Positions 1 through 57,785 of a stretch of 57,785 bases of DNA are shown here, piece by piece; within the stretch, counting starts at the first letter, position 1, and each line of letters begins with the position of its first letter. The notes below the pieces were generated by a model, which worked only from the letters and a program-made list of their open reading frames with translations, made no database searches and had not been told where the DNA came from. Position numbers and translations under genes: made by a program. Origin of the DNA: Bacteroidaceae bacterium (GTDB taxonomy: Bacteria > Bacteroidota > Bacteroidia > Bacteroidales > Bacteroidaceae); the NCBI GenBank assembly GCA_017526905.1, contig JAFXQT010000045.1:1-57785 (forward strand), written 5' to 3'.

Positions 1-21
1 ACGAATGACGAATGACGAATG
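1..21. repeat. heptanucleotide tandem repeat (3 units)
   Basis: Three perfect copies of ACGAATG lie just beyond the 3' end of the sprE-like gene. Other 7-bp tandem arrays in this window also sit at gene junctions (23852-23880, 44253-44322, 52886-52927). The window edge may cut the array, so the copy number is a minimum. Confidence 0.8.
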
Positions 22-33
22 ATGTGGCCGGGC

Positions 34-2970
34 TCAGTACAGCCAGTCGTCCTCATCGTCGGTTTCTTCTTCGTTGTCCTCATCCTCGCTGTTTTCATCG
101 GTGGATTCGGCATTTTTGTCCTCGATGGGCAGGTCGTCGGCATCGATGGTGAAGTCGTTGGTCGGTTCGTCCAGGTTGAGCCCTTCGGGCAGTTTGAGCG
201 GCGACAGCTGTTCGTCGTAGAAGTCCTTGTAGTCGTCGTAGCTGTATTTGGTGCCCAGCAGTTTGAGGTTGTCCTCTGAGATGAGGATGCCGCGTATCCC
301 TTCCAGCCGTGTGCGCATGGTGGCGTTGGCATAGAGCTGTTGAGCGTAGGCGTGTACCTCATCGTAGGTTTGGAATCCTTTGACGCGCAGCTGTGTAATC
401 TCGCCGGCGGGCACGATTTCTATGTCGAAGTTGCGGGCCATGAACGAGGTGAAGTTCCAGCGTGCCATCTCGAACAGCAACTGGTCCTCATCGACCGAGC
501 CCGTGGGGTAGGCCAGCAGGAACACATAAGGTTGGAGCGGATCGGCCACCAAGCTGTCGGCTACAGCTGTGCTGTCGGCCGAGTCCATAACGGAGCGTCG
601 TGCCCAGATGCTACTGTTGTCCCACTTGTCTGAAGCCAGGAGACGTCCTTCTTGGATGCCTTTGACGATGGAACCGGCCATTTCTGCGATTTCGTCCTTC
701 GAGAAGGACTTGACCAGTTCCTTCAGTTCCTCCAGGAATTCCTCGCGGTGGCCGGTGTAGAGTTGTGTCATGGCATGGATGAAGAGGAACTTGCCACGGT
801 GCTTCCCCTCGGGGAAATCGGCGGTGGATTCGGCAAAGTTATCGTGCACGATGTAGTAATTGCCCGCTTTATATGCCTCGTAGGTGGCGGCGTAGAGCGA
901 GTCCTCCATGTGTGTGCCGTGGTAGGCTATCTCCAGGTATCTGGGGTTGCTGATGGTTGCCGTGAGCTTGCTTTCGGGGAAGGAGGTCTGCAGCATCTGA
1001 CGGTAGTAGGCCGTGTCTTCGGCGTTCTCATCGCGCATAGCCAGCAGGAAGAGGTGGTAGTACACATCGTCCATCTTGTCAAAGTCCTGGAAGTCGGTGA
1101 CGATGCGGTAGAGCGTTTTGCGTGCCAGCGGGAAGTTCTCGATCTTCTCCATCAGGATGACACCGCCGTTATACAGCCCGTCAACGATGAGCTGGTTGGA
1201 TGCTTGTACCTGTTCCTCGGTGAATGGGATCTGCTTGAGGTAGTACTCGCGGTGGTGCGGGTCGTTGGCCAGCGAATCCTTCAAGGCCTGTTCCTCGTCG
1301 GAAAGGGCGGTTTCATCGCCATAATCGCCGCTGCCAGTGCCTAAGCTGTCCTCGGCGGCATAGTCGTATTCATCGGAATCGCCGGTGGGAGCGCCGGCTT
1401 TGTCGGACCGCCGCCAGTTGTCCTCGTTGGCGCGCTTGCCCCACCGCCGTTGGAACTCTTGTTTGCCCTGCATCAACGCCTGTGGGTTGTAGAAATAGAA
1501 GGCGCCTTGCTGGTTGCCGCGGTTGGCCCCGGCACGTGCGGTGTTGTTTTGTGCGGCTGTTTTGGCGGCAGCGGCCGTGTTGGCACGGTTGCCCGTGTTT
1601 CCGGCTTCGGCCTCTTTCTTCTCTTGTTCTTTTTCCTTCTGCTTCAGTTCCTCGATAACGCGGTCAATGGCCGCCAGGTATTCCTTTTCTGGCAGCTTGG
1701 CCAGCACTTGCAGGCTGTCCTGCAGTTTGACTGCGGAGAGGTGGGGCTCGACTTCGTCCAGCGCTTTGGCGCGGCGGCTCACTTCGGCATACCCGTCCTT
1801 TTCCTTGTCCATGAGTCCGACCAGTTGGTCGTAGCACTCGCGTGCATCAATGTAGTTGTTCTTCTCCCAGTACAGTTCGCCCAGGTGTTGGCACAGCACA
1901 GCCTTGGCAAAGCTGTTCTGCTTGCTCTCTTCAATGCCTTTCTTCCATGCGTAGGTGGTACGTAGCGTGTCGCCCCCGGCCAGGTGTATGTTGCCTATGG
2001 CATAGTATATCTGGTCCAGATAGTTGGCGTTGCCCGGGTCCTTGGCCATACGTTGCAAGCGTTTGATCATGGCCTTGCCCTGCCCCTTGGCCATCACTTC
2101 GGTTTGCAGGATGCGGGCGCTGAAGGCCAGTTCGTAGGAGGGGTTCAGTTTGATACATTTCCGCAACGCCTGATATGCCTCTTTCTGGTTGCCTACAAGC
2201 CTGTGCAGCTGTCCGGTGAGATAGTACAGGCGTGCCTTTGCCTGTTTCCCCTTGGTGCTTTTGGCCGTTTTGGCCACCAGCGGGAGGGCGTCGGCATAGC
2301 GCTGGTTATAGATGAGGTAGGCGGCGTAGGAGGCGTCGCGCTCGCGCTGGCCGCGGGTGGTGATGCTGTCGCGCCGGATCTTGTTGAACACGTCCTCGGC
2401 ATCGTAAGGCCACTCCAGCAGCACGTAGCAGCGTGCCAGCTTGGCCCGCGCTATGCTGTTGATGTCGGGGTCGTTGGCATAGAGGCGGATGATGTAGTTA
2501 TAGCTGGAGGCAGCCTCGATGAAGTCGCCCTGGCGGAACTGAGCGTCGGCGAACATCATCCAGGCTTTTTTCAGGTAGGGGTTGAATTCGTGCTGGTTGT
2601 AGAAGGCGTGCTCCTTGGCCGTCATCTTGCCTTGCGGCTTCTTGGGCTTCCGCTTGATGCTGTGTTTCTTGATGGCCTTTTCGGCCTTGGTGATGGCCGT
2701 CTCAAAGTTGTTCTTGCCGATCTTGGCGGTTTTGGCATCGGCCACCACAAACATAGGCAGCAACTCGTTGTAGTTGTCGATGTGCCCCCGTTCCTGTGCA
2801 TCGACGCCCTCGTCGTAGGCTACCTGCCCGTTGTACATGGCGTTGAAACGGGCCGTGATGGCATGGTAACGGCGGGAGCCGGCCGTGTTCTTCTGCGTAG
2901 AACATGCCGCAGCCCCCAACATCATAGCAATGATGCCTGTGAGCAGGTATATGTGACGAAGTCGATCCAT
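34..2970 (-). CDS. sprE: SprE/PorW-like TPR lipoprotein, type IX secretion/gliding
   Basis: A 978-residue lipoprotein resembling SprE (gliding Flavobacteria) and PorW (Porphyromonas), which are needed for type IX secretion. The first 23 residues form a lipoprotein signal with a GAAAC lipobox and Cys23 as the lipidation site. Residues ~120-450 are TPR-like helical repeats. Residues ~450-545 are charged, Ala/Asn-rich low complexity. The segment FYFYNPQALMQGKQEFQRRW near residue 540 is of the kind seen in this family. A second helical-repeat region follows, and the last ~50 residues are almost all Asp/Glu. It is the last gene of an apparent aroA-small membrane protein-sprE operon (57-bp gap upstream). 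A client-type C-terminus is seen on the protein at 18789-23036, and another gliding-type lipoprotein, GldH, is at 50239-50724. The family call is by recognition of overall pattern. Confidence 0.82.
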   Translation of the reverse strand: MDRLRHIYLLTGIIAMMLGAAACSTQKNTAGSRRYHAITARFNAMYNGQVAYDEGVDAQERGHIDNYNELLPMFVVADAKTAKIGKNNFETAITKAEKAIKKHSIKRKPKKPQGKMTAKEHAFYNQHEFNPYLKKAWMMFADAQFRQGDFIEAASSYNYIIRLYANDPDINSIARAKLARCYVLLEWPYDAEDVFNKIRRDSITTRGQRERDASYAAYLIYNQRYADALPLVAKTAKSTKGKQAKARLYYLTGQLHRLVGNQKEAYQALRKCIKLNPSYELAFSARILQTEVMAKGQGKAMIKRLQRMAKDPGNANYLDQIYYAIGNIHLAGGDTLRTTYAWKKGIEESKQNSFAKAVLCQHLGELYWEKNNYIDARECYDQLVGLMDKEKDGYAEVSRRAKALDEVEPHLSAVKLQDSLQVLAKLPEKEYLAAIDRVIEELKQKEKEQEKKEAEAGNTGNRANTAAAAKTAAQNNTARAGANRGNQQGAFYFYNPQALMQGKQEFQRRWGKRANEDNWRRSDKAGAPTGDSDEYDYAAEDSLGTGSGDYGDETALSDEEQALKDSLANDPHHREYYLKQIPFTEEQVQASNQLIVDGLYNGGVILMEKIENFPLARKTLYRIVTDFQDFDKMDDVYYHLFLLAMRDENAEDTAYYRQMLQTSFPESKLTATISNPRYLEIAYHGTHMEDSLYAATYEAYKAGNYYIVHDNFAESTADFPEGKHRGKFLFIHAMTQLYTGHREEFLEELKELVKSFSKDEIAEMAGSIVKGIQEGRLLASDKWDNSSIWARRSVMDSADSTAVADSLVADPLQPYVFLLAYPTGSVDEDQLLFEMARWNFTSFMARNFDIEIVPAGEITQLRVKGFQTYDEVHAYAQQLYANATMRTRLEGIRGILISEDNLKLLGTKYSYDDYKDFYDEQLSPLKLPEGLNLDEPTNDFTIDADDLPIEDKNAESTDENSEDEDNEEETDDEDDWLY

Positions 2971-3027
2971 GGAATCCTTCTTAATAAACGTGAAGTGGCC
3001 TCCTTTATTGTGTCGGGAGGGGCCTAA

Positions 3028-3447
3028 TCAGCGACCTTGCAGCACGAACAGTGCCTCCTCGCGCACGTCGGGTGGCAGTTCGATACCGCGCATCTGCAGG
3101 CTCCGCACCCAACCGGCCACATCGCTTTCCTTCATCGTAAAGAGCACGTCGCGGAAGTCCTCGGCCTCGTCGTCGGTGTAGCTGTCGGCACGGCGACCGC
3201 GGTACATGTCCAGGTCTTCGTCGTCGTAGTATTCCACCCCTCTGGACAATGCCTTGAGCATCTCTTCTTTCTCGCAAACCTCGTGCTGGCCGCAGCATTC
3301 CATGTCCTGAACCTTCCGGACCACATCGGCGGGCATGGCCGGCAGTTCGCCACGCTCCACCTTGCGGCGGTCGCGGCGGTTGGAAATCAAGGCAAGCAGC
3401 GCTGAGAAAACGCCCAGGATGATGATGGCTATGAGTAGTATGTACAT
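3028..3447 (-). CDS. small membrane-anchored protein of unknown function
   Basis: A 139-residue protein. Residues 2-22 form one hydrophobic segment followed by basic residues (NRRDRRK), so the bulk should face the cytoplasm. The soluble part carries a compact cysteine motif, ECCGQHEVCEKE (residues ~50-61), that could bind metal, and an acidic middle (YYDDEDLDMY). I recall similar short CCGxHExC proteins in other Bacteroidales but know of no assigned function. It lies between aroA and the sprE-like gene with gaps of 47 and 57 bp, all on one strand, so co-transcription with a secretion component is likely. No enzyme motif is visible. Confidence 0.72.
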   Translation of the reverse strand: MYILLIAIIILGVFSALLALISNRRDRRKVERGELPAMPADVVRKVQDMECCGQHEVCEKEEMLKALSRGVEYYDDEDLDMYRGRRADSYTDDEAEDFRDVLFTMKESDVAGWVRSLQMRGIELPPDVREEALFVLQGR

Positions 3448-3494
3448 GTGTAAAGTGGTGTGACTATGGTGTGAAACAATGTTCCGATAAGGTG

Positions 3495-4814
3495 TTACTC
3501 GCTAATGCCGAACCCTACGGCGCGCAGGTCGTCCCAATAGTGGGGGTATGACTTGCTCACCACTTCCGGGTTGTTGATGGTTACGCCGTCGATGCAGACT
3601 GCAGCGGGGGCGAAGGACATGGCCATTCGGTGGTCGTCGTAGGTGTCGATGGCGGTGCCGGCTGTGGGCTTCAGGTAGGCGATGTCGCCATGGCGCTGCA
3701 GGGCAGGCCCGTCCCAGTACAGGATGCTGTCATCCTCGGCCTCGATGTTGATGCCCCACTTGCGCAATTCCGTGCGAAGCGCCTCGATGCGATCGGTCTC
3801 CTTGATTTTCAGCGTTTGCAGTCCCGTCAGGCGGAAGGGTATTCCGCGCAGGGCGCATGTCACCACAACGGTCTGGGCCAAATCGGGGATGCGGCTGAAG
3901 TCGTAGTCCAGGCGGGCGCATGGGGTGGGGGAGTAGCCGAGGTGCAGGGCTGTTTCGCCATTGGTCGTTGTGCCGAACCATGAACGGACGCCCAACAGCC
4001 GGAATACGCGCCGCACTTCGGCATCGCCCTGCAGGCTTCGGCTGAACAGCTGTGGCAGGACAATCTTGTCGGTGGGCTGTTGGCGCAGGGCAACAATCTC
4101 GAACCAATAGGAGGCGGCGGTCCAGTCGGCCTCTATATAATAAGGTACGGGCGTGTACGGGCGCGAGGCAATATGGAGTGTCCGGTTGCCGCTCCAACGG
4201 ATATCTGCGCCATACTGCCGCATCATCTCAACGGTCATCCGGATGTACGGGCGGCTGATGACCTGTCCTGTGAGGTGCAGTTCCAGCCCCTCGGCCATCA
4301 GGGGGGCTATCATGAGCAGGGCGGAGATATATTGCGAGCTGATGCTGCCTGGTATGTCCAAGCGACCGCCCCGCAGCTTGCGCCCCTCGATGCGCAGCGG
4401 GGGAAAGCCCTCGTCTGCTTCGTAGCTGATACTGGCGCCCAAACGGCGCAGGGCATCTGTCAGGACCCCGATGGGGCGATGGCGCATGCGCTCGGAGCCG
4501 GTGATGATGTGGCAGCCGGGGGTTGCCGACAGCAGGGCGGTGAGGAAACGCATGGAGGTGCCTGCCGCCATGATATCAATGGTGGGGACTGTGGTGTCGG
4601 CTCCCGGCTTGACAGCTGTGGCGCGTTCGGCGCTGAGCAAATCCAATGCCCGGCGCATGACAAATGTGTCGTCGCAGTTGGACACATTGTGCAGAGACTC
4701 GTTGTCTGCCCCGCTCAGCGCGTGCAGGATGAGCGCCCGGTTACTGATGCTCTTACTGGCCGGAAGAACGACGGTTTGGCCCAGTTTTTCGGGTCTGGTG
4801 AGTAGATATTTCAT
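3495..4814 (-). CDS. aroA: 3-phosphoshikimate 1-carboxyvinyltransferase (EPSP synthase)
   Basis: A 439-residue enzyme of the shikimate pathway that joins phosphoenolpyruvate to shikimate 3-phosphate. Motifs seen: PASKSISNRALIL near the N-terminus (substrate-binding Lys/Ser/Arg), AAGTSMRFL (in place of the usual GNAGT-R motif), KIKETDRIEALRTEL and DDHRMAMSFA near the C-terminus. The length is normal for the family. An in-frame upstream extension to 4865 exists, but the ATG at 4812-4814 starts directly at MKYLLTRPEKL. It also lies about 20 bp downstream of a consensus -7 element, so I chose it. It is the first gene of the minus-strand unit ending with sprE. Confidence 0.96.
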   Translation of the reverse strand: MKYLLTRPEKLGQTVVLPASKSISNRALILHALSGADNESLHNVSNCDDTFVMRRALDLLSAERATAVKPGADTTVPTIDIMAAGTSMRFLTALLSATPGCHIITGSERMRHRPIGVLTDALRRLGASISYEADEGFPPLRIEGRKLRGGRLDIPGSISSQYISALLMIAPLMAEGLELHLTGQVISRPYIRMTVEMMRQYGADIRWSGNRTLHIASRPYTPVPYYIEADWTAASYWFEIVALRQQPTDKIVLPQLFSRSLQGDAEVRRVFRLLGVRSWFGTTTNGETALHLGYSPTPCARLDYDFSRIPDLAQTVVVTCALRGIPFRLTGLQTLKIKETDRIEALRTELRKWGINIEAEDDSILYWDGPALQRHGDIAYLKPTAGTAIDTYDDHRMAMSFAPAAVCIDGVTINNPEVVSKSYPHYWDDLRAVGFGISE

Positions 4815-4835
4815 CTTTTTGCCCTTAATTCGGCA

Positions 4836-4866
4836 CAAAAGTAGAGAAAAATTTGCACGAATCAAA
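4836..4866 (-). promoter_or_regulatory. aroA promoter, Bacteroidota type
   Basis: Read on the minus strand: TTTG at 4866-4863, 19 bp, then TACTTTTG at 4843-4836. This matches the Bacteroidota sigma-A consensus. The expected start leaves a leader of roughly 15 nt before the aroA ATG at 4814. The promoter is interleaved with the opposing tRNA-Pro promoter. Confidence 0.75.
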
Positions 4867-4883
4867 AAAAACGCCTACTTTTG
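4852..4883 (+). promoter_or_regulatory. tRNA-Pro promoter, Bacteroidota type
   Basis: TTTG at 4852-4855, 20-bp spacer, TACTTTTG at 4876-4883, followed by GCACCCGCAA. The tRNA starts 37 nt after the -7 element. Each -33 box of this divergent promoter pair lies inside the spacer of the other. Confidence 0.75.
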
Positions 4884-4919
4884 CACCCGCAAATCAGGAA
4901 ACACCTGTTGCGACAAGTT

Positions 4920-4994
4920 CGGGATGTAGCTCAGTCCGGTTAGAGTACGCGTCTGGGGGGCGTGGGGTCGCTAGTTCGAATCTAGTCATCCCGA
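4920..4994 (+). tRNA. tRNA-Pro (anticodon GGG)
   Basis: Full cloverleaf by eye. The acceptor stem CGGGATG pairs with CATCCCG. The D arm is GCTC...GAGT. The anticodon stem CGCGT/GCGTG encloses the loop CTGGGGG, giving anticodon GGG. The T arm GCTAG-TTCGAAT-CTAGT contains one G-U pair. The discriminator is A, as expected for Pro, and CCA is not encoded. A hairpin terminator follows at once. Confidence 0.94.
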
Positions 4995-5000
4995 CTTAAG

Positions 5001-5030
5001 AAAAGTGGAGGCCATAAGGCTTCCACTTTT
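5001..5030. terminator. tRNA-Pro intrinsic terminator (symmetric)
   Basis: AAAAGTGGAGGCC pairs with GGCTTCCACTTTT (one G-U) around an ATAA loop. The A and T tracts at both ends could end transcription on either strand. Confidence 0.85.
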
Positions 5031-5122
5031 GCTTACAGGTGCATCGCGTCTTTGACGTGCGTCCGAGCTCCCGACAGCCTGGCATCCCAAAGGGGCCGCC
5101 TGATACTTATTCCTTCTTCATC

Positions 5123-5818
5123 ATGTCTGCAGCTCTTCTCCTCAAAAGCCTGTCCGACCTCCTGTTTCCGCGGCATTGCGTGGCCTGCGGGCAACGCTTG
5201 TCGGTGGGCGAGCAGCATTTATGTGCGGCCTGCTTGCTCCGGCTGGCCCGAGTGCATGCCGATTGGACGGACACCTCCAGGGCTGAGCAGTGGTTTGCTT
5301 GCCGCGAGGTGGAGCGGGTGGTGGGCTTTGCGTGGTTCAAGCACGATAGCATCACGGCGCGGCTGATTCATCGTCTGAAATATGGCGCTCGCCCGGAGCT
5401 TGGACTGTGGATGGTACGCATGGCCGCGCAGGAACTGCTGCCGACCGGAGCCTTTGAGGGCGTTGAAGTGTTGCTGCCGGTGCCGCTATCGCGTAAGCGG
5501 CACAGGCAACGCGGTTATAATCAGGCGGAAAAGATTGCCTTGGGCATCGGCATGGCCACGGGCCTTCCCGTATGCACCGATGCCGTGCAGCGTGTGGTTC
5601 ACGCCGAATCGCAGACCCGCTTCGGGCGAGAGCAGCGCATGGAAAATGCAGCACATGTGTTCAAACTGGTTGATGCCTCACAGCTGGAAGGCCGGCATGT
5701 GATGCTGGTGGATGATGTCATGACCACCGGCACCACGATGGATGGCATGGTGGAACAACTGAGGGGCGTGCCCGGCATTCGCATCACCATCTTTGCCTGG
5801 GCGTGGACAACCGACTGA
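5123..5818 (+). CDS. comF: ComF family phosphoribosyltransferase-like protein
   Basis: A 231-residue ComF-type protein. It has an N-terminal four-cysteine zinc ribbon (CVACGQRL, then CAACLL at residues ~17-41) and a C-terminal phosphoribosyltransferase fold with the PRPP-binding loop VMLVDDVMTTGTTM (residues ~193-206). VPLSRKRHRQRGYNQAE is the usual conserved central block. ComF proteins are linked to DNA uptake, or possibly to DNA or nucleotide processing, but the reaction here is unknown. The in-frame ORF runs up to 5039, but the ATG at 5123 begins the conserved region (MSAALLLKSLSDLLFPRHC). It stands alone between the tRNA terminator and the pnp promoter. Confidence 0.9.
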   Translation: MSAALLLKSLSDLLFPRHCVACGQRLSVGEQHLCAACLLRLARVHADWTDTSRAEQWFACREVERVVGFAWFKHDSITARLIHRLKYGARPELGLWMVRMAAQELLPTGAFEGVEVLLPVPLSRKRHRQRGYNQAEKIALGIGMATGLPVCTDAVQRVVHAESQTRFGREQRMENAAHVFKLVDASQLEGRHVMLVDDVMTTGTTMDGMVEQLRGVPGIRITIFAWAWTTD

Positions 5819-5908
5819 TGTACCTGCCTTTTCGGCCTATTTGCAGCCGCACCACATTAAAAATTAGTTAAAAACGCGGAAAGACGCATGTACATGTCCT
5901 TTTTGTAT

Positions 5909-5916
5909 TATCTTTG
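5909..5916 (+). promoter_or_regulatory. pnp promoter -7 element
   Basis: TATCTTTG followed by C, the form repeated at many starts in this window. I see no clean TTTG at the -33 distance. It gives a leader of roughly 70 nt before the pnp ATG at 5990, a length that could hold regulatory structure, but I see no obvious hairpin. Confidence 0.6.
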
Positions 5917-5989
5917 CGCGGTTTATTGAACTATACGACGTAATAACCATTATTTTTTTGACGCAACATTTATTTATTTGACACCCAAG

Positions 5990-8191
5990 ATGAACGTAAT
6001 CACAAAGACAGTCCAGCTGCCCGATGGTCGTGAAATCTCCATCGAGACTGGTAAGCTTGCCAAGCAAGCCGACGGCGCTGTGATGCTGCGCATGGGTAAC
6101 ACCATGCTGCTGGCCACTGTATGTGCCGCAAAAGACGCTGTGCCTGGCACAGATTTTATGCCCCTTCAAGTAGAATATCGCGAGAAATATGCCGCTGCCG
6201 GCCGTTTCCCCGGTGGCTTCACGAAGCGCGAAGGTAAGGCTAACGACGACGAAATCCTCACCTGCCGCCTTGTGGACCGTGCGCTTCGTCCCCTCTTCCC
6301 CAGCAACTATCATGCCGAGGTTTATGTGAATGTGAACCTGTACAGTGCCGACGGTGTTGACATGCCCGATGCGCTGGCCGGTTTCGCAGCCAGCGCTGCA
6401 CTCAGCTGCTCCGACATCCCCTTCGACGGCCCCATCTCTGAGGTCCGCGTGGCACGCATCAACGGCGAGTACGTCGTTGACCCCACCTTCGAACAGATGA
6501 AGGATGCCGATATGGATATCATGGTCGGCGCCACCGAGGAAAACATCATGATGGTGGAAGGCGAAATGAAGGAGGTCAGCGAACAGGATCTGCTCCAGGC
6601 CCTGAAAGTGGCTCACGAAGCCATCAAGCCCATGTGCCGCCTGCAGAAGGAACTCAGCAAGGAACTGGGCAAGGACGTGAAGCGCGAATACTGCCACGAA
6701 GTCAACGACGAGGAACTGCGCGAGCAAGTCAATAAGGAGTGCTACCAGCCCGCCTACGACATCACGAAGCAGGCCCTCGAGAAGCAGGCCCGTGCCGATG
6801 CCTTCGAGAAGATTCGCGAGGATTTCAAGGTGCGCTACGCTGAGGCTCATGCCGATATGGAGGCAGCCGAACTGGAAGAGAAGAACGCCCTGGTGGATCG
6901 TTATTACCACGATGTGGAGCGCGACGCCATGCGCCGTTGTATCCTCGACGAAGGCATCCGCCTCGACGGCCGTGGCACAACCGACATCCGCCCCATCTGG
7001 TGCGAAGTCAGCCCCCTGCCTGGCCCCCACGGAAGCTCCATCTTCACGCGCGGCGAAACACAGTCGCTCTGCACCGTCACCCTCGGCACAAAGCTCGATG
7101 AGAAACTCGTGGACGATGTGCTCGACCGCTCTTATATGCGCTTCTTGCTGCATTACAACTTCCCGCCCTTCTCCACAGGCGAGGCCAAGGCTCAGCGCGG
7201 CGTAGGCCGTCGCGAGATTGGCCACGGCCATCTGGCATGGCGCGCACTGAAGGGCCAGATCCCTGCCGACTATCCCTACACCGTACGTGTGGTAAGTGAT
7301 ATCCTCGAGTCGAACGGTTCCAGCTCGATGGCTACCGTCTGCGCCGGAACACTCGCTCTGATGGATGCCGGTGTGCCCATTGCAAAGCCCGTCAGCGGTA
7401 TCGCCATGGGTCTGATCAAGAACCCCGGCGAAGAGAAGTATGCCGTGCTTTCCGATATCCTTGGCGACGAGGATCACCTCGGCGACATGGACTTCAAGAC
7501 TACCGGCACGAAGGATGGTCTGACCGCCACCCAGATGGATATCAAGTGCGATGGTCTTAGCTATGAAATCCTGGAGAAGGCACTGATGCAGGCTAAGCAA
7601 GCCCGCGAGCACATCCTCGGCAAGATCCTCGAGTGCATGCCCGAACCGCGTGCCGAACTCAAGCCGCATGTGCCGCGCATCGAGCAGATCATCATCCCGA
7701 AGGAGTTCATCGGCGCTGTCATCGGTCCTGGCGGAAAGATTATCCAAGGCATGCAGGAAGATACCGGTGCCACCATCACCATCGACGAAGAGGATGGTGT
7801 CGGCAAGGTGCAGGTGAGCGGTCCCAACAAGGAGAGCATTGATGCTGCACTGGCCAAGATCCGTGCCATCGTGGCTGTGCCCGAGGTAGGCGAGGTGTAT
7901 GAAGGCACTGTGCGTAGCATCATGCCTTACGGATGCTTTGTCGAGTTCATGCCGGGCAAGGATGGCTTGCTGCACATCTCCGAGATTGACTGGAAGCGTC
8001 TGGAAACCGTTGAGGAGGCTGGCCTGCACGAGGGCGACAAGATCAGCGTGAAACTGCTTGACATCGATCCCAAGACCGGCAAGTTCAAGCTTTCTCATCG
8101 TGTGCTCATCCCGAAGCCCGAGGGATATGTCGAGCGTCCGCCCCGTCCCCGTCGCGAGCGCAACGAACATCGTCCCCGTCATGAGGAATAA
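5990..8191 (+). CDS. pnp: polyribonucleotide nucleotidyltransferase (PNPase)
   Basis: A 733-residue 3'-5' phosphorolytic exoribonuclease acting in mRNA decay in the cytoplasm. Order of domains: first RNase PH domain ([19 protein letters not shown]...), all-helical linker, second catalytic RNase PH domain ([31 protein letters not shown]), KH domain ([18 protein letters not shown]) and S1 domain ([28 protein letters not shown]). The tail is basic ([17 protein letters not shown]). The ORF can be extended to a TTG at 5978, but the ATG at 5990 begins the usual [14 protein letters not shown]. It is a single-gene unit with its own promoter and a strong terminator. Confidence 0.97.
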
Positions 8192-8216
8192 GATTCGTGT
8201 CACGAATCAGCAACAA

Positions 8217-8252
8217 AACGGATTCTGCTTTCTTAGCGGAATCCGTTTTTTT
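8217..8252 (+). terminator. pnp intrinsic terminator
   Basis: AACGGATTC-TGC pairs with GC-GGAATCCGTT (one bulge) around a short A/T-rich loop and is followed by a run of T. Between the stop codon and this hairpin lies a 17-bp palindrome, GATTCGTGTCACGAATC (8192-8208). Confidence 0.9.
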
Positions 8253-8477
8253 GATAGTGCTCAGTCGGCTTCTCAGGAGCCTGCAGTAACTTACCCCGCT
8301 CTCTTCCCTCCGCTCTCTTCCACACCTTCTTCCCTTCACTCTTTTCCCTCGCGACCGCCTGTGCCGATTCTGTCAATGTACGTGTCCACGTACGTGCGCG
8401 TTCATACGTATTCTCCAAAGAAAGTATCACAAATATCACAAACTTGCGTACAGCGTTCATAACCAATTCTGTACGGC

Positions 8478-8509
8478 GTGATATTTCAGTGATATTTCGG
8501 TGATATTTC
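8478..8509 (+). repeat. GTGATATTTC iterated motif, three copies
   Basis: GTGATATTTC begins at 8478, 8489 and 8500, an 11-bp spacing near one helical turn. A related GTGATAC is at 8519, at the edge of the orphan promoter, and two further copies lie at 8993 and 9002. The same motif in inverse orientation (GAAATATCAC) recurs at 8892-8942. Confidence 0.8.
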
Positions 8510-8530
8510 GGGCAAAAAGTGATACTTTTT

Positions 8531-8562
8531 TTTGCGAGTTACAAATAAATGTATTATATTTG
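8531..8562 (+). promoter_or_regulatory. orphan consensus promoter
   Basis: TTTG at 8531-8534, 20-bp spacer, TATATTTG at 8555-8562, followed by C. It is as good a match to the Bacteroidota consensus as any promoter here, yet no established gene follows within 800 bp. Transcription would start at or beside the ATG at 8567 and run into the 22-bp hairpin array. GTGATATTTC motifs lie just upstream. Confidence 0.65.
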
Positions 8563-8566
8563 CAGT

Positions 8567-8722
8567 ATGAAAACAGCATCGTTTCAGTGTTGGGGGCTGT
8601 GTGTTTGGCCGGTCTGTTCCTATATTCTTCGAATGCACCTGCGCCCTGGCTTGTCGGCTATAATTGCGAGCCTGCAACCGCGGCTGTGTCTCACGGGTGA
8701 GACGTTGGCGTCTCAGCGGTGA
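8567..8722 (+). CDS. possible 51-residue leaderless small protein (uncertain)
   Basis: ATG at 8567 lies 4 bp after the TATATTTG element, so the mRNA would be nearly leaderless. The product would be Cys/Trp-containing and hydrophobic in part (FQCWGLCVWPVCSYIL). Its stop TGA lies inside the second unit of the 22-bp dyad array, so the 3' end of the frame is repeat-derived. No family is recognised and no ribosome-binding site fits. It may equally be the 5' end of a non-coding RNA. Confidence 0.25.
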   Translation: MKTASFQCWGLCVWPVCSYILRMHLRPGLSAIIASLQPRLCLTGETLASQR

Positions 8723-8792
8723 GACGTCAGCCTCTCACTGCTGAGACACGCCTGTCTCATCCCTGAGACGCTCGCCTCTCAGCCTTGAGACG
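8689..8792. repeat. 22-bp tandem array of TGAGA...TCTCA dyads
   Basis: TGAGA begins at 8698, 8720, 8742, 8764 and 8786, exactly 22 bp apart, each followed 13 bp later by TCTCA (8711, 8733, 8755, 8777). A half unit (TCTCA at 8689) precedes and a left half follows the last full unit. Arms extend to 7 bp in units 1 (TGAGACG/CGTCTCA) and 3 (TGAGACA/TGTCTCA). Where the outer arm stays fixed, the central bases vary. It has no CRISPR-like spacers. Confidence 0.85.
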
Positions 8793-8851
8793 CCTCCGCT
8801 CTCCTCGCTTCTCCTGCCTTTGCTGCTTCCATTCTTGCAAGTTACCATACA

Positions 8852-8945
8852 ATGCCATGCAAATACCATGCAAATGCCACGCAAATATCACGAAATATCA
8901 CGAAATATCACGTAAATATCACGAAACGTCACGAAATATCACACC
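8852..8945. repeat. 10-11-bp periodic array ending in GAAATATCAC units
   Basis: About nine units grade from ATGCCATGCAA through ATGCCACGCAA to ATATCACGAA, with starts near 8852, 8863, 8874, 8885, 8895, 8905, 8916, 8926 and 8936. The later units are the reverse complement of the GTGATATTTC motifs at 8478-8509, so the two clusters face each other across the orphan promoter and dyad array. Confidence 0.75.
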
Positions 8946-9051
8946 AAATATAACTCGGTAAGGTGTTGATATACAACTGCTTTATAGGGTTAGTGATATT
9001 TGTGATATTTCTTTTTGGGAAAATGTATGAGATAAGTTAAGTTTCGGAAGC

Positions 9052-9205
9052 GATGCCGTAGGCATCAGACATTGGTAGCCAGCCATTCATATGGCTGGTA
9101 TGGTATATGGTTTATATTATCATCGATGCCGTTAGGTATCGGACATTGGTTCTTCGAAGTGTCGAAGCGACCGGAGGTCGAGCGGCCAGCCATTCATATG
9201 GCTGG
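9052..9205. repeat. two REP-like composite palindromic units
   Basis: Unit 1 is GATGCC-gta-GGCATC (9052-9066), then ACATTGGT, then CCAGCCAT-TCAT-ATGGCTGG (9079-9098). Unit 2 is GATGCC-gtta-GGTATC (9125-9140), ACATTGGT, a ~35-bp insertion with its own GACC/GGTC dyad, then the same 20-bp palindrome (9186-9205). Related palindromes occur after the next gene at 11127-11146 and 11177-11197. Such repeated short palindromes resemble REP/MITE-type elements. Confidence 0.75.
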
Positions 9206-9324
9206 TAAGGAAGGCCTTTGCCCGGCCTGTCACCTTGCGCGCATGCGCGTACCTTATTATATATACAACCGGCGAATCGTTTGGCTCATTTCGTCATAAA
9301 AAAGGATAAAAAGCACTATTTTCT

Positions 9325-9355
9325 TTTGGGCGTTCGGATTCTTTGCCTATCTTTG
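9325..9355 (+). promoter_or_regulatory. promoter of the TPR-AraC regulator
   Basis: TTTG at 9325-9328, 19-bp spacer, TATCTTTG at 9348-9355, then C. It is a full consensus match, about 46 bp before the ATG at 9402. Confidence 0.75.
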
Positions 9356-9401
9356 CAGATAGGGAAACACATTTCTTACTTATTTCTTATATCATCTGAG
9401 C

Positions 9402-11120
9402 ATGTCTGTATCTTTCCATGGTATAAAGTGCCGGTCGTTGGCCCGGGTGCTGGGGCTGAGGCGTAACTTGCTGGCATTCATCGCGCTTTTTGTGCTTCAC
9501 GTTACCGTTTGTGCACAGGAAGTGGATGTGCCCCTTCACACCTTTGACGTAGCTCCTTCGGTTCAGGCTGCCAATCGTTTCTTTGAAGCGCTGGACAAGA
9601 TGGAATTTACTGACGAGCCCATACGTTTTGCACCGGGAACCTCTCTCGACTCTTTGCGCCAACAAGTGTGGTACTGGGCTGCAGAATGGTTCTTCTTTAA
9701 GCAGGATTACAAGAAAGCCGAGCACTACGGACTTCAGGCGCTGAAGTACTTCAAGGAGAATACGCTGGAGAGGTCCGACTGTTTGAATACGCTTGGAAAC
9801 ATTTATATGCGCCTGTCACATTTTGACAAGGCGGCCCGTTATGCAAAGCAGGGACTGGATATTGAATTGCGGGTGGGCGATGATGACATCATCTCTTCAA
9901 CGATGAACACACTTGCCGCTATTTATATGGCGGCCGATCAGTTGGACGAAGCAGAAAACTATATTGTACAAGGGTTGGAACGTGCGGAGCGTGCCGACAA
10001 TTTGCCGCGAAAAGCGGTTCTGCTTGGCTCGGCATCGGAAATATTCCATGCCCGCGGCAAGGACTCGCTTGCATTGGGCTATGCCCAGCAAGCCTACGAC
10101 TTGGAGAGCCGGTTGGGGCGCCAAGGCAAAATGGCGATACGTATGGCACAGAAAGCCACGGCGCTGATTGGACTGAAGCAGTACAACAAGGCCGAGCACG
10201 AACTCAGGGCTGCCATCCCCGTGTTCCGGCAGACGGGTAATAAGCAGTCGCTCGGTATTGCATTGAACAAGTTAGGCACCGTCATGAGCCGGCAGGGTAG
10301 GCTGGCCGAGTCTGTGCCTTATTTCCGTGAGGCGGCGGACATCTTTTCCGCTATGGGTGACCTTTATAACGAGCTCCATGCGCATCAGGGCCTCTATGAG
10401 TCGTTGTGGACACTCAATCCTGACAGCGCCAAAATCGAGCTCACACTCTTTTCCACGCTCAAGGATTCGCTCTATTCTCAGGCTACTGCCGATGCTTTGG
10501 CCCGCTACAATGCCGAGTTTGGCAATGAGCTGCTTCAGCAGGAGAATGTGAAGGTGCGTTCTGCCCAACGCCGGGATCAGAGCTTGTTTGGTGCCCTCTT
10601 TGCCCTTTCCCTGCTGAGTGCCGCTGGCTTTATGTGCTACAATCACAGAAAACAGCAAAAGCATGCCGAGGGGTTGGTGCGTGAGATTGAACGGCTGCGC
10701 ATGCAGGTGGCACTGCCCGTTGCCGAGGAACAGGAGGAGGCCGACAATACGGAACAACCTGTCTCGGAGTCGGCTGAGCCTAATGAGGAGCAGCAGTTCT
10801 TGATGCGTGTCATCGATGTGGTTCAAGCCAGTCTGGCCGAAGGAACCTACAGCGTAGAGGCCATTGCATCCAAACTCAACATGAGCGTACAGACATTCCG
10901 GCGCCATCTGCAGCAATCCACCGGCGAGAAACCCAAAGCCTATATTTCGGCGGTTCAGATGCAGAAAGCCCACGACTTGCTTGTCAGTCAGCCGGAAATG
11001 TCAATTACGGAGGTGGCCCGCCAGTGCGGTTTCGAAGAGGTGAGTAGTTTCACCCATGCTTTCAAGCGTGCTTTCCAGCTTTCTCCTACTGCTTATCGCG
11101 AATTGAGAACGACCATTTAG
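9402..11120 (+). CDS. membrane TPR regulator with C-terminal AraC-type HTH
   Basis: A 572-residue predicted one-protein sensor-regulator. Residues ~20-39 are a hydrophobic export signal or anchor ending VCAQE. Residues ~60-370 are TPR-like helical repeats (YKKAEHYGLQALKYFKENTL, LSHFDKAARYAKQGLDIE, YNKAEHELRAAIPVF) that should lie in the periplasm. Residues 394-413 form a membrane segment (LFGALFALSLLSAAGFMCY). A short helical linker follows, and then an AraC/XylS DNA-binding domain (~468-572) with both helix-turn-helices (VEAIASKLNMSVQTFRRHL and ITEVARQCGFEEVSSFTHAF). This architecture is common near Bacteroidales surface loci. It stands upstream of the pilus operon and likely controls it or itself; the signal sensed is unknown. 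REP-like palindromes flank it on both sides. Confidence 0.88.
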   Translation: MSVSFHGIKCRSLARVLGLRRNLLAFIALFVLHVTVCAQEVDVPLHTFDVAPSVQAANRFFEALDKMEFTDEPIRFAPGTSLDSLRQQVWYWAAEWFFFKQDYKKAEHYGLQALKYFKENTLERSDCLNTLGNIYMRLSHFDKAARYAKQGLDIELRVGDDDIISSTMNTLAAIYMAADQLDEAENYIVQGLERAERADNLPRKAVLLGSASEIFHARGKDSLALGYAQQAYDLESRLGRQGKMAIRMAQKATALIGLKQYNKAEHELRAAIPVFRQTGNKQSLGIALNKLGTVMSRQGRLAESVPYFREAADIFSAMGDLYNELHAHQGLYESLWTLNPDSAKIELTLFSTLKDSLYSQATADALARYNAEFGNELLQQENVKVRSAQRRDQSLFGALFALSLLSAAGFMCYNHRKQQKHAEGLVREIERLRMQVALPVAEEQEEADNTEQPVSESAEPNEEQQFLMRVIDVVQASLAEGTYSVEAIASKLNMSVQTFRRHLQQSTGEKPKAYISAVQMQKAHDLLVSQPEMSITEVARQCGFEEVSSFTHAFKRAFQLSPTAYRELRTTI

Positions 11121-11126
11121 TAACTA

Positions 11127-11197
11127 CCAGCCATGTCAATGGCTGGCGAGAAAGCTTTCCATACGTCAATTGGTAGCCGTCCTCCCTGTATGGACGG
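11127..11197. repeat. REP-like palindromes after the regulator
   Basis: CCAGCCAT-GTCA-ATGGCTGG (11127-11146) shares its stem with the palindromes at 9079 and 9186 but has a different loop. Thirty bases on, ATTGGTAGCC leads into CCGTCC...GGACGG (11177-11197), a unit with different stem bases that still pair. The pattern suggests selection for the hairpin or dyad rather than exact sequence. Confidence 0.7.
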
Positions 11198-11335
11198 TTG
11201 TACAGCCACCCTTTTCTTGCCTATTCTTAACAAAAACATACCAAAAAGCCAATTTTTTGGCATTTTGTAACATTTGAGCAACCCCCAGCGCTAAGATTGG
11301 AAGAAATTGTCAACTCGCAAAGCGTTGATTCCGCC

Positions 11336-11343
11336 TATCTTTG
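11336..11343 (+). promoter_or_regulatory. -7 element of the small AraC-type gene
   Basis: TATCTTTG followed by C, 32 bp before the ATG at 11376. No clear TTTG lies at the -33 distance. It shows that this regulator can be transcribed apart from the gene upstream. Confidence 0.55.
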
Positions 11344-11375
11344 CCCCGGTTAATCAATAGAACGAATCGGCGACA

Positions 11376-11741
11376 ATGGACGAACAAAAGAACTTCCTGC
11401 GAAATGAGAGCCTCTTCAAAAAGATGGATAAGACCATCCGCGAAGAGAAACTGTTCATGGACAAGAATCTTTGCCGTGAGCAACTCTGCCAACTCTTATG
11501 TATTGACCGCAATCGTTTTGCGCAGATGATCAAGCAGCATAGCGGTGCCACAAACCTGAACGACTATATAAATAAGGTACGTCTGGAGCATGCTGTCAAG
11601 GTGATGCGCGACAAGCCCCGCTGGACACAGGTCGCCATAGCCGAGGCCTGCGGCATGTCGCTCACCACATTCAAGCGTTGCTTCGCTGCAAGGTATCATA
11701 CATCGCCGTCGCACTTCCGCAAGCAGCTGCTGCAGGCATAG
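11376..11741 (+). CDS. small AraC-type HTH regulator
   Basis: A 121-residue protein that is little more than an AraC/XylS DNA-binding domain. Residues ~26-50 give the first helix-turn-helix (CREQLCQLLCIDRNRFAQMI), and residues ~83-105 the second (WTQVAIAEACGMSLTTFKRC), closing with YHTSPSHFRKQ. There is no sensory domain and no membrane segment. The length is far below the usual ~280 residues for the family, but stand-alone HTH_18 proteins are known in Bacteroidales. It has its own -7 element and lies 198 bp before the pilus operon, so direct control of that operon is the simplest reading. It could also be a remnant of a longer regulator. Confidence 0.82.
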   Translation: MDEQKNFLRNESLFKKMDKTIREEKLFMDKNLCREQLCQLLCIDRNRFAQMIKQHSGATNLNDYINKVRLEHAVKVMRDKPRWTQVAIAEACGMSLTTFKRCFAARYHTSPSHFRKQLLQA

Positions 11742-11939
11742 GTGATGCCCCGACGGAAGCCCGTATTGAACCTGCTCGTTACAATAAGGGTGAGTAGGAA
11801 GGCTAACGGCCTGGAACTGCAAAAAAAAGTTAAAATACGGGTGTTTATGACCAAATGGCCCCAATGCGCTCTTAATTATATATAAACTTTGCCTAAAAAG
11901 GTCAATATTTGCAACCGAGAATACAAAAAATCACACTAT

Positions 11940-14405
11940 ATGATAAGCAAAAGACAGTCATTAGTCATGGCACTCTTGCTCCTCTTGTCAGCATCAGTAC
12001 AAGGGCTTTGGGCGGGCAACCTGCGTAGCGATACGTTGGAGGTCCTGTTCCGGGTGGGGCAGAGCGACATTGACCTCTCGTACGCTGACAATGCCCAGCG
12101 TATTGACAACTTCATGAAAAAGGTACGTGCCGATTTTGCAACAGTACCTTCCGAGTTAATCCAGCTGACCATCGAGGCCGGCGCTTCGCCTGAAGGTTTG
12201 CCTGGTTTGAACAAGCGCCTGGGCGAAGAACGTGGCCAGGCGCTGAAGAACATCATCAAGCAGCGTTTCGGACGCGACATGAATGTTCAGGTAATCAACC
12301 GCGGACCGCGCTGGGGTGAATTGGCCAAGATGGTCGAAGCCAGCGATGAGGAGTGGAAGAACCAAGTGATGAGGATCCTCGGGCAGCCCGAGGCTGACAA
12401 TGACTACGAGATCGATCCTCGCGAGCGTCAGCTGCGTGCCTTGAACAACGGCCGCGTATGGGTTCAGCTGCAGGCCAAGTATCTGCCCAAGCTGCGCAGT
12501 ACCGGTCTGGCAGCCATGGCAGAGATTCCCGAACCTGTCGTGCGCAAGGATACCATTGTTATCCTTGACACCGTTATTTATATGCCGGAGGCTTGTCCGG
12601 TATATGAGCCCCCCGTGTACTACTCCAAGAACCCGGCTCTCAAGACGAACATGCTCTTGTGGGCTGTCGGTGCTCCCAACCTCCAGTTCGAACTTCCGCT
12701 GGGCAAGAAGAACCGCTGGAGCGTCGAGGCTGAGGTGTTCTGGCCTTGGATTACATGGGACGAGAACCGCCACGCCGAGCAGGGTGGCAACGTGGGTATC
12801 GAGTTCCGCTATTGGCTCGGCAACCGCATGAAGCACCACACGCTCGACGGATGGCACATCGGTCTGGCCGCTGCCACCGGTTACTATGACATTGAGTGGA
12901 AGAAGAGCGACGGCTATCAGGGCGAATACACCAACACCTATTTTAATATAGGTTGGCAGAAGCGTTTCGGCCGCACCCGCCGTTGGGGCTTTGATGCCAG
13001 CGTCGGTCTGGGTTGGCTGCACACCAAGTACCGTCATTACAAAGGCAGCTCCACCTATCCCGTCGGTCATGAGGAGGATCGCGACAACCACCTCATGTGG
13101 CAGGACGACCTGAACAAGCACCACCGTTACAGCCAGTACCGCAACTTCTTCGGTGCCACACATGCCAATATCGGCTTCTCCTACTTCCTGGGCAAGCAGA
13201 AGTATCGCACACGTTACGTAACGGCTGCCGAGCTTGAGGCTGAGGCTGAGATGGTTCGTCAGCAGAAGCAGGCTAAGGCCGTGGCCCGCCAGCAGGAACG
13301 CGACATGAAAGCACAGGCTCGTCAGGCTGAAATTGAAGCCCGCGAGGCCGCCAAGGCCCAGAAGCAGGCCCTGAAGGCCAACGAGGATGCTGCCAAGGCT
13401 GCCGAGAAGGAAGCCGCCGAACGCGCCAAGGCTGAGGCCAAGGCTGCCAAGGAGGCTGAGAAGGCCGCCGAAGAGCAGGCTAAGGAAGCAGCCAAGGCTG
13501 CCAAGAAAGCCGCTAAGGAAACTGCTGAAGCAGTAGATGAGGAGGCCGAGAAGGCCGCCAAGGAAGCTGCCAAGCAGGCCGAGAAGGAAGCCAAGGCCGC
13601 CGCTAAGGCTGCTGAGGAACAGGCTAAGGCTGCAGAGAAGGAAGCTGCCGAGCGTGCCAAGGCTGAGGCCAAGGCTGCCAAGGAGGCTGAAAAGGCTGCT
13701 GAAGAGCAGGCTAAGGAAGCAGCCAAGGCTGCCAAGAAAGCCGCTAAGGAAACAGCAGAAGCTGTAGATAAGGAAGCTGAGAAGGCCGCCAAGGAAGCTG
13801 CCAAGCAGGCAGAGAAGGCTGCCAAGGAGGCTGAAAAAGCTGCTGAGGAACAAGCCAAGGCTGCTGAGCAGGCTGCCAAGGAACAAGCCAAGGCTGCTGA
13901 AAAGGCTGCTAAGGAACAGGCCAAGGCTGCCGAACAGGCTGCCAAGGAAGCTGAGAAGGCTGCCGCTGAAAAGGTGAAAGCTGAAGCTGCTGCTGCCAAG
14001 GAAGCAGAGAAGGCTGCCGCCGCTGCCGCCAAGGAAGCCGAAAAGGCTGCCAAGGAGCAAGCCAAGGCTGCTGAACAGGCTGCCAAGGAAGCAGAGAAGG
14101 CTGCTGCCGCTGCCACCAAGGAGGCTGAAAAGGCCGCCAAGGAGCAAGCCAAGGCTGCCCAGCAGGCTGCCAAGGAAGCAGAGAAGGCTGCCGCTGAGAA
14201 GGTGAAGGCTGAAGCTGCCGCCGCCAAGGAAGCAGAGAAAGCTGCTGCCGCTGCCGCCAAGGAAGCAGAAAAGGCTGCCAAGGAGCAGGCTAAGGCCGCT
14301 GAACAGGCAGCCAAGGAGGCTGAGAAAGCTGCTGCTGCTGAGGCCAAGGCTGCCGCCAAGGCCGCCAAGGAGGCAGAGAAGGCCGCTAAGTCTAACGCAA
14401 AGTAA
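11940..14405 (+). CDS. OmpA-like/DUF3575 pilus-locus protein with long Lys/Ala/Glu tail
   Basis: An 821-residue exported protein. A signal peptide (MISKRQSLVMALLLLLSASV) is followed by an OmpA-like alpha/beta domain at ~25-170 (VLFRVGQSDIDLSYADN, IEAGASPEGLPGLNKRLGEER). A DUF3575-type domain, rich in aromatic beta-strands and likely outer-membrane-bound, spans ~230-420 (LKTNMLLWAVGAPNLQFELP, GIEFRYWLGNR, FGATHANIGFSYFLGKQ). From ~427 to the end nearly every residue is Ala, Lys or Glu/Gln, a TolA-like helix with internal duplications. The TTG-initiated extension to 11889 is disfavoured because the signal peptide starts at the ATG at 11940. TATAAACTTTGC at 11881-11892 is a poor -7 candidate. 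The gene is first in the pilus operon, 11 bp before the DUF5119 gene. DUF3575 proteins accompany Mfa/FimA-type pili, but the tail is unusual. Confidence 0.85.
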   Translation: MISKRQSLVMALLLLLSASVQGLWAGNLRSDTLEVLFRVGQSDIDLSYADNAQRIDNFMKKVRADFATVPSELIQLTIEAGASPEGLPGLNKRLGEERGQALKNIIKQRFGRDMNVQVINRGPRWGELAKMVEASDEEWKNQVMRILGQPEADNDYEIDPRERQLRALNNGRVWVQLQAKYLPKLRSTGLAAMAEIPEPVVRKDTIVILDTVIYMPEACPVYEPPVYYSKNPALKTNMLLWAVGAPNLQFELPLGKKNRWSVEAEVFWPWITWDENRHAEQGGNVGIEFRYWLGNRMKHHTLDGWHIGLAAATGYYDIEWKKSDGYQGEYTNTYFNIGWQKRFGRTRRWGFDASVGLGWLHTKYRHYKGSSTYPVGHEEDRDNHLMWQDDLNKHHRYSQYRNFFGATHANIGFSYFLGKQKYRTRYVTAAELEAEAEMVRQQKQAKAVARQQERDMKAQARQAEIEAREAAKAQKQALKANEDAAKAAEKEAAERAKAEAKAAKEAEKAAEEQAKEAAKAAKKAAKETAEAVDEEAEKAAKEAAKQAEKEAKAAAKAAEEQAKAAEKEAAERAKAEAKAAKEAEKAAEEQAKEAAKAAKKAAKETAEAVDKEAEKAAKEAAKQAEKAAKEAEKAAEEQAKAAEQAAKEQAKAAEKAAKEQAKAAEQAAKEAEKAAAEKVKAEAAAAKEAEKAAAAAAKEAEKAAKEQAKAAEQAAKEAEKAAAAATKEAEKAAKEQAKAAQQAAKEAEKAAAEKVKAEAAAAKEAEKAAAAAAKEAEKAAKEQAKAAEQAAKEAEKAAAAEAKAAAKAAKEAEKAAKSNAK
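13388..14400 (+). repeat. internal coding repeats of the Lys/Ala/Glu tail
   Basis: A module of about 70 codons containing ERAKAEAKAAKEAEKAAEEQ and ETAEAVD(E/K)EAEKAAKEAAKQ occurs twice (near 13388-13590 and 13625-13815). A shorter module (EKAAAEKVKAEAAAAKEAEK) also occurs twice (near 13960 and 14190). Copies differ at synonymous sites, so the array is not a recent exact expansion, but it remains prone to recombination. Confidence 0.85.
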
Positions 14406-14416
14406 AGAGTACAGCG

Positions 14417-15634
14417 ATGAAAACATACACAACATACATCAAACTCTTGCGCAACGTCCTACCCGTTGCTGCGATAGCGTTGCTCGCATTGGGCGTGTCC
14501 AATTGCGACAGAAGAGACCTCTGGGTCTATGGCGATCAGTTTAAGCAAGTGATGCTGAATGTGGACTGGCGCTTCTATATGAGAGATACGTTACTTTATC
14601 CTAATCAGCCTGATCCCGATGGTATGACGGTGTGGTTCTATCCCACGGATGGCCGCAAGTCATATCAAGCCACCACTTCTGAGGTGCGTCACTATGAGAC
14701 CTATCTCAGTGCCGGCGATTATGAGGCGGTAGTCATCGACTACTCTCCCCAGGAGTACGGTCACCAGGAGTTCATAGGTATGGAATGGGCTAATACGGCC
14801 AAGGTGCAGGCATTGCCGCACTCATACCAGGCTCCCGAAGGCGAGGTGCAGCTGTTTGGTCCGAACGCCTATGCTGGTACGCCGGCTCTCCCTTCGACCC
14901 AGCCTAACACAGGCCTCTATACAGTGTCCTTCGAACCTGAGCAGATGGCATCAGATACGGTCAACATGACGATTTCTTCCGGTAAGTATGATGATTACAT
15001 CCCTTATGACGAATATGAGGAATATCAGCGTACACTCGTGAAGCAGGAGTTCAATGCCAAACCGCTCATCCTGCCCTGGCGCATGCGTATCCGCGTATAT
15101 GTCCGTGGTATCTATTACCTCCATGACACCAAGGCTTCTATTGCTGGCTTGGCCGATGGCTACATGCTGGCATTGGGCCACACCTCCGACCAGCCCTGTA
15201 TCCAGTACCTGGACGATTGGGAGGTTCATGTCACCGGTGACAATGTTGGTTATGTTGCCATGACCTTCAACACCTGGGGCTTGCGCAACTCCATGTGGCC
15301 TCCTTCCGATTACTCCCCGACCATCTATTATCCCATGTGGCCCAATTACCGTCCGCAGGATACGCAGACTTCAGGCAAGCCCTCCGATATCCGCCTGAAC
15401 TTCAAGTTCCTGCTGCGCGACCGCAAGACGGTGATGTACTACCACTATGATATTGGCGACATGGTCCAGATTCATCCCCGCGAGTATGCACTCCGTGTAG
15501 ATCTCCTGGATGGCTTTACTTGCCAGCCGGACAACCAGCCCAACCTGCCATACGTAGAGGCTTACAACGGTCTTGGATTCGACGGATGGGTAGTACCTTG
15601 GGCAGATGGAGCCGATGCTGACGTCCAATTCTAA
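14417..15634 (+). CDS. DUF5119 family pilus-locus lipoprotein
   Basis: A 405-residue protein with an N-terminal hydrophobic signal ending LGVSNC, a plausible lipoprotein site at about Cys30. The body fits DUF5119 proteins of Bacteroidales fimbrial loci: DRRDLWVYGDQFKQVMLNVD, then MTVWFYPTDGRK, then YLSAGDYEAVVIDYSPQEY. These proteins usually sit between DUF3575 and fimbrillin genes, as here, and are thought to be pilus anchors or minor subunits by analogy with Mfa2/FimB. It starts 11 bp after the DUF3575 gene and ends 69 bp before the first fimbrillin. The exact role is inferred from context. Confidence 0.82.
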   Translation: MKTYTTYIKLLRNVLPVAAIALLALGVSNCDRRDLWVYGDQFKQVMLNVDWRFYMRDTLLYPNQPDPDGMTVWFYPTDGRKSYQATTSEVRHYETYLSAGDYEAVVIDYSPQEYGHQEFIGMEWANTAKVQALPHSYQAPEGEVQLFGPNAYAGTPALPSTQPNTGLYTVSFEPEQMASDTVNMTISSGKYDDYIPYDEYEEYQRTLVKQEFNAKPLILPWRMRIRVYVRGIYYLHDTKASIAGLADGYMLALGHTSDQPCIQYLDDWEVHVTGDNVGYVAMTFNTWGLRNSMWPPSDYSPTIYYPMWPNYRPQDTQTSGKPSDIRLNFKFLLRDRKTVMYYHYDIGDMVQIHPREYALRVDLLDGFTCQPDNQPNLPYVEAYNGLGFDGWVVPWADGADADVQF

Positions 15635-15703
15635 ATCCTATCATATATCAATTACAGCGAAACAAAGTTTAACCAATTTATTATTAACCAATCTTTTACA
15701 ATT

Positions 15704-17230
15704 ATGAAGAAGATTTTTATGTTCGCAGTCGCTGCCCTCGCTTTGGCAGCCTGCACGAGTGACGAAGTAGCCCTCCAGCAGGCTCCCGCCCAGCAGGATG
15801 GAACTCCCGTTAACTTCGATGTGTATGTGCCTCGCACGGCTACCCGTGCCGGCCTGCCCGGTAACAATGGTACCGAGTATGGTGTGACCACCGCATCTCT
15901 CCAGACTGGTGTCCACAGCACCGCTGGTTTCGGTGTGTTCGGTTACTACACCAGCAATGGTGAGTATGACACCAACAACTCCACGCCTAACTTCATGTAC
16001 AACCAGCAGGTTACCTACAAGGCTGGCGGTACTCTCTCCGAATGGACCTACGAGCCCGTCAAGTACTGGCCGAACGAGTATGGCGATGCTGCCAAGTCCG
16101 ACGACCTGGATCACGTTACCTTCTTCGCTTATGCTCCTTGGGTTGACGTGACTGTCAACACTGGTGTGCCCGTGATTGATGACACCTGGACAGACGAGAA
16201 GAAGGCTCAGGAACAGAAGCTGAACATCACTCAGATCACCAAGAACACCGAGACTGGCGACCCCGTCATCAAGTACGTGGTTGACACCAAGCCCAACACT
16301 TCCGTTGACCTCCTCTGGGGTGTTGCTGCCGACGATGCTAAGGTGATTAAGATGGATGGCTCTACTCCCCAGGCTAAGCCTGGCTGCCCCTTCATCAACA
16401 TCGAGAAGCCCGGTTGCGTTACCAATGCAGAGGCTAAGCTGAAGTGGAACTTCAAGCACGCTCTGGCCATGCTGAACGTCCAGATTGTGATGGCTGTCGA
16501 TACCAAGACCGGTCCCGATGAGAAGCCCGGCACATATACCGGTGCTTCCGCCTATGAACTCGGAACTAAGGGTGATGGTACTGTTGACAAGTTCACCAAG
16601 GTGTTCCTCCGCAACATCACCTTTGACGGCGGCTTTGCAATGCAGGGTGCCCTCAACCTCCACAGCGAGACCGACGGTGTGACTTCCGTGGCTCAGGCTA
16701 TGCCTAACTGGAAGGACTATGATGGCACCAAGGAGCTCAACTTCGAGCCTGTTACTTTCTACGATGGTCTGAAGGATGGCAAGGAAGGTACTACCAACAA
16801 CATCCAGAAGAACGAGAAGCCCCAGGGCCTGAACCCCATCCTGCTCGAGAAGGCTACCGCCACTACTTGGGAAGCTAAGGACGCCGGTATCCCCACCAAT
16901 GCTTTCGTGAACCTCTTCGACGGTGCCACCAATGCCACCGATCCTATCTACGTGATTCCTTCTGGCGACAAGCTGAATGTTGAGGTTCTCTATGACGTGA
17001 TGACTCAGGATGAGAAGCTCGCTGGTCTGCTCTCCGACGCTAAGACTCACGGTAGCTCCATCGAGAACAAGATCTACAAGGAGGACGTATTTGGCGGCAA
17101 CATCGAGGCTGGCAAGCGTTATACCCTGAAGATCATCGTTGGCCTTGAGAGCGTGAAGTTCGAGGCTGTGGTTACCGACTGGGTTGAGGGCAACGACAAC
17201 CAGCAGATTGTACTGCCTGAGAACAAGTAA
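15704..17230 (+). CDS. fimbrillin family lipoprotein (pilus subunit 1)
   Basis: A 508-residue lipoprotein with signal MKKIFMFAVAALALAAC and Cys17 as the lipid site. TATRAGLPGNNG (~residues 45-56) is the kind of Arg site at which type V pilins are trimmed by an Arg-specific protease, freeing the groove for strand exchange. Shared fimbrillin blocks: GFGVFGYYT, NFMYNQQVTY, WTYEPVKYWPN, FFAYAPW, KWNFKHALAMLNVQI. The C-terminus ends in the typical strand VKFEAVVTDWVEGNDNQQIV. Expected path: lipoprotein export, transfer to the outer surface, cleavage, polymerisation. It is followed by two hairpins and a related fimbrillin, so it may be the main shaft subunit. The structural-subunit call is by family; relative abundance is inference. 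Confidence 0.88.
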   Translation: MKKIFMFAVAALALAACTSDEVALQQAPAQQDGTPVNFDVYVPRTATRAGLPGNNGTEYGVTTASLQTGVHSTAGFGVFGYYTSNGEYDTNNSTPNFMYNQQVTYKAGGTLSEWTYEPVKYWPNEYGDAAKSDDLDHVTFFAYAPWVDVTVNTGVPVIDDTWTDEKKAQEQKLNITQITKNTETGDPVIKYVVDTKPNTSVDLLWGVAADDAKVIKMDGSTPQAKPGCPFINIEKPGCVTNAEAKLKWNFKHALAMLNVQIVMAVDTKTGPDEKPGTYTGASAYELGTKGDGTVDKFTKVFLRNITFDGGFAMQGALNLHSETDGVTSVAQAMPNWKDYDGTKELNFEPVTFYDGLKDGKEGTTNNIQKNEKPQGLNPILLEKATATTWEAKDAGIPTNAFVNLFDGATNATDPIYVIPSGDKLNVEVLYDVMTQDEKLAGLLSDAKTHGSSIENKIYKEDVFGGNIEAGKRYTLKIIVGLESVKFEAVVTDWVEGNDNQQIVLPENK

Positions 17231-17244
17231 ACATCACTCAATGT

Positions 17245-17267
17245 GCTGACGGGCTTTCCCCGTCAGC
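17245..17267 (+). terminator. hairpin after fimbrillin 1 (no U-tract)
   Basis: GCTGACGGG pairs with CCCGTCAGC around a 5-nt loop, 14 bp past the stop codon. With no T run it is more likely a 3'-end stabiliser or partial attenuator than a full terminator. The gap 17231-17523 holds no gene. Confidence 0.55.
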
Positions 17268-17287
17268 CATTCCTATCACATAAAGGC

Positions 17288-17317
17288 GGAGCCGCCGCCC
17301 GCCGTGACGGCGGCTCC
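17288..17317 (+). terminator. second intercistronic hairpin
   Basis: GGAGCCGCCG pairs perfectly with CGGCGGCTCC around a 10-nt loop. Together with the hairpin at 17245 it could lower downstream expression or protect the upstream message, setting unequal amounts of the two fimbrillins. Confidence 0.55.
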
Positions 17318-17523
17318 ACTTCCCTAAACACCAAACACGGCTTCCATATACCTCTCGGCGTGCGCACCGACCCACACAAGGGCACGCCCGTGACCTGCCA
17401 ATGGCAACACGACTCGGTGGAAACCATGATGGCTCAACCCTCTCCGGCGAGCCGTCTTCAAAACCGGAAATTCAGGCCAGTGAGGCCACACCATATATTT
17501 TGAGACAAAAAAACATAACATAT

Positions 17524-18738
17524 ATGAAGAAATATCTAACATTGATGGCAGCCGCCTGGCTCTTGGTAGGCTGCACAAGCGATGAGGTCGTCAACCCGCA
17601 GGGCGGAGACCTCGATGGCGCTATCTTGTTTGATGTGGCAGGCATGGCCGAAACGCGTGCTCCGGGCATGATGGATCTCGACGGCACCACGCAGCCAGTG
17701 TCCCTTCAGGATAAGGGCTTCGGCGTGTTCGCCAGCTATACCGCGCTGGAGAAGTACGAGACTGCCACCGTTTCCACCGACTTTATGTACAACCAGGGGG
17801 TAACGTATTACGACGATGGTGCAGGCAATACCGGATGGACTTACAGCCCCGTCAAGTATTGGCCTAACTACACCGACGACAGGGATAAGGAGTACGTCAG
17901 CTTCTTTGCTTACGCCCCCTACGAGGCCGACCCGCAGGACGATGGCCGCTGCATCTTCGCCGTGTCCAAGAACTTCAACTACGGTGACCCCTGGGTCAAT
18001 TACCGTCTGGCTGAGAATCCTTGGGATACCGACCCCGCCAAGCAGCAGGTGGACCTCTGCTTCGGCATGCACCAGGACGGTACCAACTTCACCCCATGGA
18101 CGGACCAGTGCAAAGCCGACTACGATATTGACGACAAGCTGAAGTTCACCTTCAAGCACGCACTGGCCTGCATCGGCGATCAGATCAGCATTAAGATGGC
18201 CGACGACCTCTGGAGCACCATCAACGGCTACGCCACCGTTACCATCGACAAGGTGACCATCACCTACAAGAACCTCACCACCAAGGCCCGTCTCGTGCTT
18301 AACAGCGCCGACGGCACTCCCAACTGGAAGGAGATCATCTCCGGCGAGCTCACCTGCTCACGTACCATTACTTTGGACAACACCACCACCGGCGGTGTCA
18401 TCCCCTTCACCTTCGACGGCACCAACCATGGCACGGACAACCTGCTGTCCGACCAGTTCGGCCTCCTCTTCATCCCCCTGCAAATTGCAGGCACAGAGGC
18501 TGCTACTGCCGAGGTGGCTGCCGAATACACGGTGGTGAACAACGCCAGCGAGACCTACAACGGCGTTGCCAAAGGCACGTTCAAACTTCTTGAGAATGCC
18601 GGCGTGCCCTACACGCTTGATCCCGGTCAGAAGAATGCCATCCGCATCACCCTCACCAAGGACTTCGACCTCGCCCACCTCGTCTATCCACTTGGCGGCG
18701 GATCCGGAAGCGGTCCCTCCTACGCACCCAGACGTTAA
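17524..18738 (+). CDS. fimbrillin family lipoprotein (pilus subunit 2, atypical C-terminus)
   Basis: A 404-residue paralogue of the gene before it. Signal MKKYLTLMAAAWLLVGC ends in a lipobox with Cys17, followed by TSDE as in subunit 1. MAETRAPGM (~residue 40) is a candidate Arg trimming site. It shares GFGVFASYT, DFMYNQGVTYY, WTYSPVKYWPN, VSFFAYAPYEA and KLKFTFKHALACIGD with subunit 1. The end differs: after RITLTKDFD it lacks the final V-x-x-W strand and finishes in a Gly/Ser/Pro/Arg tail (GGGSGSGPSYAPRR). Loss of that strand would suit a tip, terminal or regulatory subunit, but this is inference. The ATG at 17524 is chosen because the longer frame to 17401 lies in the hairpin-bearing leader. 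Confidence 0.85.
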   Translation: MKKYLTLMAAAWLLVGCTSDEVVNPQGGDLDGAILFDVAGMAETRAPGMMDLDGTTQPVSLQDKGFGVFASYTALEKYETATVSTDFMYNQGVTYYDDGAGNTGWTYSPVKYWPNYTDDRDKEYVSFFAYAPYEADPQDDGRCIFAVSKNFNYGDPWVNYRLAENPWDTDPAKQQVDLCFGMHQDGTNFTPWTDQCKADYDIDDKLKFTFKHALACIGDQISIKMADDLWSTINGYATVTIDKVTITYKNLTTKARLVLNSADGTPNWKEIISGELTCSRTITLDNTTTGGVIPFTFDGTNHGTDNLLSDQFGLLFIPLQIAGTEAATAEVAAEYTVVNNASETYNGVAKGTFKLLENAGVPYTLDPGQKNAIRITLTKDFDLAHLVYPLGGGSGSGPSYAPRR

Positions 18739-18788
18739 ACGAGTGAAGATATAAAACGAAATGTTGAACATCCAAAATGACTAAAGAT

Positions 18789-21700
18789 ATGAAAACAACG
18801 AAATATATTTTCCTCGCACTCCTCGCAGCGCTCCTCATGGTTCCTACCATCGGACGGGCGCAGAACAGTAATACACTGAACGTAGAAGCAGCGGGCACAA
18901 TTCTGGGCCTCGACTGCTCTGTGGCAGCCAATAAGACTGCTATTGAGAGTTTACTCTTCACCAGCACATCTGTCTCTGCGACGGACGATGGCACACAATA
19001 TACGTTTGAGTTGCAGTGCAACACTAATATTATCCCTGCTAATGTACAACTTGGTACGCTGACTGTGAACGGTGGCGCTGCCCAGATTGGTATTCCAACT
19101 CAGGAAACCACCGCTGGAGGTAAGATTGTCATTGTGATTGATAATGCAGCTGCCGATCTTACCGCTCATACCATCGAGGTAACGGGCTATACGCCGCATA
19201 CCTTCAGCCTGACCCTCTCTGATCCGGAGATGTCCACTGCCACTGAGCAGAAGGTGAACCTGACGGTAGAAGACCAAGTGGTTTCGAGCCTCACCTACAC
19301 TGAGACATCTACCCCTTCCATCAATGACCTCTTCGTCGTTTCGGGCTTTACCTCCGGTTCAACGCCTGCCCAACGAAATGTCATGGTGTCTGGTAAGGAA
19401 GGCACCATCTATTATGGTTCCACCGACAATAAGAATTGGGACAACTTTACCCAAGTGAAGCTGCCCGCTTACGATTGGGATGGCGATAATACAGGTGTTA
19501 TCACCAACGAGGCTGACTACACTCCCAAGAAGAGCTACGGTCACACAGACGCACTCACCGTGCCCTTCACCTTCGCTTCTCCTTATTATGGTAAGTTGGC
19601 CACATTCACTTTCGCCAACGAGTTTGATGCTTCTGCTATCACGCCCGATGCAGCTACCTTTGACATAGGTTCGAACACCTGGACGTTCACCCTTCCCGAT
19701 GCCGCCCGTGCCACCATCAGCAACGCCACCTTCACCGTCACCAAGCGCGATGTCAACGACGCTCTCGTCACTGCCGAACTTACCGGCTATGACAGCAAGG
19801 ATGGCGATGTATATGTTTACGAATACACGGGCGCAGACATCACACCCGGCATCACGATAACCGATACGGAGCGTACCTACGATCTGGTGCTCTCCACCGA
19901 TTATAATGCCCTTGACGATGTCACCAAACAAGCCCCCGGCCTCTACACCATCACCCTCCAAGGCACAGGCTACAACTACACCGGATCGCGCCCCATTCAA
20001 TGGCGCATCGTCAAGAACATCAACCACAGTGACTTCACCGTCACCGTCGATCCCGCCGTCTATACTGGCACTGAGTTCACCCTCACCGACCTGAAGAGCA
20101 AGGTGATCGTCAAGCATCAGGGTACCGAACTGACCGAGGGTACTGACTATGACTTGACGTTCAAGACCGGTCACCAGCCCTTCATCGATGCCAAGACCTA
20201 TGTTGAGGAGCTCGTCATCACCGGTAGGATTGCAGCCGGTATCAGCGGCACACGCTATGCCGACTTCACCATCAAGCCCAAGGACATCGCTGCAACCACC
20301 ATCACTGCCGAGGCTGCCTATACCGGCTCCGCCATTGATCCTGCCGAGAACGATGGTGCCACACCGCCTACCTACTCATTTATTAAAGTGGAGGATGGTA
20401 CCACCACCCTGACCGCCACAAAGGATTACACCGTGGCCGTGGCTGCAGGCACCTATCAGAATGCCGGAACATACGACAATGCCGTCACCATCACAGCTGT
20501 GGATGGCAGCAATTACACCGGCAGCAAGGTCGTTCCCTTCGTTATCACGGGCGGTACCAGCATGGATGCAGCTGCCATCACAATCACTGTGGATCCCGTG
20601 GTGTATAAAGGCGCGGAATATACCCTCGATGAGGTGAAGGCTAAGGTGGTTGTCAAGAATGGTACAACCGAACTGGTCGAAGGAACTGACTACATCCTCA
20701 CCAAGATTTCCACCTACATTGATGCCAAGACCTATACCAACGACATCATCATCACTGGTAATGGCGAATACTACGGCACCCGCACTGCCGACTTCATCGT
20801 GCAGCCCAAACCCATCACCCTCTGCGATGTCACTGCCGGTACCACCTATACCGGTTCGGATATCGACCCGGCCAAGAACGATGGTGCCACACCGCCGGTC
20901 TATGATTTCATCACGGTCAAGGACGGTGCCACCACGCTCACAGCCACTGTGGATTACACCGTTACCGTTGCCACGGGCACCTATAAAGATGCTGGCACTT
21001 ACGCCGATGCCATCACCATCACAGCTGTGGATGGTGGCAACTACACAGGCTTCCAGGTTGTCGATTTCGTCATCGACCATGCTGGCTTCGATGTAGCCAA
21101 GGCACTCGTAGAGGCCAAGGATGTATATACCGGCGCTGCACTGCCTCCTGTGGCTACTAACCCTGCTGAACCTACCGATAACATCGTGGTGAAGCTGGGC
21201 GATAAGACTCTGGTTTATGGCACTGATTATACCTTTGTCAAGAATGAGGCTGACGCCAACTATCTTGAAGCCAAGACTTACGAGAACGCCATCACCATCA
21301 CGGGTATTGGCGAGTACTATGGTAAGCTCAATGCAGCCTATGTGATCCAGCCCCGTGCTTTTGCCGATGCTGACATCACGATCACCGTGCCCGACCTGAA
21401 CTACGATGCCACCGACCTGACTCCTGTTCCTGAAGTGAAGTACCAGACCAACGTTGTCGATCCCAACAACTACACCTTCACTCCTGCCACCGTGAAGGAG
21501 GCCGGTACCTACACCCTCAGCTTCGAAGGCCAGTACAGCCTCACCGGCACCAACACTGCCGAGGTGAAGGTGCTCAAGGCCATGGACGGTGCTTACACCG
21601 ATGACTTCGTCATCACCATCGTGCCCGAGACTCCCATTGCTTTTGACGGCACCAATCCCGTCGAGCCTGAGATTAAGGTGACCGACAATGGTAAGGAACT

Positions 21701-23036
21701 GGTTGAAGGAACTGATTATACAGTAGCATACTCGAACAATACCGCCGAGGGCGAAGGTACGGTGACCATCACTGGTGCCGGCGTCTATAGCGGCACGAAG
21801 AGCATCAACTTCCCCATCGTGGCTGCCTACTTCACCGAGGGCGACTTCACCTACCACTACATCAACAGTACGACTGTAGCTGTGGGTACTGAGACGCACG
21901 ACGTGGCTACCACTTCGACTGACCCGAACATCACAGTGCCCGATGTAGTGAACCACACCATTGGTTCGACTCCCTATCCGTTCACTGTGGTGGGTGTCGA
22001 GACGGGTGCCTTCAAGGCTCTGACCACCATGTTCACGCTCACCTTGCCTGCCACCATCGAATTCATCGAAGATAAGGCATTCGAGGGTTGCGCTGCACTG
22101 CGTTGGATTGATGCCTCTACCGCTACGGCCCTCGTGCCCAGCAGCCTGGATCGTACTATCGAGGCTACCCCGTTCTACGGCGTGCCGGCACAGGCACTGG
22201 TGTTCCTCACTGACAATAAGGTGGAAGGCGAAAACTACGTCTATATGGTTGGCGCAGCCGACTTCCGCTGCGATGTGTTCAAGATCTTTGACGACGTCAG
22301 CGGCAAGCAGACCACTTTCACCCAGACCGACGGTTACCAATGGGCTTACGAAAACCCGTACGAGTTCAAGGCCAATACCGTGGTCAACACACGTCAACTC
22401 AGTGGCGAACAGCACTACACCACTTGTCTGCCTTACACTATGGCCATCCCCACTGGCGTGAAAGCCTACCAGCTCGTCGCCTCGACCGATCCCGCCATCA
22501 ACTCAGCCAGCACCCTCATCGGCTTCACCGAGGTAACTGGCAACTTGGAGGCCTTCAAGCCCTACGTGCTCATCCCGACAGTGAGCGGTCAGTTGCTCTG
22601 CGCCGGCGAGACCACCATCCCCGCAACGGTTGGCGTGTTCGATGATACCGACGGCCATCACCTCAACAAGGTTCCTGCTACTGCAACTGCCGGTGGTTAT
22701 GTCATGTACGGCACCATGCGCTTCAAGGCAGGCGATGGCAAGCAGTATATCATGCAGGAGAAGAACGAGTGGAAGCTCACCGACGGAGCCGGTTGGAGCG
22801 GCGGCACTGGTGCCTGCGTACTGCCCATGCGTGCCTACATTGCCAAGGAGGGCGAATATCCTGTGAAGAAGTTCCTCACCGCCACCTATGGTACCACCGA
22901 GCTGAACGAGCTCTTCGACCAGCTGGTTGAGGAGGAGAACGCCGACCGCTACGACATTGCTGGTCGCAAGGTGAGCGGCAACCTCCGCAAGGGCATCTAT
23001 GTAGTCAATGGCAAGAAGGTTGTCATGGGCAAGTAA
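18789..23036 (+). CDS. giant secreted Ig-like repeat protein with type IX-like C-terminus
   Basis: A 1415-residue exported protein. Signal peptide [20 protein letters not shown]. Residues ~25-410 are beta-rich with no family recognised. Residues ~416-1020 hold about seven MBG/YDG-like Ig modules of 80-95 residues with the marks VYTG, LxEGTDY and GxYxGxxxxxFxI. An a+b pair is repeated as c+d. Near 1060-1110 lies a BspA-like leucine-rich fragment ([33 protein letters not shown]). The end ([21 protein letters not shown]) resembles C-terminal sorting domains of type IX cargo. It is 50 bp after the second fimbrillin, so it may be a pilus-associated adhesin or a separate surface protein expressed with the pili. 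An alternative ATG lies 12 bp upstream at 18777. Confidence 0.8.
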
Positions 23037-23133
23037 GTCCCCGCATACCAAGCAAACCCCTTTCCTTTTCATATTTGTTTTGCTCCTCCGGCGCCCACAA
23101 TCGGCGCTGGGGGAGTTTTTTTGCGGGATAGCG

Positions 23134-23164
23134 TTTGCCTTTTCACGAATAGCCCTTATCTTTG
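23134..23164 (+). promoter_or_regulatory. rnhB promoter
   Basis: TTTG at 23134-23137, 19-bp spacer, TATCTTTG at 23157-23164, then C. The rnhB ATG follows at 23188. This position supports the short start and rules out the long frame from 23008. Confidence 0.75.
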
Positions 23165-23187
23165 CAGCAACAAAAGCGTCGATTAGT

Positions 23188-23856
23188 ATGCTCAAACCCT
23201 TTCACACACCCAATGTCATTGAGGCTGGCTGCGATGAAGCCGGCCGTGGCTGCTTGGCAGGCCCAGTCTTTGCGGCGGCCGTTATCCTGCCGCCCGACTT
23301 TCAAAACGAATTGCTGAACGATTCCAAGCAACTCACCGAGCGGCGGCGCTATGCCTTGCGCGAGGTGATTGAGCGCGAGGCCTTGGCATGGGCCGTGGCT
23401 GAGTGCTCGCCTCAAGAGATCGACCGCCTGAATATCCTGCGTTGCTCCATCCTTGCCATGCAGCGGGCGTTGGATCAGCTTGCCGTGCGGCCGCAGCACA
23501 TCATCGTGGATGGCAACCGATGGAGCCCGTATGTTCCTGCCACGCTGGATGCCGCCGGGAAGCAACCCGCATCGTCTCCGAGCGCTGTCGTTCCCGCCCA
23601 TACCATAGTGAAAGGCGATGCCACGTACATGAGTATAGCGGCTGCATCGGTCTTGGCCAAGACCTACCGCGATGACAGGATGAAGGCCCTGGCCAAAGAG
23701 TACCCGCAATACGGATGGGACCGGAATATGGGCTATCCAGCCAAACTGCACAGGGAGGCCATCCGCCAGTATGGCCCTACGCCCCACCACCGCATGTCTT
23801 TCCGCCTCCTGCCCGAAGAGCAGCTGACGATTCAGTGGAATGACGAGGGTAAGTGA
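23188..23856 (+). CDS. rnhB: ribonuclease HII
   Basis: A 222-residue endonuclease that cuts the RNA strand of RNA-DNA hybrids and removes ribonucleotides from DNA. The catalytic N-terminal block [14 protein letters not shown] supplies Asp and Glu. A conserved VDGNRW block supplies another Asp, and [15 protein letters not shown] follows. [21 protein letters not shown] is the usual C-terminal block. The ORF extends upstream to 23008, but those ~60 residues precede the promoter; [14 protein letters not shown] is the natural start. The stop codon lies in the first unit of a 7-bp tandem repeat. Confidence 0.95.
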
Positions 23857-23880
23857 AAAGTGAAAGAGTGAAAAGTGAAA
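23852..23880. repeat. heptanucleotide repeat at the 3' end of rnhB
   Basis: AGTGAAA occurs at 23852, 23859, 23867 and 23874 (one extra G between units 2 and 3), and AGTGAAAAATAAGAGTA recurs again near 23904. The rnhB stop TGA is inside the first unit, so the repeat has grown into the gene end. Confidence 0.75.
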
Positions 23881-23945
23881 AATAAGAGTAACTGAAAAGG
23901 GAAAAGTGAAAAATAAGAGTATCGGGAAAATGTATAAGGAGAGTG

Positions 23946-23966
23946 CATCGCGGTTTTCCCGCGATG
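23946..23966 (+). terminator. possible rnhB terminator hairpin
   Basis: CATCGCGG pairs with CCGCGATG around TTTTC and is followed by TTTG rather than a long T run. It lies in the rnhB-gpmI gap and is the only stable hairpin there. Confidence 0.5.
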
Positions 23967-24035
23967 TTTGAATCATCCGAAGCCCCCCTTTTGCGCTTTT
24001 TCCGCTTTTCCGTGTTGAAGATAAAAATAAATGCG

Positions 24036-24043
24036 TACCTTTG
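24036..24043 (+). promoter_or_regulatory. gpmI promoter -7 element
   Basis: TACCTTTG followed by GCACCCGCAA, the same extension as at the tRNA-Pro promoter. A TTGA about 19 bp upstream is a fair -33 element. The gpmI ATG follows at 24075. Confidence 0.65.
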
Positions 24044-24074
24044 CACCCGCAATTTAATCTAAAGACATTCTATT

Positions 24075-25595
24075 ATGGCAAAGAAAGCATTATTGATGAT
24101 CCTGGACGGCTGGGGCATCGGCGATAAGAGTAAGGGCGATGTGATCTACCAGACACCCACCCCCTACATGGACTACCTGAACGCTACCTACCCCCACAGC
24201 CAGCTGCTGGCCTGCGGCGAGAACGTCGGTCTGCCCGACGGACAGATGGGCAACTCTGAGGTGGGGCACCTGAATATCGGCGGCGGCCGCATCGTCTATC
24301 AGGACCTGGTTAAGATCAACCGCGCTTGCCGCGATAACAGCATCATGCAGAATCCCGAAGTCGTCAGCGCCTTCGAGTATGCAGTCCGCGAAGGCAAGGC
24401 CGTCCATTTCATGGGCCTCACCTCCAATGGCGGCGTTCACTCCTCGCTGGAGCATCTGTTCAAGCTGTGCGAGATTTCCAAGGAATACAAGGTGCGCGAA
24501 ACATATATCCACTGCTTCATGGACGGCCGTGACACCGACCCCAAGAGCGGCCGCGGCTTCATCGCCCAAGTACTGGACAAGTGCGAGGAGACCGGCGCTA
24601 AGATAGCCAGTATCGTGGGCCGTTTCTATGCCATGGACCGCGACAAGCGTTGGGAACGTATCAAGTCGGCCTATGACCTCCTCGTGCATGGCGAGGGCGT
24701 GCAGGCCACCGACCTGCTCGAAGCCATGGAACTGAGCTATGCCGACGGCGTGACCGATGAGTTCATCAAGCCCATCAACAACGCCACCTGCGATGGCACC
24801 ATCAAGGAGGGCGATGTCATTATCTTCTTCAACTACCGCAACGACCGCGCCAAGGAGCTCACCATCGTGCTGACCCAGCAGGACATGCCCGAGCAGGGCA
24901 TGCACACCATCCCCGGCCTGCAGTATTATTGCATGACCCCCTACGATGCTTCGTTCCAGGGTGTGCATATCCTCTTCCCGAAGGAGAACGTCGAGGACAC
25001 GCTGGGCGAGTACATCAGCAGTAAGGGCCTGAAGCAGTTGCACACGGCCGAGACGGAGAAGTACGCACACGTCACCTTCTTCTTCAATGGCGGGCGCGAG
25101 CGTCCGTACGAGGGCGAGGACCGTGTGCTGGTGGCTTCGCCTAAGGTGGCCACCTACGACCTGCAGCCCGAGATGAGTGCCTTCGAAGTGAAGGACAAGC
25201 TGGTGGCTGCCCTCAAGACAGCACAGTACGACTTCATCGTGGTCAACTTTGCCAATGGCGATATGGTAGGACACACCGGCGTCTATTCGGCCATCGAGAA
25301 GGCTGTGGTGGCTGTGGATCAGTGCGTGAACGAGGTGGTCGAGACAGCCAAGGCTGCCGACTATGAGGTTGTGATCATTGCCGACCATGGCAATGCCGAC
25401 AACGCCCTCAACCCCGACGGCACCCCCAACACCGCCCACTCGCTCAATCCCGTTCCCTTCATCTACGTCACCGAAAACAAGCAGGCCAAGGTGGCCGATG
25501 GCATCCTGGCCGATGTGGCTCCGTCCATCCTGCACATCATGGGCCTGGAACAGCCCAAGGCCATGACCGGCCACTGCCTGATTAGCGAGGATTAA
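24075..25595 (+). CDS. gpmI: 2,3-bisphosphoglycerate-independent phosphoglycerate mutase
   Basis: A 506-residue Mn-dependent glycolytic enzyme interconverting 3- and 2-phosphoglycerate in the cytoplasm. It starts [12 protein letters not shown], with the metal-binding Asp. [12 protein letters not shown] holds the catalytic serine (Ser61). [24 protein letters not shown] and [11 protein letters not shown] supply further substrate and metal ligands. Full length for the family, alone between its promoter and a strong terminator. Confidence 0.97.
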
Positions 25596-25644
25596 GGCAG
25601 CACAACATTACTTTTCCACCCCCTCTACGGGGCCGAATTTCCCT

Positions 25645-25678
25645 AAAAGGCTGTTGGCGAGAGCGCTAACAGCCTTTT
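25645..25678 (+). terminator. gpmI intrinsic terminator
   Basis: AAAAGGCTGTT-g-GCG pairs with CGC-t-AACAGCCTTTT around a 4-nt loop. A/T tails on both sides. Confidence 0.88.
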
Positions 25679-25730
25679 CCGTATCTGTACTTTTCCACCC
25701 TTTTCTTATGGCCAACCCGCAAAAAGGCTG

Positions 25731-25738
25731 TATCTTTG
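25731..25738 (+). promoter_or_regulatory. -7 element of the three-gene envelope locus
   Basis: TATCTTTG followed by C, 34 bp before the ATG at 25772. No clear TTTG at the -33 distance. I see no other promoter before 35771, so the three genes probably share it. Confidence 0.6.
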
Positions 25739-25771
25739 CCGCAGAAAAAACAGCGGAAACCTTCCCTGCAC

Positions 25772-27985
25772 ATGAAATCCAAGCTTCACATACTGCTTCT
25801 GCTCACGCTGATGGGCTTGTTCACGGCCTGCGGGTCGGACAAGGCCGACGTGCATCCGTTGCAGCAGGCCGAGACGCTGATTGCCCACTATCCGGACAGC
25901 GTCAAGGCCTATGAGCGGTTGCTGCGCAGGGCTGTTGCGCAGGGCGAGGCACAGCACGACTGGCGTACCGCCTCGCGTGCGCTGCTGCTGTTGGCCGCAC
26001 AGGTGCAGTGGACCAACGAGGTCGAAGCCCTTGCGCTGGCCTACCAGGCGTTGGAACTGCACGACCGTGGCACGAAGGATGCCAAGGGGCGCCTGCAAAT
26101 ACAGTTGGCCATTGCCAACTATCTGCAGCAGACCGACGACATCGCCCGCGCGCGTACCTTATATAATCAGTGCATGCACACCGCCGAACGGTTAGGGCTG
26201 AACGACAGCCGTAACCTCGCGCTGGGGCACCTGGCCCAGCTGAGTCTTGTGGACAACCGCCCGCAGGAAGCCTTGGCTCTGGCGCAGCAAATGCGCCTGT
26301 CCGGTTCGGCCGACAGCCAGATGGAGCCCCTGTTCATTCTGGCCAACTGTTACATGCAGTGCAACCTCTTAGACCAGGCCCGGCAGGTGTATGAGCAGTT
26401 TGATACCTGCCAGAATGCCAAGACCCGCTACGTGGCTTTGCGCCATCTCACCGAGATAGCCATGCTGCAGGCCGATTTCCCAAAGGCTTCCTCCACGATG
26501 GATTCGGCCTTTTCCTGTGCCGAAGTCGTCTTTTTCCAGGCCATGAAGCAGAAGGACGACTACTTCCGCACCACCCTGGCGCAGGAACGTGAGGCCGAAC
26601 ACCTGAAGGCCCAGCGCCAGCAAACGTTCTGGCTGTTGCTGTTCGTGCTCGTGGTCGGCGTGTTCTTGGCGGTCATCACATTTATCGTGAGCAGGCACCG
26701 CCGTGCCATCCAGCAGCAGCGCCTGGCCGCCGAGCAGCACGAGCGCGAAGTGGCCGAGCAACGTCTGGAACACCAGGACACCATGATTCATATCCTTCAG
26801 AACTTCATCATAGAGAAGAGCGAGGTCATTCAGCGCCTGCGGGCCGAAGGCGACGAGAAGAAACAGCTCAGTGCCGACGACTGGCAAGATATGGAACAGA
26901 CGCTGGACAGCATCACCGACGGCTGGGTAGGCCGCCTGCGGGCCCAGCACCCCGACTTCCGCGAGGAGGACATCCAGCTGTGCATGCTCACCCGCATGAA
27001 GCTGACCAACCAGACCATTGCCGACCTCTATTTCATCACCCCGTCGGCCGTGAAGCACCGCAAACTTAAACTGAAGAAGGAAGGCTTTGGCGAGGCCAAT
27101 CCCGACGTGAAGCTGCACGATGTGCTGGCGCGCCTGCCCCTCCTGCTGCTCTGCCTGCTCATGCCCCATGGCCTGCGCGCCCAGCAGGTGCAGACACTCT
27201 GGCAGCCCACGCCGCTGTTGGAGCAGAGCCAGGGTGTGCATGTGACGAGCGCAGAATGGGACAGCCGTCACACCCGCGTGGACTTCCGTGTGGCTCATGC
27301 CGATGCCGCCACGTTCACCTTGCGCCCCACCATCTGCCTCTCCGACGAGGACGGCACCCTGCACCCCTGCGTGGAGGCTCGTGGCCTACGGCTTGGGGTT
27401 CCTACGGCGGTGCCTGCCGACAGCGCCCTCACCTTCACCTTGGTGTTTGATGCCCTGCCGCCCCTCACACGCCTGTTCGATATTATCGAAGATACCGTGC
27501 CGCAGGCCCGCCGCTGGATGGGCATTCACAGCGCCCTGCGTGCAGCCCGCTTCCCCGTGATGCGCGGCCGCCGTTCGGCAGCCGACACCATCCGTGCATC
27601 CGCCCGGCCCATCATCCGCCGTTTTGGGTTGCAGGCACTCTTGGATTCCGCCGATCCCGATTCCGTCTATCGGCAGCTCCAGCCCCAACTGTCGGTCTAT
27701 CGCGACTATGTGGCGTGGAAGTGGCGCCTCACGCCGGCCGAGGTCTATGAGCTGATGTCGCGTCCGGCCACCGTAGCCCAGCCCGTAGCTGGTGGCGCTG
27801 CCAAGCCGTCGCAGTACCGTCCGTTGTCGCGTCCGGCTTCGGACACTTCAACGCCGCCGGCAGCGGCCGCCCCCTCCAAGCCCCGTAAGACCAGCTTCTT
27901 CAGCCGCCTGTTCGGACGGAAGCAGAAAGCCAAGCCCATGTCCCGCTTCGAGCAGAAGATGCTGCAGGAGCAGCGCAAGTACTAA
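25772..27985 (+). CDS. TPR-membrane-HTH regulator fused to an exported-type domain
   Basis: A 737-residue protein with an unusual order. Residues 1-20 form a lipoprotein-like signal (LLLLTLMGLFTAC). TPR-like repeats run to ~270. A membrane helix spans 286-307 (FWLLLFVLVVGVFLAVITF). A helical linker leads to a helix-turn-helix at ~399-441 (EDIQLCMLTRM, TIADLYFITPSAVKHRKLKL), typical of Bacteroidales TPR regulators, which normally end about here. Instead the frame goes on: a perfect signal-peptide-like stretch (LPLLLLCLLMPHGLRAQQ, 455-472), a beta-rich domain (VDFRVAHADAATFTLRPTIC, FDIIED, GIH) resembling an N-terminal domain of secreted Bacteroidales thioredoxin-like proteins, a helical part and a basic tail. 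Either the HTH lies between two membrane spans or two genes have merged. The next gene starts 6 bp later. A TTG extension to 25736 is disfavoured. Confidence 0.78.
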   Translation: MKSKLHILLLLTLMGLFTACGSDKADVHPLQQAETLIAHYPDSVKAYERLLRRAVAQGEAQHDWRTASRALLLLAAQVQWTNEVEALALAYQALELHDRGTKDAKGRLQIQLAIANYLQQTDDIARARTLYNQCMHTAERLGLNDSRNLALGHLAQLSLVDNRPQEALALAQQMRLSGSADSQMEPLFILANCYMQCNLLDQARQVYEQFDTCQNAKTRYVALRHLTEIAMLQADFPKASSTMDSAFSCAEVVFFQAMKQKDDYFRTTLAQEREAEHLKAQRQQTFWLLLFVLVVGVFLAVITFIVSRHRRAIQQQRLAAEQHEREVAEQRLEHQDTMIHILQNFIIEKSEVIQRLRAEGDEKKQLSADDWQDMEQTLDSITDGWVGRLRAQHPDFREEDIQLCMLTRMKLTNQTIADLYFITPSAVKHRKLKLKKEGFGEANPDVKLHDVLARLPLLLLCLLMPHGLRAQQVQTLWQPTPLLEQSQGVHVTSAEWDSRHTRVDFRVAHADAATFTLRPTICLSDEDGTLHPCVEARGLRLGVPTAVPADSALTFTLVFDALPPLTRLFDIIEDTVPQARRWMGIHSALRAARFPVMRGRRSAADTIRASARPIIRRFGLQALLDSADPDSVYRQLQPQLSVYRDYVAWKWRLTPAEVYELMSRPATVAQPVAGGAAKPSQYRPLSRPASDTSTPPAAAAPSKPRKTSFFSRLFGRKQKAKPMSRFEQKMLQEQRKY

Positions 27986-27991
27986 CCCCAA

Positions 27992-30900
27992 ATGTCCAAT
28001 GCAGATACATTATATAATAATATGAGACGTGTTATGTGCCTGATTGATTGTTGCCGCTTCGCTTCGCGTATCGCGTGGCGTGGTTGTGGGGTGGGGCTGC
28101 TGTGCCTCGTTGCCCTTCTTGCTTTCACTCCGGTGGCCATGGCCCAGGAACCGGCCGAGGCCAGCATCGTGCCTGTTGCACCGCATCTCACCGTGTCGGC
28201 CCGTGTGGTCGATGCCGATACGGGCGAACCCTTGCCGCTGGTGGGCGTGTATGTGTCGGCCGAAACGAACACACTCACCAATTTCGATGGCGAGTTCAGC
28301 CTCACGGCGCCCCCCGATGCCGATGTGCGTTTCACCTGCATCGGCCGCTCCACCTTGACCTTCAAGGCTTCAGCCTTGCCGCCGGTGATCCGTATGTCCA
28401 TGCTGGCCAAGACCATGTCCGAGGTCACGGTGGTCAGCCTTGAGAACCTGTTGGTGAAGCTTGCCAAGAAGATGGAAAAAGGTTTCCAGCGGCACCGGAC
28501 GGACAATGCCTTCTACTTCTACCGGCAGACCTCCGTGATGGGTGGCAAGCAGGACATTGTCGAGGCCTTCACCAATGCCCAATCCGCCGTGAACCTGCGC
28601 AATGTGGAGTTCGTCAGCGGTCGGCATGGCGCCTTGTCGCGTCAGCGCTGGGAGCAGTCGGCCCTGCGCAACATGAACCTGCACCACATCATCGAGCTGG
28701 GTCCCATGACACTGCAGGTGCCTTTCTGGAACCGCCTCGTCACCCCGCTGTTGCCCGATCCTTTCCCCACCGTCCGTGGGCAGCGTGACGGCAAGTCCTT
28801 CTCGCTCAACTCCTACACCCATTCGGCCATCAGTTCCTTGCAGACCATCTACCATATCACGGCCGACGAACTTTCCGACGGCGATGAGCATCTTCTTGCC
28901 ATCCATCTCCGGCTGCGCGATGGCGTCAAGCTGGAGCAGCCCGTCATGACAGGCACACTCTACGTCAATCAACGCGAGCTCCAGGTGCTGGCTTTCGATG
29001 GGCAGGTGGAGAACATGCAGCTGCAGTTGCGCCGTTCCGAGTTGCAGGGGGCCATCAACATACCTGTGGCCATGAAGTTCCATATCGACTACCGCTACGA
29101 CCGCAAGTATGCCGAAGTGGCCGACCTGTCCATGGATACCTCGTGGGAGATTCAGGGTTCTGGCGATGACAAGCTCCCCCTGTTGGCCCAGCTGAACCAG
29201 TTCCAGACCCGCACCCTCCTGTTCAATGTCGAGCGTCAGAAACGGCTGCGCCGTGGCAAGTCGCGTGGCTATCGCGTCAGCGAGAATATGCTTGCTGCCG
29301 TTGCCGAGGCCGGCTACGACTCCACCCTGTGGGCCAACACCGATGTGGTGAAACGAACGGCCGAGGAAGAAGCCATTGCCAACGGCACACTGGACCGCGA
29401 GCAGCAGTTGCGCGACTCGCTCTACGCCTATGTCGGCTCCCTCTCGCCCCTGGCCCGTCTGGCCGACCGCCAGCGCCGCTTCGGCAACGTCATTCCGCAG
29501 GAGAAGGTGTATGTACACATGGACAACACCGGCTATTTCCTGGGCGACACCATCTGGTTTGCCGCCTATCTGCGCAAGACCAACACCGACACACCCAGCC
29601 GCATGAGTCGCGTGCTCTATGCCGAACTGTGGAACCACGACGGCTATCTGGTTGAGCGCAAGCTCATCGAGATGACCGACGGGCGCGGTCACGGCTTCTT
29701 TGCCCTGCCCGACACCCTCTACAGCGGCTACTTCGAGCTGCGGGCCTACACCCGTTGGCAGCTCAACTGGGGCCAGACCGAGCATCCGCACAACTGGGGC
29801 ACCGAGTACCTCTTCTTCAACAAGGCCATGGCCAAGGACTTCTTCCGCGACTATGAGAAGCTCTACTCGCGCGTGTTCCCCGTGTATGACAAGCCCAAGA
29901 CACCGGGCGACTTCTACAAGGACATGACCTTCCGTCCCCTGCGTCGCTACTTCAAGACCGAGCCCAAGGCGCCCGAACTGCGCCTCAGCCTCTTTCCCGA
30001 AGGGGGCAACCTGGTGGCCGGCGTGCCCTGCCGGGTGGCTTTCGAGGCCGCCACCGAGGAGGGCGAGGTGCGCGAAGGCACCCTTCAGCTCATGGCAGGC
30101 CAGCAGGTCGTTGCCACCGCCAGCACCGTGAACCGCGGCCGTGGCACCTTCAGTTTCACGCCCCAGGCCGGGCAGAAGTACGAGGCCGTGTTCCGCGACC
30201 AGCGGTGGCATGAGTTGCAGAAGGCTGCCGCCGCATCGGCTGCCCGCGCCGAACGGCGGGCGCTGCAACAGAACATGGAGAAGCACGAGGCGCGGCAGGA
30301 CATCAAGGGCGTCGAGCCCGAAGGCGTGGCCCTGCAAGTGGATCTGGACACCCTCAGCGGCACCTGGCAGTTCCGCATCGCAGCCTGTGGCAAGGCCGCC
30401 AGCCAGCCGCTGGGCATCACGGTGATGAACGAGGGGCGGCTTGAGCAGTATTGGGAACTGAACAACCCGCAGCCCAGCGCCGACTTCCATCTGCCGGCTT
30501 CCGCCCTTGCGGCCGGTGTGAACCAAGTCACCGTGTTCGACTCCATCGGCCATATCTATGCCGACCGCCTCTTCTTCGTCACCCGTCCGGACCTGACGCA
30601 ACACACGCTGCAGTTCACGGGCCTGAAGAGCCAGTACCAGCCCTTCGAGCCCATCGACTTCGATGTGACCGCAGCCGACGTGCTGCCCGATATGACCATC
30701 TCGCTGGCTGTGCGCGATGCCGTACACACCGACAACACCTTCGACTCGGGCAATATCATGACCGAGATGCTGCTTTCGTCCGAGATCAAAGGCTTCGTGC
30801 CCCAGCCCGACTACTTCTTTGAGCGCGACGATGCCGAGCACCGCACCGCCCTGGACCTGCTCATGCTCACCCAGGGTTGGCGCCGCTTCAACTGGCAGGA

Positions 30901-32566
30901 GCAGGCGGTGCCCGGCGCGTGGGACCTGACCCACCCGGCCGAGTACACCCAGATGGTGTCCGGCACGGTGCACCGCTATTCCACCCTCGATTTGGAACTC
31001 CGGCTGGGGCTGCTCTCCAATGTCGATGACTTAGAGCGTGAATACTACGAACATTACAGCTACGGCCGGACCAACTACGCCCGTGGAACCCCTATTGTGG
31101 GCTATGGGGAGTCGTACGTCGGCCAGCTGATGTCTCAGGACGAAGCAGCCAACCGTTCTTCGCGCCCGCGCTTCCGCTTCCTCAGCGCCAACGAATACAC
31201 CACCGACAGCTACATCAACCTGCAGGATGTGTACCAGAGCCGCTCCCGTCTCGGTGTCATAGCCGACACCCACAACGGCATCTATGGCTTGTACGGGCGT
31301 GAGTGGGGCAATGCCGACTACAACGTGCTGCGCTTCAAGACCGACAGGCACTACCGCCAGTTGCAGCGCGACCGCATGCACAAGACCGCCCGCCAGTATG
31401 TCGAGGAGGGCAACCTGAAGCACGACGTCACCGTGCATGCCGAGTTCGTCAACCCCTTCGATACCAAGAACGTGCTGGTGGGTGAGGCCATGACGCAGAA
31501 CGGCCGCTTCCTCATCGACCTGCCCCGCTTCACCGGTCAGTGCTATTTCCACCTGGCAGCGGCCGACACCACTCAGTGGAAGGCCAAGCGCGCCCGTTTG
31601 CGCCTGCGGAAAGGCCTCAAGGAGGACAAGACCGCCTGGGTGCGGCTACAGACCATGTCGGCCGACGACTGGCCCATGCCGCGCGTGGGTATGACCAGCG
31701 ATGGCTCTTCGGGGATGGGCGGTGGTGGTATTACTGAACCCATCACTATTGCTGGCAAGATGCCCGATCTGCCGGACTTCTACGTGCGCATCAACTTCCC
31801 CTATCCCCGCTGGATCAAGCCCTACACCTACTATCAGGTGCACAACGCGCCCCTGCACGAAGGGCGTCTGCCTTCCAGCCTGCAGACCGACGGCGTCCGA
31901 CTGCTGGACCAGGTCACCATTCGTGCGCGCCACGGCGGTCTGCGCCGCTTGGACTACAGCAAGCCGGCCTATGTGCTGGATGCACAAGAGGCGGCCAACC
32001 TGGGCATTGATGCCGGCATGAGCCAATATGCCTACCTGGCCGGCCATGCGGCGCGAGATGCTGCCATGGTGTTGGTGGGCGACATGGGCATGGCACGCCG
32101 TCCCGAATATTCCGTCTCCATCGACCAGATGGGGCCCGGCTACTGGTGGGACAACTACCAGCAGCAGCGCAATGGCCTGCTGTGCACCTTCGACAAGTTC
32201 TACATCTACACCGACTACTCGCCCCGTCGCGAGGGCGATGAACGCTTCGAACAGGCCAACCAGCCCGAGGTGCGTGTAGATATGCGCCGCAACCCCGAGG
32301 GCGAGGACCGCGCCGTGTTCATCAACCGCCACATGGTCCTGGACGGCTTCGCCTATCAGGAGGACTTCTACCACCCCGACTACAAGCGCAACCCGCCCGT
32401 CGAGGGGCAGAAGGACTACCGCCGCACCCTGTACTGGAACCCCGAACTGAAACTGAACGACCGCGGACAGGCCCACGTACACCTGTTCAACAACAGTCAA
32501 ACCACCTCCGTCCTGCTCGAAGCTGAAGGCCTGAACAGCGAGGGCGGCCTGATGTGGGGCAGATAA
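27992..32566 (+). CDS. giant exported carboxypeptidase-regulatory/macroglobulin-like protein A
   Basis: A 1524-residue envelope protein. A long signal peptide ends VAMAQ; the start may be ATG 27992 or, ten codons on, 28022. Residues ~65-135 are a carboxypeptidase-regulatory-like beta domain (VVDADTGEPLPLVGVYVSAE). Residues ~150-480 are beta-rich and vaguely DUF5686-like. From ~500 the protein aligns with the next gene: EKVYVHMDNTGYFLGDTIWF, GYFELRAYTRWQLNWG, FPEGGNLVAGVPCRVAFE (macroglobulin MG2-type strands), a plug-like segment (AYVLDAQEAANLGIDAG) and YVYTDYSPRREG-type C-terminal blocks (here YIYTDYSPRREG). I recall MG2-containing plug-domain proteins of this sort in Bacteroidales without a firm role. 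No thioester CGEQ motif was seen. It lies 6 bp after the fused regulator. Confidence 0.78.
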   Translation: MSNADTLYNNMRRVMCLIDCCRFASRIAWRGCGVGLLCLVALLAFTPVAMAQEPAEASIVPVAPHLTVSARVVDADTGEPLPLVGVYVSAETNTLTNFDGEFSLTAPPDADVRFTCIGRSTLTFKASALPPVIRMSMLAKTMSEVTVVSLENLLVKLAKKMEKGFQRHRTDNAFYFYRQTSVMGGKQDIVEAFTNAQSAVNLRNVEFVSGRHGALSRQRWEQSALRNMNLHHIIELGPMTLQVPFWNRLVTPLLPDPFPTVRGQRDGKSFSLNSYTHSAISSLQTIYHITADELSDGDEHLLAIHLRLRDGVKLEQPVMTGTLYVNQRELQVLAFDGQVENMQLQLRRSELQGAINIPVAMKFHIDYRYDRKYAEVADLSMDTSWEIQGSGDDKLPLLAQLNQFQTRTLLFNVERQKRLRRGKSRGYRVSENMLAAVAEAGYDSTLWANTDVVKRTAEEEAIANGTLDREQQLRDSLYAYVGSLSPLARLADRQRRFGNVIPQEKVYVHMDNTGYFLGDTIWFAAYLRKTNTDTPSRMSRVLYAELWNHDGYLVERKLIEMTDGRGHGFFALPDTLYSGYFELRAYTRWQLNWGQTEHPHNWGTEYLFFNKAMAKDFFRDYEKLYSRVFPVYDKPKTPGDFYKDMTFRPLRRYFKTEPKAPELRLSLFPEGGNLVAGVPCRVAFEAATEEGEVREGTLQLMAGQQVVATASTVNRGRGTFSFTPQAGQKYEAVFRDQRWHELQKAAAASAARAERRALQQNMEKHEARQDIKGVEPEGVALQVDLDTLSGTWQFRIAACGKAASQPLGITVMNEGRLEQYWELNNPQPSADFHLPASALAAGVNQVTVFDSIGHIYADRLFFVTRPDLTQHTLQFTGLKSQYQPFEPIDFDVTAADVLPDMTISLAVRDAVHTDNTFDSGNIMTEMLLSSEIKGFVPQPDYFFERDDAEHRTALDLLMLTQGWRRFNWQEQAVPGAWDLTHPAEYTQMVSGTVHRYSTLDLELRLGLLSNVDDLEREYYEHYSYGRTNYARGTPIVGYGESYVGQLMSQDEAANRSSRPRFRFLSANEYTTDSYINLQDVYQSRSRLGVIADTHNGIYGLYGREWGNADYNVLRFKTDRHYRQLQRDRMHKTARQYVEEGNLKHDVTVHAEFVNPFDTKNVLVGEAMTQNGRFLIDLPRFTGQCYFHLAAADTTQWKAKRARLRLRKGLKEDKTAWVRLQTMSADDWPMPRVGMTSDGSSGMGGGGITEPITIAGKMPDLPDFYVRINFPYPRWIKPYTYYQVHNAPLHEGRLPSSLQTDGVRLLDQVTIRARHGGLRRLDYSKPAYVLDAQEAANLGIDAGMSQYAYLAGHAARDAAMVLVGDMGMARRPEYSVSIDQMGPGYWWDNYQQQRNGLLCTFDKFYIYTDYSPRREGDERFEQANQPEVRVDMRRNPEGEDRAVFINRHMVLDGFAYQEDFYHPDYKRNPPVEGQKDYRRTLYWNPELKLNDRGQAHVHLFNNSQTTSVLLEAEGLNSEGGLMWGR

Positions 32567-32591
32567 ACAAAAACAATATAAACAACCAAAC

Positions 32592-35500
32592 ATGAACACA
32601 ATGAACAGAAACCGTTGCATGCACCTGTGGCGCCCCTGCTGCGCTGCCCTCTTGCTGGGGCTGCTCCTGCTGCCTTCGGCCCTCCGTGCACAGACCAAAA
32701 TCCCCACCACCCTCGACGGGTGGGCCGACCGCCTCACCCGTTTTGGCAAGGGCATCCCCCAGGAGAAGGTGTATGTGCACATGGACAACAACTGCTATTT
32801 CCTGGGCGACACCATCTGGTTTGCCGCCTACACGCGCCGCACCGACCGCGACCTGCCCTCTGGCGTGAGCAGGCTGCTCTATGCCGAGCTGTTCAACCAG
32901 GACGGTTATCTGGTTGAGCGCAAACTCATCGAGATGGTGGGTGGCCGCGGCAGCGGCTGTTTCGCCCTGCCCGACACCCTCTACAGCGGCTACTACGAGC
33001 TGCGTGCCTACACCCGCTGGCAGCTCAACTGGGGCCAGTACGAGCACCCGCATTCCGTCAAGGTGGAAGAGGAGTTCCAGTCGTTAGCGCTGGCCAAAGA
33101 GTACTACCGCGACTACGACAAGCTCTACTCCCGCGTATTCCCCGTCTATGACAAGCCCCGCACCCCCGGCGACTACGCCCACGACATGACGCTCCGTCCG
33201 CTGCGTCGCTATTTCAAGGACGACGAGCCCGAACCTAAGTTCCAGGTGGCACTCTACCCCGAGGGTGGACGCCTGGTGGGCGGCGTGCCCTGCCGCATGG
33301 CCTTCGAGGGCGTTGACCAAGAAGGTCAGACCTCGCGCGGCCGTGTCGTCGTGCGCGACAAGGCCGGCACCGAAGTGGCCAAGGCCGAGGCCGAGAACCG
33401 GGGCCGTGGGGTGGTGGAGTTCACCCCTCAGGTGGGGCAGAAGTATGAAGTCACCTTCTATTCCGACTCCGTCAACCGCAAGGGCCAGCCCATCGTGGCC
33501 AAGGCCACCATTGCCGACATCCAGGCCGATGGCGTGTCCGTACGTCTCAGTCAGGATGCAGCCCAGGTGCAGGTGCGCCTGGATGCCGCCGGCGCGGCGG
33601 CTGCTACCCAGCTGGGCGTCACAGTGATGCACCAGGGCGTGGTGGAGCGGTATTGGAAGATGGAGAACGGCCAGTGGATGGCAGACAATGCCCCGGCCAC
33701 CGATGCCCGCATCGAGACGAAGACCGACAGCCGTCAGTCCTCCATCTTCAACCTTCAGTCGTCGGCCTTCCAGCCCGGCGTGAACCAGTTCACCGTGTTC
33801 GATGCCGCCGGCCGCATCTATGCCGACCGCCTCTTCTTCGTGCTGTCCGATGCCCAGCTGCAGCCCACCCTCGCCGTGAGCGGTGCCGGGCAGAAGTACG
33901 AGCCTTTTTCGCGCATCCTGCTCAATGTGAAAGCACAGACGGGCGTTCCCTCCGGCACCCCTATCTCGCTGTCGGTGCGCGATGCCACCTATACCGACCC
34001 CGTGTATGACAGCGGCAACATCCTCACCGAGATGCTGCTGGCCTCCGAGATCAAAGGCTTCGTGCCCAACCCCGAGTACTTCTTCGAGGCCAACGACGAC
34101 GAGCACCGCCGCGCCCTGGACCTGCTCATGCTCACCCAAGGCTGGCGCCGCTTTGAGTGGCGCGAGATGGCCACGCCCGGCGTGTTTGAGCTGACACACC
34201 CCAACGAGCAGACCCAAGTGCTGGACGGTTCCGTGCGCGAGTACTATGCCCTGCGCAAGGAGAACACCGTGGACATGATGGTCATGGCCGAGCACATGGC
34301 CTTTATGGGTGCCAACGAGGAAGGCATCCGCGACGAGCTGCAGATGACCTTCGGTGCCCATGCCGACCTCTCGTTCCTGGATACCGAGTCCTGGCAGCAG
34401 ACGATGGATAGAATCGGCGCCGCCGACGCGGAAATCGAGGAGAGCAGCGAAACCACCACTGACCCCACTACCGAGCCCTCCGGCTCGTCTGATGCCGCTG
34501 TCACGGCCAACACCGTCGATGCGCCCACGTGGCTGGATCCGTCGCAGCAGAACATAGGCATGAGTCCCTTCCAGGGCTTCCGCTTCAACCCCTCGCGTGC
34601 CTTCGTCTCCACTGGCAGCACGCTCAGCCGCTCGCGCTCGTCCAACCAGTCGCAGCGCGTGTACTACGGCGGCGTCAGCACCCCGCAGACCAGCCAGAAC
34701 ACCGACCGTCCCTCGTGGCAGCGCCTGCTGCGCGACGAGACCCGCCTAAAGCGCGAAGTGCTGGTGCATGCCTTCTTCCAGCAGCCGGGTTCTGAGGGCG
34801 TGGTAGGCGAGATGACCACCGACAAGGGTCGCTTCCGCATCACCGTGCCCCATTTCTATGGCGAGTGCTATTTCCACCTGGCCGCCTCCGACACCACCAA
34901 GTGGCGCAAGGGACAACGCCACCAGTGGGTGGTGGTGAACGACGACGAGGAGGACGAGTTTCAGGAGTTCTACGTGCGCCTGAGCTTCCCCTATCCGCGC
35001 TTCATCAAGCCCTACAGCTGGTACCAGTGCCACCTGGCACCCTTGGCTTCCGAGAGCCTGGCACAGGACCGCCAGGACGGCTTCGCCCTGGACCGCAACC
35101 TGAAGGAGGTGGTAATCCGCTCCAAGCACGGCGGCCTGCGCAAGTTCGACCCCTCAAAGCCCGCCTTTGTGGTGGATGCCTATGAGGCCCTGAACGCGGC
35201 CATCGACGCCGGCCTGAACACAGGCCGCTTCAATGGCAACGGCCAGTTTGTGTCGAACGTGGCGCGCACCTACATCGGCGACATGAACATGGAGCGCCGC
35301 TACGAGGTGGAGACACGCCACGACGGGCGCAACTCCACCAGCAACGAGACCACCGGCCAGAAGGACTTCTACAACTACCTGTACAACCTGGACAAGGTGT
35401 ATGTCTATACCGACTATTCGCCCCGCCGCGAGGGTAGCACCCGCTTTGAGCAGGCCAACCAGCCCAAGGTTACGGTGGACCTGCGCAAGAATCCCGACGG

Positions 35501-35771
35501 CGGCAAGAATGCCACCTTCCGCGACCGCTATCTTATCCTGAAGGGCTTTGCCGGCGAGGACGACTTCTACCACCCCAACTACGCCGGGCGCAAGCCGGCC
35601 GCCGAGGGCGTGAAGGACTATCGCCGCACCCTGTATTGGAACCCCGACCTGCAGCTGGATGCCGACGGTCAGGCCACCGTCAGTTTCTACAACAACGGCA
35701 AGGAAACATACATCGAGGTGAGCGCCGAGGGGCAGGGCAACGACGGAACCCTGCTCTGGAGCGGCCAATAA
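32592..35771 (+). CDS. giant exported macroglobulin-like protein B (paralogue of A)
   Basis: A 1059-residue protein with signal peptide ...LLLGLLLLPSALRAQ. From residue 58 (EKVYVHMDNNCYFLGDTIWF) it matches protein A from residue 504 to the end; the N-terminal regulatory-like and middle domains of A are absent. Shared blocks: GYYELRAYTRWQLNWGQYEH, YPEGGRLVGGVPCRMAFEG, GNILTEMLLASEIKGFVPNP, LLMLTQGWRRFEW, YVYTDYSPRREGSTRFEQAN, KDYRRTLYWNPDLQL. It has unique low-complexity parts, such as ESSETTTDPTTEPSGSSDA near 620. It begins 25 bp after A, pointing to an old tandem duplication and one transcript. The pair may form a heteromeric envelope complex; this is inference. Confidence 0.8.
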   Translation: MNTMNRNRCMHLWRPCCAALLLGLLLLPSALRAQTKIPTTLDGWADRLTRFGKGIPQEKVYVHMDNNCYFLGDTIWFAAYTRRTDRDLPSGVSRLLYAELFNQDGYLVERKLIEMVGGRGSGCFALPDTLYSGYYELRAYTRWQLNWGQYEHPHSVKVEEEFQSLALAKEYYRDYDKLYSRVFPVYDKPRTPGDYAHDMTLRPLRRYFKDDEPEPKFQVALYPEGGRLVGGVPCRMAFEGVDQEGQTSRGRVVVRDKAGTEVAKAEAENRGRGVVEFTPQVGQKYEVTFYSDSVNRKGQPIVAKATIADIQADGVSVRLSQDAAQVQVRLDAAGAAAATQLGVTVMHQGVVERYWKMENGQWMADNAPATDARIETKTDSRQSSIFNLQSSAFQPGVNQFTVFDAAGRIYADRLFFVLSDAQLQPTLAVSGAGQKYEPFSRILLNVKAQTGVPSGTPISLSVRDATYTDPVYDSGNILTEMLLASEIKGFVPNPEYFFEANDDEHRRALDLLMLTQGWRRFEWREMATPGVFELTHPNEQTQVLDGSVREYYALRKENTVDMMVMAEHMAFMGANEEGIRDELQMTFGAHADLSFLDTESWQQTMDRIGAADAEIEESSETTTDPTTEPSGSSDAAVTANTVDAPTWLDPSQQNIGMSPFQGFRFNPSRAFVSTGSTLSRSRSSNQSQRVYYGGVSTPQTSQNTDRPSWQRLLRDETRLKREVLVHAFFQQPGSEGVVGEMTTDKGRFRITVPHFYGECYFHLAASDTTKWRKGQRHQWVVVNDDEEDEFQEFYVRLSFPYPRFIKPYSWYQCHLAPLASESLAQDRQDGFALDRNLKEVVIRSKHGGLRKFDPSKPAFVVDAYEALNAAIDAGLNTGRFNGNGQFVSNVARTYIGDMNMERRYEVETRHDGRNSTSNETTGQKDFYNYLYNLDKVYVYTDYSPRREGSTRFEQANQPKVTVDLRKNPDGGKNATFRDRYLILKGFAGEDDFYHPNYAGRKPAAEGVKDYRRTLYWNPDLQLDADGQATVSFYNNGKETYIEVSAEGQGNDGTLLWSGQ

Positions 35772-35825
35772 AGCACACCTCGGCACGGCCATGCCTGACT
35801 CTTTGGCTTTGCCGCACTGACAACG

Positions 35826-35862
35826 AGCCCCGACAGCCTTTCCCCTCCGGCTGCCGGGGCTT
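35826..35862 (+). terminator. GC-rich hairpin after protein B
   Basis: AGCCCCG-a-CAGCC pairs with GGCTG-c-CGGGGCT around a 10-nt loop, 55 bp past the stop. Only TT follows, so it may be a pause or 3' stabiliser rather than the main terminator. Confidence 0.55.
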
Positions 35863-35869
35863 GCTGTGT

Positions 35870-36019
35870 CATTACGCTCGCCACCTTTCCGCTCACTGTC
35901 CTTCCGTTCACTGTCCTTCCGTTCACAGCTCTTTCGCTCGCCCCCTTTCCGTTCGCCACCTTTCCGTTCGCTGCCGTTCCGCTCGCTGCTCTTCCGCTCT
36001 CTGCCTCTCCATTGGCTTC
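35870..36019. repeat. 15-bp tandem array, about 10 units
   Basis: Units of the form (C/T)(C/T/G)TTCCG(C/T)TC(G/A)C(C/T)(G/C)(C/T) start every 15 bp from 35870 to 36005. The period is a multiple of three, so it leaves open frames on both strands (repeating FRS or ERK pentapeptides). No start, promoter or homologous domain supports coding. Confidence 0.8.
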
Positions 36020-36087
36020 CACGCGCCCCCTTCCAAAGTTTTTGGATTGGGTCCCACCCCCGACGACTATTGCCCCACGAGAGTACA

Positions 36088-36232
36088 CCCCCAACCTCAA
36101 AGAAAATTATACGTACGTATAAATGGTAGTTGTACGTACGTATAAATAGTAGTTGTACGTACGTATAACCTATAGTTGTACGTACGTATAATCTATGGTT
36201 GTACGTACGTATAATTTCTTTTGAGGTAGGGG
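36088..36232. repeat. 23-bp TACGTACGTA array framed by inverted arms (MITE-like)
   Basis: The palindrome TACGTACGTA starts at 36110, 36133, 36156, 36179 and 36202, exactly 23 bp apart. Spacers of 13 bp begin TAA and end GTTG. The outer arms are near-perfect inverted repeats of ~30 bp: CCCC-AACCTCAAAG... on the left and ...TTTTGAGGTAGGGG on the right. ACA borders both ends and could be a 3-bp target duplication. It has no open frame. Confidence 0.8.
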
Positions 36233-36257
36233 ACAGTGCAGATTGGTGGCTACATAG

Positions 36258-36310
36258 AAAGCCCCTTGGCACGGTGCGATGCGTTTTTGCACTGTGCCAA
36301 GGGGCTTTTT
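36258..36310. terminator. strong two-way terminator between convergent genes
   Basis: AAAGCCCCTTGGCAC-g-GTGC pairs with GCAC-t-GTGCCAAGGGGCTTT (one G-U) around an 11-nt loop, then TTTTT on the plus strand. Suits ending protein B (plus) and the GH2 gene (minus). Confidence 0.9.
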
Positions 36311-36353
36311 GGTAGTGGAAAAGAGGGCGGTCGGCTTCACGGGCGTGGCAGGC

Positions 36354-36485
36354 CATGGCCGGCTCGTTTGGCGTGTGCCTTGCCAGAAGCTGCAGGCCAT
36401 GGCAGACTCGTTGGGCGTGTGCCTTGCCAGAAGCTGCAGGGCATGGCCGGCCCGTTGGGTGTGCGCCTTACTTGCTGCTGAGGGT
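36354..36485. repeat. 44-bp tandem repeat overlapping the GH2 stop
   Basis: Units start with CATGGC at 36354, 36398 and 36442. Units 1 and 2 share GGCGTGTGCCTTGCCAGAAG; unit 3 is diverged and contains the GH2 stop codon (36468-36470) and the last codons. The array seems to have arisen by duplication of the gene's 3' edge outward, or inward growth into it. Confidence 0.75.
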
Positions 36486-39020
36486 GATGGTGCCCTTCTT
36501 CAGGCCGCGCCCAGTGGCTTCGAGGGTGATGGTGCCGGGCTTGTCGGCGCTCTGCACGATGGCGGTGAGTTGGCCGGCAAAGGCGTGGTGGCGCGGCAGG
36601 TGGAACAGGTCCAGGTTGGTGGCGTCGCCGTTGGCGGCGGCACGGAAGCGGCCGGCGCCCTTCACGCGGAAGGAGATGAGGGTGGAGTCGAAGGGGCAGA
36701 TGTTATCGTCCTTATCCACCACGCTCACGGTCACGTAGCTCAGGTCCTCGCCATCGGCACAGATGGTGGAGCGGTCGGCCTCCAGCCGTATGTGGTGGGG
36801 CTTCCCGGCCGTCTGCACGGTGGCTGTGGCGGTGTGGGCTGTGGTGGCAGCGTTGGTGGCGGGGTAGTGTGCCACGGCCTTCAGCTGGCCGGGCTGGTAG
36901 GTGACATCCTCCCAGATCAGGCGGTAGCGGCGCAGCAGCCAGAAGGGGTCGCCGGCCTGGCGTGCGGCTTCGCTTTCCTGGCGGGTGTATTTGTGGCGCT
37001 TGCCAAGGCTCTGTCCGTTCAGGAAGAGCTCGGCCTCGGGGGCGTCGGTATAGACGAACACCGGCGTTACTTCGCCTTCGCGGCCCGGCCAGGTCCAGTG
37101 CGGCAGGATGTGCAGCGTGTGGTCGCGGTGGTTCCAGATGGAACGGTACAGGTAGAAGCGGTCCTTGGGCAGCGAGGCCAGGTCGATGATGCCGAACAGG
37201 CTGCTGTGCGAGGGCCATGCGTTGGTGTCGTAGGGGCTGGGTTCGCCCAGGTAGTCAAAGCCCGTCCACACGAACTGGCCTATCTCCCACTCGTGGTCGT
37301 CGGCGTTGGCAAAGTCCACGTCGGGCACATTGCTCCACGAGCAGTACTCCACGTCGTAGCCGGACGACTGGTGGTCGGGGTAGCGTGCGCCCGCCTTGAG
37401 CTGTACGGGGAACTTATACACGCCGCGGCTGCTCACGGTGCTGGAGGTCTCGCTGCCCAGCACGATGTTCTGCGGCAGCTTCTGGTAGGCCTCCTCGTAG
37501 CGGTTGGCGCGGTAGTTGAAGCCGGGTATGTCGATCATGGCGGCAAAGCCGTTGCTCAGCACGCAGGTGACCTGGTCCATGCCGCAGGTGACGGGGCGTG
37601 TGGGGTCCTCGCGGTGGCAGATGTCCTGCAGGAACTTGGCCACCTGGTAGCCTTGCGGCGAGCATTGTGTGGGCACCTCGTTGCCCACGCTCCACATCAC
37701 CACCGAGGGGTTGTTGCGGTAGTGGCGCACCATGTTCACCATGTCGCGCTCGGCCCACTCCTTGAAGAAGCGGTGGTAGCCGTTGCGACACTTGGCAATG
37801 TCCCACTCGTCGAAGGGCTCAATCATCATCATGAAGCCCATGCTGTCGCACAGCTCGACCAGCTCGGGTGCCGGCATGTTGTGGCTGGTGCGGATGGCAT
37901 CGCAACCCATGTCCTTGAGCAGCGTCAGCTGGCGGCGCAGGGCAGCGCGGTTGATGGCGGCACCCAGCGGGCCCAGGTCGTGGTGGTTGCACACGCCCTG
38001 GAACTTGCGCGGCTGGCCGTTCAGCAGGAAGCCGCGGTCGGCAATGACGTCGATGGTGCGTATGCCGAAGATGGTGGTGGAAGTCCCCCCTACGGCCTCC
38101 GCGGGGGCCTCTGTTCCTTTGTCCTTCGGGAGGGGCGTGATGCGGGTCACGGCTTTGTAGAGCGTGGGCGACTCGGGCGACCACAGCTGGGGCTGCTGAA
38201 TGTAGAAGTGCTGCACGAACGGCTGTCCGTGGGCGATGACCTGCGTGTTCTGCTTGGTAGCCACCACGCGACCGTCGGGGCCGACGATGTCGGTGTCAAA
38301 GCGCAGCGGGGTGCCGTCGGGGCAGACCATGGTGGTGCGCACCTCGACGGTGGCAGCCTGGGCGCCGGCGGGCGCCGGCACCAGTCGTGTGAGCACCTGC
38401 GTGCCCCACAGCTCGGGGTGTATGGCGGGCTGCTGAATCAAGTGTACGTTGCGGAACAGGCCGGCTCCAGGGTACCAGCGGCTGCTCTCGTCGCGGTTCT
38501 CCAGGCGCACGGCCAGTTGGTTGGGTGTGCCGTTGGTGTTGATCAGGCTGGTCACATCCACGTAGAACGAGTTGTAGCCATAGGGCCAGAATATAGCCTC
38601 CTGGCCGTTTACATAGACGTGTGCCTCGCTCATGGCGCCGTCGAAGAGCAGGTAAATGCGCTGCCCCTCGGTATTCTCATTCGACTTTAGGTCTTCAACC
38701 TTAAACTTACACCTGTACCAGCCCACGCCTGCGTAGGGCAGGCCTCCGGTACGGCCCGTCTTGAGCGATGCCTCTTTCTCGCCGTTTTGTGTCACGGCCA
38801 CGTTCTGCAGGTCGAAACTGCTGCCGAAGGGGCCGGCAATGGCCCAGTCGTGCGGTACGGTGATGCTCTGCCAGCGTGCATCGTCAAACTGGATGGTGTG
38901 GGCGCCTTGGATGTCGCCTTTGGTGAAGCGCCAGCCAGAGCGCAGCAGTACGTCGGAGGCACCGGCCGTGTTCAGGGCCAGCGCAGCGAGTAATAGTGAC
39001 AGGGAAAATAGTCTTTTCAT
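36468..39020 (-). CDS. glycoside hydrolase family 2 beta-galactosidase
   Basis: An 850-residue exported glycosidase. Signal peptide MKRLFSLSLLLAALALNTAG. Then come the GH2 sugar-binding domain (SGWRFTKGD, VPHDWAIAGPF, GGLPYAGVGWYRC), Ig-like domain and TIM barrel. The acid/base Glu is E448 in MWSVGNEVP; the nucleophile is likely E524 in LGSETSSTVSSRG. C-terminal Ig-like domains (HTLHILPHWTWPGREGEVTP onward) follow. The order matches Bacteroidales GH2 beta-galactosidases; true substrate (beta-galactoside in a plant or host glycan) cannot be told. The ATG at 39018-39020 starts the signal peptide; the longer frame to 39107 runs through the promoter. No SusC/SusD pair adjoins. Confidence 0.92.
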   Translation of the reverse strand: MKRLFSLSLLLAALALNTAGASDVLLRSGWRFTKGDIQGAHTIQFDDARWQSITVPHDWAIAGPFGSSFDLQNVAVTQNGEKEASLKTGRTGGLPYAGVGWYRCKFKVEDLKSNENTEGQRIYLLFDGAMSEAHVYVNGQEAIFWPYGYNSFYVDVTSLINTNGTPNQLAVRLENRDESSRWYPGAGLFRNVHLIQQPAIHPELWGTQVLTRLVPAPAGAQAATVEVRTTMVCPDGTPLRFDTDIVGPDGRVVATKQNTQVIAHGQPFVQHFYIQQPQLWSPESPTLYKAVTRITPLPKDKGTEAPAEAVGGTSTTIFGIRTIDVIADRGFLLNGQPRKFQGVCNHHDLGPLGAAINRAALRRQLTLLKDMGCDAIRTSHNMPAPELVELCDSMGFMMMIEPFDEWDIAKCRNGYHRFFKEWAERDMVNMVRHYRNNPSVVMWSVGNEVPTQCSPQGYQVAKFLQDICHREDPTRPVTCGMDQVTCVLSNGFAAMIDIPGFNYRANRYEEAYQKLPQNIVLGSETSSTVSSRGVYKFPVQLKAGARYPDHQSSGYDVEYCSWSNVPDVDFANADDHEWEIGQFVWTGFDYLGEPSPYDTNAWPSHSSLFGIIDLASLPKDRFYLYRSIWNHRDHTLHILPHWTWPGREGEVTPVFVYTDAPEAELFLNGQSLGKRHKYTRQESEAARQAGDPFWLLRRYRLIWEDVTYQPGQLKAVAHYPATNAATTAHTATATVQTAGKPHHIRLEADRSTICADGEDLSYVTVSVVDKDDNICPFDSTLISFRVKGAGRFRAAANGDATNLDLFHLPRHHAFAGQLTAIVQSADKPGTITLEATGRGLKKGTITLSSK

Positions 39021-39046
39021 GTGCTTAAAGATTGGTTTGCCGCCGA

Positions 39047-39054
39047 CAAAGGTA
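39047..39054 (-). promoter_or_regulatory. GH2 promoter -7 element
   Basis: TACCTTTG on the minus strand, 27 bp upstream of the ATG at 39020. No clear -33 TTTG. It shares a 120-bp divergent region with the permease gene. Confidence 0.55.
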
Positions 39055-39117
39055 AGTAATTGTGGCGAACTTCCTACATTTTTGGCTCGGAAAAACGCGA
39101 AGTTCAAAGTAAATGAC

Positions 39118-39125
39118 TATCTTTG
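39118..39125 (+). promoter_or_regulatory. permease-ribBA promoter -7 element
   Basis: TATCTTTG followed by C, 15 bp before the ATG at 39141. It lies in the divergent GH2/permease region with no good -33 match. Confidence 0.6.
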
Positions 39126-39140
39126 CGCGCTCTAAGAGGC

Positions 39141-41042
39141 ATGAAGATACTGAAGAAACTGGACATATTCATCCTGAAGCAGTTCGTACTGCTGTTTGCG
39201 GGCACGTTTTTCATCTGCCTGTTCATCTTCCTCATGCAGTTCATTTGGCGCTACGTCGATGACCTGGTGGGGAAGGGACTGACGTTGAGTGTGCTGGCCC
39301 AGTTTATGTTTCATGCCAGCGTGACCCTGGTGCCGTTGTCGTTGCCGCTGGCCATCCTGTTGGCCTCGCTCATCTCCTTCGGCAACATGGGCGAGCGGCT
39401 GGAACTGCTGGCCATGAAGGCCGCCGGCGTGCCGTTGGTGCGCATAATCCGGCCGGTGCTGCTGTTCGTGGTGGTGGTGATGTGCGGCTCGTTCTATTTC
39501 CAGAACAGCGTGTCGTCCGAGGCCTGGCGCAAACTGTACGCCCTGCTGTACTCGATGAAGCAGAAATCGCCCGAACTGGAAATCCCTGAGGGTGTGTTCT
39601 ACAGCGAGATACCGGGCTACAACCTCTACGTGGAGCACAAGGACCTGGAAACGGGCATGCTGTATGGCATCATGATCTACATGCAGAACATGGGCTATGA
39701 CGACGCGCAGATTATCCTGGCCGACTCCGGCCGCATCCAGACCACGGCCGAACAGATGCACCTGAAGCTGACATTGTACGACGGCGAGCGCTTCCGCAAC
39801 ATGCAGAACACGGGCAGCGCCATGGACCATGCCACGGTGCCCTACATGCGCGAAACGTTTAAGGAAGAGGTCGATCTGATACCCTTCGACAACAACTTCT
39901 CGGTGATCAACGACAGCCTCTTCCGCGACTACCCGCAGACCAAGGACCTGTCCATGCTGACCAGCGGCATCGACTCGATGCGGCACCGTATCGACTCGTT
40001 GGGCCGCATGTACTACGCACAGATGCAGTATGACATACTGCGGCGCGACGGCACCGGGCACGACCAGGACTCGGCGCGTTTGGTGGCGCTGGCTGCCAAG
40101 GCGGCCCCGTTCGACACCCTCTTTGCCCGCCTCTCGGCCGAGGAGCAGGGCTCGTCGGCTCGCAGCGCCCTGGACAAGGCGCGCGGCGGCACGCAGCAGT
40201 CCATGTTCCAACAGGAATACACCGACTACCAGAACCGCCAGCTGCGCATTCACCAGTTGGAGTGGCACAAGAAGTTCACCCTGACGCTGGCCTGCCTGAT
40301 ATTCTTCTTTATCGGAGCGCCGTTGGGCGCCATCATCCGCAAGGGCGGCCTGGGTGTGCCGGTGGTGGTGTCGGTGATCATCTTCATCTTCTACTACATG
40401 GTGAACATTATGGGCGAGAAGCTGTGCAAGTCGGGCGAGTGGGACGTGACCTTCGGCGCCTGGCTGAGCACGATGGTGCTGGCGCCCATCAGCATGTGGC
40501 TCACCTACAAAGCCAATCAGGACTCGGTGGTGTTCAATGCCGACGGCTACCGTCTCTTCTTCCGCCGGTTGCTGGGCCTGCGCATCAAGCGCAACATCGC
40601 CCCGAAGGAAATCATCATCGATGCGCCCGACTACGAGCGCCTGCTGCCCCAGTTGCGCGCTTTCGGTCAGGACTGCCGCCAGTACCAGCAGGACCATCAC
40701 CTGCTGCGCTTCCCCAGCTATATCCGCATCTACTTCCACTATGAGGAGGACCGCGTGGTGATGCAGCTGAACGACCGCCTCGAAGCGCTGGTGGACGAGC
40801 TGAGCAACAGCCGCGACCGCCACATCATTGCCACCCTGGATGCCATGCCCATACTGGTGCCCGATGCACACACACGCCCCTTCCGCAGCCTGCGGTGGAA
40901 CCGCGTGGTCGGCATCGTCCTGCCCGTGGGGCTGTTCTTTTGGATTCGCATCTGGCGCTACCGCCTGCGCCTGTGGCACGACCTGGATCAGCTGCAGAAG
41001 CAGGTGGCCTACGTGGCCGAACGAATAGAAACCCTAAGCTGA
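39141..41042 (+). CDS. LptF/LptG family lipopolysaccharide export permease
   Basis: A 633-residue inner-membrane protein of the YjgP/YjgQ family. With LptB and LptC these proteins drive lipopolysaccharide from the inner membrane to the periplasmic bridge. Three N-terminal membrane spans (FVLLFAGTFFICLFIFLMQF; VTLVPLSLPLAILLASLISF; LLFVVVVMCGSFYF) carry the conserved GERLELLAMKAAGVPLVRI block. A large periplasmic domain follows, then spans near 380-460 (FTLTLACLIFFFIGAPLGAI). It is longer than the ~360 residues of E. coli LptF/G because of an extended middle and a C-terminal region with one more hydrophobic stretch (~594-606). A TTG at 39123 is in frame but overlaps the -7 element. ribBA starts 12 bp later. 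Confidence 0.92.
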   Translation: MKILKKLDIFILKQFVLLFAGTFFICLFIFLMQFIWRYVDDLVGKGLTLSVLAQFMFHASVTLVPLSLPLAILLASLISFGNMGERLELLAMKAAGVPLVRIIRPVLLFVVVVMCGSFYFQNSVSSEAWRKLYALLYSMKQKSPELEIPEGVFYSEIPGYNLYVEHKDLETGMLYGIMIYMQNMGYDDAQIILADSGRIQTTAEQMHLKLTLYDGERFRNMQNTGSAMDHATVPYMRETFKEEVDLIPFDNNFSVINDSLFRDYPQTKDLSMLTSGIDSMRHRIDSLGRMYYAQMQYDILRRDGTGHDQDSARLVALAAKAAPFDTLFARLSAEEQGSSARSALDKARGGTQQSMFQQEYTDYQNRQLRIHQLEWHKKFTLTLACLIFFFIGAPLGAIIRKGGLGVPVVVSVIIFIFYYMVNIMGEKLCKSGEWDVTFGAWLSTMVLAPISMWLTYKANQDSVVFNADGYRLFFRRLLGLRIKRNIAPKEIIIDAPDYERLLPQLRAFGQDCRQYQQDHHLLRFPSYIRIYFHYEEDRVVMQLNDRLEALVDELSNSRDRHIIATLDAMPILVPDAHTRPFRSLRWNRVVGIVLPVGLFFWIRIWRYRLRLWHDLDQLQKQVAYVAERIETLS

Positions 41043-41054
41043 ATAAATGCAACT

Positions 41055-42320
41055 ATGATGGAACAGAATACGATACAAGACAAACAACAAGCGCCGGCCG
41101 CACAGGAACCGATGCAGAACGTAGCCGCCATCGAGGCCGCCTTGGCCGACTTCCGCGAAGGAAAGTTCGTGATTGTGGTGGACGATGAGGACCGCGAGAA
41201 CGAAGGCGACTTCATCACGGCTGCCGAGATGATAACGCCCGAGAAGGTGAACTTCATGCTGCGCGAGGGCCGCGGTGTGCTGTGCGCACCCATCACCATC
41301 AGCCGCGCCGAACAGCTCGAACTGGCACATCAGGTGCAGGACAACACCTCGGTGCTGGGCACCCCCTTTACTGTGACTGTGGACAAGCTGGAGGGTTGCA
41401 CCACCGGCGTGAGCGCCCACGACCGCGCCGCCACCATACGCCATCTGGCCAACCCCGAGGCAAAAGCAGCCGATTTCGGGCGCCCCGGACACATCAACCC
41501 CCTGTATGCCCAGGACCGCGGCGTGTTGCGCCGGGCAGGACACACCGAGGCCGCCATCGACCTGGCACGCCTGTCGGGCCTGCAGCCCGCAGCGGCACTC
41601 ATCGAGATACTGAACCCCGACGGCTCCATGGCCCGCATGCCGCAACTGCAGGAAGTGGCCCGCCGGCATGGCATCCGCATCATCACCATACGCGACCTGA
41701 TAGCCTACCGCCTGCGCCGCGAGCAGATGGTGGAGGCCGCCCCCGAAGTGGATCTGCCCACAGCCTACGGACACTTCCGCGACATTACCTTCCGCCAGTT
41801 GAGCAACGGCTTGGAGCATGTGGCGCTGATCAAGGGCCACTGGGACCCCGACGAGCCCATCCTGGTGCGCGTGCACTCCTCGTGCGCCACGGGCGACATC
41901 TTCGGCAGCCAGCGCTGCGACTGCGGCGAACAGCTGCACCGCTCCATGCGGATGATCGAGGCCGAAGGCAAGGGCGTGGTGCTCTATATGAGTCAGGAGG
42001 GTCGCGGCATAGGCCTGTTTAACAAGATGAAAGCCTACAAGTTGCAGGAAGAGGGTGAGGATACCGTGGATGCCAATGTGCACCTGGGCTTCAGACCCGA
42101 CGAGCGCGAATATGGCGTTGGGGCCGAGATACTGCGGCAGCTGGGCGTGCGCAAGATGCGCCTGCTGACCAACAACCCCGTGAAACGCGTGGGCCTGGAG
42201 GCCTTCGGACTGGAAATAGTGGAGAACGTGCCCATCGAGGTAAGCCCCAACAAGTACAACGAACGCTACCTGAAAACCAAGCAGGAACGCATGGGCCACA
42301 CCCTCCATCTGGGACGGTGA
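41055..42320 (+). CDS. ribBA: bifunctional DHBP synthase / GTP cyclohydrolase II
   Basis: A 421-residue riboflavin-pathway fusion. The N-terminal RibB half ([40 protein letters not shown]) converts ribulose 5-phosphate to dihydroxybutanone phosphate. The C-terminal RibA half ([20 protein letters not shown] zinc ligands, [19 protein letters not shown]) opens the GTP ring. Both active sites look intact. Transcribed with the LptF/G-type permease upstream, 12-bp gap; I see no FMN riboswitch in that gap or the permease leader. Confidence 0.96.
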
Positions 42321-42397
42321 CGAGGGGCCAGGTTGTCGCAAATCAAGTTCGGAAGAAAAAAACGTGACAACGCAACCGGCCTATCAACTTTTTATAT

Positions 42398-42405
42398 TAC
42401 TTTTG
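42398..42405 (+). promoter_or_regulatory. aminotransferase promoter -7 element
   Basis: TACTTTTG followed by GCACCCG, the same extended form as at tRNA-Pro (4876) and gpmI (24036), 25 bp before the ATG at 42431. Confidence 0.65.
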
Positions 42406-42430
42406 CACCCGAATCTCAAAGCCATCAAAT

Positions 42431-43627
42431 ATGAACTCATTATCAGACCGTCTGAACCGCCTGGCACCCTCCGCCACGCTGGCTATGTCGCAGCGCAGCG
42501 GCGAACTCAGGGCGCAGGGCATCGACGTAATCAACCTCAGCGTCGGTGAGCCCGACTTCAATACTCCCGAACACATCAAGGCAGCCGCTATCAAGGCAGT
42601 GGAAGAGAACTGGTCCAAGTATAGCCCCGTGCCTGGCTACCCCTCGCTGAAGCAGGCCATCGTGAACAAACTGAAAACAGAGAACGGGCTGGACTATGCC
42701 CCCTCGCAGATCCTGTGCAGCAACGGTGCCAAGCAGAGCGTGTGCAACACCATCATGGCGCTGGTGAACCCCGGCGACGAGGTGATCATACCGGCTCCCT
42801 ACTGGGTGAGCTACCCGCAGATGGTGCTGTTGGCCGAGGGAACCCCCGTGTTTGTGGAAGCCACCATCGAGCAGGACTTCAAGATCACGCCCGAACAGCT
42901 GGAAGCCGCCATCACGCCCAAGACCCGCGCGCTGATTCTCTGCTCGCCCTCCAACCCCACCGGGTCGGTGTACAGCAAGGAAGAACTGCGGGGCCTGGCC
43001 GACGTGATTGCACGCCACGAGCGCGTCATCGTCATTGCCGACGAGATCTACGAGCACATCAACTACGTGGGCAAGCACGAAAGTATTGCACAGTTTGCCG
43101 ACGTGAAGGACCGCGTGGTCATCATCAACGGCGTGAGCAAGGCCTATGCCATGACCGGCTGGCGCATCGGCTTCATTGCCGCACCTGAGTGGGTGGTGAA
43201 AGGCTGCAACAAGCTGCAGGGCCAGTACACCAGCGGCCCCTGCTCGGTGAGCCAGAAGGCCGCCGAGGCTGCCTACACCGGCTCGCAGCAGTGCGTGGAG
43301 GAGATGCGGCAGGCGTTCGAGCGCCGCAAGAACCTCATCGTGAAGCTGGCCAAGGAAGTGCCGGGCCTGGAGGTGAACGAACCCCAGGGCGCCTTCTACC
43401 TCTTCCCGAAGTGCAGCAGCTACTTTGGCAAGCACGATGGCGACCGACATATCAACTCATCCACTGACCTGGCCATGTACCTGCTGGAAGTGGGGCATGT
43501 GGCCACTGTGGCCGGCGATGCCTTCGGCAGCCCTGAGTGCTTCCGAATGAGCTATGCCACCAGCGACGAGAACATCGTGGAGGCCATGCGCCGCATCAAG
43601 GAGACATTGGCCAAGTTGACCGATTAA
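42431..43627 (+). CDS. aspC: PLP-dependent class I aminotransferase (aspartate type)
   Basis: A 398-residue fold-type I aminotransferase. Seen: INLSVGEPDFNTPEHIK near the N-terminus, CSPSNPTGSVYSKEEL, IADEIYEHINY, the PLP lysine in GVSKAYAMTGWRIGF, and the carboxylate-binding Arg in FRMSYATS near the C-terminus. It best fits the subgroup I-gamma aspartate/prephenate aminotransferases; substrate is inferred. It has its own promoter and lies 26 bp before the purH-like gene. Confidence 0.92.
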   Translation: MNSLSDRLNRLAPSATLAMSQRSGELRAQGIDVINLSVGEPDFNTPEHIKAAAIKAVEENWSKYSPVPGYPSLKQAIVNKLKTENGLDYAPSQILCSNGAKQSVCNTIMALVNPGDEVIIPAPYWVSYPQMVLLAEGTPVFVEATIEQDFKITPEQLEAAITPKTRALILCSPSNPTGSVYSKEELRGLADVIARHERVIVIADEIYEHINYVGKHESIAQFADVKDRVVIINGVSKAYAMTGWRIGFIAAPEWVVKGCNKLQGQYTSGPCSVSQKAAEAAYTGSQQCVEEMRQAFERRKNLIVKLAKEVPGLEVNEPQGAFYLFPKCSSYFGKHDGDRHINSSTDLAMYLLEVGHVATVAGDAFGSPECFRMSYATSDENIVEAMRRIKETLAKLTD

Positions 43628-43653
43628 GTAACTTAAGCCCCCCAACAACGACA

Positions 43654-44247
43654 ATGAACAAGACAATCAAGACTGCACTCATTTCAGTGTTCCATAAGGA
43701 CGGCCTGGAGGAAATCCTGGCCAAGTTGCACGCCGAGGGCGTGACCTTCCTCTCCACAGGCGGCACACAGACCTTTATCGAAGGGCTGGGCTATCCGTGC
43801 CAGAAGGTGGAGGACGTGACCAGCTATCCCAGCATCCTGGGCGGCCGCGTAAAGACCCTGCACCCCAAAATCTTCGGCGGAATCCTGGGTCGCCGTGGCC
43901 TGGCCGAGGACGAAGCTCAGATGGCACAGTACGATATCCCGCAGATTGACCTGGTCATCGTGGACCTCTATCCCTTTGAGCAGACCGTGGCAAGCGGTGC
44001 CTCGGAAGCCGACATCATCGAGAAGATCGACATAGGCGGCATCAGCCTGATACGTGCCGGCGCCAAGAACTTCAACGACGTGGTGATCGTGCCCTCCAAA
44101 GCTGAGTACAAGCCCCTGCTGGATCTGCTTAACAAGAAGGGCGCACAGACCGACATCAACGACCGCCGGTGGTTTGCCACCCAGGCTTTCGGCGTGAGCA
44201 GCCACTACGACACGGCCATCCATCAGTGGTTCGCGCAGGTGCAGTAG
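43654..44247 (+). CDS. purH: IMP cyclohydrolase, single-domain PurH
   Basis: A 197-residue protein equal to the N-terminal half of PurH only. It closes the inosine ring from FAICAR. The MGS-like fold is marked by SVFHKDGLEEILAKLHAEG, FLSTGGTQTF, GGRVKTLHPKIFGGILGRR, VDLYPFEQTV and IDIGGISLIRAGAKNF. It ends cleanly at HQWFAQVQ, about where the cyclohydrolase domain ends in full-length PurH (~500 residues). The AICAR transformylase half is absent and the next DNA is a 7-bp repeat then mreB, with no remnant. A separate transformylase gene must be elsewhere. The ATG at 43654 is chosen over an upstream start inside aspC. Confidence 0.93.
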   Translation: MNKTIKTALISVFHKDGLEEILAKLHAEGVTFLSTGGTQTFIEGLGYPCQKVEDVTSYPSILGGRVKTLHPKIFGGILGRRGLAEDEAQMAQYDIPQIDLVIVDLYPFEQTVASGASEADIIEKIDIGGISLIRAGAKNFNDVVIVPSKAEYKPLLDLLNKKGAQTDINDRRWFATQAFGVSSHYDTAIHQWFAQVQ

Positions 44248-44252
44248 GGTTA

Positions 44253-44322
44253 GTTTAAAGTTTAAAGTTTAAAGTTTAAAGTTTAAAGATTAGAGTTTAC
44301 AGTTTACAGTTTACAGTTTAAA
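44253..44322. repeat. heptanucleotide repeat before mreB, 10 units
   Basis: Five GTTTAAA, one GATTAGA, three GTTTACA and one GTTTAAA in perfect 7-bp register. It ends 9 bp before the mreB start, so it fills the mreB leader. Copy number could alter spacing or A/T content in front of a key cell-shape gene. Confidence 0.9.
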
Positions 44323-44331
44323 GACAGAGAT

Positions 44332-45351
44332 ATGGGACTTTTTTCCTTTACTAAAGAGATTGCTATGGATCTCGGAACGGCCAATACCATCATCCTTGCC
44401 GATGGCAAGATCGTGGTAAACGAGCCTTCCGTAGTAGCCTTGGACCGACACACCGACAAGATGATTGCTGTGGGTGAGAAGGCCAAGCTGATGTATGAGA
44501 AGACACACGACAACATCCGCACCATCCGTCCGCTGCGCGATGGTGTGATTGCCGACTTTGATGCCTGCGAGCAGATGATGCGCGGGTTGATCAAGATGGT
44601 GCACACAGGCAACCGCCTGTTCACGCCCCAGCTGCGCATGGTGATTGGCGTGCCTTCCGGCTCGACCGAGGTGGAACTGCGTGCCGTGCGCGACAGCGCA
44701 GAACATGCCGGTGGCCGCGAGGTGTATCTGATTTACGAGCCAATGGCGGCTGCCATCGGTATCGGACTGGACGTGGTGGCACCGCAGGGCAACATGATTG
44801 TTGACATAGGCGGTGGCAGCACGGAGATTGCCGTCATATCGCTGGGTGGCATCGTGGCCGACAAGAGCCTGCGCATCGCAGGCGACGACCTCACTGCCGA
44901 CATTCAGGATTATATGAGCCGCCAGCACAACGTGAAGGTGAGCGAGCGCATGGCCGAGCGCATCAAGATAAACGTGGGCGCAGCCCTGACCGACCTGGGC
45001 GAGAATGCCCCCGAGGACTTCGTGGTGCACGGCCCGAACCGCATCACATCGCTGCCCATGGAGGTGCCTGTATGCTACCAGGAGATTGCACACTGCCTGG
45101 AGAAGACCATTGCACGCATCGAGACCGCCGTGCTGGACGCACTGGCCGACACGCCCCCCGAGCTGTATGCCGATATCGTGCAGAACGGCATCTACCTCAC
45201 TGGCGGCGGCGCACTGCTGCGCGGTCTGGACAAGCGCCTGACCGACAAGATCAACATCCCGTTCCACGTGGCCGAGGACCCGCTGCTCAGCGTGGCCAAG
45301 GGCACCGGGGTGGCGCTGAAGAATATCCACAACTTCTCTTTCTTGATGTAG
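44332..45351 (+). CDS. mreB: rod shape-determining actin-like protein MreB
   Basis: A 339-residue bacterial actin that organises lateral wall synthesis at the inner membrane. Phosphate-1 motif DLGTANTIIL, IVNEPSVVA-type block (VVNEPSVVALD), phosphate-2 VDIGGGSTEIAVISLGGIV and adenosine motif TGGGALLRGLDKRL are all present. The N-terminus MGLFSFTKEIAMDLG is usual. First gene of mreBCD-mrdA-rodA, with a heptamer repeat as leader. Confidence 0.97.
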   Translation: MGLFSFTKEIAMDLGTANTIILADGKIVVNEPSVVALDRHTDKMIAVGEKAKLMYEKTHDNIRTIRPLRDGVIADFDACEQMMRGLIKMVHTGNRLFTPQLRMVIGVPSGSTEVELRAVRDSAEHAGGREVYLIYEPMAAAIGIGLDVVAPQGNMIVDIGGGSTEIAVISLGGIVADKSLRIAGDDLTADIQDYMSRQHNVKVSERMAERIKINVGAALTDLGENAPEDFVVHGPNRITSLPMEVPVCYQEIAHCLEKTIARIETAVLDALADTPPELYADIVQNGIYLTGGGALLRGLDKRLTDKINIPFHVAEDPLLSVAKGTGVALKNIHNFSFLM

Positions 45352-45374
45352 GATGAGGCTATAGCCGTCGGCGC

Positions 45375-46229
45375 ATGAAAGCACTGCTCGAATTCTTCTC
45401 CAGATATAACCACTGGATATTGTTCGTCGTACTGGAAGGGCTCAGTTTAATGATGCTCTTCCAGTTCAATCATTACCATGCCAGTGTGTGGGCTACCACG
45501 GCCAATGTCGTGGTGGGGAAGGTGGATGAATGGGAGCAGGAAGCGCTGAAGTTCATCACGCTGAGCCAGGCCAACCAGCAACTGACACGCCGGAACGCCG
45601 TGCTGGAGTACAACCTGAACGAGATGAGCCGTCGGCTGACTGAGCTGACACATGACAGCAGCTACACCGAGCTGAAGCAGCGCGAGCGCATAGAGGGCCT
45701 GACCCTCGTGCCGGCAAAGGTGGTGACAAACAGCGTGATGAAGCGTGACAACTTCATGACCATCAACAAAGGCGAGGCCGACGGCATCCGCCCGGAGATG
45801 GGCGTGGTGTGTGGCACGGGTGTAGTGGGCATCATTTATATGACATCGGCCCATTACAGCATTGTGCTGCCGCTGCTGAACAGCAAGTCGCGCATCAGCT
45901 GCCGCCTGCGTGGCTCCAACTACTTCGGCTACCTGCGCTGGGACGGGCGCCACCCGCTGTATGTGCTGCTGGACGACATACCCCGCCACGCCCATTTCAA
46001 GGTGGGCGATATCGTCGAGACCAGTGGCTTCTCGTCGGTGTTCCCGCCGGGCCTCTTCGTGGGCAAGGTGGGCAAGATCGAGGATAGCGAGGACGGCCTC
46101 AGTTTCCAGCTGTGCGTGCAGCTGGGGGTTGACATGGCCACCTTGCAGGACGTGAATGTGGTGACACAGGAGTTCCAGCCCGAGGTGAAGGAGCTGGAGC
46201 AGAAACTGGACTCCATACAGCAGCAATAG
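45375..46229 (+). CDS. mreC: rod shape-determining protein MreC
   Basis: A 284-residue protein with one N-terminal membrane span (WILFVVLEGLSLMMLFQF), a coiled coil (~55-90, LSQANQQLTRRNAVLEYNLN) and a periplasmic beta domain (DNFMTINKGEADGIRPEMGV, GTGVVGIIYMTSAHYSIVLP, VETSGFSSVFPPGLFVGKV). It links MreB to the elongation synthases. 23 bp after mreB. Confidence 0.95.
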   Translation: MKALLEFFSRYNHWILFVVLEGLSLMMLFQFNHYHASVWATTANVVVGKVDEWEQEALKFITLSQANQQLTRRNAVLEYNLNEMSRRLTELTHDSSYTELKQRERIEGLTLVPAKVVTNSVMKRDNFMTINKGEADGIRPEMGVVCGTGVVGIIYMTSAHYSIVLPLLNSKSRISCRLRGSNYFGYLRWDGRHPLYVLLDDIPRHAHFKVGDIVETSGFSSVFPPGLFVGKVGKIEDSEDGLSFQLCVQLGVDMATLQDVNVVTQEFQPEVKELEQKLDSIQQQ

Positions 46230-46264
46230 GCTCTTCACCCCGCACAACGTAAACGCACAGGACA

Positions 46265-46777
46265 ATGATAACGACATTCCTACAGCGCCTCTTGTGGCTG
46301 GCTATCTTGGTGGCCTTGCAGTTGGTAGTGTTCAACCACATCCATCTGTTCGGCTATGCCACGCCGCTGGTGTTTGTCTATTTCGTGACCCTCTTCCCGC
46401 TGGGCACCTCGCATTGGAATATCCTTTTGTGGGCGTTTGCCTGTGGCATGCTGGCCGACATCACCACCCTCACGCCGGGCGTGGGGGCTGCCGCCATGAC
46501 ACTGACGGCCTTGGTCCAGCCGCCGCTGCTCGAAGCCATGCGCCCCAAGGATGCCCCCGAGGACATGCGGGCCACCTTCCACACGCTGGGTTTCTGGCAC
46601 TACGTCTATTATTGTGGCTTGCTGGTCACTGTATTCACGCTGGCCTACTTCCTGCTGCAATTCTTCAACTTCTTCCACCTGGAGGATATGGCCATTTCAT
46701 GGGCAAGCAGCCTGATGCTGACGTGGCTGGTGTGCATACTGCTGGAGCATGTGCGTGGCGGCAAGAAGGAAGAGTGA
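46265..46777 (+). CDS. mreD: rod shape-determining protein MreD
   Basis: A 170-residue inner-membrane protein with about five hydrophobic segments (LLWLAILVALQLVVF; LVFVYFVTLFPLG; ILLWAFACGMLADITTL; YYCGLLVTVFTLAYFLL; LMLTWLVCILLEHV). FNHIHLFGYATPLVFVYFV is typical of Bacteroidales MreD. It sits between mreC and mrdA as usual, 35 bp after mreC. Confidence 0.9.
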   Translation: MITTFLQRLLWLAILVALQLVVFNHIHLFGYATPLVFVYFVTLFPLGTSHWNILLWAFACGMLADITTLTPGVGAAAMTLTALVQPPLLEAMRPKDAPEDMRATFHTLGFWHYVYYCGLLVTVFTLAYFLLQFFNFFHLEDMAISWASSLMLTWLVCILLEHVRGGKKEE

Positions 46778-46884
46778 CAAGGCTTTGACACATGAACAAT
46801 TTAACGCACCCGACGCACTGACGGATTTCCGTGTAACCTGAAACGGCATCGCGTATCAACGGCTCAACATTGAGGAGAGACTAT

Positions 46885-48738
46885 ATGGAAGATTATCAGC
46901 TGAGCAAACGTAAGTATGTACTGGGGCTGGCCGCCATCGTCGTGGTGGCCATCTATATCGCGCGTCTGTTTATGTTGCAGATGACATCGGACGACTACAA
47001 GACCAAGGCCGACTCCAACGCCTTGATGAAGCGCATCCAGTATCCGGCGCGTGGTGCCATTATGGATCGCAAGGGCAAGCTGCTGGTGTATAATCAGCCT
47101 GCCTACGACATCATGGTCGTGATGCAGGAGCAGCTCGGGGTGGATACGCTGGATCTGTGCGAGAGCCTGGGCATAGATACGGCCTGGTACCGCCGTCGCA
47201 TGGCGGAAATCAAGGATTCCCGACGGAACCCTGGCTACTCGCGCCACACGCAGCAGGTGTTCATGAGCCAGCTCTCGGTGGAAGAGTTCAGCCAGTTCCA
47301 GGAAAAGCTGTTCCGCTTTCCCGGCTTCTACATACAGAAACGAAGCATCAGGCAGTACAAGTACCCCTATGCCGCACACATCCTGGGCGACGTGGCCGAG
47401 GTGTCGCCCCATGACATCGAGGCTGCCGAGGACCACTACTATCAGAGCGGCGACTATATAGGCAAGCAGGGTGTGGAGCGCAGCTATGAGAAACAACTGC
47501 GCGGGGTGAAGGGCTCGGAGATACTGCTGCGCGATGTGCACGGGCGCATCAAGGGGCGCTATAAGGACGGGCAGTTCGATGTGAGCCCCGTGCCCGGCAA
47601 GAACCTCACGCTGAGCATCGACCTGGACCTGCAGGCCTTGGGCGAGCGGCTGATGCAGCACAAACTGGGCTCGATAGTGGCTATCGAACCCTCGACCGGC
47701 GAGATACTCTGCATGGTCAATGCCCCCTCCTACGATCCTCGCCTCATGGAAGGGCGGCAGCGTGGCAAGACCCAGTTGGAGCTGGCCAAGGATCCGATGA
47801 AGCCTTTGCTGAATCGCTCTATCTCGGGCACCTATCCGCCAGGCTCCACGTTCAAGACCTCGCAGGCACTCACCTTCCTCACGGAAGGCATCATCACGCC
47901 GCAGACCGCTTATCCCTGTTCCGGCGGCTTCCGCTATGGCCGCCTCAAGGTGGGCTGCCACGGGCATGGGTCGCCCCTGCCGCTGATCCCCGCCATCGGC
48001 ACCTCGTGCAACGGCTACTTCTGCTGGGGCTTGTATCACATGTTGGGCAATCGCCAGAAATACCCCACTGTTCAGGATGCCATGTCGCGGTGGCGCGACT
48101 ACATGGTCAGTATGGGCTTTGGCTACCGGCTGGGGGTGGATCTGCCCGGCGAGAACCGCGGCATGATTCCGAATGCCGATTATTACGACGAGCATTATCA
48201 TGGCTCGTGGAACGCGCTTACCATCATATCCATCGCCATAGGCCAGGGCGAGGTTACGCTCACACCCCTGCAGATAGCCAACCTCGGCGCCACCATCGCC
48301 AACCGGGGATGGTTCATCACCCCGCATGTGGTGCATGAGATTCAGAACGAACCGCTCGATTCCATCTATACCACCCGTCGCTACACCATGGCCAGCCGTC
48401 AGGCTTATGAAGCAGTGGTCGATGGCATGCAGCGGGCTGTGGATGGCGGCACCTGCCGCGCCGCCCACAACCCGTGGTATGTGACGTGCGGCAAGACGGG
48501 CACCGCGCAGAACCGCGGCTACGATCACTCGGCATTCATGGGCTTCGCCCCGCGCGACAACCCAAAGATAGCCATTGCCGTGTATGTGGAGAACGGCGGC
48601 TACGGCGCACATTTCGGTGTGCCCATCGGCGCGCTGATGATGGAGCAGTACATCAACGGCCATCTCTCCGAGGCATCCAAGGCCAAGGCCGATGCCTTTG
48701 CTGCCAAGCATATCTCGTATGGGAACTATGTGCGATAG
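46885..48738 (+). CDS. mrdA: penicillin-binding protein 2 (elongation transpeptidase)
   Basis: A 617-residue class B PBP with an N-terminal membrane span (YVLGLAAIVVVAIYIARLFM), pedestal domain and transpeptidase. Catalytic SxxK is S321 in GSTFK; the SxN motif is SCN in AIGTSCNGYF; K537-T-G lies in CGKTGTAQN. It cross-links peptidoglycan for side-wall growth. ATG at 46885 has a GAGGAG stretch upstream; the TTG at 46870 in frame is less likely. Gap from mreD is 107 bp with no clear promoter. Confidence 0.96.
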   Translation: MEDYQLSKRKYVLGLAAIVVVAIYIARLFMLQMTSDDYKTKADSNALMKRIQYPARGAIMDRKGKLLVYNQPAYDIMVVMQEQLGVDTLDLCESLGIDTAWYRRRMAEIKDSRRNPGYSRHTQQVFMSQLSVEEFSQFQEKLFRFPGFYIQKRSIRQYKYPYAAHILGDVAEVSPHDIEAAEDHYYQSGDYIGKQGVERSYEKQLRGVKGSEILLRDVHGRIKGRYKDGQFDVSPVPGKNLTLSIDLDLQALGERLMQHKLGSIVAIEPSTGEILCMVNAPSYDPRLMEGRQRGKTQLELAKDPMKPLLNRSISGTYPPGSTFKTSQALTFLTEGIITPQTAYPCSGGFRYGRLKVGCHGHGSPLPLIPAIGTSCNGYFCWGLYHMLGNRQKYPTVQDAMSRWRDYMVSMGFGYRLGVDLPGENRGMIPNADYYDEHYHGSWNALTIISIAIGQGEVTLTPLQIANLGATIANRGWFITPHVVHEIQNEPLDSIYTTRRYTMASRQAYEAVVDGMQRAVDGGTCRAAHNPWYVTCGKTGTAQNRGYDHSAFMGFAPRDNPKIAIAVYVENGGYGAHFGVPIGALMMEQYINGHLSEASKAKADAFAAKHISYGNYVR

Positions 48739-48777
48739 GAAAAGAAGAGGTGCATAAAGCATAAAGGAGGAATCAAC

Positions 48778-50280
48778 GTGCAGAAGAAGAAGAAAGGCAT
48801 TTTCGGCAGTATTGACTGGCTGACCATTATCCTGTTCCTGGTGCTGCTGGCGCTGGGGTGGGGCACTATTTGCGGTGCGTGCTATGATTTCGACGGCATG
48901 GACAACCTGCTGTCGCTGTCCACCCGCACGGGCATGCAGGCGTTGTGGATAGGAGTGTCGGTCGTGGTGGCGTTTGTCATCATGCTGACCGACGACCGTA
49001 TCTTCGATGCTTTCTCGTTCATTATTTATGCGGCTATGATGGTGCTACTGTTTGTTACACCTTTTGTGGCCAACGATATCCACGGCTCGCTTTCGTGGAT
49101 AAAGGTTGGTCCATTCAGCCTGCAGCCGGCCGAATTTGCCAAGTTTGCCACCTCGCTGGCCATAGCTAAGTTTATGAGTAGCTATGGCTTCTCGCTGATG
49201 GGCTCGTGGCGGAACATGCTGGGCAGTTTCCTGCTGATACTGTTGCCCATGGGCCTGATTGTGCTGCAGCGTGAAACGGGTTCGGCCCTGGTCTATTTCA
49301 GCCTCTTTCTGATGCTCTACCGCGAGGGCTTGCCAGGCTCCATCCTCTTCGCTGGCGTGTCGGCTGTGCTTTATTTCGTCATAGGCATCCGCTATGCCGA
49401 CACGCTGATATTCAACCACAGCACCAGCCTCGGCACCTTCCTGGTGCTGCTGATGATCCTTATCTTTACGGTGGGCATGCTCTATACCTATGCGCCCAGT
49501 GCCAAGGACGGCGACCATGTGGCACGCACCCGCAGCTACACACCGCTGATCAATGTGGCGGTGTACGGCTTCGGCACGGTGCTGCTGTCCACACTCTTCT
49601 GTTTGTATGTGCGTCCGTTCAACGCGGCCATCCTCATCATGGCCGTGCTGATAGTGCTGGCGTTCTATCTGATAGTGAGAGGCTTGGTGGACCATCTGTA
49701 CCGCTACTGCTACATCGGCTTGTTTGCGTTGGGCAGCCTGGCCTTCTTTTTCTCGGCACATACCATATTATATAAGGTGTTGGAGGACCACCAACAGAAA
49801 CGAGTGCTGGTGTTGTTGGGCCTGAAGGACGACCCCAAGGGCACGGGCTACAATGTGATACAGGCGCAGATAGCCATTGGCTCGGGCGGCTTGGAGGGCA
49901 AGGGCTTTCTGAACGGTACGCAGACGAAGCTGAAGTATGTGCCCGAGCAGGAAACCGACTTCATCTTTTGCACGGTGGGCGAGGAGCAGGGCTTCATAGG
50001 CTCGTCGGTGGTGCTGGTCCTGTTCCTGGTGTTGCTGCTGCGCATTATCCAAGTGGCCGAGCGGCAACCATACGCTTTCGGGCGGGTCTATGGCTATTGT
50101 GTGTTTTCCATCTTCTTCTTCCATGTCCTCATCAATATCGGCATGGTGCTGGGCTTGGCCCCTGTGATTGGTATTCCGCTGCCTTTCTTCAGCTACGGAG
50201 GCAGCAGCCTGTTGGGCTTCACGATGCTGCTGTTTGTGTTATTGCGCATTGATGCGGGGCGCAACAGGCAGGAGCGCTGA
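48778..50280 (+). CDS. rodA: rod shape-determining glycosyltransferase RodA (SEDS)
   Basis: A 500-residue polytopic peptidoglycan polymerase partnered with PBP2. SEDS signatures: GSLSWIKVGPFSLQPAEFAK (catalytic-side block), PKGTGYNVIQAQIAIGSGG, EQETDFIFCTVGEEQGF and the C-terminal PLPFFSYGGSSLLGFTM. The start is GTG at 48778, placed by AAGGAGG 8 bp upstream, a clear ribosome-binding site. It is longer than E. coli RodA (370) through an extra central stretch with more membrane segments (~residues 210-330), as is usual in this phylum. Its last 42 bp overlap gldH on the other strand. Confidence 0.95.
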   Translation: MQKKKKGIFGSIDWLTIILFLVLLALGWGTICGACYDFDGMDNLLSLSTRTGMQALWIGVSVVVAFVIMLTDDRIFDAFSFIIYAAMMVLLFVTPFVANDIHGSLSWIKVGPFSLQPAEFAKFATSLAIAKFMSSYGFSLMGSWRNMLGSFLLILLPMGLIVLQRETGSALVYFSLFLMLYREGLPGSILFAGVSAVLYFVIGIRYADTLIFNHSTSLGTFLVLLMILIFTVGMLYTYAPSAKDGDHVARTRSYTPLINVAVYGFGTVLLSTLFCLYVRPFNAAILIMAVLIVLAFYLIVRGLVDHLYRYCYIGLFALGSLAFFFSAHTILYKVLEDHQQKRVLVLLGLKDDPKGTGYNVIQAQIAIGSGGLEGKGFLNGTQTKLKYVPEQETDFIFCTVGEEQGFIGSSVVLVLFLVLLLRIIQVAERQPYAFGRVYGYCVFSIFFFHVLINIGMVLGLAPVIGIPLPFFSYGGSSLLGFTMLLFVLLRIDAGRNRQER

Positions 50281-50724
50281 GCGCGGCTCCACCTTGATGC
50301 CCACCTCGGTCACGCCGGCCACGGCAAACGGCTGCATGGCGTGATACACCAGCAACTGGGCGTTGGGCATGCCGATCCTGAGCCGTCGCACGGGGTGTTC
50401 AGCCTCGTGCAGGATGCTGCCAGAGGTGAGCCAGTTGCCCTCCAGATCGGTCAGTAGCAGGTGCACGGTGTCGCGTGCCACCGTGTCGGTGCGTTGCTCC
50501 ACCACTACCCACAGGTCCTGATAGGCCAGTTGGTTGGTGCAGCGCACCCCCAGCGACACCAGACACTCCTGCGTGTCGGGCAGGCATGGCAGGTCAAAGC
50601 GGAGCGTGTCCGTGCGCTGCCATTGCTGGCAGTCGATGGGTTGGTATGTGTAGGAGATGGCTTGTGGCCGGCAGGCCAGCAACAGGGTGGCGGCGCACAA
50701 GGCCGATAGCATTTTAAGCTTCAT
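50239..50724 (-). CDS. gldH: gliding-motility-type lipoprotein GldH
   Basis: A 161-residue lipoprotein: signal MKLKMLSALCAATLLLAC with Cys18 as the lipid site. A single beta domain follows (SYTYQPIDCQQWQRTDTLRF, LGVRCTNQLAYQDLWVVVEQ, VHLLLTDLEGNWLTSG), as in GldH. GldH is needed for gliding in Flavobacteria and occurs widely in non-gliding Bacteroidales, where its role is unclear. The start overlaps the ricT stop by 11 bp, and its 3' end overlaps rodA by 42 bp on the opposite strand. Order holB-ricT-gldH is familiar for the order. Confidence 0.88.
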   Translation of the reverse strand: MKLKMLSALCAATLLLACRPQAISYTYQPIDCQQWQRTDTLRFDLPCLPDTQECLVSLGVRCTNQLAYQDLWVVVEQRTDTVARDTVHLLLTDLEGNWLTSGSILHEAEHPVRRLRIGMPNAQLLVYHAMQPFAVAGVTEVGIKVEPRSALLPVAPRINAQ

Positions 50725-51826
50725 TTTTCGGTTGTGCCGGCCGTGGCTTCTTCTTTTTCTTCTTCTTCCGTTTGTCAAAGCGGGTCAGGTCGTCCTGCGT
50801 GGCCAGGTCCACAGGTTTCTGCGGTGCCCGCTCGACGCTGTTGTCCAGCGTGTCGGGCTTCTCGCCCTGCTTGTTCATGTTCACGATTTCCAGCGCCCGC
50901 TGTGCCGTGATGGTGGTCAGGTTGCTGGCCAGGCGCTTGTCGGTGGAGTAGGTGACCAGTCCTGCCAGGATGTCGGCCTTGAAGTAGTAGTAGTCGCCCT
51001 CCATGGTGGTGAGCACGACCTCGCGCGACGGGAGTCGGCGCGATGCTTCGATATACTGGTCCACCTCGTAATTCATGCAGCATTTCAGCTTGGCACACTG
51101 TCCGGCCAGTTTCTGCGGGTTGAGGCTCAGGTCCTGGAAGCGTGCGGCGGCGGTGCTCACGCTGTTGAAGTTCTTCACCCATGTGCAGCAGCACAGCTCG
51201 CGCCCGCACGGGCCGAAGCCGCCAATGCGTCCGGCTTCCTGCCGGGCACCGATCTGCTTCATCTCAATGCGCACGTGGAAGGTGTCGGCCAGAACTTTGA
51301 TCAGCTGGCGGAAGTCCACGCGCCCGTCGGCAATATAGTAGAAGATGGCCTTGTTGCCGTCGCCTTGGTACTCCACGTCGCCTATCTTCATCTCCAGTCC
51401 CAGTTCCTTGGCAATCTGGCGCGACTGTATCATGGTGGCGTGCTCGCGGCTCTTGGCCTCTTCATACTTCTCCATGTCCACCGGTCGTGCCTTGCGGTAG
51501 ATGCGCTTGATGTCGTCCATGCTGCGCAGGTTGGCCTTGCGCACTTGCAGTTCAACCAGGCGCCCGGTCAGCGTCACGGTGCCTATGTCGTGCCCTGGCG
51601 ATGCCTCCACGGCCACGATGTCGCCTTTGGCCAGGTCCAAGTGGTTCTCGTTATGATAGTAGCCCTTGCGCGTGTTCTTGAACTGCACCTCCACCAGGTC
51701 GGTCACCTCGGCATTGTCGGGCAGGTCGGCCAGGTAGTCGTACGAGTTCAGCTGGTGGCAGCAGGGCGAGCAGCCTTTGCTGCAGATGCCGCGCTCGGCG
51801 CCGTTGAGCGTGTATTTGGTTTCCAT
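50714..51826 (-). CDS. ricT: PSP1-domain protein (RicT/YaaT family)
   Basis: A 370-residue protein of the PSP1/RicT family; in Bacillus RicT joins an Fe-S complex affecting RNase Y. N-terminal cysteines (CSKGCSPCCHQLN), PSP1 core (VEVQFKNTRKGYYHN, DIVAVEASPGHDIGTV), and the cysteine-rich block FGPCGRELCCCTW...CAKLKCCMNYE are present. A lysine-rich tail (DKRKKKKKKKPRP) ends the protein. The long frame up to 52819 is only read-through opposite holB coding; the ATG at 51826 lies 2 bp past the holB stop. Confidence 0.9.
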   Translation of the reverse strand: METKYTLNGAERGICSKGCSPCCHQLNSYDYLADLPDNAEVTDLVEVQFKNTRKGYYHNENHLDLAKGDIVAVEASPGHDIGTVTLTGRLVELQVRKANLRSMDDIKRIYRKARPVDMEKYEEAKSREHATMIQSRQIAKELGLEMKIGDVEYQGDGNKAIFYYIADGRVDFRQLIKVLADTFHVRIEMKQIGARQEAGRIGGFGPCGRELCCCTWVKNFNSVSTAAARFQDLSLNPQKLAGQCAKLKCCMNYEVDQYIEASRRLPSREVVLTTMEGDYYYFKADILAGLVTYSTDKRLASNLTTITAQRALEIVNMNKQGEKPDTLDNSVERAPQKPVDLATQDDLTRFDKRKKKKKKKPRPAQPKNEA

Positions 51827-51828
51827 GT

Positions 51829-52875
51829 TTATTGTATGAGTAATACGATGATTTGTAGTGCCAGGTCGAAGAACACCATGCGTGCGTTCACGTTCTGGCT
51901 GATATCTGTTTCGGCGCGTGCGAACTCCTCCATGATGGGAATTACGTTGCGCTCGTTGATGAATCGTGCAAAGTTCTTTGAGAAGGCTGCTTCCGTCGGC
52001 GTGAGCCGCACCAGTTCGGGGCGTTGGAAGTTGAACATGAAGTTCTCTCGCAGCAGGTGCTGGCAGTAGGTCAGGAACTGCTTTTGCCGCTCGCGCCCCA
52101 GGCCGGCCATGTGGTTGGACCAGTCGCGCAGGTCCTTGACCTTGCGCTGGTAGCTCAGCCGCATCAGCATCACAAAGAGGTCGAAGCTCTCCATGTCCTC
52201 GCGTGGTGGGTGGGCCTGGTTGTATTCTTCGGGCGAGAGTGGCGGCACGTAGATCTGCTGCGTGCGGCTCAGGATGGTGCCCAGCACCTTGTCGGCCTCC
52301 TCGCTCACCATGATGAAGTGTGTGCCGGCGGGTGGCTCCTCGATGATTTTCAGCAGTTTGTTGGCGGTGTCGGCATTCATCTTCTCCGGCAGCCACACCA
52401 CCATCACCTTGCGCCCTCCCTGGTTGCTCTTCAGGGCCAGCTTGCGCTGAATGTTGTCGGCCTCGGCCACGTAGTAGGTGGCCTGCTGGTTCTCGGCCTT
52501 CATGTCGGCCAGCCAGTCGTTCAGGTCGAAGTAGATGCCGCCGAGCAGGCGCCGGCGCCACTCCTTGATGTAGAAGTCGGACAGTGCATCCTTCGCGTCC
52601 TTGATCTTCGTGCCCCGCACGATGGGGAAGGTGAAGTGCAGGTCGGGGTGCTCGAACTTGCGTGCCATGTGGCATGAGTTGCACTCGCCGCACGGCGTGC
52701 CGTCGGCCTGCGGGTGTTCGCACAACAACAGGGTGGCGTAGGCCACAGCCAGACCCAGCTTGCCCGCCCCTTGCGGACCGCGCAGCATCAGCGCGTGGGG
52801 TATGCGCCCCGCTTGCCATTCGGCGATGAGCCGCTGCTTGGTTTCAGCCTGTCCTATGATGTTGTCGAAGGTCAT
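51829..52875 (-). CDS. holB: DNA polymerase III delta' subunit (clamp loader)
   Basis: A 348-residue AAA+ family protein. FDNIIGQAETKQRLIAEW begins it; RGPQGAGKLGLA is the P-loop-like site, followed by zinc cysteines (CEHPQADGTPCGECNSC). KVMVVWLPEKMN and the sensor-like ILSRTQQIYVPPL follow. The C-terminal collar region is diverged as usual. Delta' is part of the clamp loader. It is first in holB-ricT-gldH, with a pyrimidine-rich heptamer array just upstream. Confidence 0.92.
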   Translation of the reverse strand: MTFDNIIGQAETKQRLIAEWQAGRIPHALMLRGPQGAGKLGLAVAYATLLLCEHPQADGTPCGECNSCHMARKFEHPDLHFTFPIVRGTKIKDAKDALSDFYIKEWRRRLLGGIYFDLNDWLADMKAENQQATYYVAEADNIQRKLALKSNQGGRKVMVVWLPEKMNADTANKLLKIIEEPPAGTHFIMVSEEADKVLGTILSRTQQIYVPPLSPEEYNQAHPPREDMESFDLFVMLMRLSYQRKVKDLRDWSNHMAGLGRERQKQFLTYCQHLLRENFMFNFQRPELVRLTPTEAAFSKNFARFINERNVIPIMEEFARAETDISQNVNARMVFFDLALQIIVLLIQ

Positions 52876-52885
52876 TGTCCAGCCG

Positions 52886-52927
52886 TATCTCTTAGCTCTT
52901 ATCTCTTATCTCTTCTCTCTTATCTCT
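52886..52927. repeat. heptanucleotide repeat between metF and holB, 6 units
   Basis: ATCTCTT, AGCTCTT, ATCTCTT, ATCTCTT, CTCTCTT and ATCTCTC in strict 7-bp register fill almost the whole 51-bp gap. On the holB mRNA strand it is a purine-rich AAGAGAT repeat just before the start codon, where it could act as a multi-copy ribosome-binding-like tract. Confidence 0.85.
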
Positions 52928-53922
52928 CAATAGACCCTTTCCGCTATCTGCCTGATGCTGTCGGTGGCACTCAGGGTGTAGAAGTGGATGCTGGGCACGC
53001 CATGTGCAATGAGGTCCTTGCATTGTGCTACCCCCCATTCTATGCCCACCTGCTTCACCTCTGCGTCGGTCTGGCAGCGCCGCAGCTCTTCTGAGAGTGC
53101 CAGCGGCAGGTCGCAGCGGAAAGTCCTGGGCACGGTGGTCAGTTGTGTCAGTTTGCTCAGTGGCTTCAAGCCCGGAATGATGGGTATGATCACGCCGGCC
53201 TGGCGTGCCATGTCCACAAAGCGGTAGTATTTCTCGTTGTCGAAGAACAACTGTGTGATGGCCACCTTCGCCCCTTGCTGCTGCTTCTGCAACAGCACCT
53301 GTACGTCGCTTTCCAGGTTGGGTGCTTCCTCGTGTTTCTCCGGGTAGGCCGCCACGCCGAACTCAAACGGCGTGCCTTTCACCTTCATGGCGGTGCCGTC
53401 GGCAAAGAAGCCTTCGTTGAAGCGGTTCACCTGCTCGATCAGTTCCAACGCGTGGGTGTAGCCGCCCGGCGTGGGCTGGTACATGTTCTCCTCCTTGGCC
53501 TTGTCGCCGCGCAGCAGGAACACGTCCGAGATGCCCAGGAACTGCAGGTCGAGCAGTGCGTATTCGATGTCCTGCTTGGTGCTGCCCGAGCACACCAGGT
53601 GCGGAATCACAGGTATGCCCCACCGCTGCTGAATGGCGGCGGCGATGGCGATGGTGCCGGGTCTGCGGCGCACGCGGCTGCGTTCCACCAGCCCGCCCTC
53701 CAGTTCACGATACACGTATTCTGCCCGGTGGGTGGTGATGTTGATGTGGCGTGGCCCGAACGGAGCCAGCGTCTCGATGGTGCGGAACAGCGTCTCCGTG
53801 CCCGTGCCCTTGAGCGGCGGCAGCACTTCGAAGCTGAAGCCGACGCCCGTCTGTCCTGCCTCCTGTGTCGAGGAGGAAGGCTGATGCGCTGTGCCGGCGG
53901 TTGTATAGAGCTGTGATAACAT
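52927..53922 (-). CDS. metF: 5,10-methylenetetrahydrofolate reductase
   Basis: A 331-residue FAD enzyme making 5-methyl-THF for methionine synthesis. FSFEVLPPLKGTG, HINITTHRAEYVY, PHLVCSGSTKQDIEYAL, DVFLLRGDK and ITQLFFDNEKYYRFVDMAR match MetF. It carries an N-terminal stretch of ~30 polar residues before the barrel. ATG at 53920-53922 is chosen since the longer frame to 54015 crosses the -7 element. It has its own promoter; holB lies 51 bp downstream on the same strand. Confidence 0.94.
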   Translation of the reverse strand: MLSQLYTTAGTAHQPSSSTQEAGQTGVGFSFEVLPPLKGTGTETLFRTIETLAPFGPRHINITTHRAEYVYRELEGGLVERSRVRRRPGTIAIAAAIQQRWGIPVIPHLVCSGSTKQDIEYALLDLQFLGISDVFLLRGDKAKEENMYQPTPGGYTHALELIEQVNRFNEGFFADGTAMKVKGTPFEFGVAAYPEKHEEAPNLESDVQVLLQKQQQGAKVAITQLFFDNEKYYRFVDMARQAGVIIPIIPGLKPLSKLTQLTTVPRTFRCDLPLALSEELRRCQTDAEVKQVGIEWGVAQCKDLIAHGVPSIHFYTLSATDSIRQIAERVY

Positions 53923-53946
53923 GTGTAAGCTATGCGGATTTTGGCG

Positions 53947-53954
53947 CAAAGATA
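53947..53954 (-). promoter_or_regulatory. metF promoter -7 element
   Basis: TATCTTTG followed by C on the minus strand, 24 bp before the ATG at 53922. No good -33 TTTG. No SAM or cobalamin riboswitch is apparent in the short leader. Confidence 0.6.
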
Positions 53955-54035
53955 CGGAATATCTGCGAAAGACCTCTCTTCCCGACCGATATTTTCTTCC
54001 TTTTTTGCGTTCCATTCAAGGAATAGCGCCTTCCG

Positions 54036-56435
54036 TCAGAAATCCAGACGGTAGAACAGGTTGGGCAGCGAGATGCCCACCTTGTCGGTCTTGATGCCGC
54101 GTGTGCGGATGTCAAAGCGCTGGGCAAAGGGTGTCTCGTTCATCAGGATGTTCACGCCCTCGAAGGCGATGGTGTGGCTCACGCGCCGCTTGTTTATCTT
54201 GTAGCTGACGGTCAGGTCCACCGTGTGCTCCGGCTTGTACTGCTTGCTCATGGCTTCGGACTCCTTGAAGAGCTCGTCCTCCACCATCTGCCCCGCGTCC
54301 ATCAGGGCACACATGGCATCTATGTCCATGGGCGTGTAGCGCAGTCCGCCCTGCAACGTGTATTTCACGCTGACACCCAGCACGTTCTGCTTGCGGCTGC
54401 CCAACATCCACTCCTTGCCACCCAGCACCTTGGCTGTGTAGCGGCGGTCGTACAGCTGCGGGCGCCATACGCGGTCCTGTGCGCGATACTCCGACTTGAA
54501 CAGCGAGGCGTTTACCTGCCCGAAGAAACCGTGGCTCATGTAGTGTTCCAGCGTCACGTCTGCGCCGTAGTTGCGTGTCTTGCCATCGGCCACCAGCGGT
54601 TGGTCAAAGTAGTTCAGGAAGCGGTTCACCGTGCAGAAGGTGGAGCCGTTTGTACCCACGGGCGTGTCGAAACCCTGCTGGTAGAAGGCGTTGAAACGCA
54701 GGTTCAGGTTGTCGTTGAACTTGTACATGTAGCTGAGCAGCAGGTGGTGTGCTTTGGTCAGGCCCAGGTCCTTGTTCACGCGCTGTCCGTTCTGCTCGAA
54801 GAAGTAGGCGTCGAGGCGCTCCAGCATGGAGTGCAGCCCATAGCCCAGGCCCACGCTGTTGTGTGCGTCCGGCTCCCATTTCGCGCTGATGCGCGGTTCC
54901 ACGCTCACGTCCTTGGAGAAGGTGAAGTAGCTGGCTGCGATGCCCACGTTCAGGCTGAGTTGCCGGCTGGGCTTCACCACGTTCTGCCAGAAGATGCTGC
55001 CCAGCCCCGTGTTGCCTTTGGCGCTGATCCACGGGGTGAAGGGTGCGCGGCTATACACGTAGTCGGTCGAGGCGTAGGCCAGGTCGAAGAAACGGTGCGA
55101 GTATTCCACGCCGAACTGCGTCAGCCACTTGTCGGTGACCTGGCTGGACAGTTCGCTGTTCAGCAGCAGGCGGTCTTCGTTCATCTTCTGGTGGCTGTAT
55201 GGCATCAGCGTGTGCGGTTCCTCGTAGCCGATGGGGGTGGTCAGCACGTCGGTGGCCGTGCGGCTCAGGCTCCAGTAGCCGATGTCCGCCGTGATGTGCT
55301 GTGCGTTGTAGGCCACGGTGGTGCGCCACGTCCACTTCTCGGCAAAATGAATTCGGTGTGATGCGCCGCCCAACAGGCTCCACAGGTGCCCTTTCTGGTG
55401 CGATGCGTCGTAGATGGTGGAAACGTCACCTATGTCGGGCAGGTTGTCATCGGCCCCATCGTAGTAGCCCAGGCCGAACACGGAAAAGATGCCGGCACGC
55501 TTGGTGGGGAAGTTCAGTTTGACCGAGAAGTCGTGGAAGTCGAACTGCGTGCCGTAGTCTATGATGCCCAGCCTGTCGGCCAGCGCCGTGAAGCCGTAGC
55601 GGTAGTTGAGGATATAGCTGGAGTTGTTCTTGCGCGAGATGGGACCTTCCGACGTGAGTTCTTCCGACGCCGTGCCCACCTGTAGGATGTGCTCGTACTT
55701 GGCGTTGTTGCCCGGCCGCATCTTCACGTCGAACACGCCGCTGAGCGAGTTGGAGTAGTTGGCATTGAAGGTGGAGGTGAAGAAGTCGGAGTTGCCGATT
55801 ACGTTGGCATTCAGTGCGCTGACCATGCCGAAGCCCGCCTCGTAGAAGTCGTTGTAGTGGTTGGGCGTGAACACCTCCACGCCCTCTATCCGGTATTTCA
55901 TCATCTGCGGCGCGTTGCCGTGCACGGACACACCGTTGCCGTTGGAACTGGCCGAGATGCCGGCGAAGGCCGATACCAGGCGGGCCGGGTCGTTGGCGCC
56001 GCCGGCATAGCGGTTGGCCTCCTCCATGGACAGCATCACGCCGCCCACCAGCGCCGTGGGGTTCACGGTCGCTTCCTTGTTCACACGCGGACGCACCACC
56101 ACCTCGCCCAGTTCGCGGCTGTCCTCGCGCAGGGTCACGTTCAGGATGCACTCTTTCGAGCCCACCAGCAGCTGCTCCTTCATCACGTTCGCTTCATAGC
56201 CCATGTAGGTGGTCTCTATGGTGTAGCGTCCGGGCTGGGTGATGTCTATGCGGTACTGGCCGTCTGTATCCGTCACGGTGCCTGTTCCGGGCAGCTCCGT
56301 TATCTTTATGGTTGCGCCGATGAGCGGTTCGCCGCTGATAGCATCCGTCACGGTGCCGCGCAGCGTCTGGGCCTGGGCGCTCACGGCCAGGGTGCAGAGG
56401 CCGACGATGGACAAGATAATCTTTCGTTTCCTCAT
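54036..56435 (-). CDS. TonB-dependent outer-membrane receptor
   Basis: A 799-residue receptor. Signal peptide MRKRKIILSIVGLCTLAVSAQAQ, then a carboxypeptidase-regulatory-like domain (~24-105: LRGTVTDAISGEPLIGATIK, DTDGQYRIDI), a plug (~120-220: RLVSAFAGISASSNGNGVSVHGNAP, RIEGVEVFTPNHYND) and a beta barrel ending in the usual aromatic residue (SLPNLFYRLDF). No SusD-like gene is next to it, so it is not a standard glycan-uptake SusCD pair. The ligand is unknown; iron chelate, cobalamin or a peptide are options. It lies between metF and fumarase on the same strand with 113- and 138-bp gaps. Confidence 0.9.
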   Translation of the reverse strand: MRKRKIILSIVGLCTLAVSAQAQTLRGTVTDAISGEPLIGATIKITELPGTGTVTDTDGQYRIDITQPGRYTIETTYMGYEANVMKEQLLVGSKECILNVTLREDSRELGEVVVRPRVNKEATVNPTALVGGVMLSMEEANRYAGGANDPARLVSAFAGISASSNGNGVSVHGNAPQMMKYRIEGVEVFTPNHYNDFYEAGFGMVSALNANVIGNSDFFTSTFNANYSNSLSGVFDVKMRPGNNAKYEHILQVGTASEELTSEGPISRKNNSSYILNYRYGFTALADRLGIIDYGTQFDFHDFSVKLNFPTKRAGIFSVFGLGYYDGADDNLPDIGDVSTIYDASHQKGHLWSLLGGASHRIHFAEKWTWRTTVAYNAQHITADIGYWSLSRTATDVLTTPIGYEEPHTLMPYSHQKMNEDRLLLNSELSSQVTDKWLTQFGVEYSHRFFDLAYASTDYVYSRAPFTPWISAKGNTGLGSIFWQNVVKPSRQLSLNVGIAASYFTFSKDVSVEPRISAKWEPDAHNSVGLGYGLHSMLERLDAYFFEQNGQRVNKDLGLTKAHHLLLSYMYKFNDNLNLRFNAFYQQGFDTPVGTNGSTFCTVNRFLNYFDQPLVADGKTRNYGADVTLEHYMSHGFFGQVNASLFKSEYRAQDRVWRPQLYDRRYTAKVLGGKEWMLGSRKQNVLGVSVKYTLQGGLRYTPMDIDAMCALMDAGQMVEDELFKESEAMSKQYKPEHTVDLTVSYKINKRRVSHTIAFEGVNILMNETPFAQRFDIRTRGIKTDKVGISLPNLFYRLDF

Positions 56436-56479
56436 TTTAGTCGTTTTATTTTCAGATACTTGTTTGTGTTTTGTAGCAA

Positions 56480-56503
56480 GGCAGCAGGACTTGTCCTGCT
56501 GCC
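56480..56503. repeat. perfect 24-bp palindrome upstream of the receptor
   Basis: GGCAGCAGGAC-TT-GTCCTGCTGCC is fully symmetric, about 45 bp before the receptor ATG and 70 bp past the fumarase stop. It may be a repressor operator for the receptor or part of the fumarase terminator; no T run follows on the minus strand. Confidence 0.7.
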
Positions 56504-56536
56504 TGCTTCTGATTTGGGATGTATGTTTGTGGGAAT

Positions 56537-56562
56537 CCGCCCTCGGCGCAGCGCCGGGGCGG
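56537..56562 (-). terminator. GC-rich hairpin after fumarase
   Basis: CCGCC-ct-CGGCG pairs with CGCCG-gg-GCGG-type arms around CAG, 12 bp past the fumarase stop. No U-tract, so termination may be factor-aided. Confidence 0.45.
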
Positions 56563-56573
56563 CTGCGTTAGCC

Positions 56574-57785
56574 TTAGTTCTTGCAGCACAGGGGCTTCAA
56601 CTGCTTGAAGAAGTCGTTGCCCTTGTCGTCCACCAGGATAAAGGCGGGGAAGTCCTCCACCTCGATCTTCCAGATGGCCTCCATGCCCAGCTCGGGGTAC
56701 TCTACGCACTCGATGCTCTTGATGCTGCTCTGCGACAGCACGGCAGCCACGCCGCCGATGGTGCCCAGGTAGAAACCGCCGTGCTTCTGGCAGGCATCCG
56801 TCACCTGCTGCGAGCGGTTGCCCTTGGCTATCATCACCAGGCTGGCGCCATGGTCTTGGAACTCATCTACATACGGATCCATGCGGTTGGCCGTGGTGGG
56901 ACCCATCGAGCCGCAGGGGTAGCCTTCGGGCGTCTTGGCCGGTCCGGCGTACAGCACGGGGTAGTCTTTGAAGTACTGCGGCATGTCCTCGCCGGCATCC
57001 AGGCGTGCCTTCAGCTTGGCGTGGGCAATGTCGCGCGCCACGATGATGGTGCCCTTCAGGTTCACGCGGGTCGAGACGGGGTACTTGGTCAGTTCGGCGC
57101 GCACGGCGTCGATGCCCTTCGAGAGATCAATCTCGATGCCCTTCGTGCCCTCGCCCGGACGGCGCAGTGCCTCGGGAATCAGCTCGGTGGGGTTCGAGTC
57201 CATGACTTCGAGCCACACACCGTCGCGGTTGATCTTGGCCTTGATGTTGCGGTCGGCCGAGCACGACACACCCATGCCGATGGGGCAGCTGGCGCCGTGG
57301 CGTGGCAGACGGATCACACGGATGTCGTGTGCCATGTACTTGCCGCCGAACTGTGCACCCAGGCCGATGTTGTGTGCCTCGCGCAGCAGCTTCTGCTCCA
57401 GGTCCACGTCGCGGAAGGCGCGGCCCGTCTCATCGCCCGTGGTGGGCAGGCTGTCGTAGTACTTGATGCTGGCCAGCTTCACCGTGAGCAGGTTCTTCTC
57501 GGCCGATGTGCCGCCGATGACGAATGCGATATGGTAGGGCGGGCAGGCAGCGGTGCCCAGGCTCTTCATCTTCTCCACCAGGAAGGGGATCAGCGTGCCC
57601 TCGTTCTGGATGGTGGCCTTGGTCATGGGGTAGAAGTAGGTCTTGTTGGCCGAGCCGCCGCCCTTGGCCACCATCACGAATCGGTATTCGGCGCCCTCGG
57701 TGGCTTCGATGTCGATCTGTGCGGGCAGGTTGCAGCGGGTGTTCACCTCGTCGTACATCGTCAGCGGTGCGTTCTGCGAGTAGCG
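56574..57785 (-). CDS. fumA: class I fumarate hydratase, partial (5' end cut by window)
   Basis: 403 C-terminal residues of an Fe-S class I fumarase, which interconverts fumarate and malate. Reading continues past the first in-window Met ([12 protein letters not shown]) to the edge as SQNAPLT, the normal family sequence, so the start lies outside. Seen: [50 protein letters not shown], the beta-domain block [19 protein letters not shown], and [13 protein letters not shown]. The fused alpha-plus-beta form is seen. It ends [12 protein letters not shown], normal for the phylum. Confidence 0.94.

Follow-up and report, generated by a model that had tools for sequence, protein, structure and literature searches.

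A conserved promoter–regulator–giant locus with macroglobulin-like proteins in a Bacteroidaceae bacterium

Bacterial alpha-2-macroglobulins (ECAM/YfaS) are the comparison system for the two giant proteins, A and B, encoded by the locus described here. Like them, A and B contain MG2-like and A2M-like domains, each only weakly recognisable from the sequence; unlike them, the giants have neither a thioester motif nor a thioester-domain match, and their core is shorter. The Bacteroidota MG2/TonB-plug proteins (~790 aa), which are known here by their domains only, match B over their full length in a profile comparison (probability 100%, E 1.1e-81, 766 columns). They share with A and B an MG2 domain and an A2M-like C-terminal domain, but the giants exceed them in length, contain a hypervariable insert and have no detectable plug, and A has an extra N-terminal module (N-module). 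A CarboxypepD_reg domain with the same second domain as this N-module also occurs alone in proteins of 380-399 aa (L156-L158) and within proteins of 830-865 aa (L152 and L153), which are all 29-34% identical to the N-module of A; in A, the giant core comes next. An assignment of L152 and L153 as DUF5686 proteins was not borne out by family scans. The candidate regulator of the locus, Reg, resembles the SusR/BT3442/DUF6377 regulators in its one membrane helix, in its C-terminal half and possibly in the order of its parts, but differs from them in scores far below the family cut-offs, in a lipobox leader and in having a giant as its neighbouring client.

No paper on the function of the giant family was found among the literature titles and abstract beginnings listed, among them the best 10 of 5,968 and the best 12 of 300 matches; an earlier description may well exist beyond these. 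Passages of PMC12611786 do not mention MG2, macroglobulin or plug domain, nor did a term search find any of them in PMC12578637.

Layout of the locus and its candidate regulator

The window, i.e. the whole 57,785-nucleotide stretch analysed (contig JAFXQT010000045.1 of assembly GCA_017526905.1), comes from a gut-type bacterium. Genes are longest-ORF calls, hence the start codons are approximate, and signal peptides were judged by eye. The features are as follows.

25691..25738, + strand: composite promoter block TTTTCCAC-n32-TATCTTTG, 48 bp, with the -7 box at its end
25736-27985, + strand: ORF Reg+Mid, 749 aa, first of three ORFs
25772..27121, + strand: Reg, with lipobox leader, weak TPRs, membrane helix and HTH-like C-terminal part
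26615-26701, + strand: membrane helix of Reg, by hydropathy
27122..27985, + strand: Mid, a small protein lying in the ORF of Reg here; GTG 27122 is a possible start
27992..32566, + strand: giant A, 1524 aa, signal peptide by eye
28157..29425, + strand: N-module of A, CarboxypepD_reg domain plus second domain
29444..32566, + strand: giant core of A, from MG2-like to A2M-like C-terminal domain, 49% identical to B
32592..35771, + strand: giant B, 1059 aa, consisting of the core alone; signal peptide by eye
32766..33011, + strand: MG2-like domain of B (Pfam PF01835, E 0.0017, below cut-off)
34257..34739, + strand: hypervariable segment of B; its length ranges from 41 to 161 residues in 26 aligned members
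35601..35768, + strand: A2M-like C-terminal domain of B (RRTLYWNP...), by profile comparison with C-termini of relatives
36260..36306, + strand: terminator-like stem of 20 pairs with T tail, 489 bp 3' of B

By their coordinates, the three genes, the lengths of A and B and the gaps of 6 bp before A and 25 bp between A and B are all as claimed in the first-pass annotation. The -7 box TATCTTTGC at 25731, which we take to be of the Bacteroidota type, is the only + strand copy of TAnnTTTG from 25500 to 36500, in agreement with the single promoter proposed upstream of the unit; a sigma-70 promoter scan, the model of which is unsuited to Bacteroidota, returned 0 sites. The TTG at 25736 lies partly within the -7 box, so the likely start of Reg is ATG 25772, from which the protein begins with a leader containing a lipobox (by eye). 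Terminator-like sites of the type found 3' of B numbered 8 versus 7.6 in shuffles, with 20-pair stems in two. An inverted repeat at about 25645-25680, after iPGM, looks terminator-like by eye and was not called by the terminator scan. The nearest neighbours scanned with profiles are RNase HII, iPGM, GH2 and LptF/G.

The first ORF had been read as a fused regulator. The ORF itself and a regulator that spans the membrane hold, but the fusion consists of two run-together genes, Reg and Mid, which are separate in the 15 relatives having both; the composition of one regulator and two giants had overlooked Mid. A single membrane helix was found by hydropathy in Reg of the window and of all four relatives tested, and the TPR part would lie in the periplasm; a TPR match above cut-off was obtained for Reg of the relative L159, the TPRs of the window protein being weak. 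No Pfam HTH match was found in Reg. Its C-terminal part scores 27.1 bits against Pfam DUF6377 (cut-off 36.7), and its matches to NCBIfam SusR (21.4, cut-off 480) and BT3442 (23.2, cut-off 940) are both partial and far below threshold. Relatives of Reg at 34-36% identity exist in further genomes. Mid has an internal signal peptide (by eye) and is probably exported, judging from its sequence, while several of its orthologues have no classical signal peptide; no Pfam family was matched at E<=0.01 in the two orthologues scanned.

Domains of the giant core and the N-module

The ~1000 residues said to be common to both giants were recovered as cores with 49% identity over about that length. MG2-type strands were found again as MG2 matches in A (E 0.017) and in B, but both lie under the Pfam cut-off; the domain is matched at E<=0.1 in 22 of 26 aligned members and above the cut-off in three of the eight distant relatives scanned (L144, L145 and L149), and it forms part of the profile that matches the profile of B over its full length. 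The thioester motif is absent as stated earlier, CxEQ occurring in 0 of 113 members, A and B included, and a Pfam scan gave no thioester-domain match in A, B or the eight distant relatives.

The plug-like segment, on the other hand, has to be given up. Pfam Plug was not matched at E<=0.1 in A, B or any of the 26 members, and the segment alone, compared with the true plug of the relatives, reached a profile probability of 0.4%; a wider cut reached 36%, through 19 end columns only (an FYxPxY motif), which are outside the plug. Plug was found in five of the eight distant relatives (L144, L145, L146, L148 and L149; not in L143, L147 and L151). Neither A nor B matches any TonB-receptor barrel or plug family in Pfam or NCBIfam, and the A/B core shows no clear counterpart of the CarboxypepD-like domain that the distant relatives have (34.5% over 27 columns). 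The C-terminus had been called unique, but over its final ~50 residues it matches the C-termini of relatives from other families (99.4%, 51 columns), two of which show weak A2M matches (E 0.021 and 0.084, below cut-off); the YTDYSPRREG stretch is common to the close family and was not seen by eye in the distant members inspected. The arguments from a plug and from a unique C-terminus are thereby lost, and the defence, capture or export suggested in the first-pass annotation would be conjectural. By their sequences, A and B belong to a Bacteroidota family with MG2 and A2M-like ends, within which they have diverged.

These ends bear on whether the giants might be thioester-free protease snares, binding a protease after cleavage in the hypervariable segment, much as macroglobulins do with their bait. 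The segment is flanked by well conserved blocks, and weak bait-region-domain matches occur in three of the 26 members (best E 0.0018). However, it follows the conserved LDLLMLTQGWRRF block and has no counterpart in the ~790-aa relatives, thioester motif and domain are absent as given above, and many cores have housekeeping neighbours; we regard a snare as improbable.

CarbopepD_reg_2 is matched in all 16 aligned N-modules. DUF5686 is matched in two of the 16 (L166, E 4.9e-7; L171, E 0.0064), both below cut-off, the best score being 29 bits against a cut-off of 39.2 over about 75 residues, and it gave no match in the N-module of the window. Against the PDB, the N-module profile matched a SusC N-terminal extension (E 3.2e-14); its matches comprise four SusC/TonB-receptor extension chains and one at chance level (E 0.35). 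This CarboxypepD-type (SusC-type) extension is present in A only and lacking in B, and PDB searches with A, B and the core profile returned nothing except SusC-type N-terminal extensions, those for A. In another clade, N-module and core are encoded side by side, with a sigma factor, an anti-sigma-like gene and DUF6108 ahead of them in 8/8 loci. As judged from gene order and domains, these two modules are preceded by two kinds of regulatory set-up, one of TPR/membrane/HTH-like type and the other with a sigma factor and an anti-sigma-like gene.

The conserved unit and its promoter block

Comparison across genomes gives good support to promoter-Reg-Mid-A, not Reg-A-B, as the conserved unit. Reg, Mid and A occur in the same order and on the same strand in 16 genomes, and a 17th has Reg with a shrunken Mid. 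Full-length Mid (E<=1.3e-21) was found in 16 of the 139 genus genomes, in every case directly 5' of an A-type N-module (16/16), the N-modules having been located by a separate search. All 17 Reg loci fall inside one clade of 20 giants with a support of 97 (FastTree, 113 rows), while Reg is present in 0/9 other close A-type loci outside that clade; of all 29 such loci, 12 are without it. A second tree (IQ-TREE quick, 55 hand-chosen rows) also recovers the A clade and that of B. The genomes are incomplete MAGs in which neighbours may be hidden at contig ends: A is incomplete in L210 and L214, only 631 bp are visible 3' of A in L203 and 410 bp upstream of A in L163, and Reg is truncated at a contig end in G018.

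B follows A in the window only: DNA 3' of A is visible in 14 Reg-carrying relatives, and in none of them does it hold a giant. The neighbourhood comparison therefore largely fails for the proposed Reg+A+B unit, whereas a regulator with a giant client behind one promoter is supported, well beyond the window, for Reg-Mid-A and its shared block. Most of the B-type giants fetched are located elsewhere, often next to a PGM/PMM-family mutase (the Pfam assignment; names like GlmM are by eye) and an APH-family kinase, or near iPGM. Because A and B lie in separate, supported clades, their origin by a recent tandem duplication is rejected. A chance neighbourhood of unrelated genes with a common strand and short gaps would agree with the singularity of the A-B order among Reg loci and with the mutase-kinase site, which is occupied by a giant in many relatives and empty in the window's genome; for Reg-Mid-A it is refuted by the 16 genomes with the same promoter block, and we consider it very improbable as an account of the locus. 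In the small clade of B, three of the four known members stand in tandem with an A-type giant, with the order reversed in two, and on this distribution the pairing of the two giants is not wholly fortuitous.

The promoter block is 48-49 bp long across Reg loci. It lies upstream of Reg in 16/16 loci with upstream DNA in the locus, the window counted, and precedes the 5' part of the 17th Reg, found on another contig; as the block was defined from Reg loci, its presence upstream of 17/17 Reg genes accompanying an A-type giant measures conservation only. Among fetched giants unlinked to Reg, it precedes 2/18 in Reg-carrying genomes, which hold further giants outside this sample, and 0/69 in other genomes, the count excluding loci L006-L029, the distant relatives and one giant at a contig edge. 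The 50 genus-wide matches include three before more distant Reg-like genes, 23 before other genes and five without a clear downstream gene. In L213, A is without Reg and Mid, and a degenerate block is seen by eye immediately 5' of it. The two block-bearing unlinked giants could be descendants of the operon that have lost Reg, Mid and the N-module, and the block could be a promoter merely travelling with the operon without any action of Reg; our reading from the sequences is that Reg may act on it.

The giant of L122, which carries the Reg-type block, sits within a set consisting of a glycosyltransferase-methyltransferase, a GG-leader-like protein (by eye), an outer-membrane efflux protein, HlyD and a C39-peptidase ABC transporter, to which the set of L125 was assigned by clustering. 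From this one might suppose that the giants serve a secretion route, for example by anchoring or guiding large double-glycine-leader proteins, but such sets occur at only 2/81 giant rows (some places being listed twice) and no exporter was recognised among the scanned nearest neighbours in the window, making this role quite improbable, more so than that of a snare.

Unlikely too, if a little less so than the snare, is that the giants are TonB-receptor helpers in glycan use with Reg as a SusR-like nutrient sensor. The distant similarity of Reg to SusR/BT3442, the SusC-type extension of A and the plug of five distant relatives would agree with it, as would the GH2 gene adjoining the cassette in the window, L207 and L208, and the GH2 families matched by 4/50 neighbours of other cassettes (genes >=200 aa, up to two per side in 16 relatives). 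Against it, the regulator scores are far under the family cut-offs, the GH2 gene of the window is encoded on the other strand, and giants without Reg (L137 and L165) likewise have GH2 beside them. Furthermore, among the neighbour families listed (the first 25 of 77 Pfam and of 179 NCBIfam families, so that single matches are possible), no SusC/SusD family is matched by at least two of the 50 genes, and most are housekeeping families (LytB, cytidylate kinase, RecJ, RelA/SpoT and RecQ).

Possible role of the cassette

The giant family is present in 128/139 genus genomes (query, B residues 568-955), and its cores often adjoin housekeeping genes, both of which fit envelope maintenance better than an accessory weapon. 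Our preferred reading, held tentatively and at somewhat less than even chance, is that the locus is an autoregulated cassette, promoter-Reg-Mid-A, to which B has been added here. The periplasmic TPR part of Reg would sense the state of the envelope, possibly as free Mid or a misassembled outer-membrane protein, and its cytoplasmic end would activate the promoter block, giving more Mid and A. A and B would serve in the periplasm as long scaffolds of macroglobulin-like domains, non-catalytic and thioester-free, a task that we infer from their domains. The SusC-like N-module would dock A onto outer-membrane proteins, so that the cassette would, on induction, clamp or chaperone outer-membrane complexes and would not be a protease trap.

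It is also conceivable, with about the low probability given to the snare, that the locus serves trans-envelope signalling, with Mid as ligand or brake of Reg, the giants as output and a regulon reaching unlinked giants via the shared operator block. An attack or a partner would then reach the giants at the hypervariable segment, and loss of intact Mid or A would be the signal.

The conserved sensor, small partner and promoter offer a direct experimental handle on the giants, and comparing the split and fused forms of N-module and core may tell which parts must meet. With giants in 128 of the 139 genus genomes, promoter activity would show the inducing condition and, through it, what a large part of the Bacteroidota envelope does.

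The Reg-Mid-A cassette and its clade

Reading of the open reading frames (ORFs) in the window bore out the first-pass annotation as to the number and lengths of the ORFs and the gaps of 6 and 25 bp between them. That annotation had described one unit of a fused regulator and two giant proteins, here A and B. A (1524 aa) is an N-terminal module followed by the giant core, and B (1059 aa) is core only. The features around this unit are as follows:

end 25595: iPGM gene, just 5' of the cassette
25731, same strand as the first ORF: -7 box TATCTTTGC, the sole TAnnTTTG on that strand in 25500-36500
25736: listed TTG start of the first ORF, overlapping the -7 box
25772: ATG, the likely start of the first ORF, giving a leader that carries a lipobox
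36260: terminator-like stem of 20 pairs, after B

The 'fused regulator' turned out to be two genes. Reg, the first ~450 residues of the ORF, comprises a leader, TPRs that score weakly, a single membrane helix by hydropathy and a part distantly similar to DUF6377/BT3442; Mid, the remainder, has by eye a second signal peptide at its beginning. In all 15 relatives having both, Reg and Mid are adjacent, separate genes, with Reg of 461-493 aa (14 complete copies) and Mid of 252-282 codons stop to stop, or 195 in one relative, where the called A overlaps it. The single Reg-Mid ORF in the window may be genuine, or else an assembly error. At the N-terminus of several Mid orthologues there is a short run of hydrophobic residues but no classical signal peptide, which makes export likely for some orthologues only.

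Among 139 genus genomes, including the window's own, Mid has some match in 39 and is of the full-length kind in 16 (E<=1.3e-21; the match in genome G115 covers residues 105-284). In the other 23 the matches are partial, within its first ~150 residues, and lie mostly inside larger proteins; a domain of Mid thus seems to be reused. An independent search for A-type N-modules placed one immediately 3' of the full-length Mid in 16/16 genomes, and the order Reg-Mid-A on one strand was read out in all 16 loci (in G018 the contig begins within Reg). A 17th locus (L204, genome G060) has Reg and A, with Mid shrunken to ~80 codons. Close relatives of the A N-module (E<=2.4e-109) occur at 29 loci, of which 17 have Reg and 12 lack it. 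Since all 17 fall in a single clade of 20 giants (support 97), the association with Reg is a trait of one clade, and is probably ancestral to it; the remaining members are L163 (upstream sequence limited to 410 bp), L200 and L213.

The first-pass finding is genuine, and its idea of a regulator encoded with a giant behind a promoter holds in outline; the conserved unit, however, is Reg-Mid-A, found in 16 genomes, and the presence of B is local to the window. A leaves the contig in two of the 16 Reg-carrying relatives (L210 and L214), and in none of the other 14 does a giant follow A within the fetched stretch (631 bp in L203).

The promoter block

When upstream DNA was compared across 16 Reg loci, all were found to share TTTTCCAC followed, after 31-33 bases, by TA(C/T)CTTTG. 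When both strands of the genus loci (1.5 Mb) were read for a looser form of this block, 21 occurrences came up, of which 17 precede Reg (L160 having two of them), two precede unlinked giants (L122 and L242) and two lie elsewhere. In the 139 genomes the block pattern has 50 occurrences in 37 genomes (reversed control, 2), located before Reg (17, one of them in G018 on another contig, 5' of the 5' part of Reg), giants (2), more distant Reg-like genes (3) and other genes (23), with five lacking a clear gene downstream. As the pattern was derived from the Reg loci themselves, 17/17 measures conservation, not specificity. Of the giants fetched, the block lies no more than 350 bp before the called start in 2 of 18 unlinked ones in Reg-carrying genomes and in none of 69 in the other genomes. 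These two unlinked giants, which branch close to but not within the A clades, are the independent part of the block evidence. In L213, where A lacks both Reg and Mid, a degenerate block is visible by eye directly 5' of A.

Three other Reg-like genes (L299 at G019:C122, L279 at G060:C49 and L312 at G143:C10; 33-37% identity to Reg) bear TTTTCCAC...TA(C/T)CTTTG with a different middle. L014 / L231 carries a Reg-like gene of greater distance (42% identity over its end), with genes for a barrel protein of the outer membrane and for an A-type giant after it.

Modules of the giants and their possible roles

The giant family is present in 128 of the 139 genomes (query, B residues 568-955). Over 766 columns, a profile of 26 cores matched (100%, E 1.1e-81) one built from six ~790-aa proteins that belong to other families of the order. 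The six have MG2 (above cut-off in 3/6), a weak CarboxypepD, a plug in 5/6 and a weak A2M in 2/6; for two of them an NCBIfam scan was run, and in both the plug is of SusC/RagA type. The giants are members of a family recognisable by known domains. The C-terminus proposed to be unique is shared, as the ~50 C-terminal residues of A and B match these relatives (99.4%), and the supposed plug-like segment was not upheld, the segment at the plug's place failing to match the plug (0.4%). The very conserved block ALDLLMLTQGWRRF is followed by a hypervariable, almost unconserved segment of 41-161 residues.

All 16 aligned N-modules match CarboxypepD_reg, two (L166 and L171) match DUF5686 under cut-off, and a profile of the modules hits SusC structures at their N-terminal extension (E 3.2e-14). 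The module stands alone as a protein in L156-L158. In a separate eight-locus clade (L171, L172, L173, L224-L228; support 100) the order is in 8/8 sigma factor, anti-sigma-like gene (named by size and place; no Pfam match says so), DUF6108, giant core and N-module. Core and N-module, being a single protein in some branches and neighbouring genes in another, very likely act together.

We propose that Reg would sense the envelope and switch on its own operon, with Mid as either the signal of Reg or A's partner. Both giants would be non-catalytic scaffolds in the periplasm, which the N-module would dock onto outer-membrane proteins. Alternatively, the giants might be a protease snare, a nutrient-uptake helper or an export partner, the last suggested by L122 and L125. 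In these loci (L122:1117-11721, by domain scan; L125:3147-11998, by clustering) a giant lies within an export set of a glycosyltransferase-methyltransferase, a GG-leader-like protein, an efflux protein, HlyD and a C39 ABC transporter.

Genomic neighbourhood

Among the listed families matched at least twice in 50 genes flanking the cassettes of 16 relatives, most are housekeeping, GH2 accounts for four genes, and SusC and SusD are absent. B belongs to a clade with L220, L221 and L241 (support 100), with A outside it. In L220 and L221 a relative of B is followed on the same strand by an A-type giant (leaving the contig in L220, split over two ORFs in L221); in L241 it is by itself. Elsewhere B-type giants often adjoin two genes, for a mutase of the PGM/PMM family (called GlmM) and a kinase of the APH family. 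In 30 loci of the giant-locus set no more than three genes separate kinase and giant, counting the kinase itself, and the mutase was found in 12/20 loci of a further comparison. In the window's genome, mutase and kinase adjoin at G000:C67 17636-20420 (L264; 322 bp between matched parts) with no giant between them, an empty site that is occupied in many relatives. Giants adjoin iPGM in L137, L218, L265 and L266 and are one gene off in L021, L139 and L165; the window cassette likewise neighbours iPGM.

The end of a third giant of this genome lies at a contig edge (G000:C91 1-138). Tandem repeats of 15/60, 23 and 44 bases occupy 35875-36214 and 36348-36469 of the window, directly 3' of B and beyond, and 18777-23036 encodes a 1419-aa protein in which similar segments recur, as judged by eye, and which gives a BspA-type LRR match that is weak and under cut-off.

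The kind of protein to which the giants belong was already known; what is newly delineated is their regulatory cassette.
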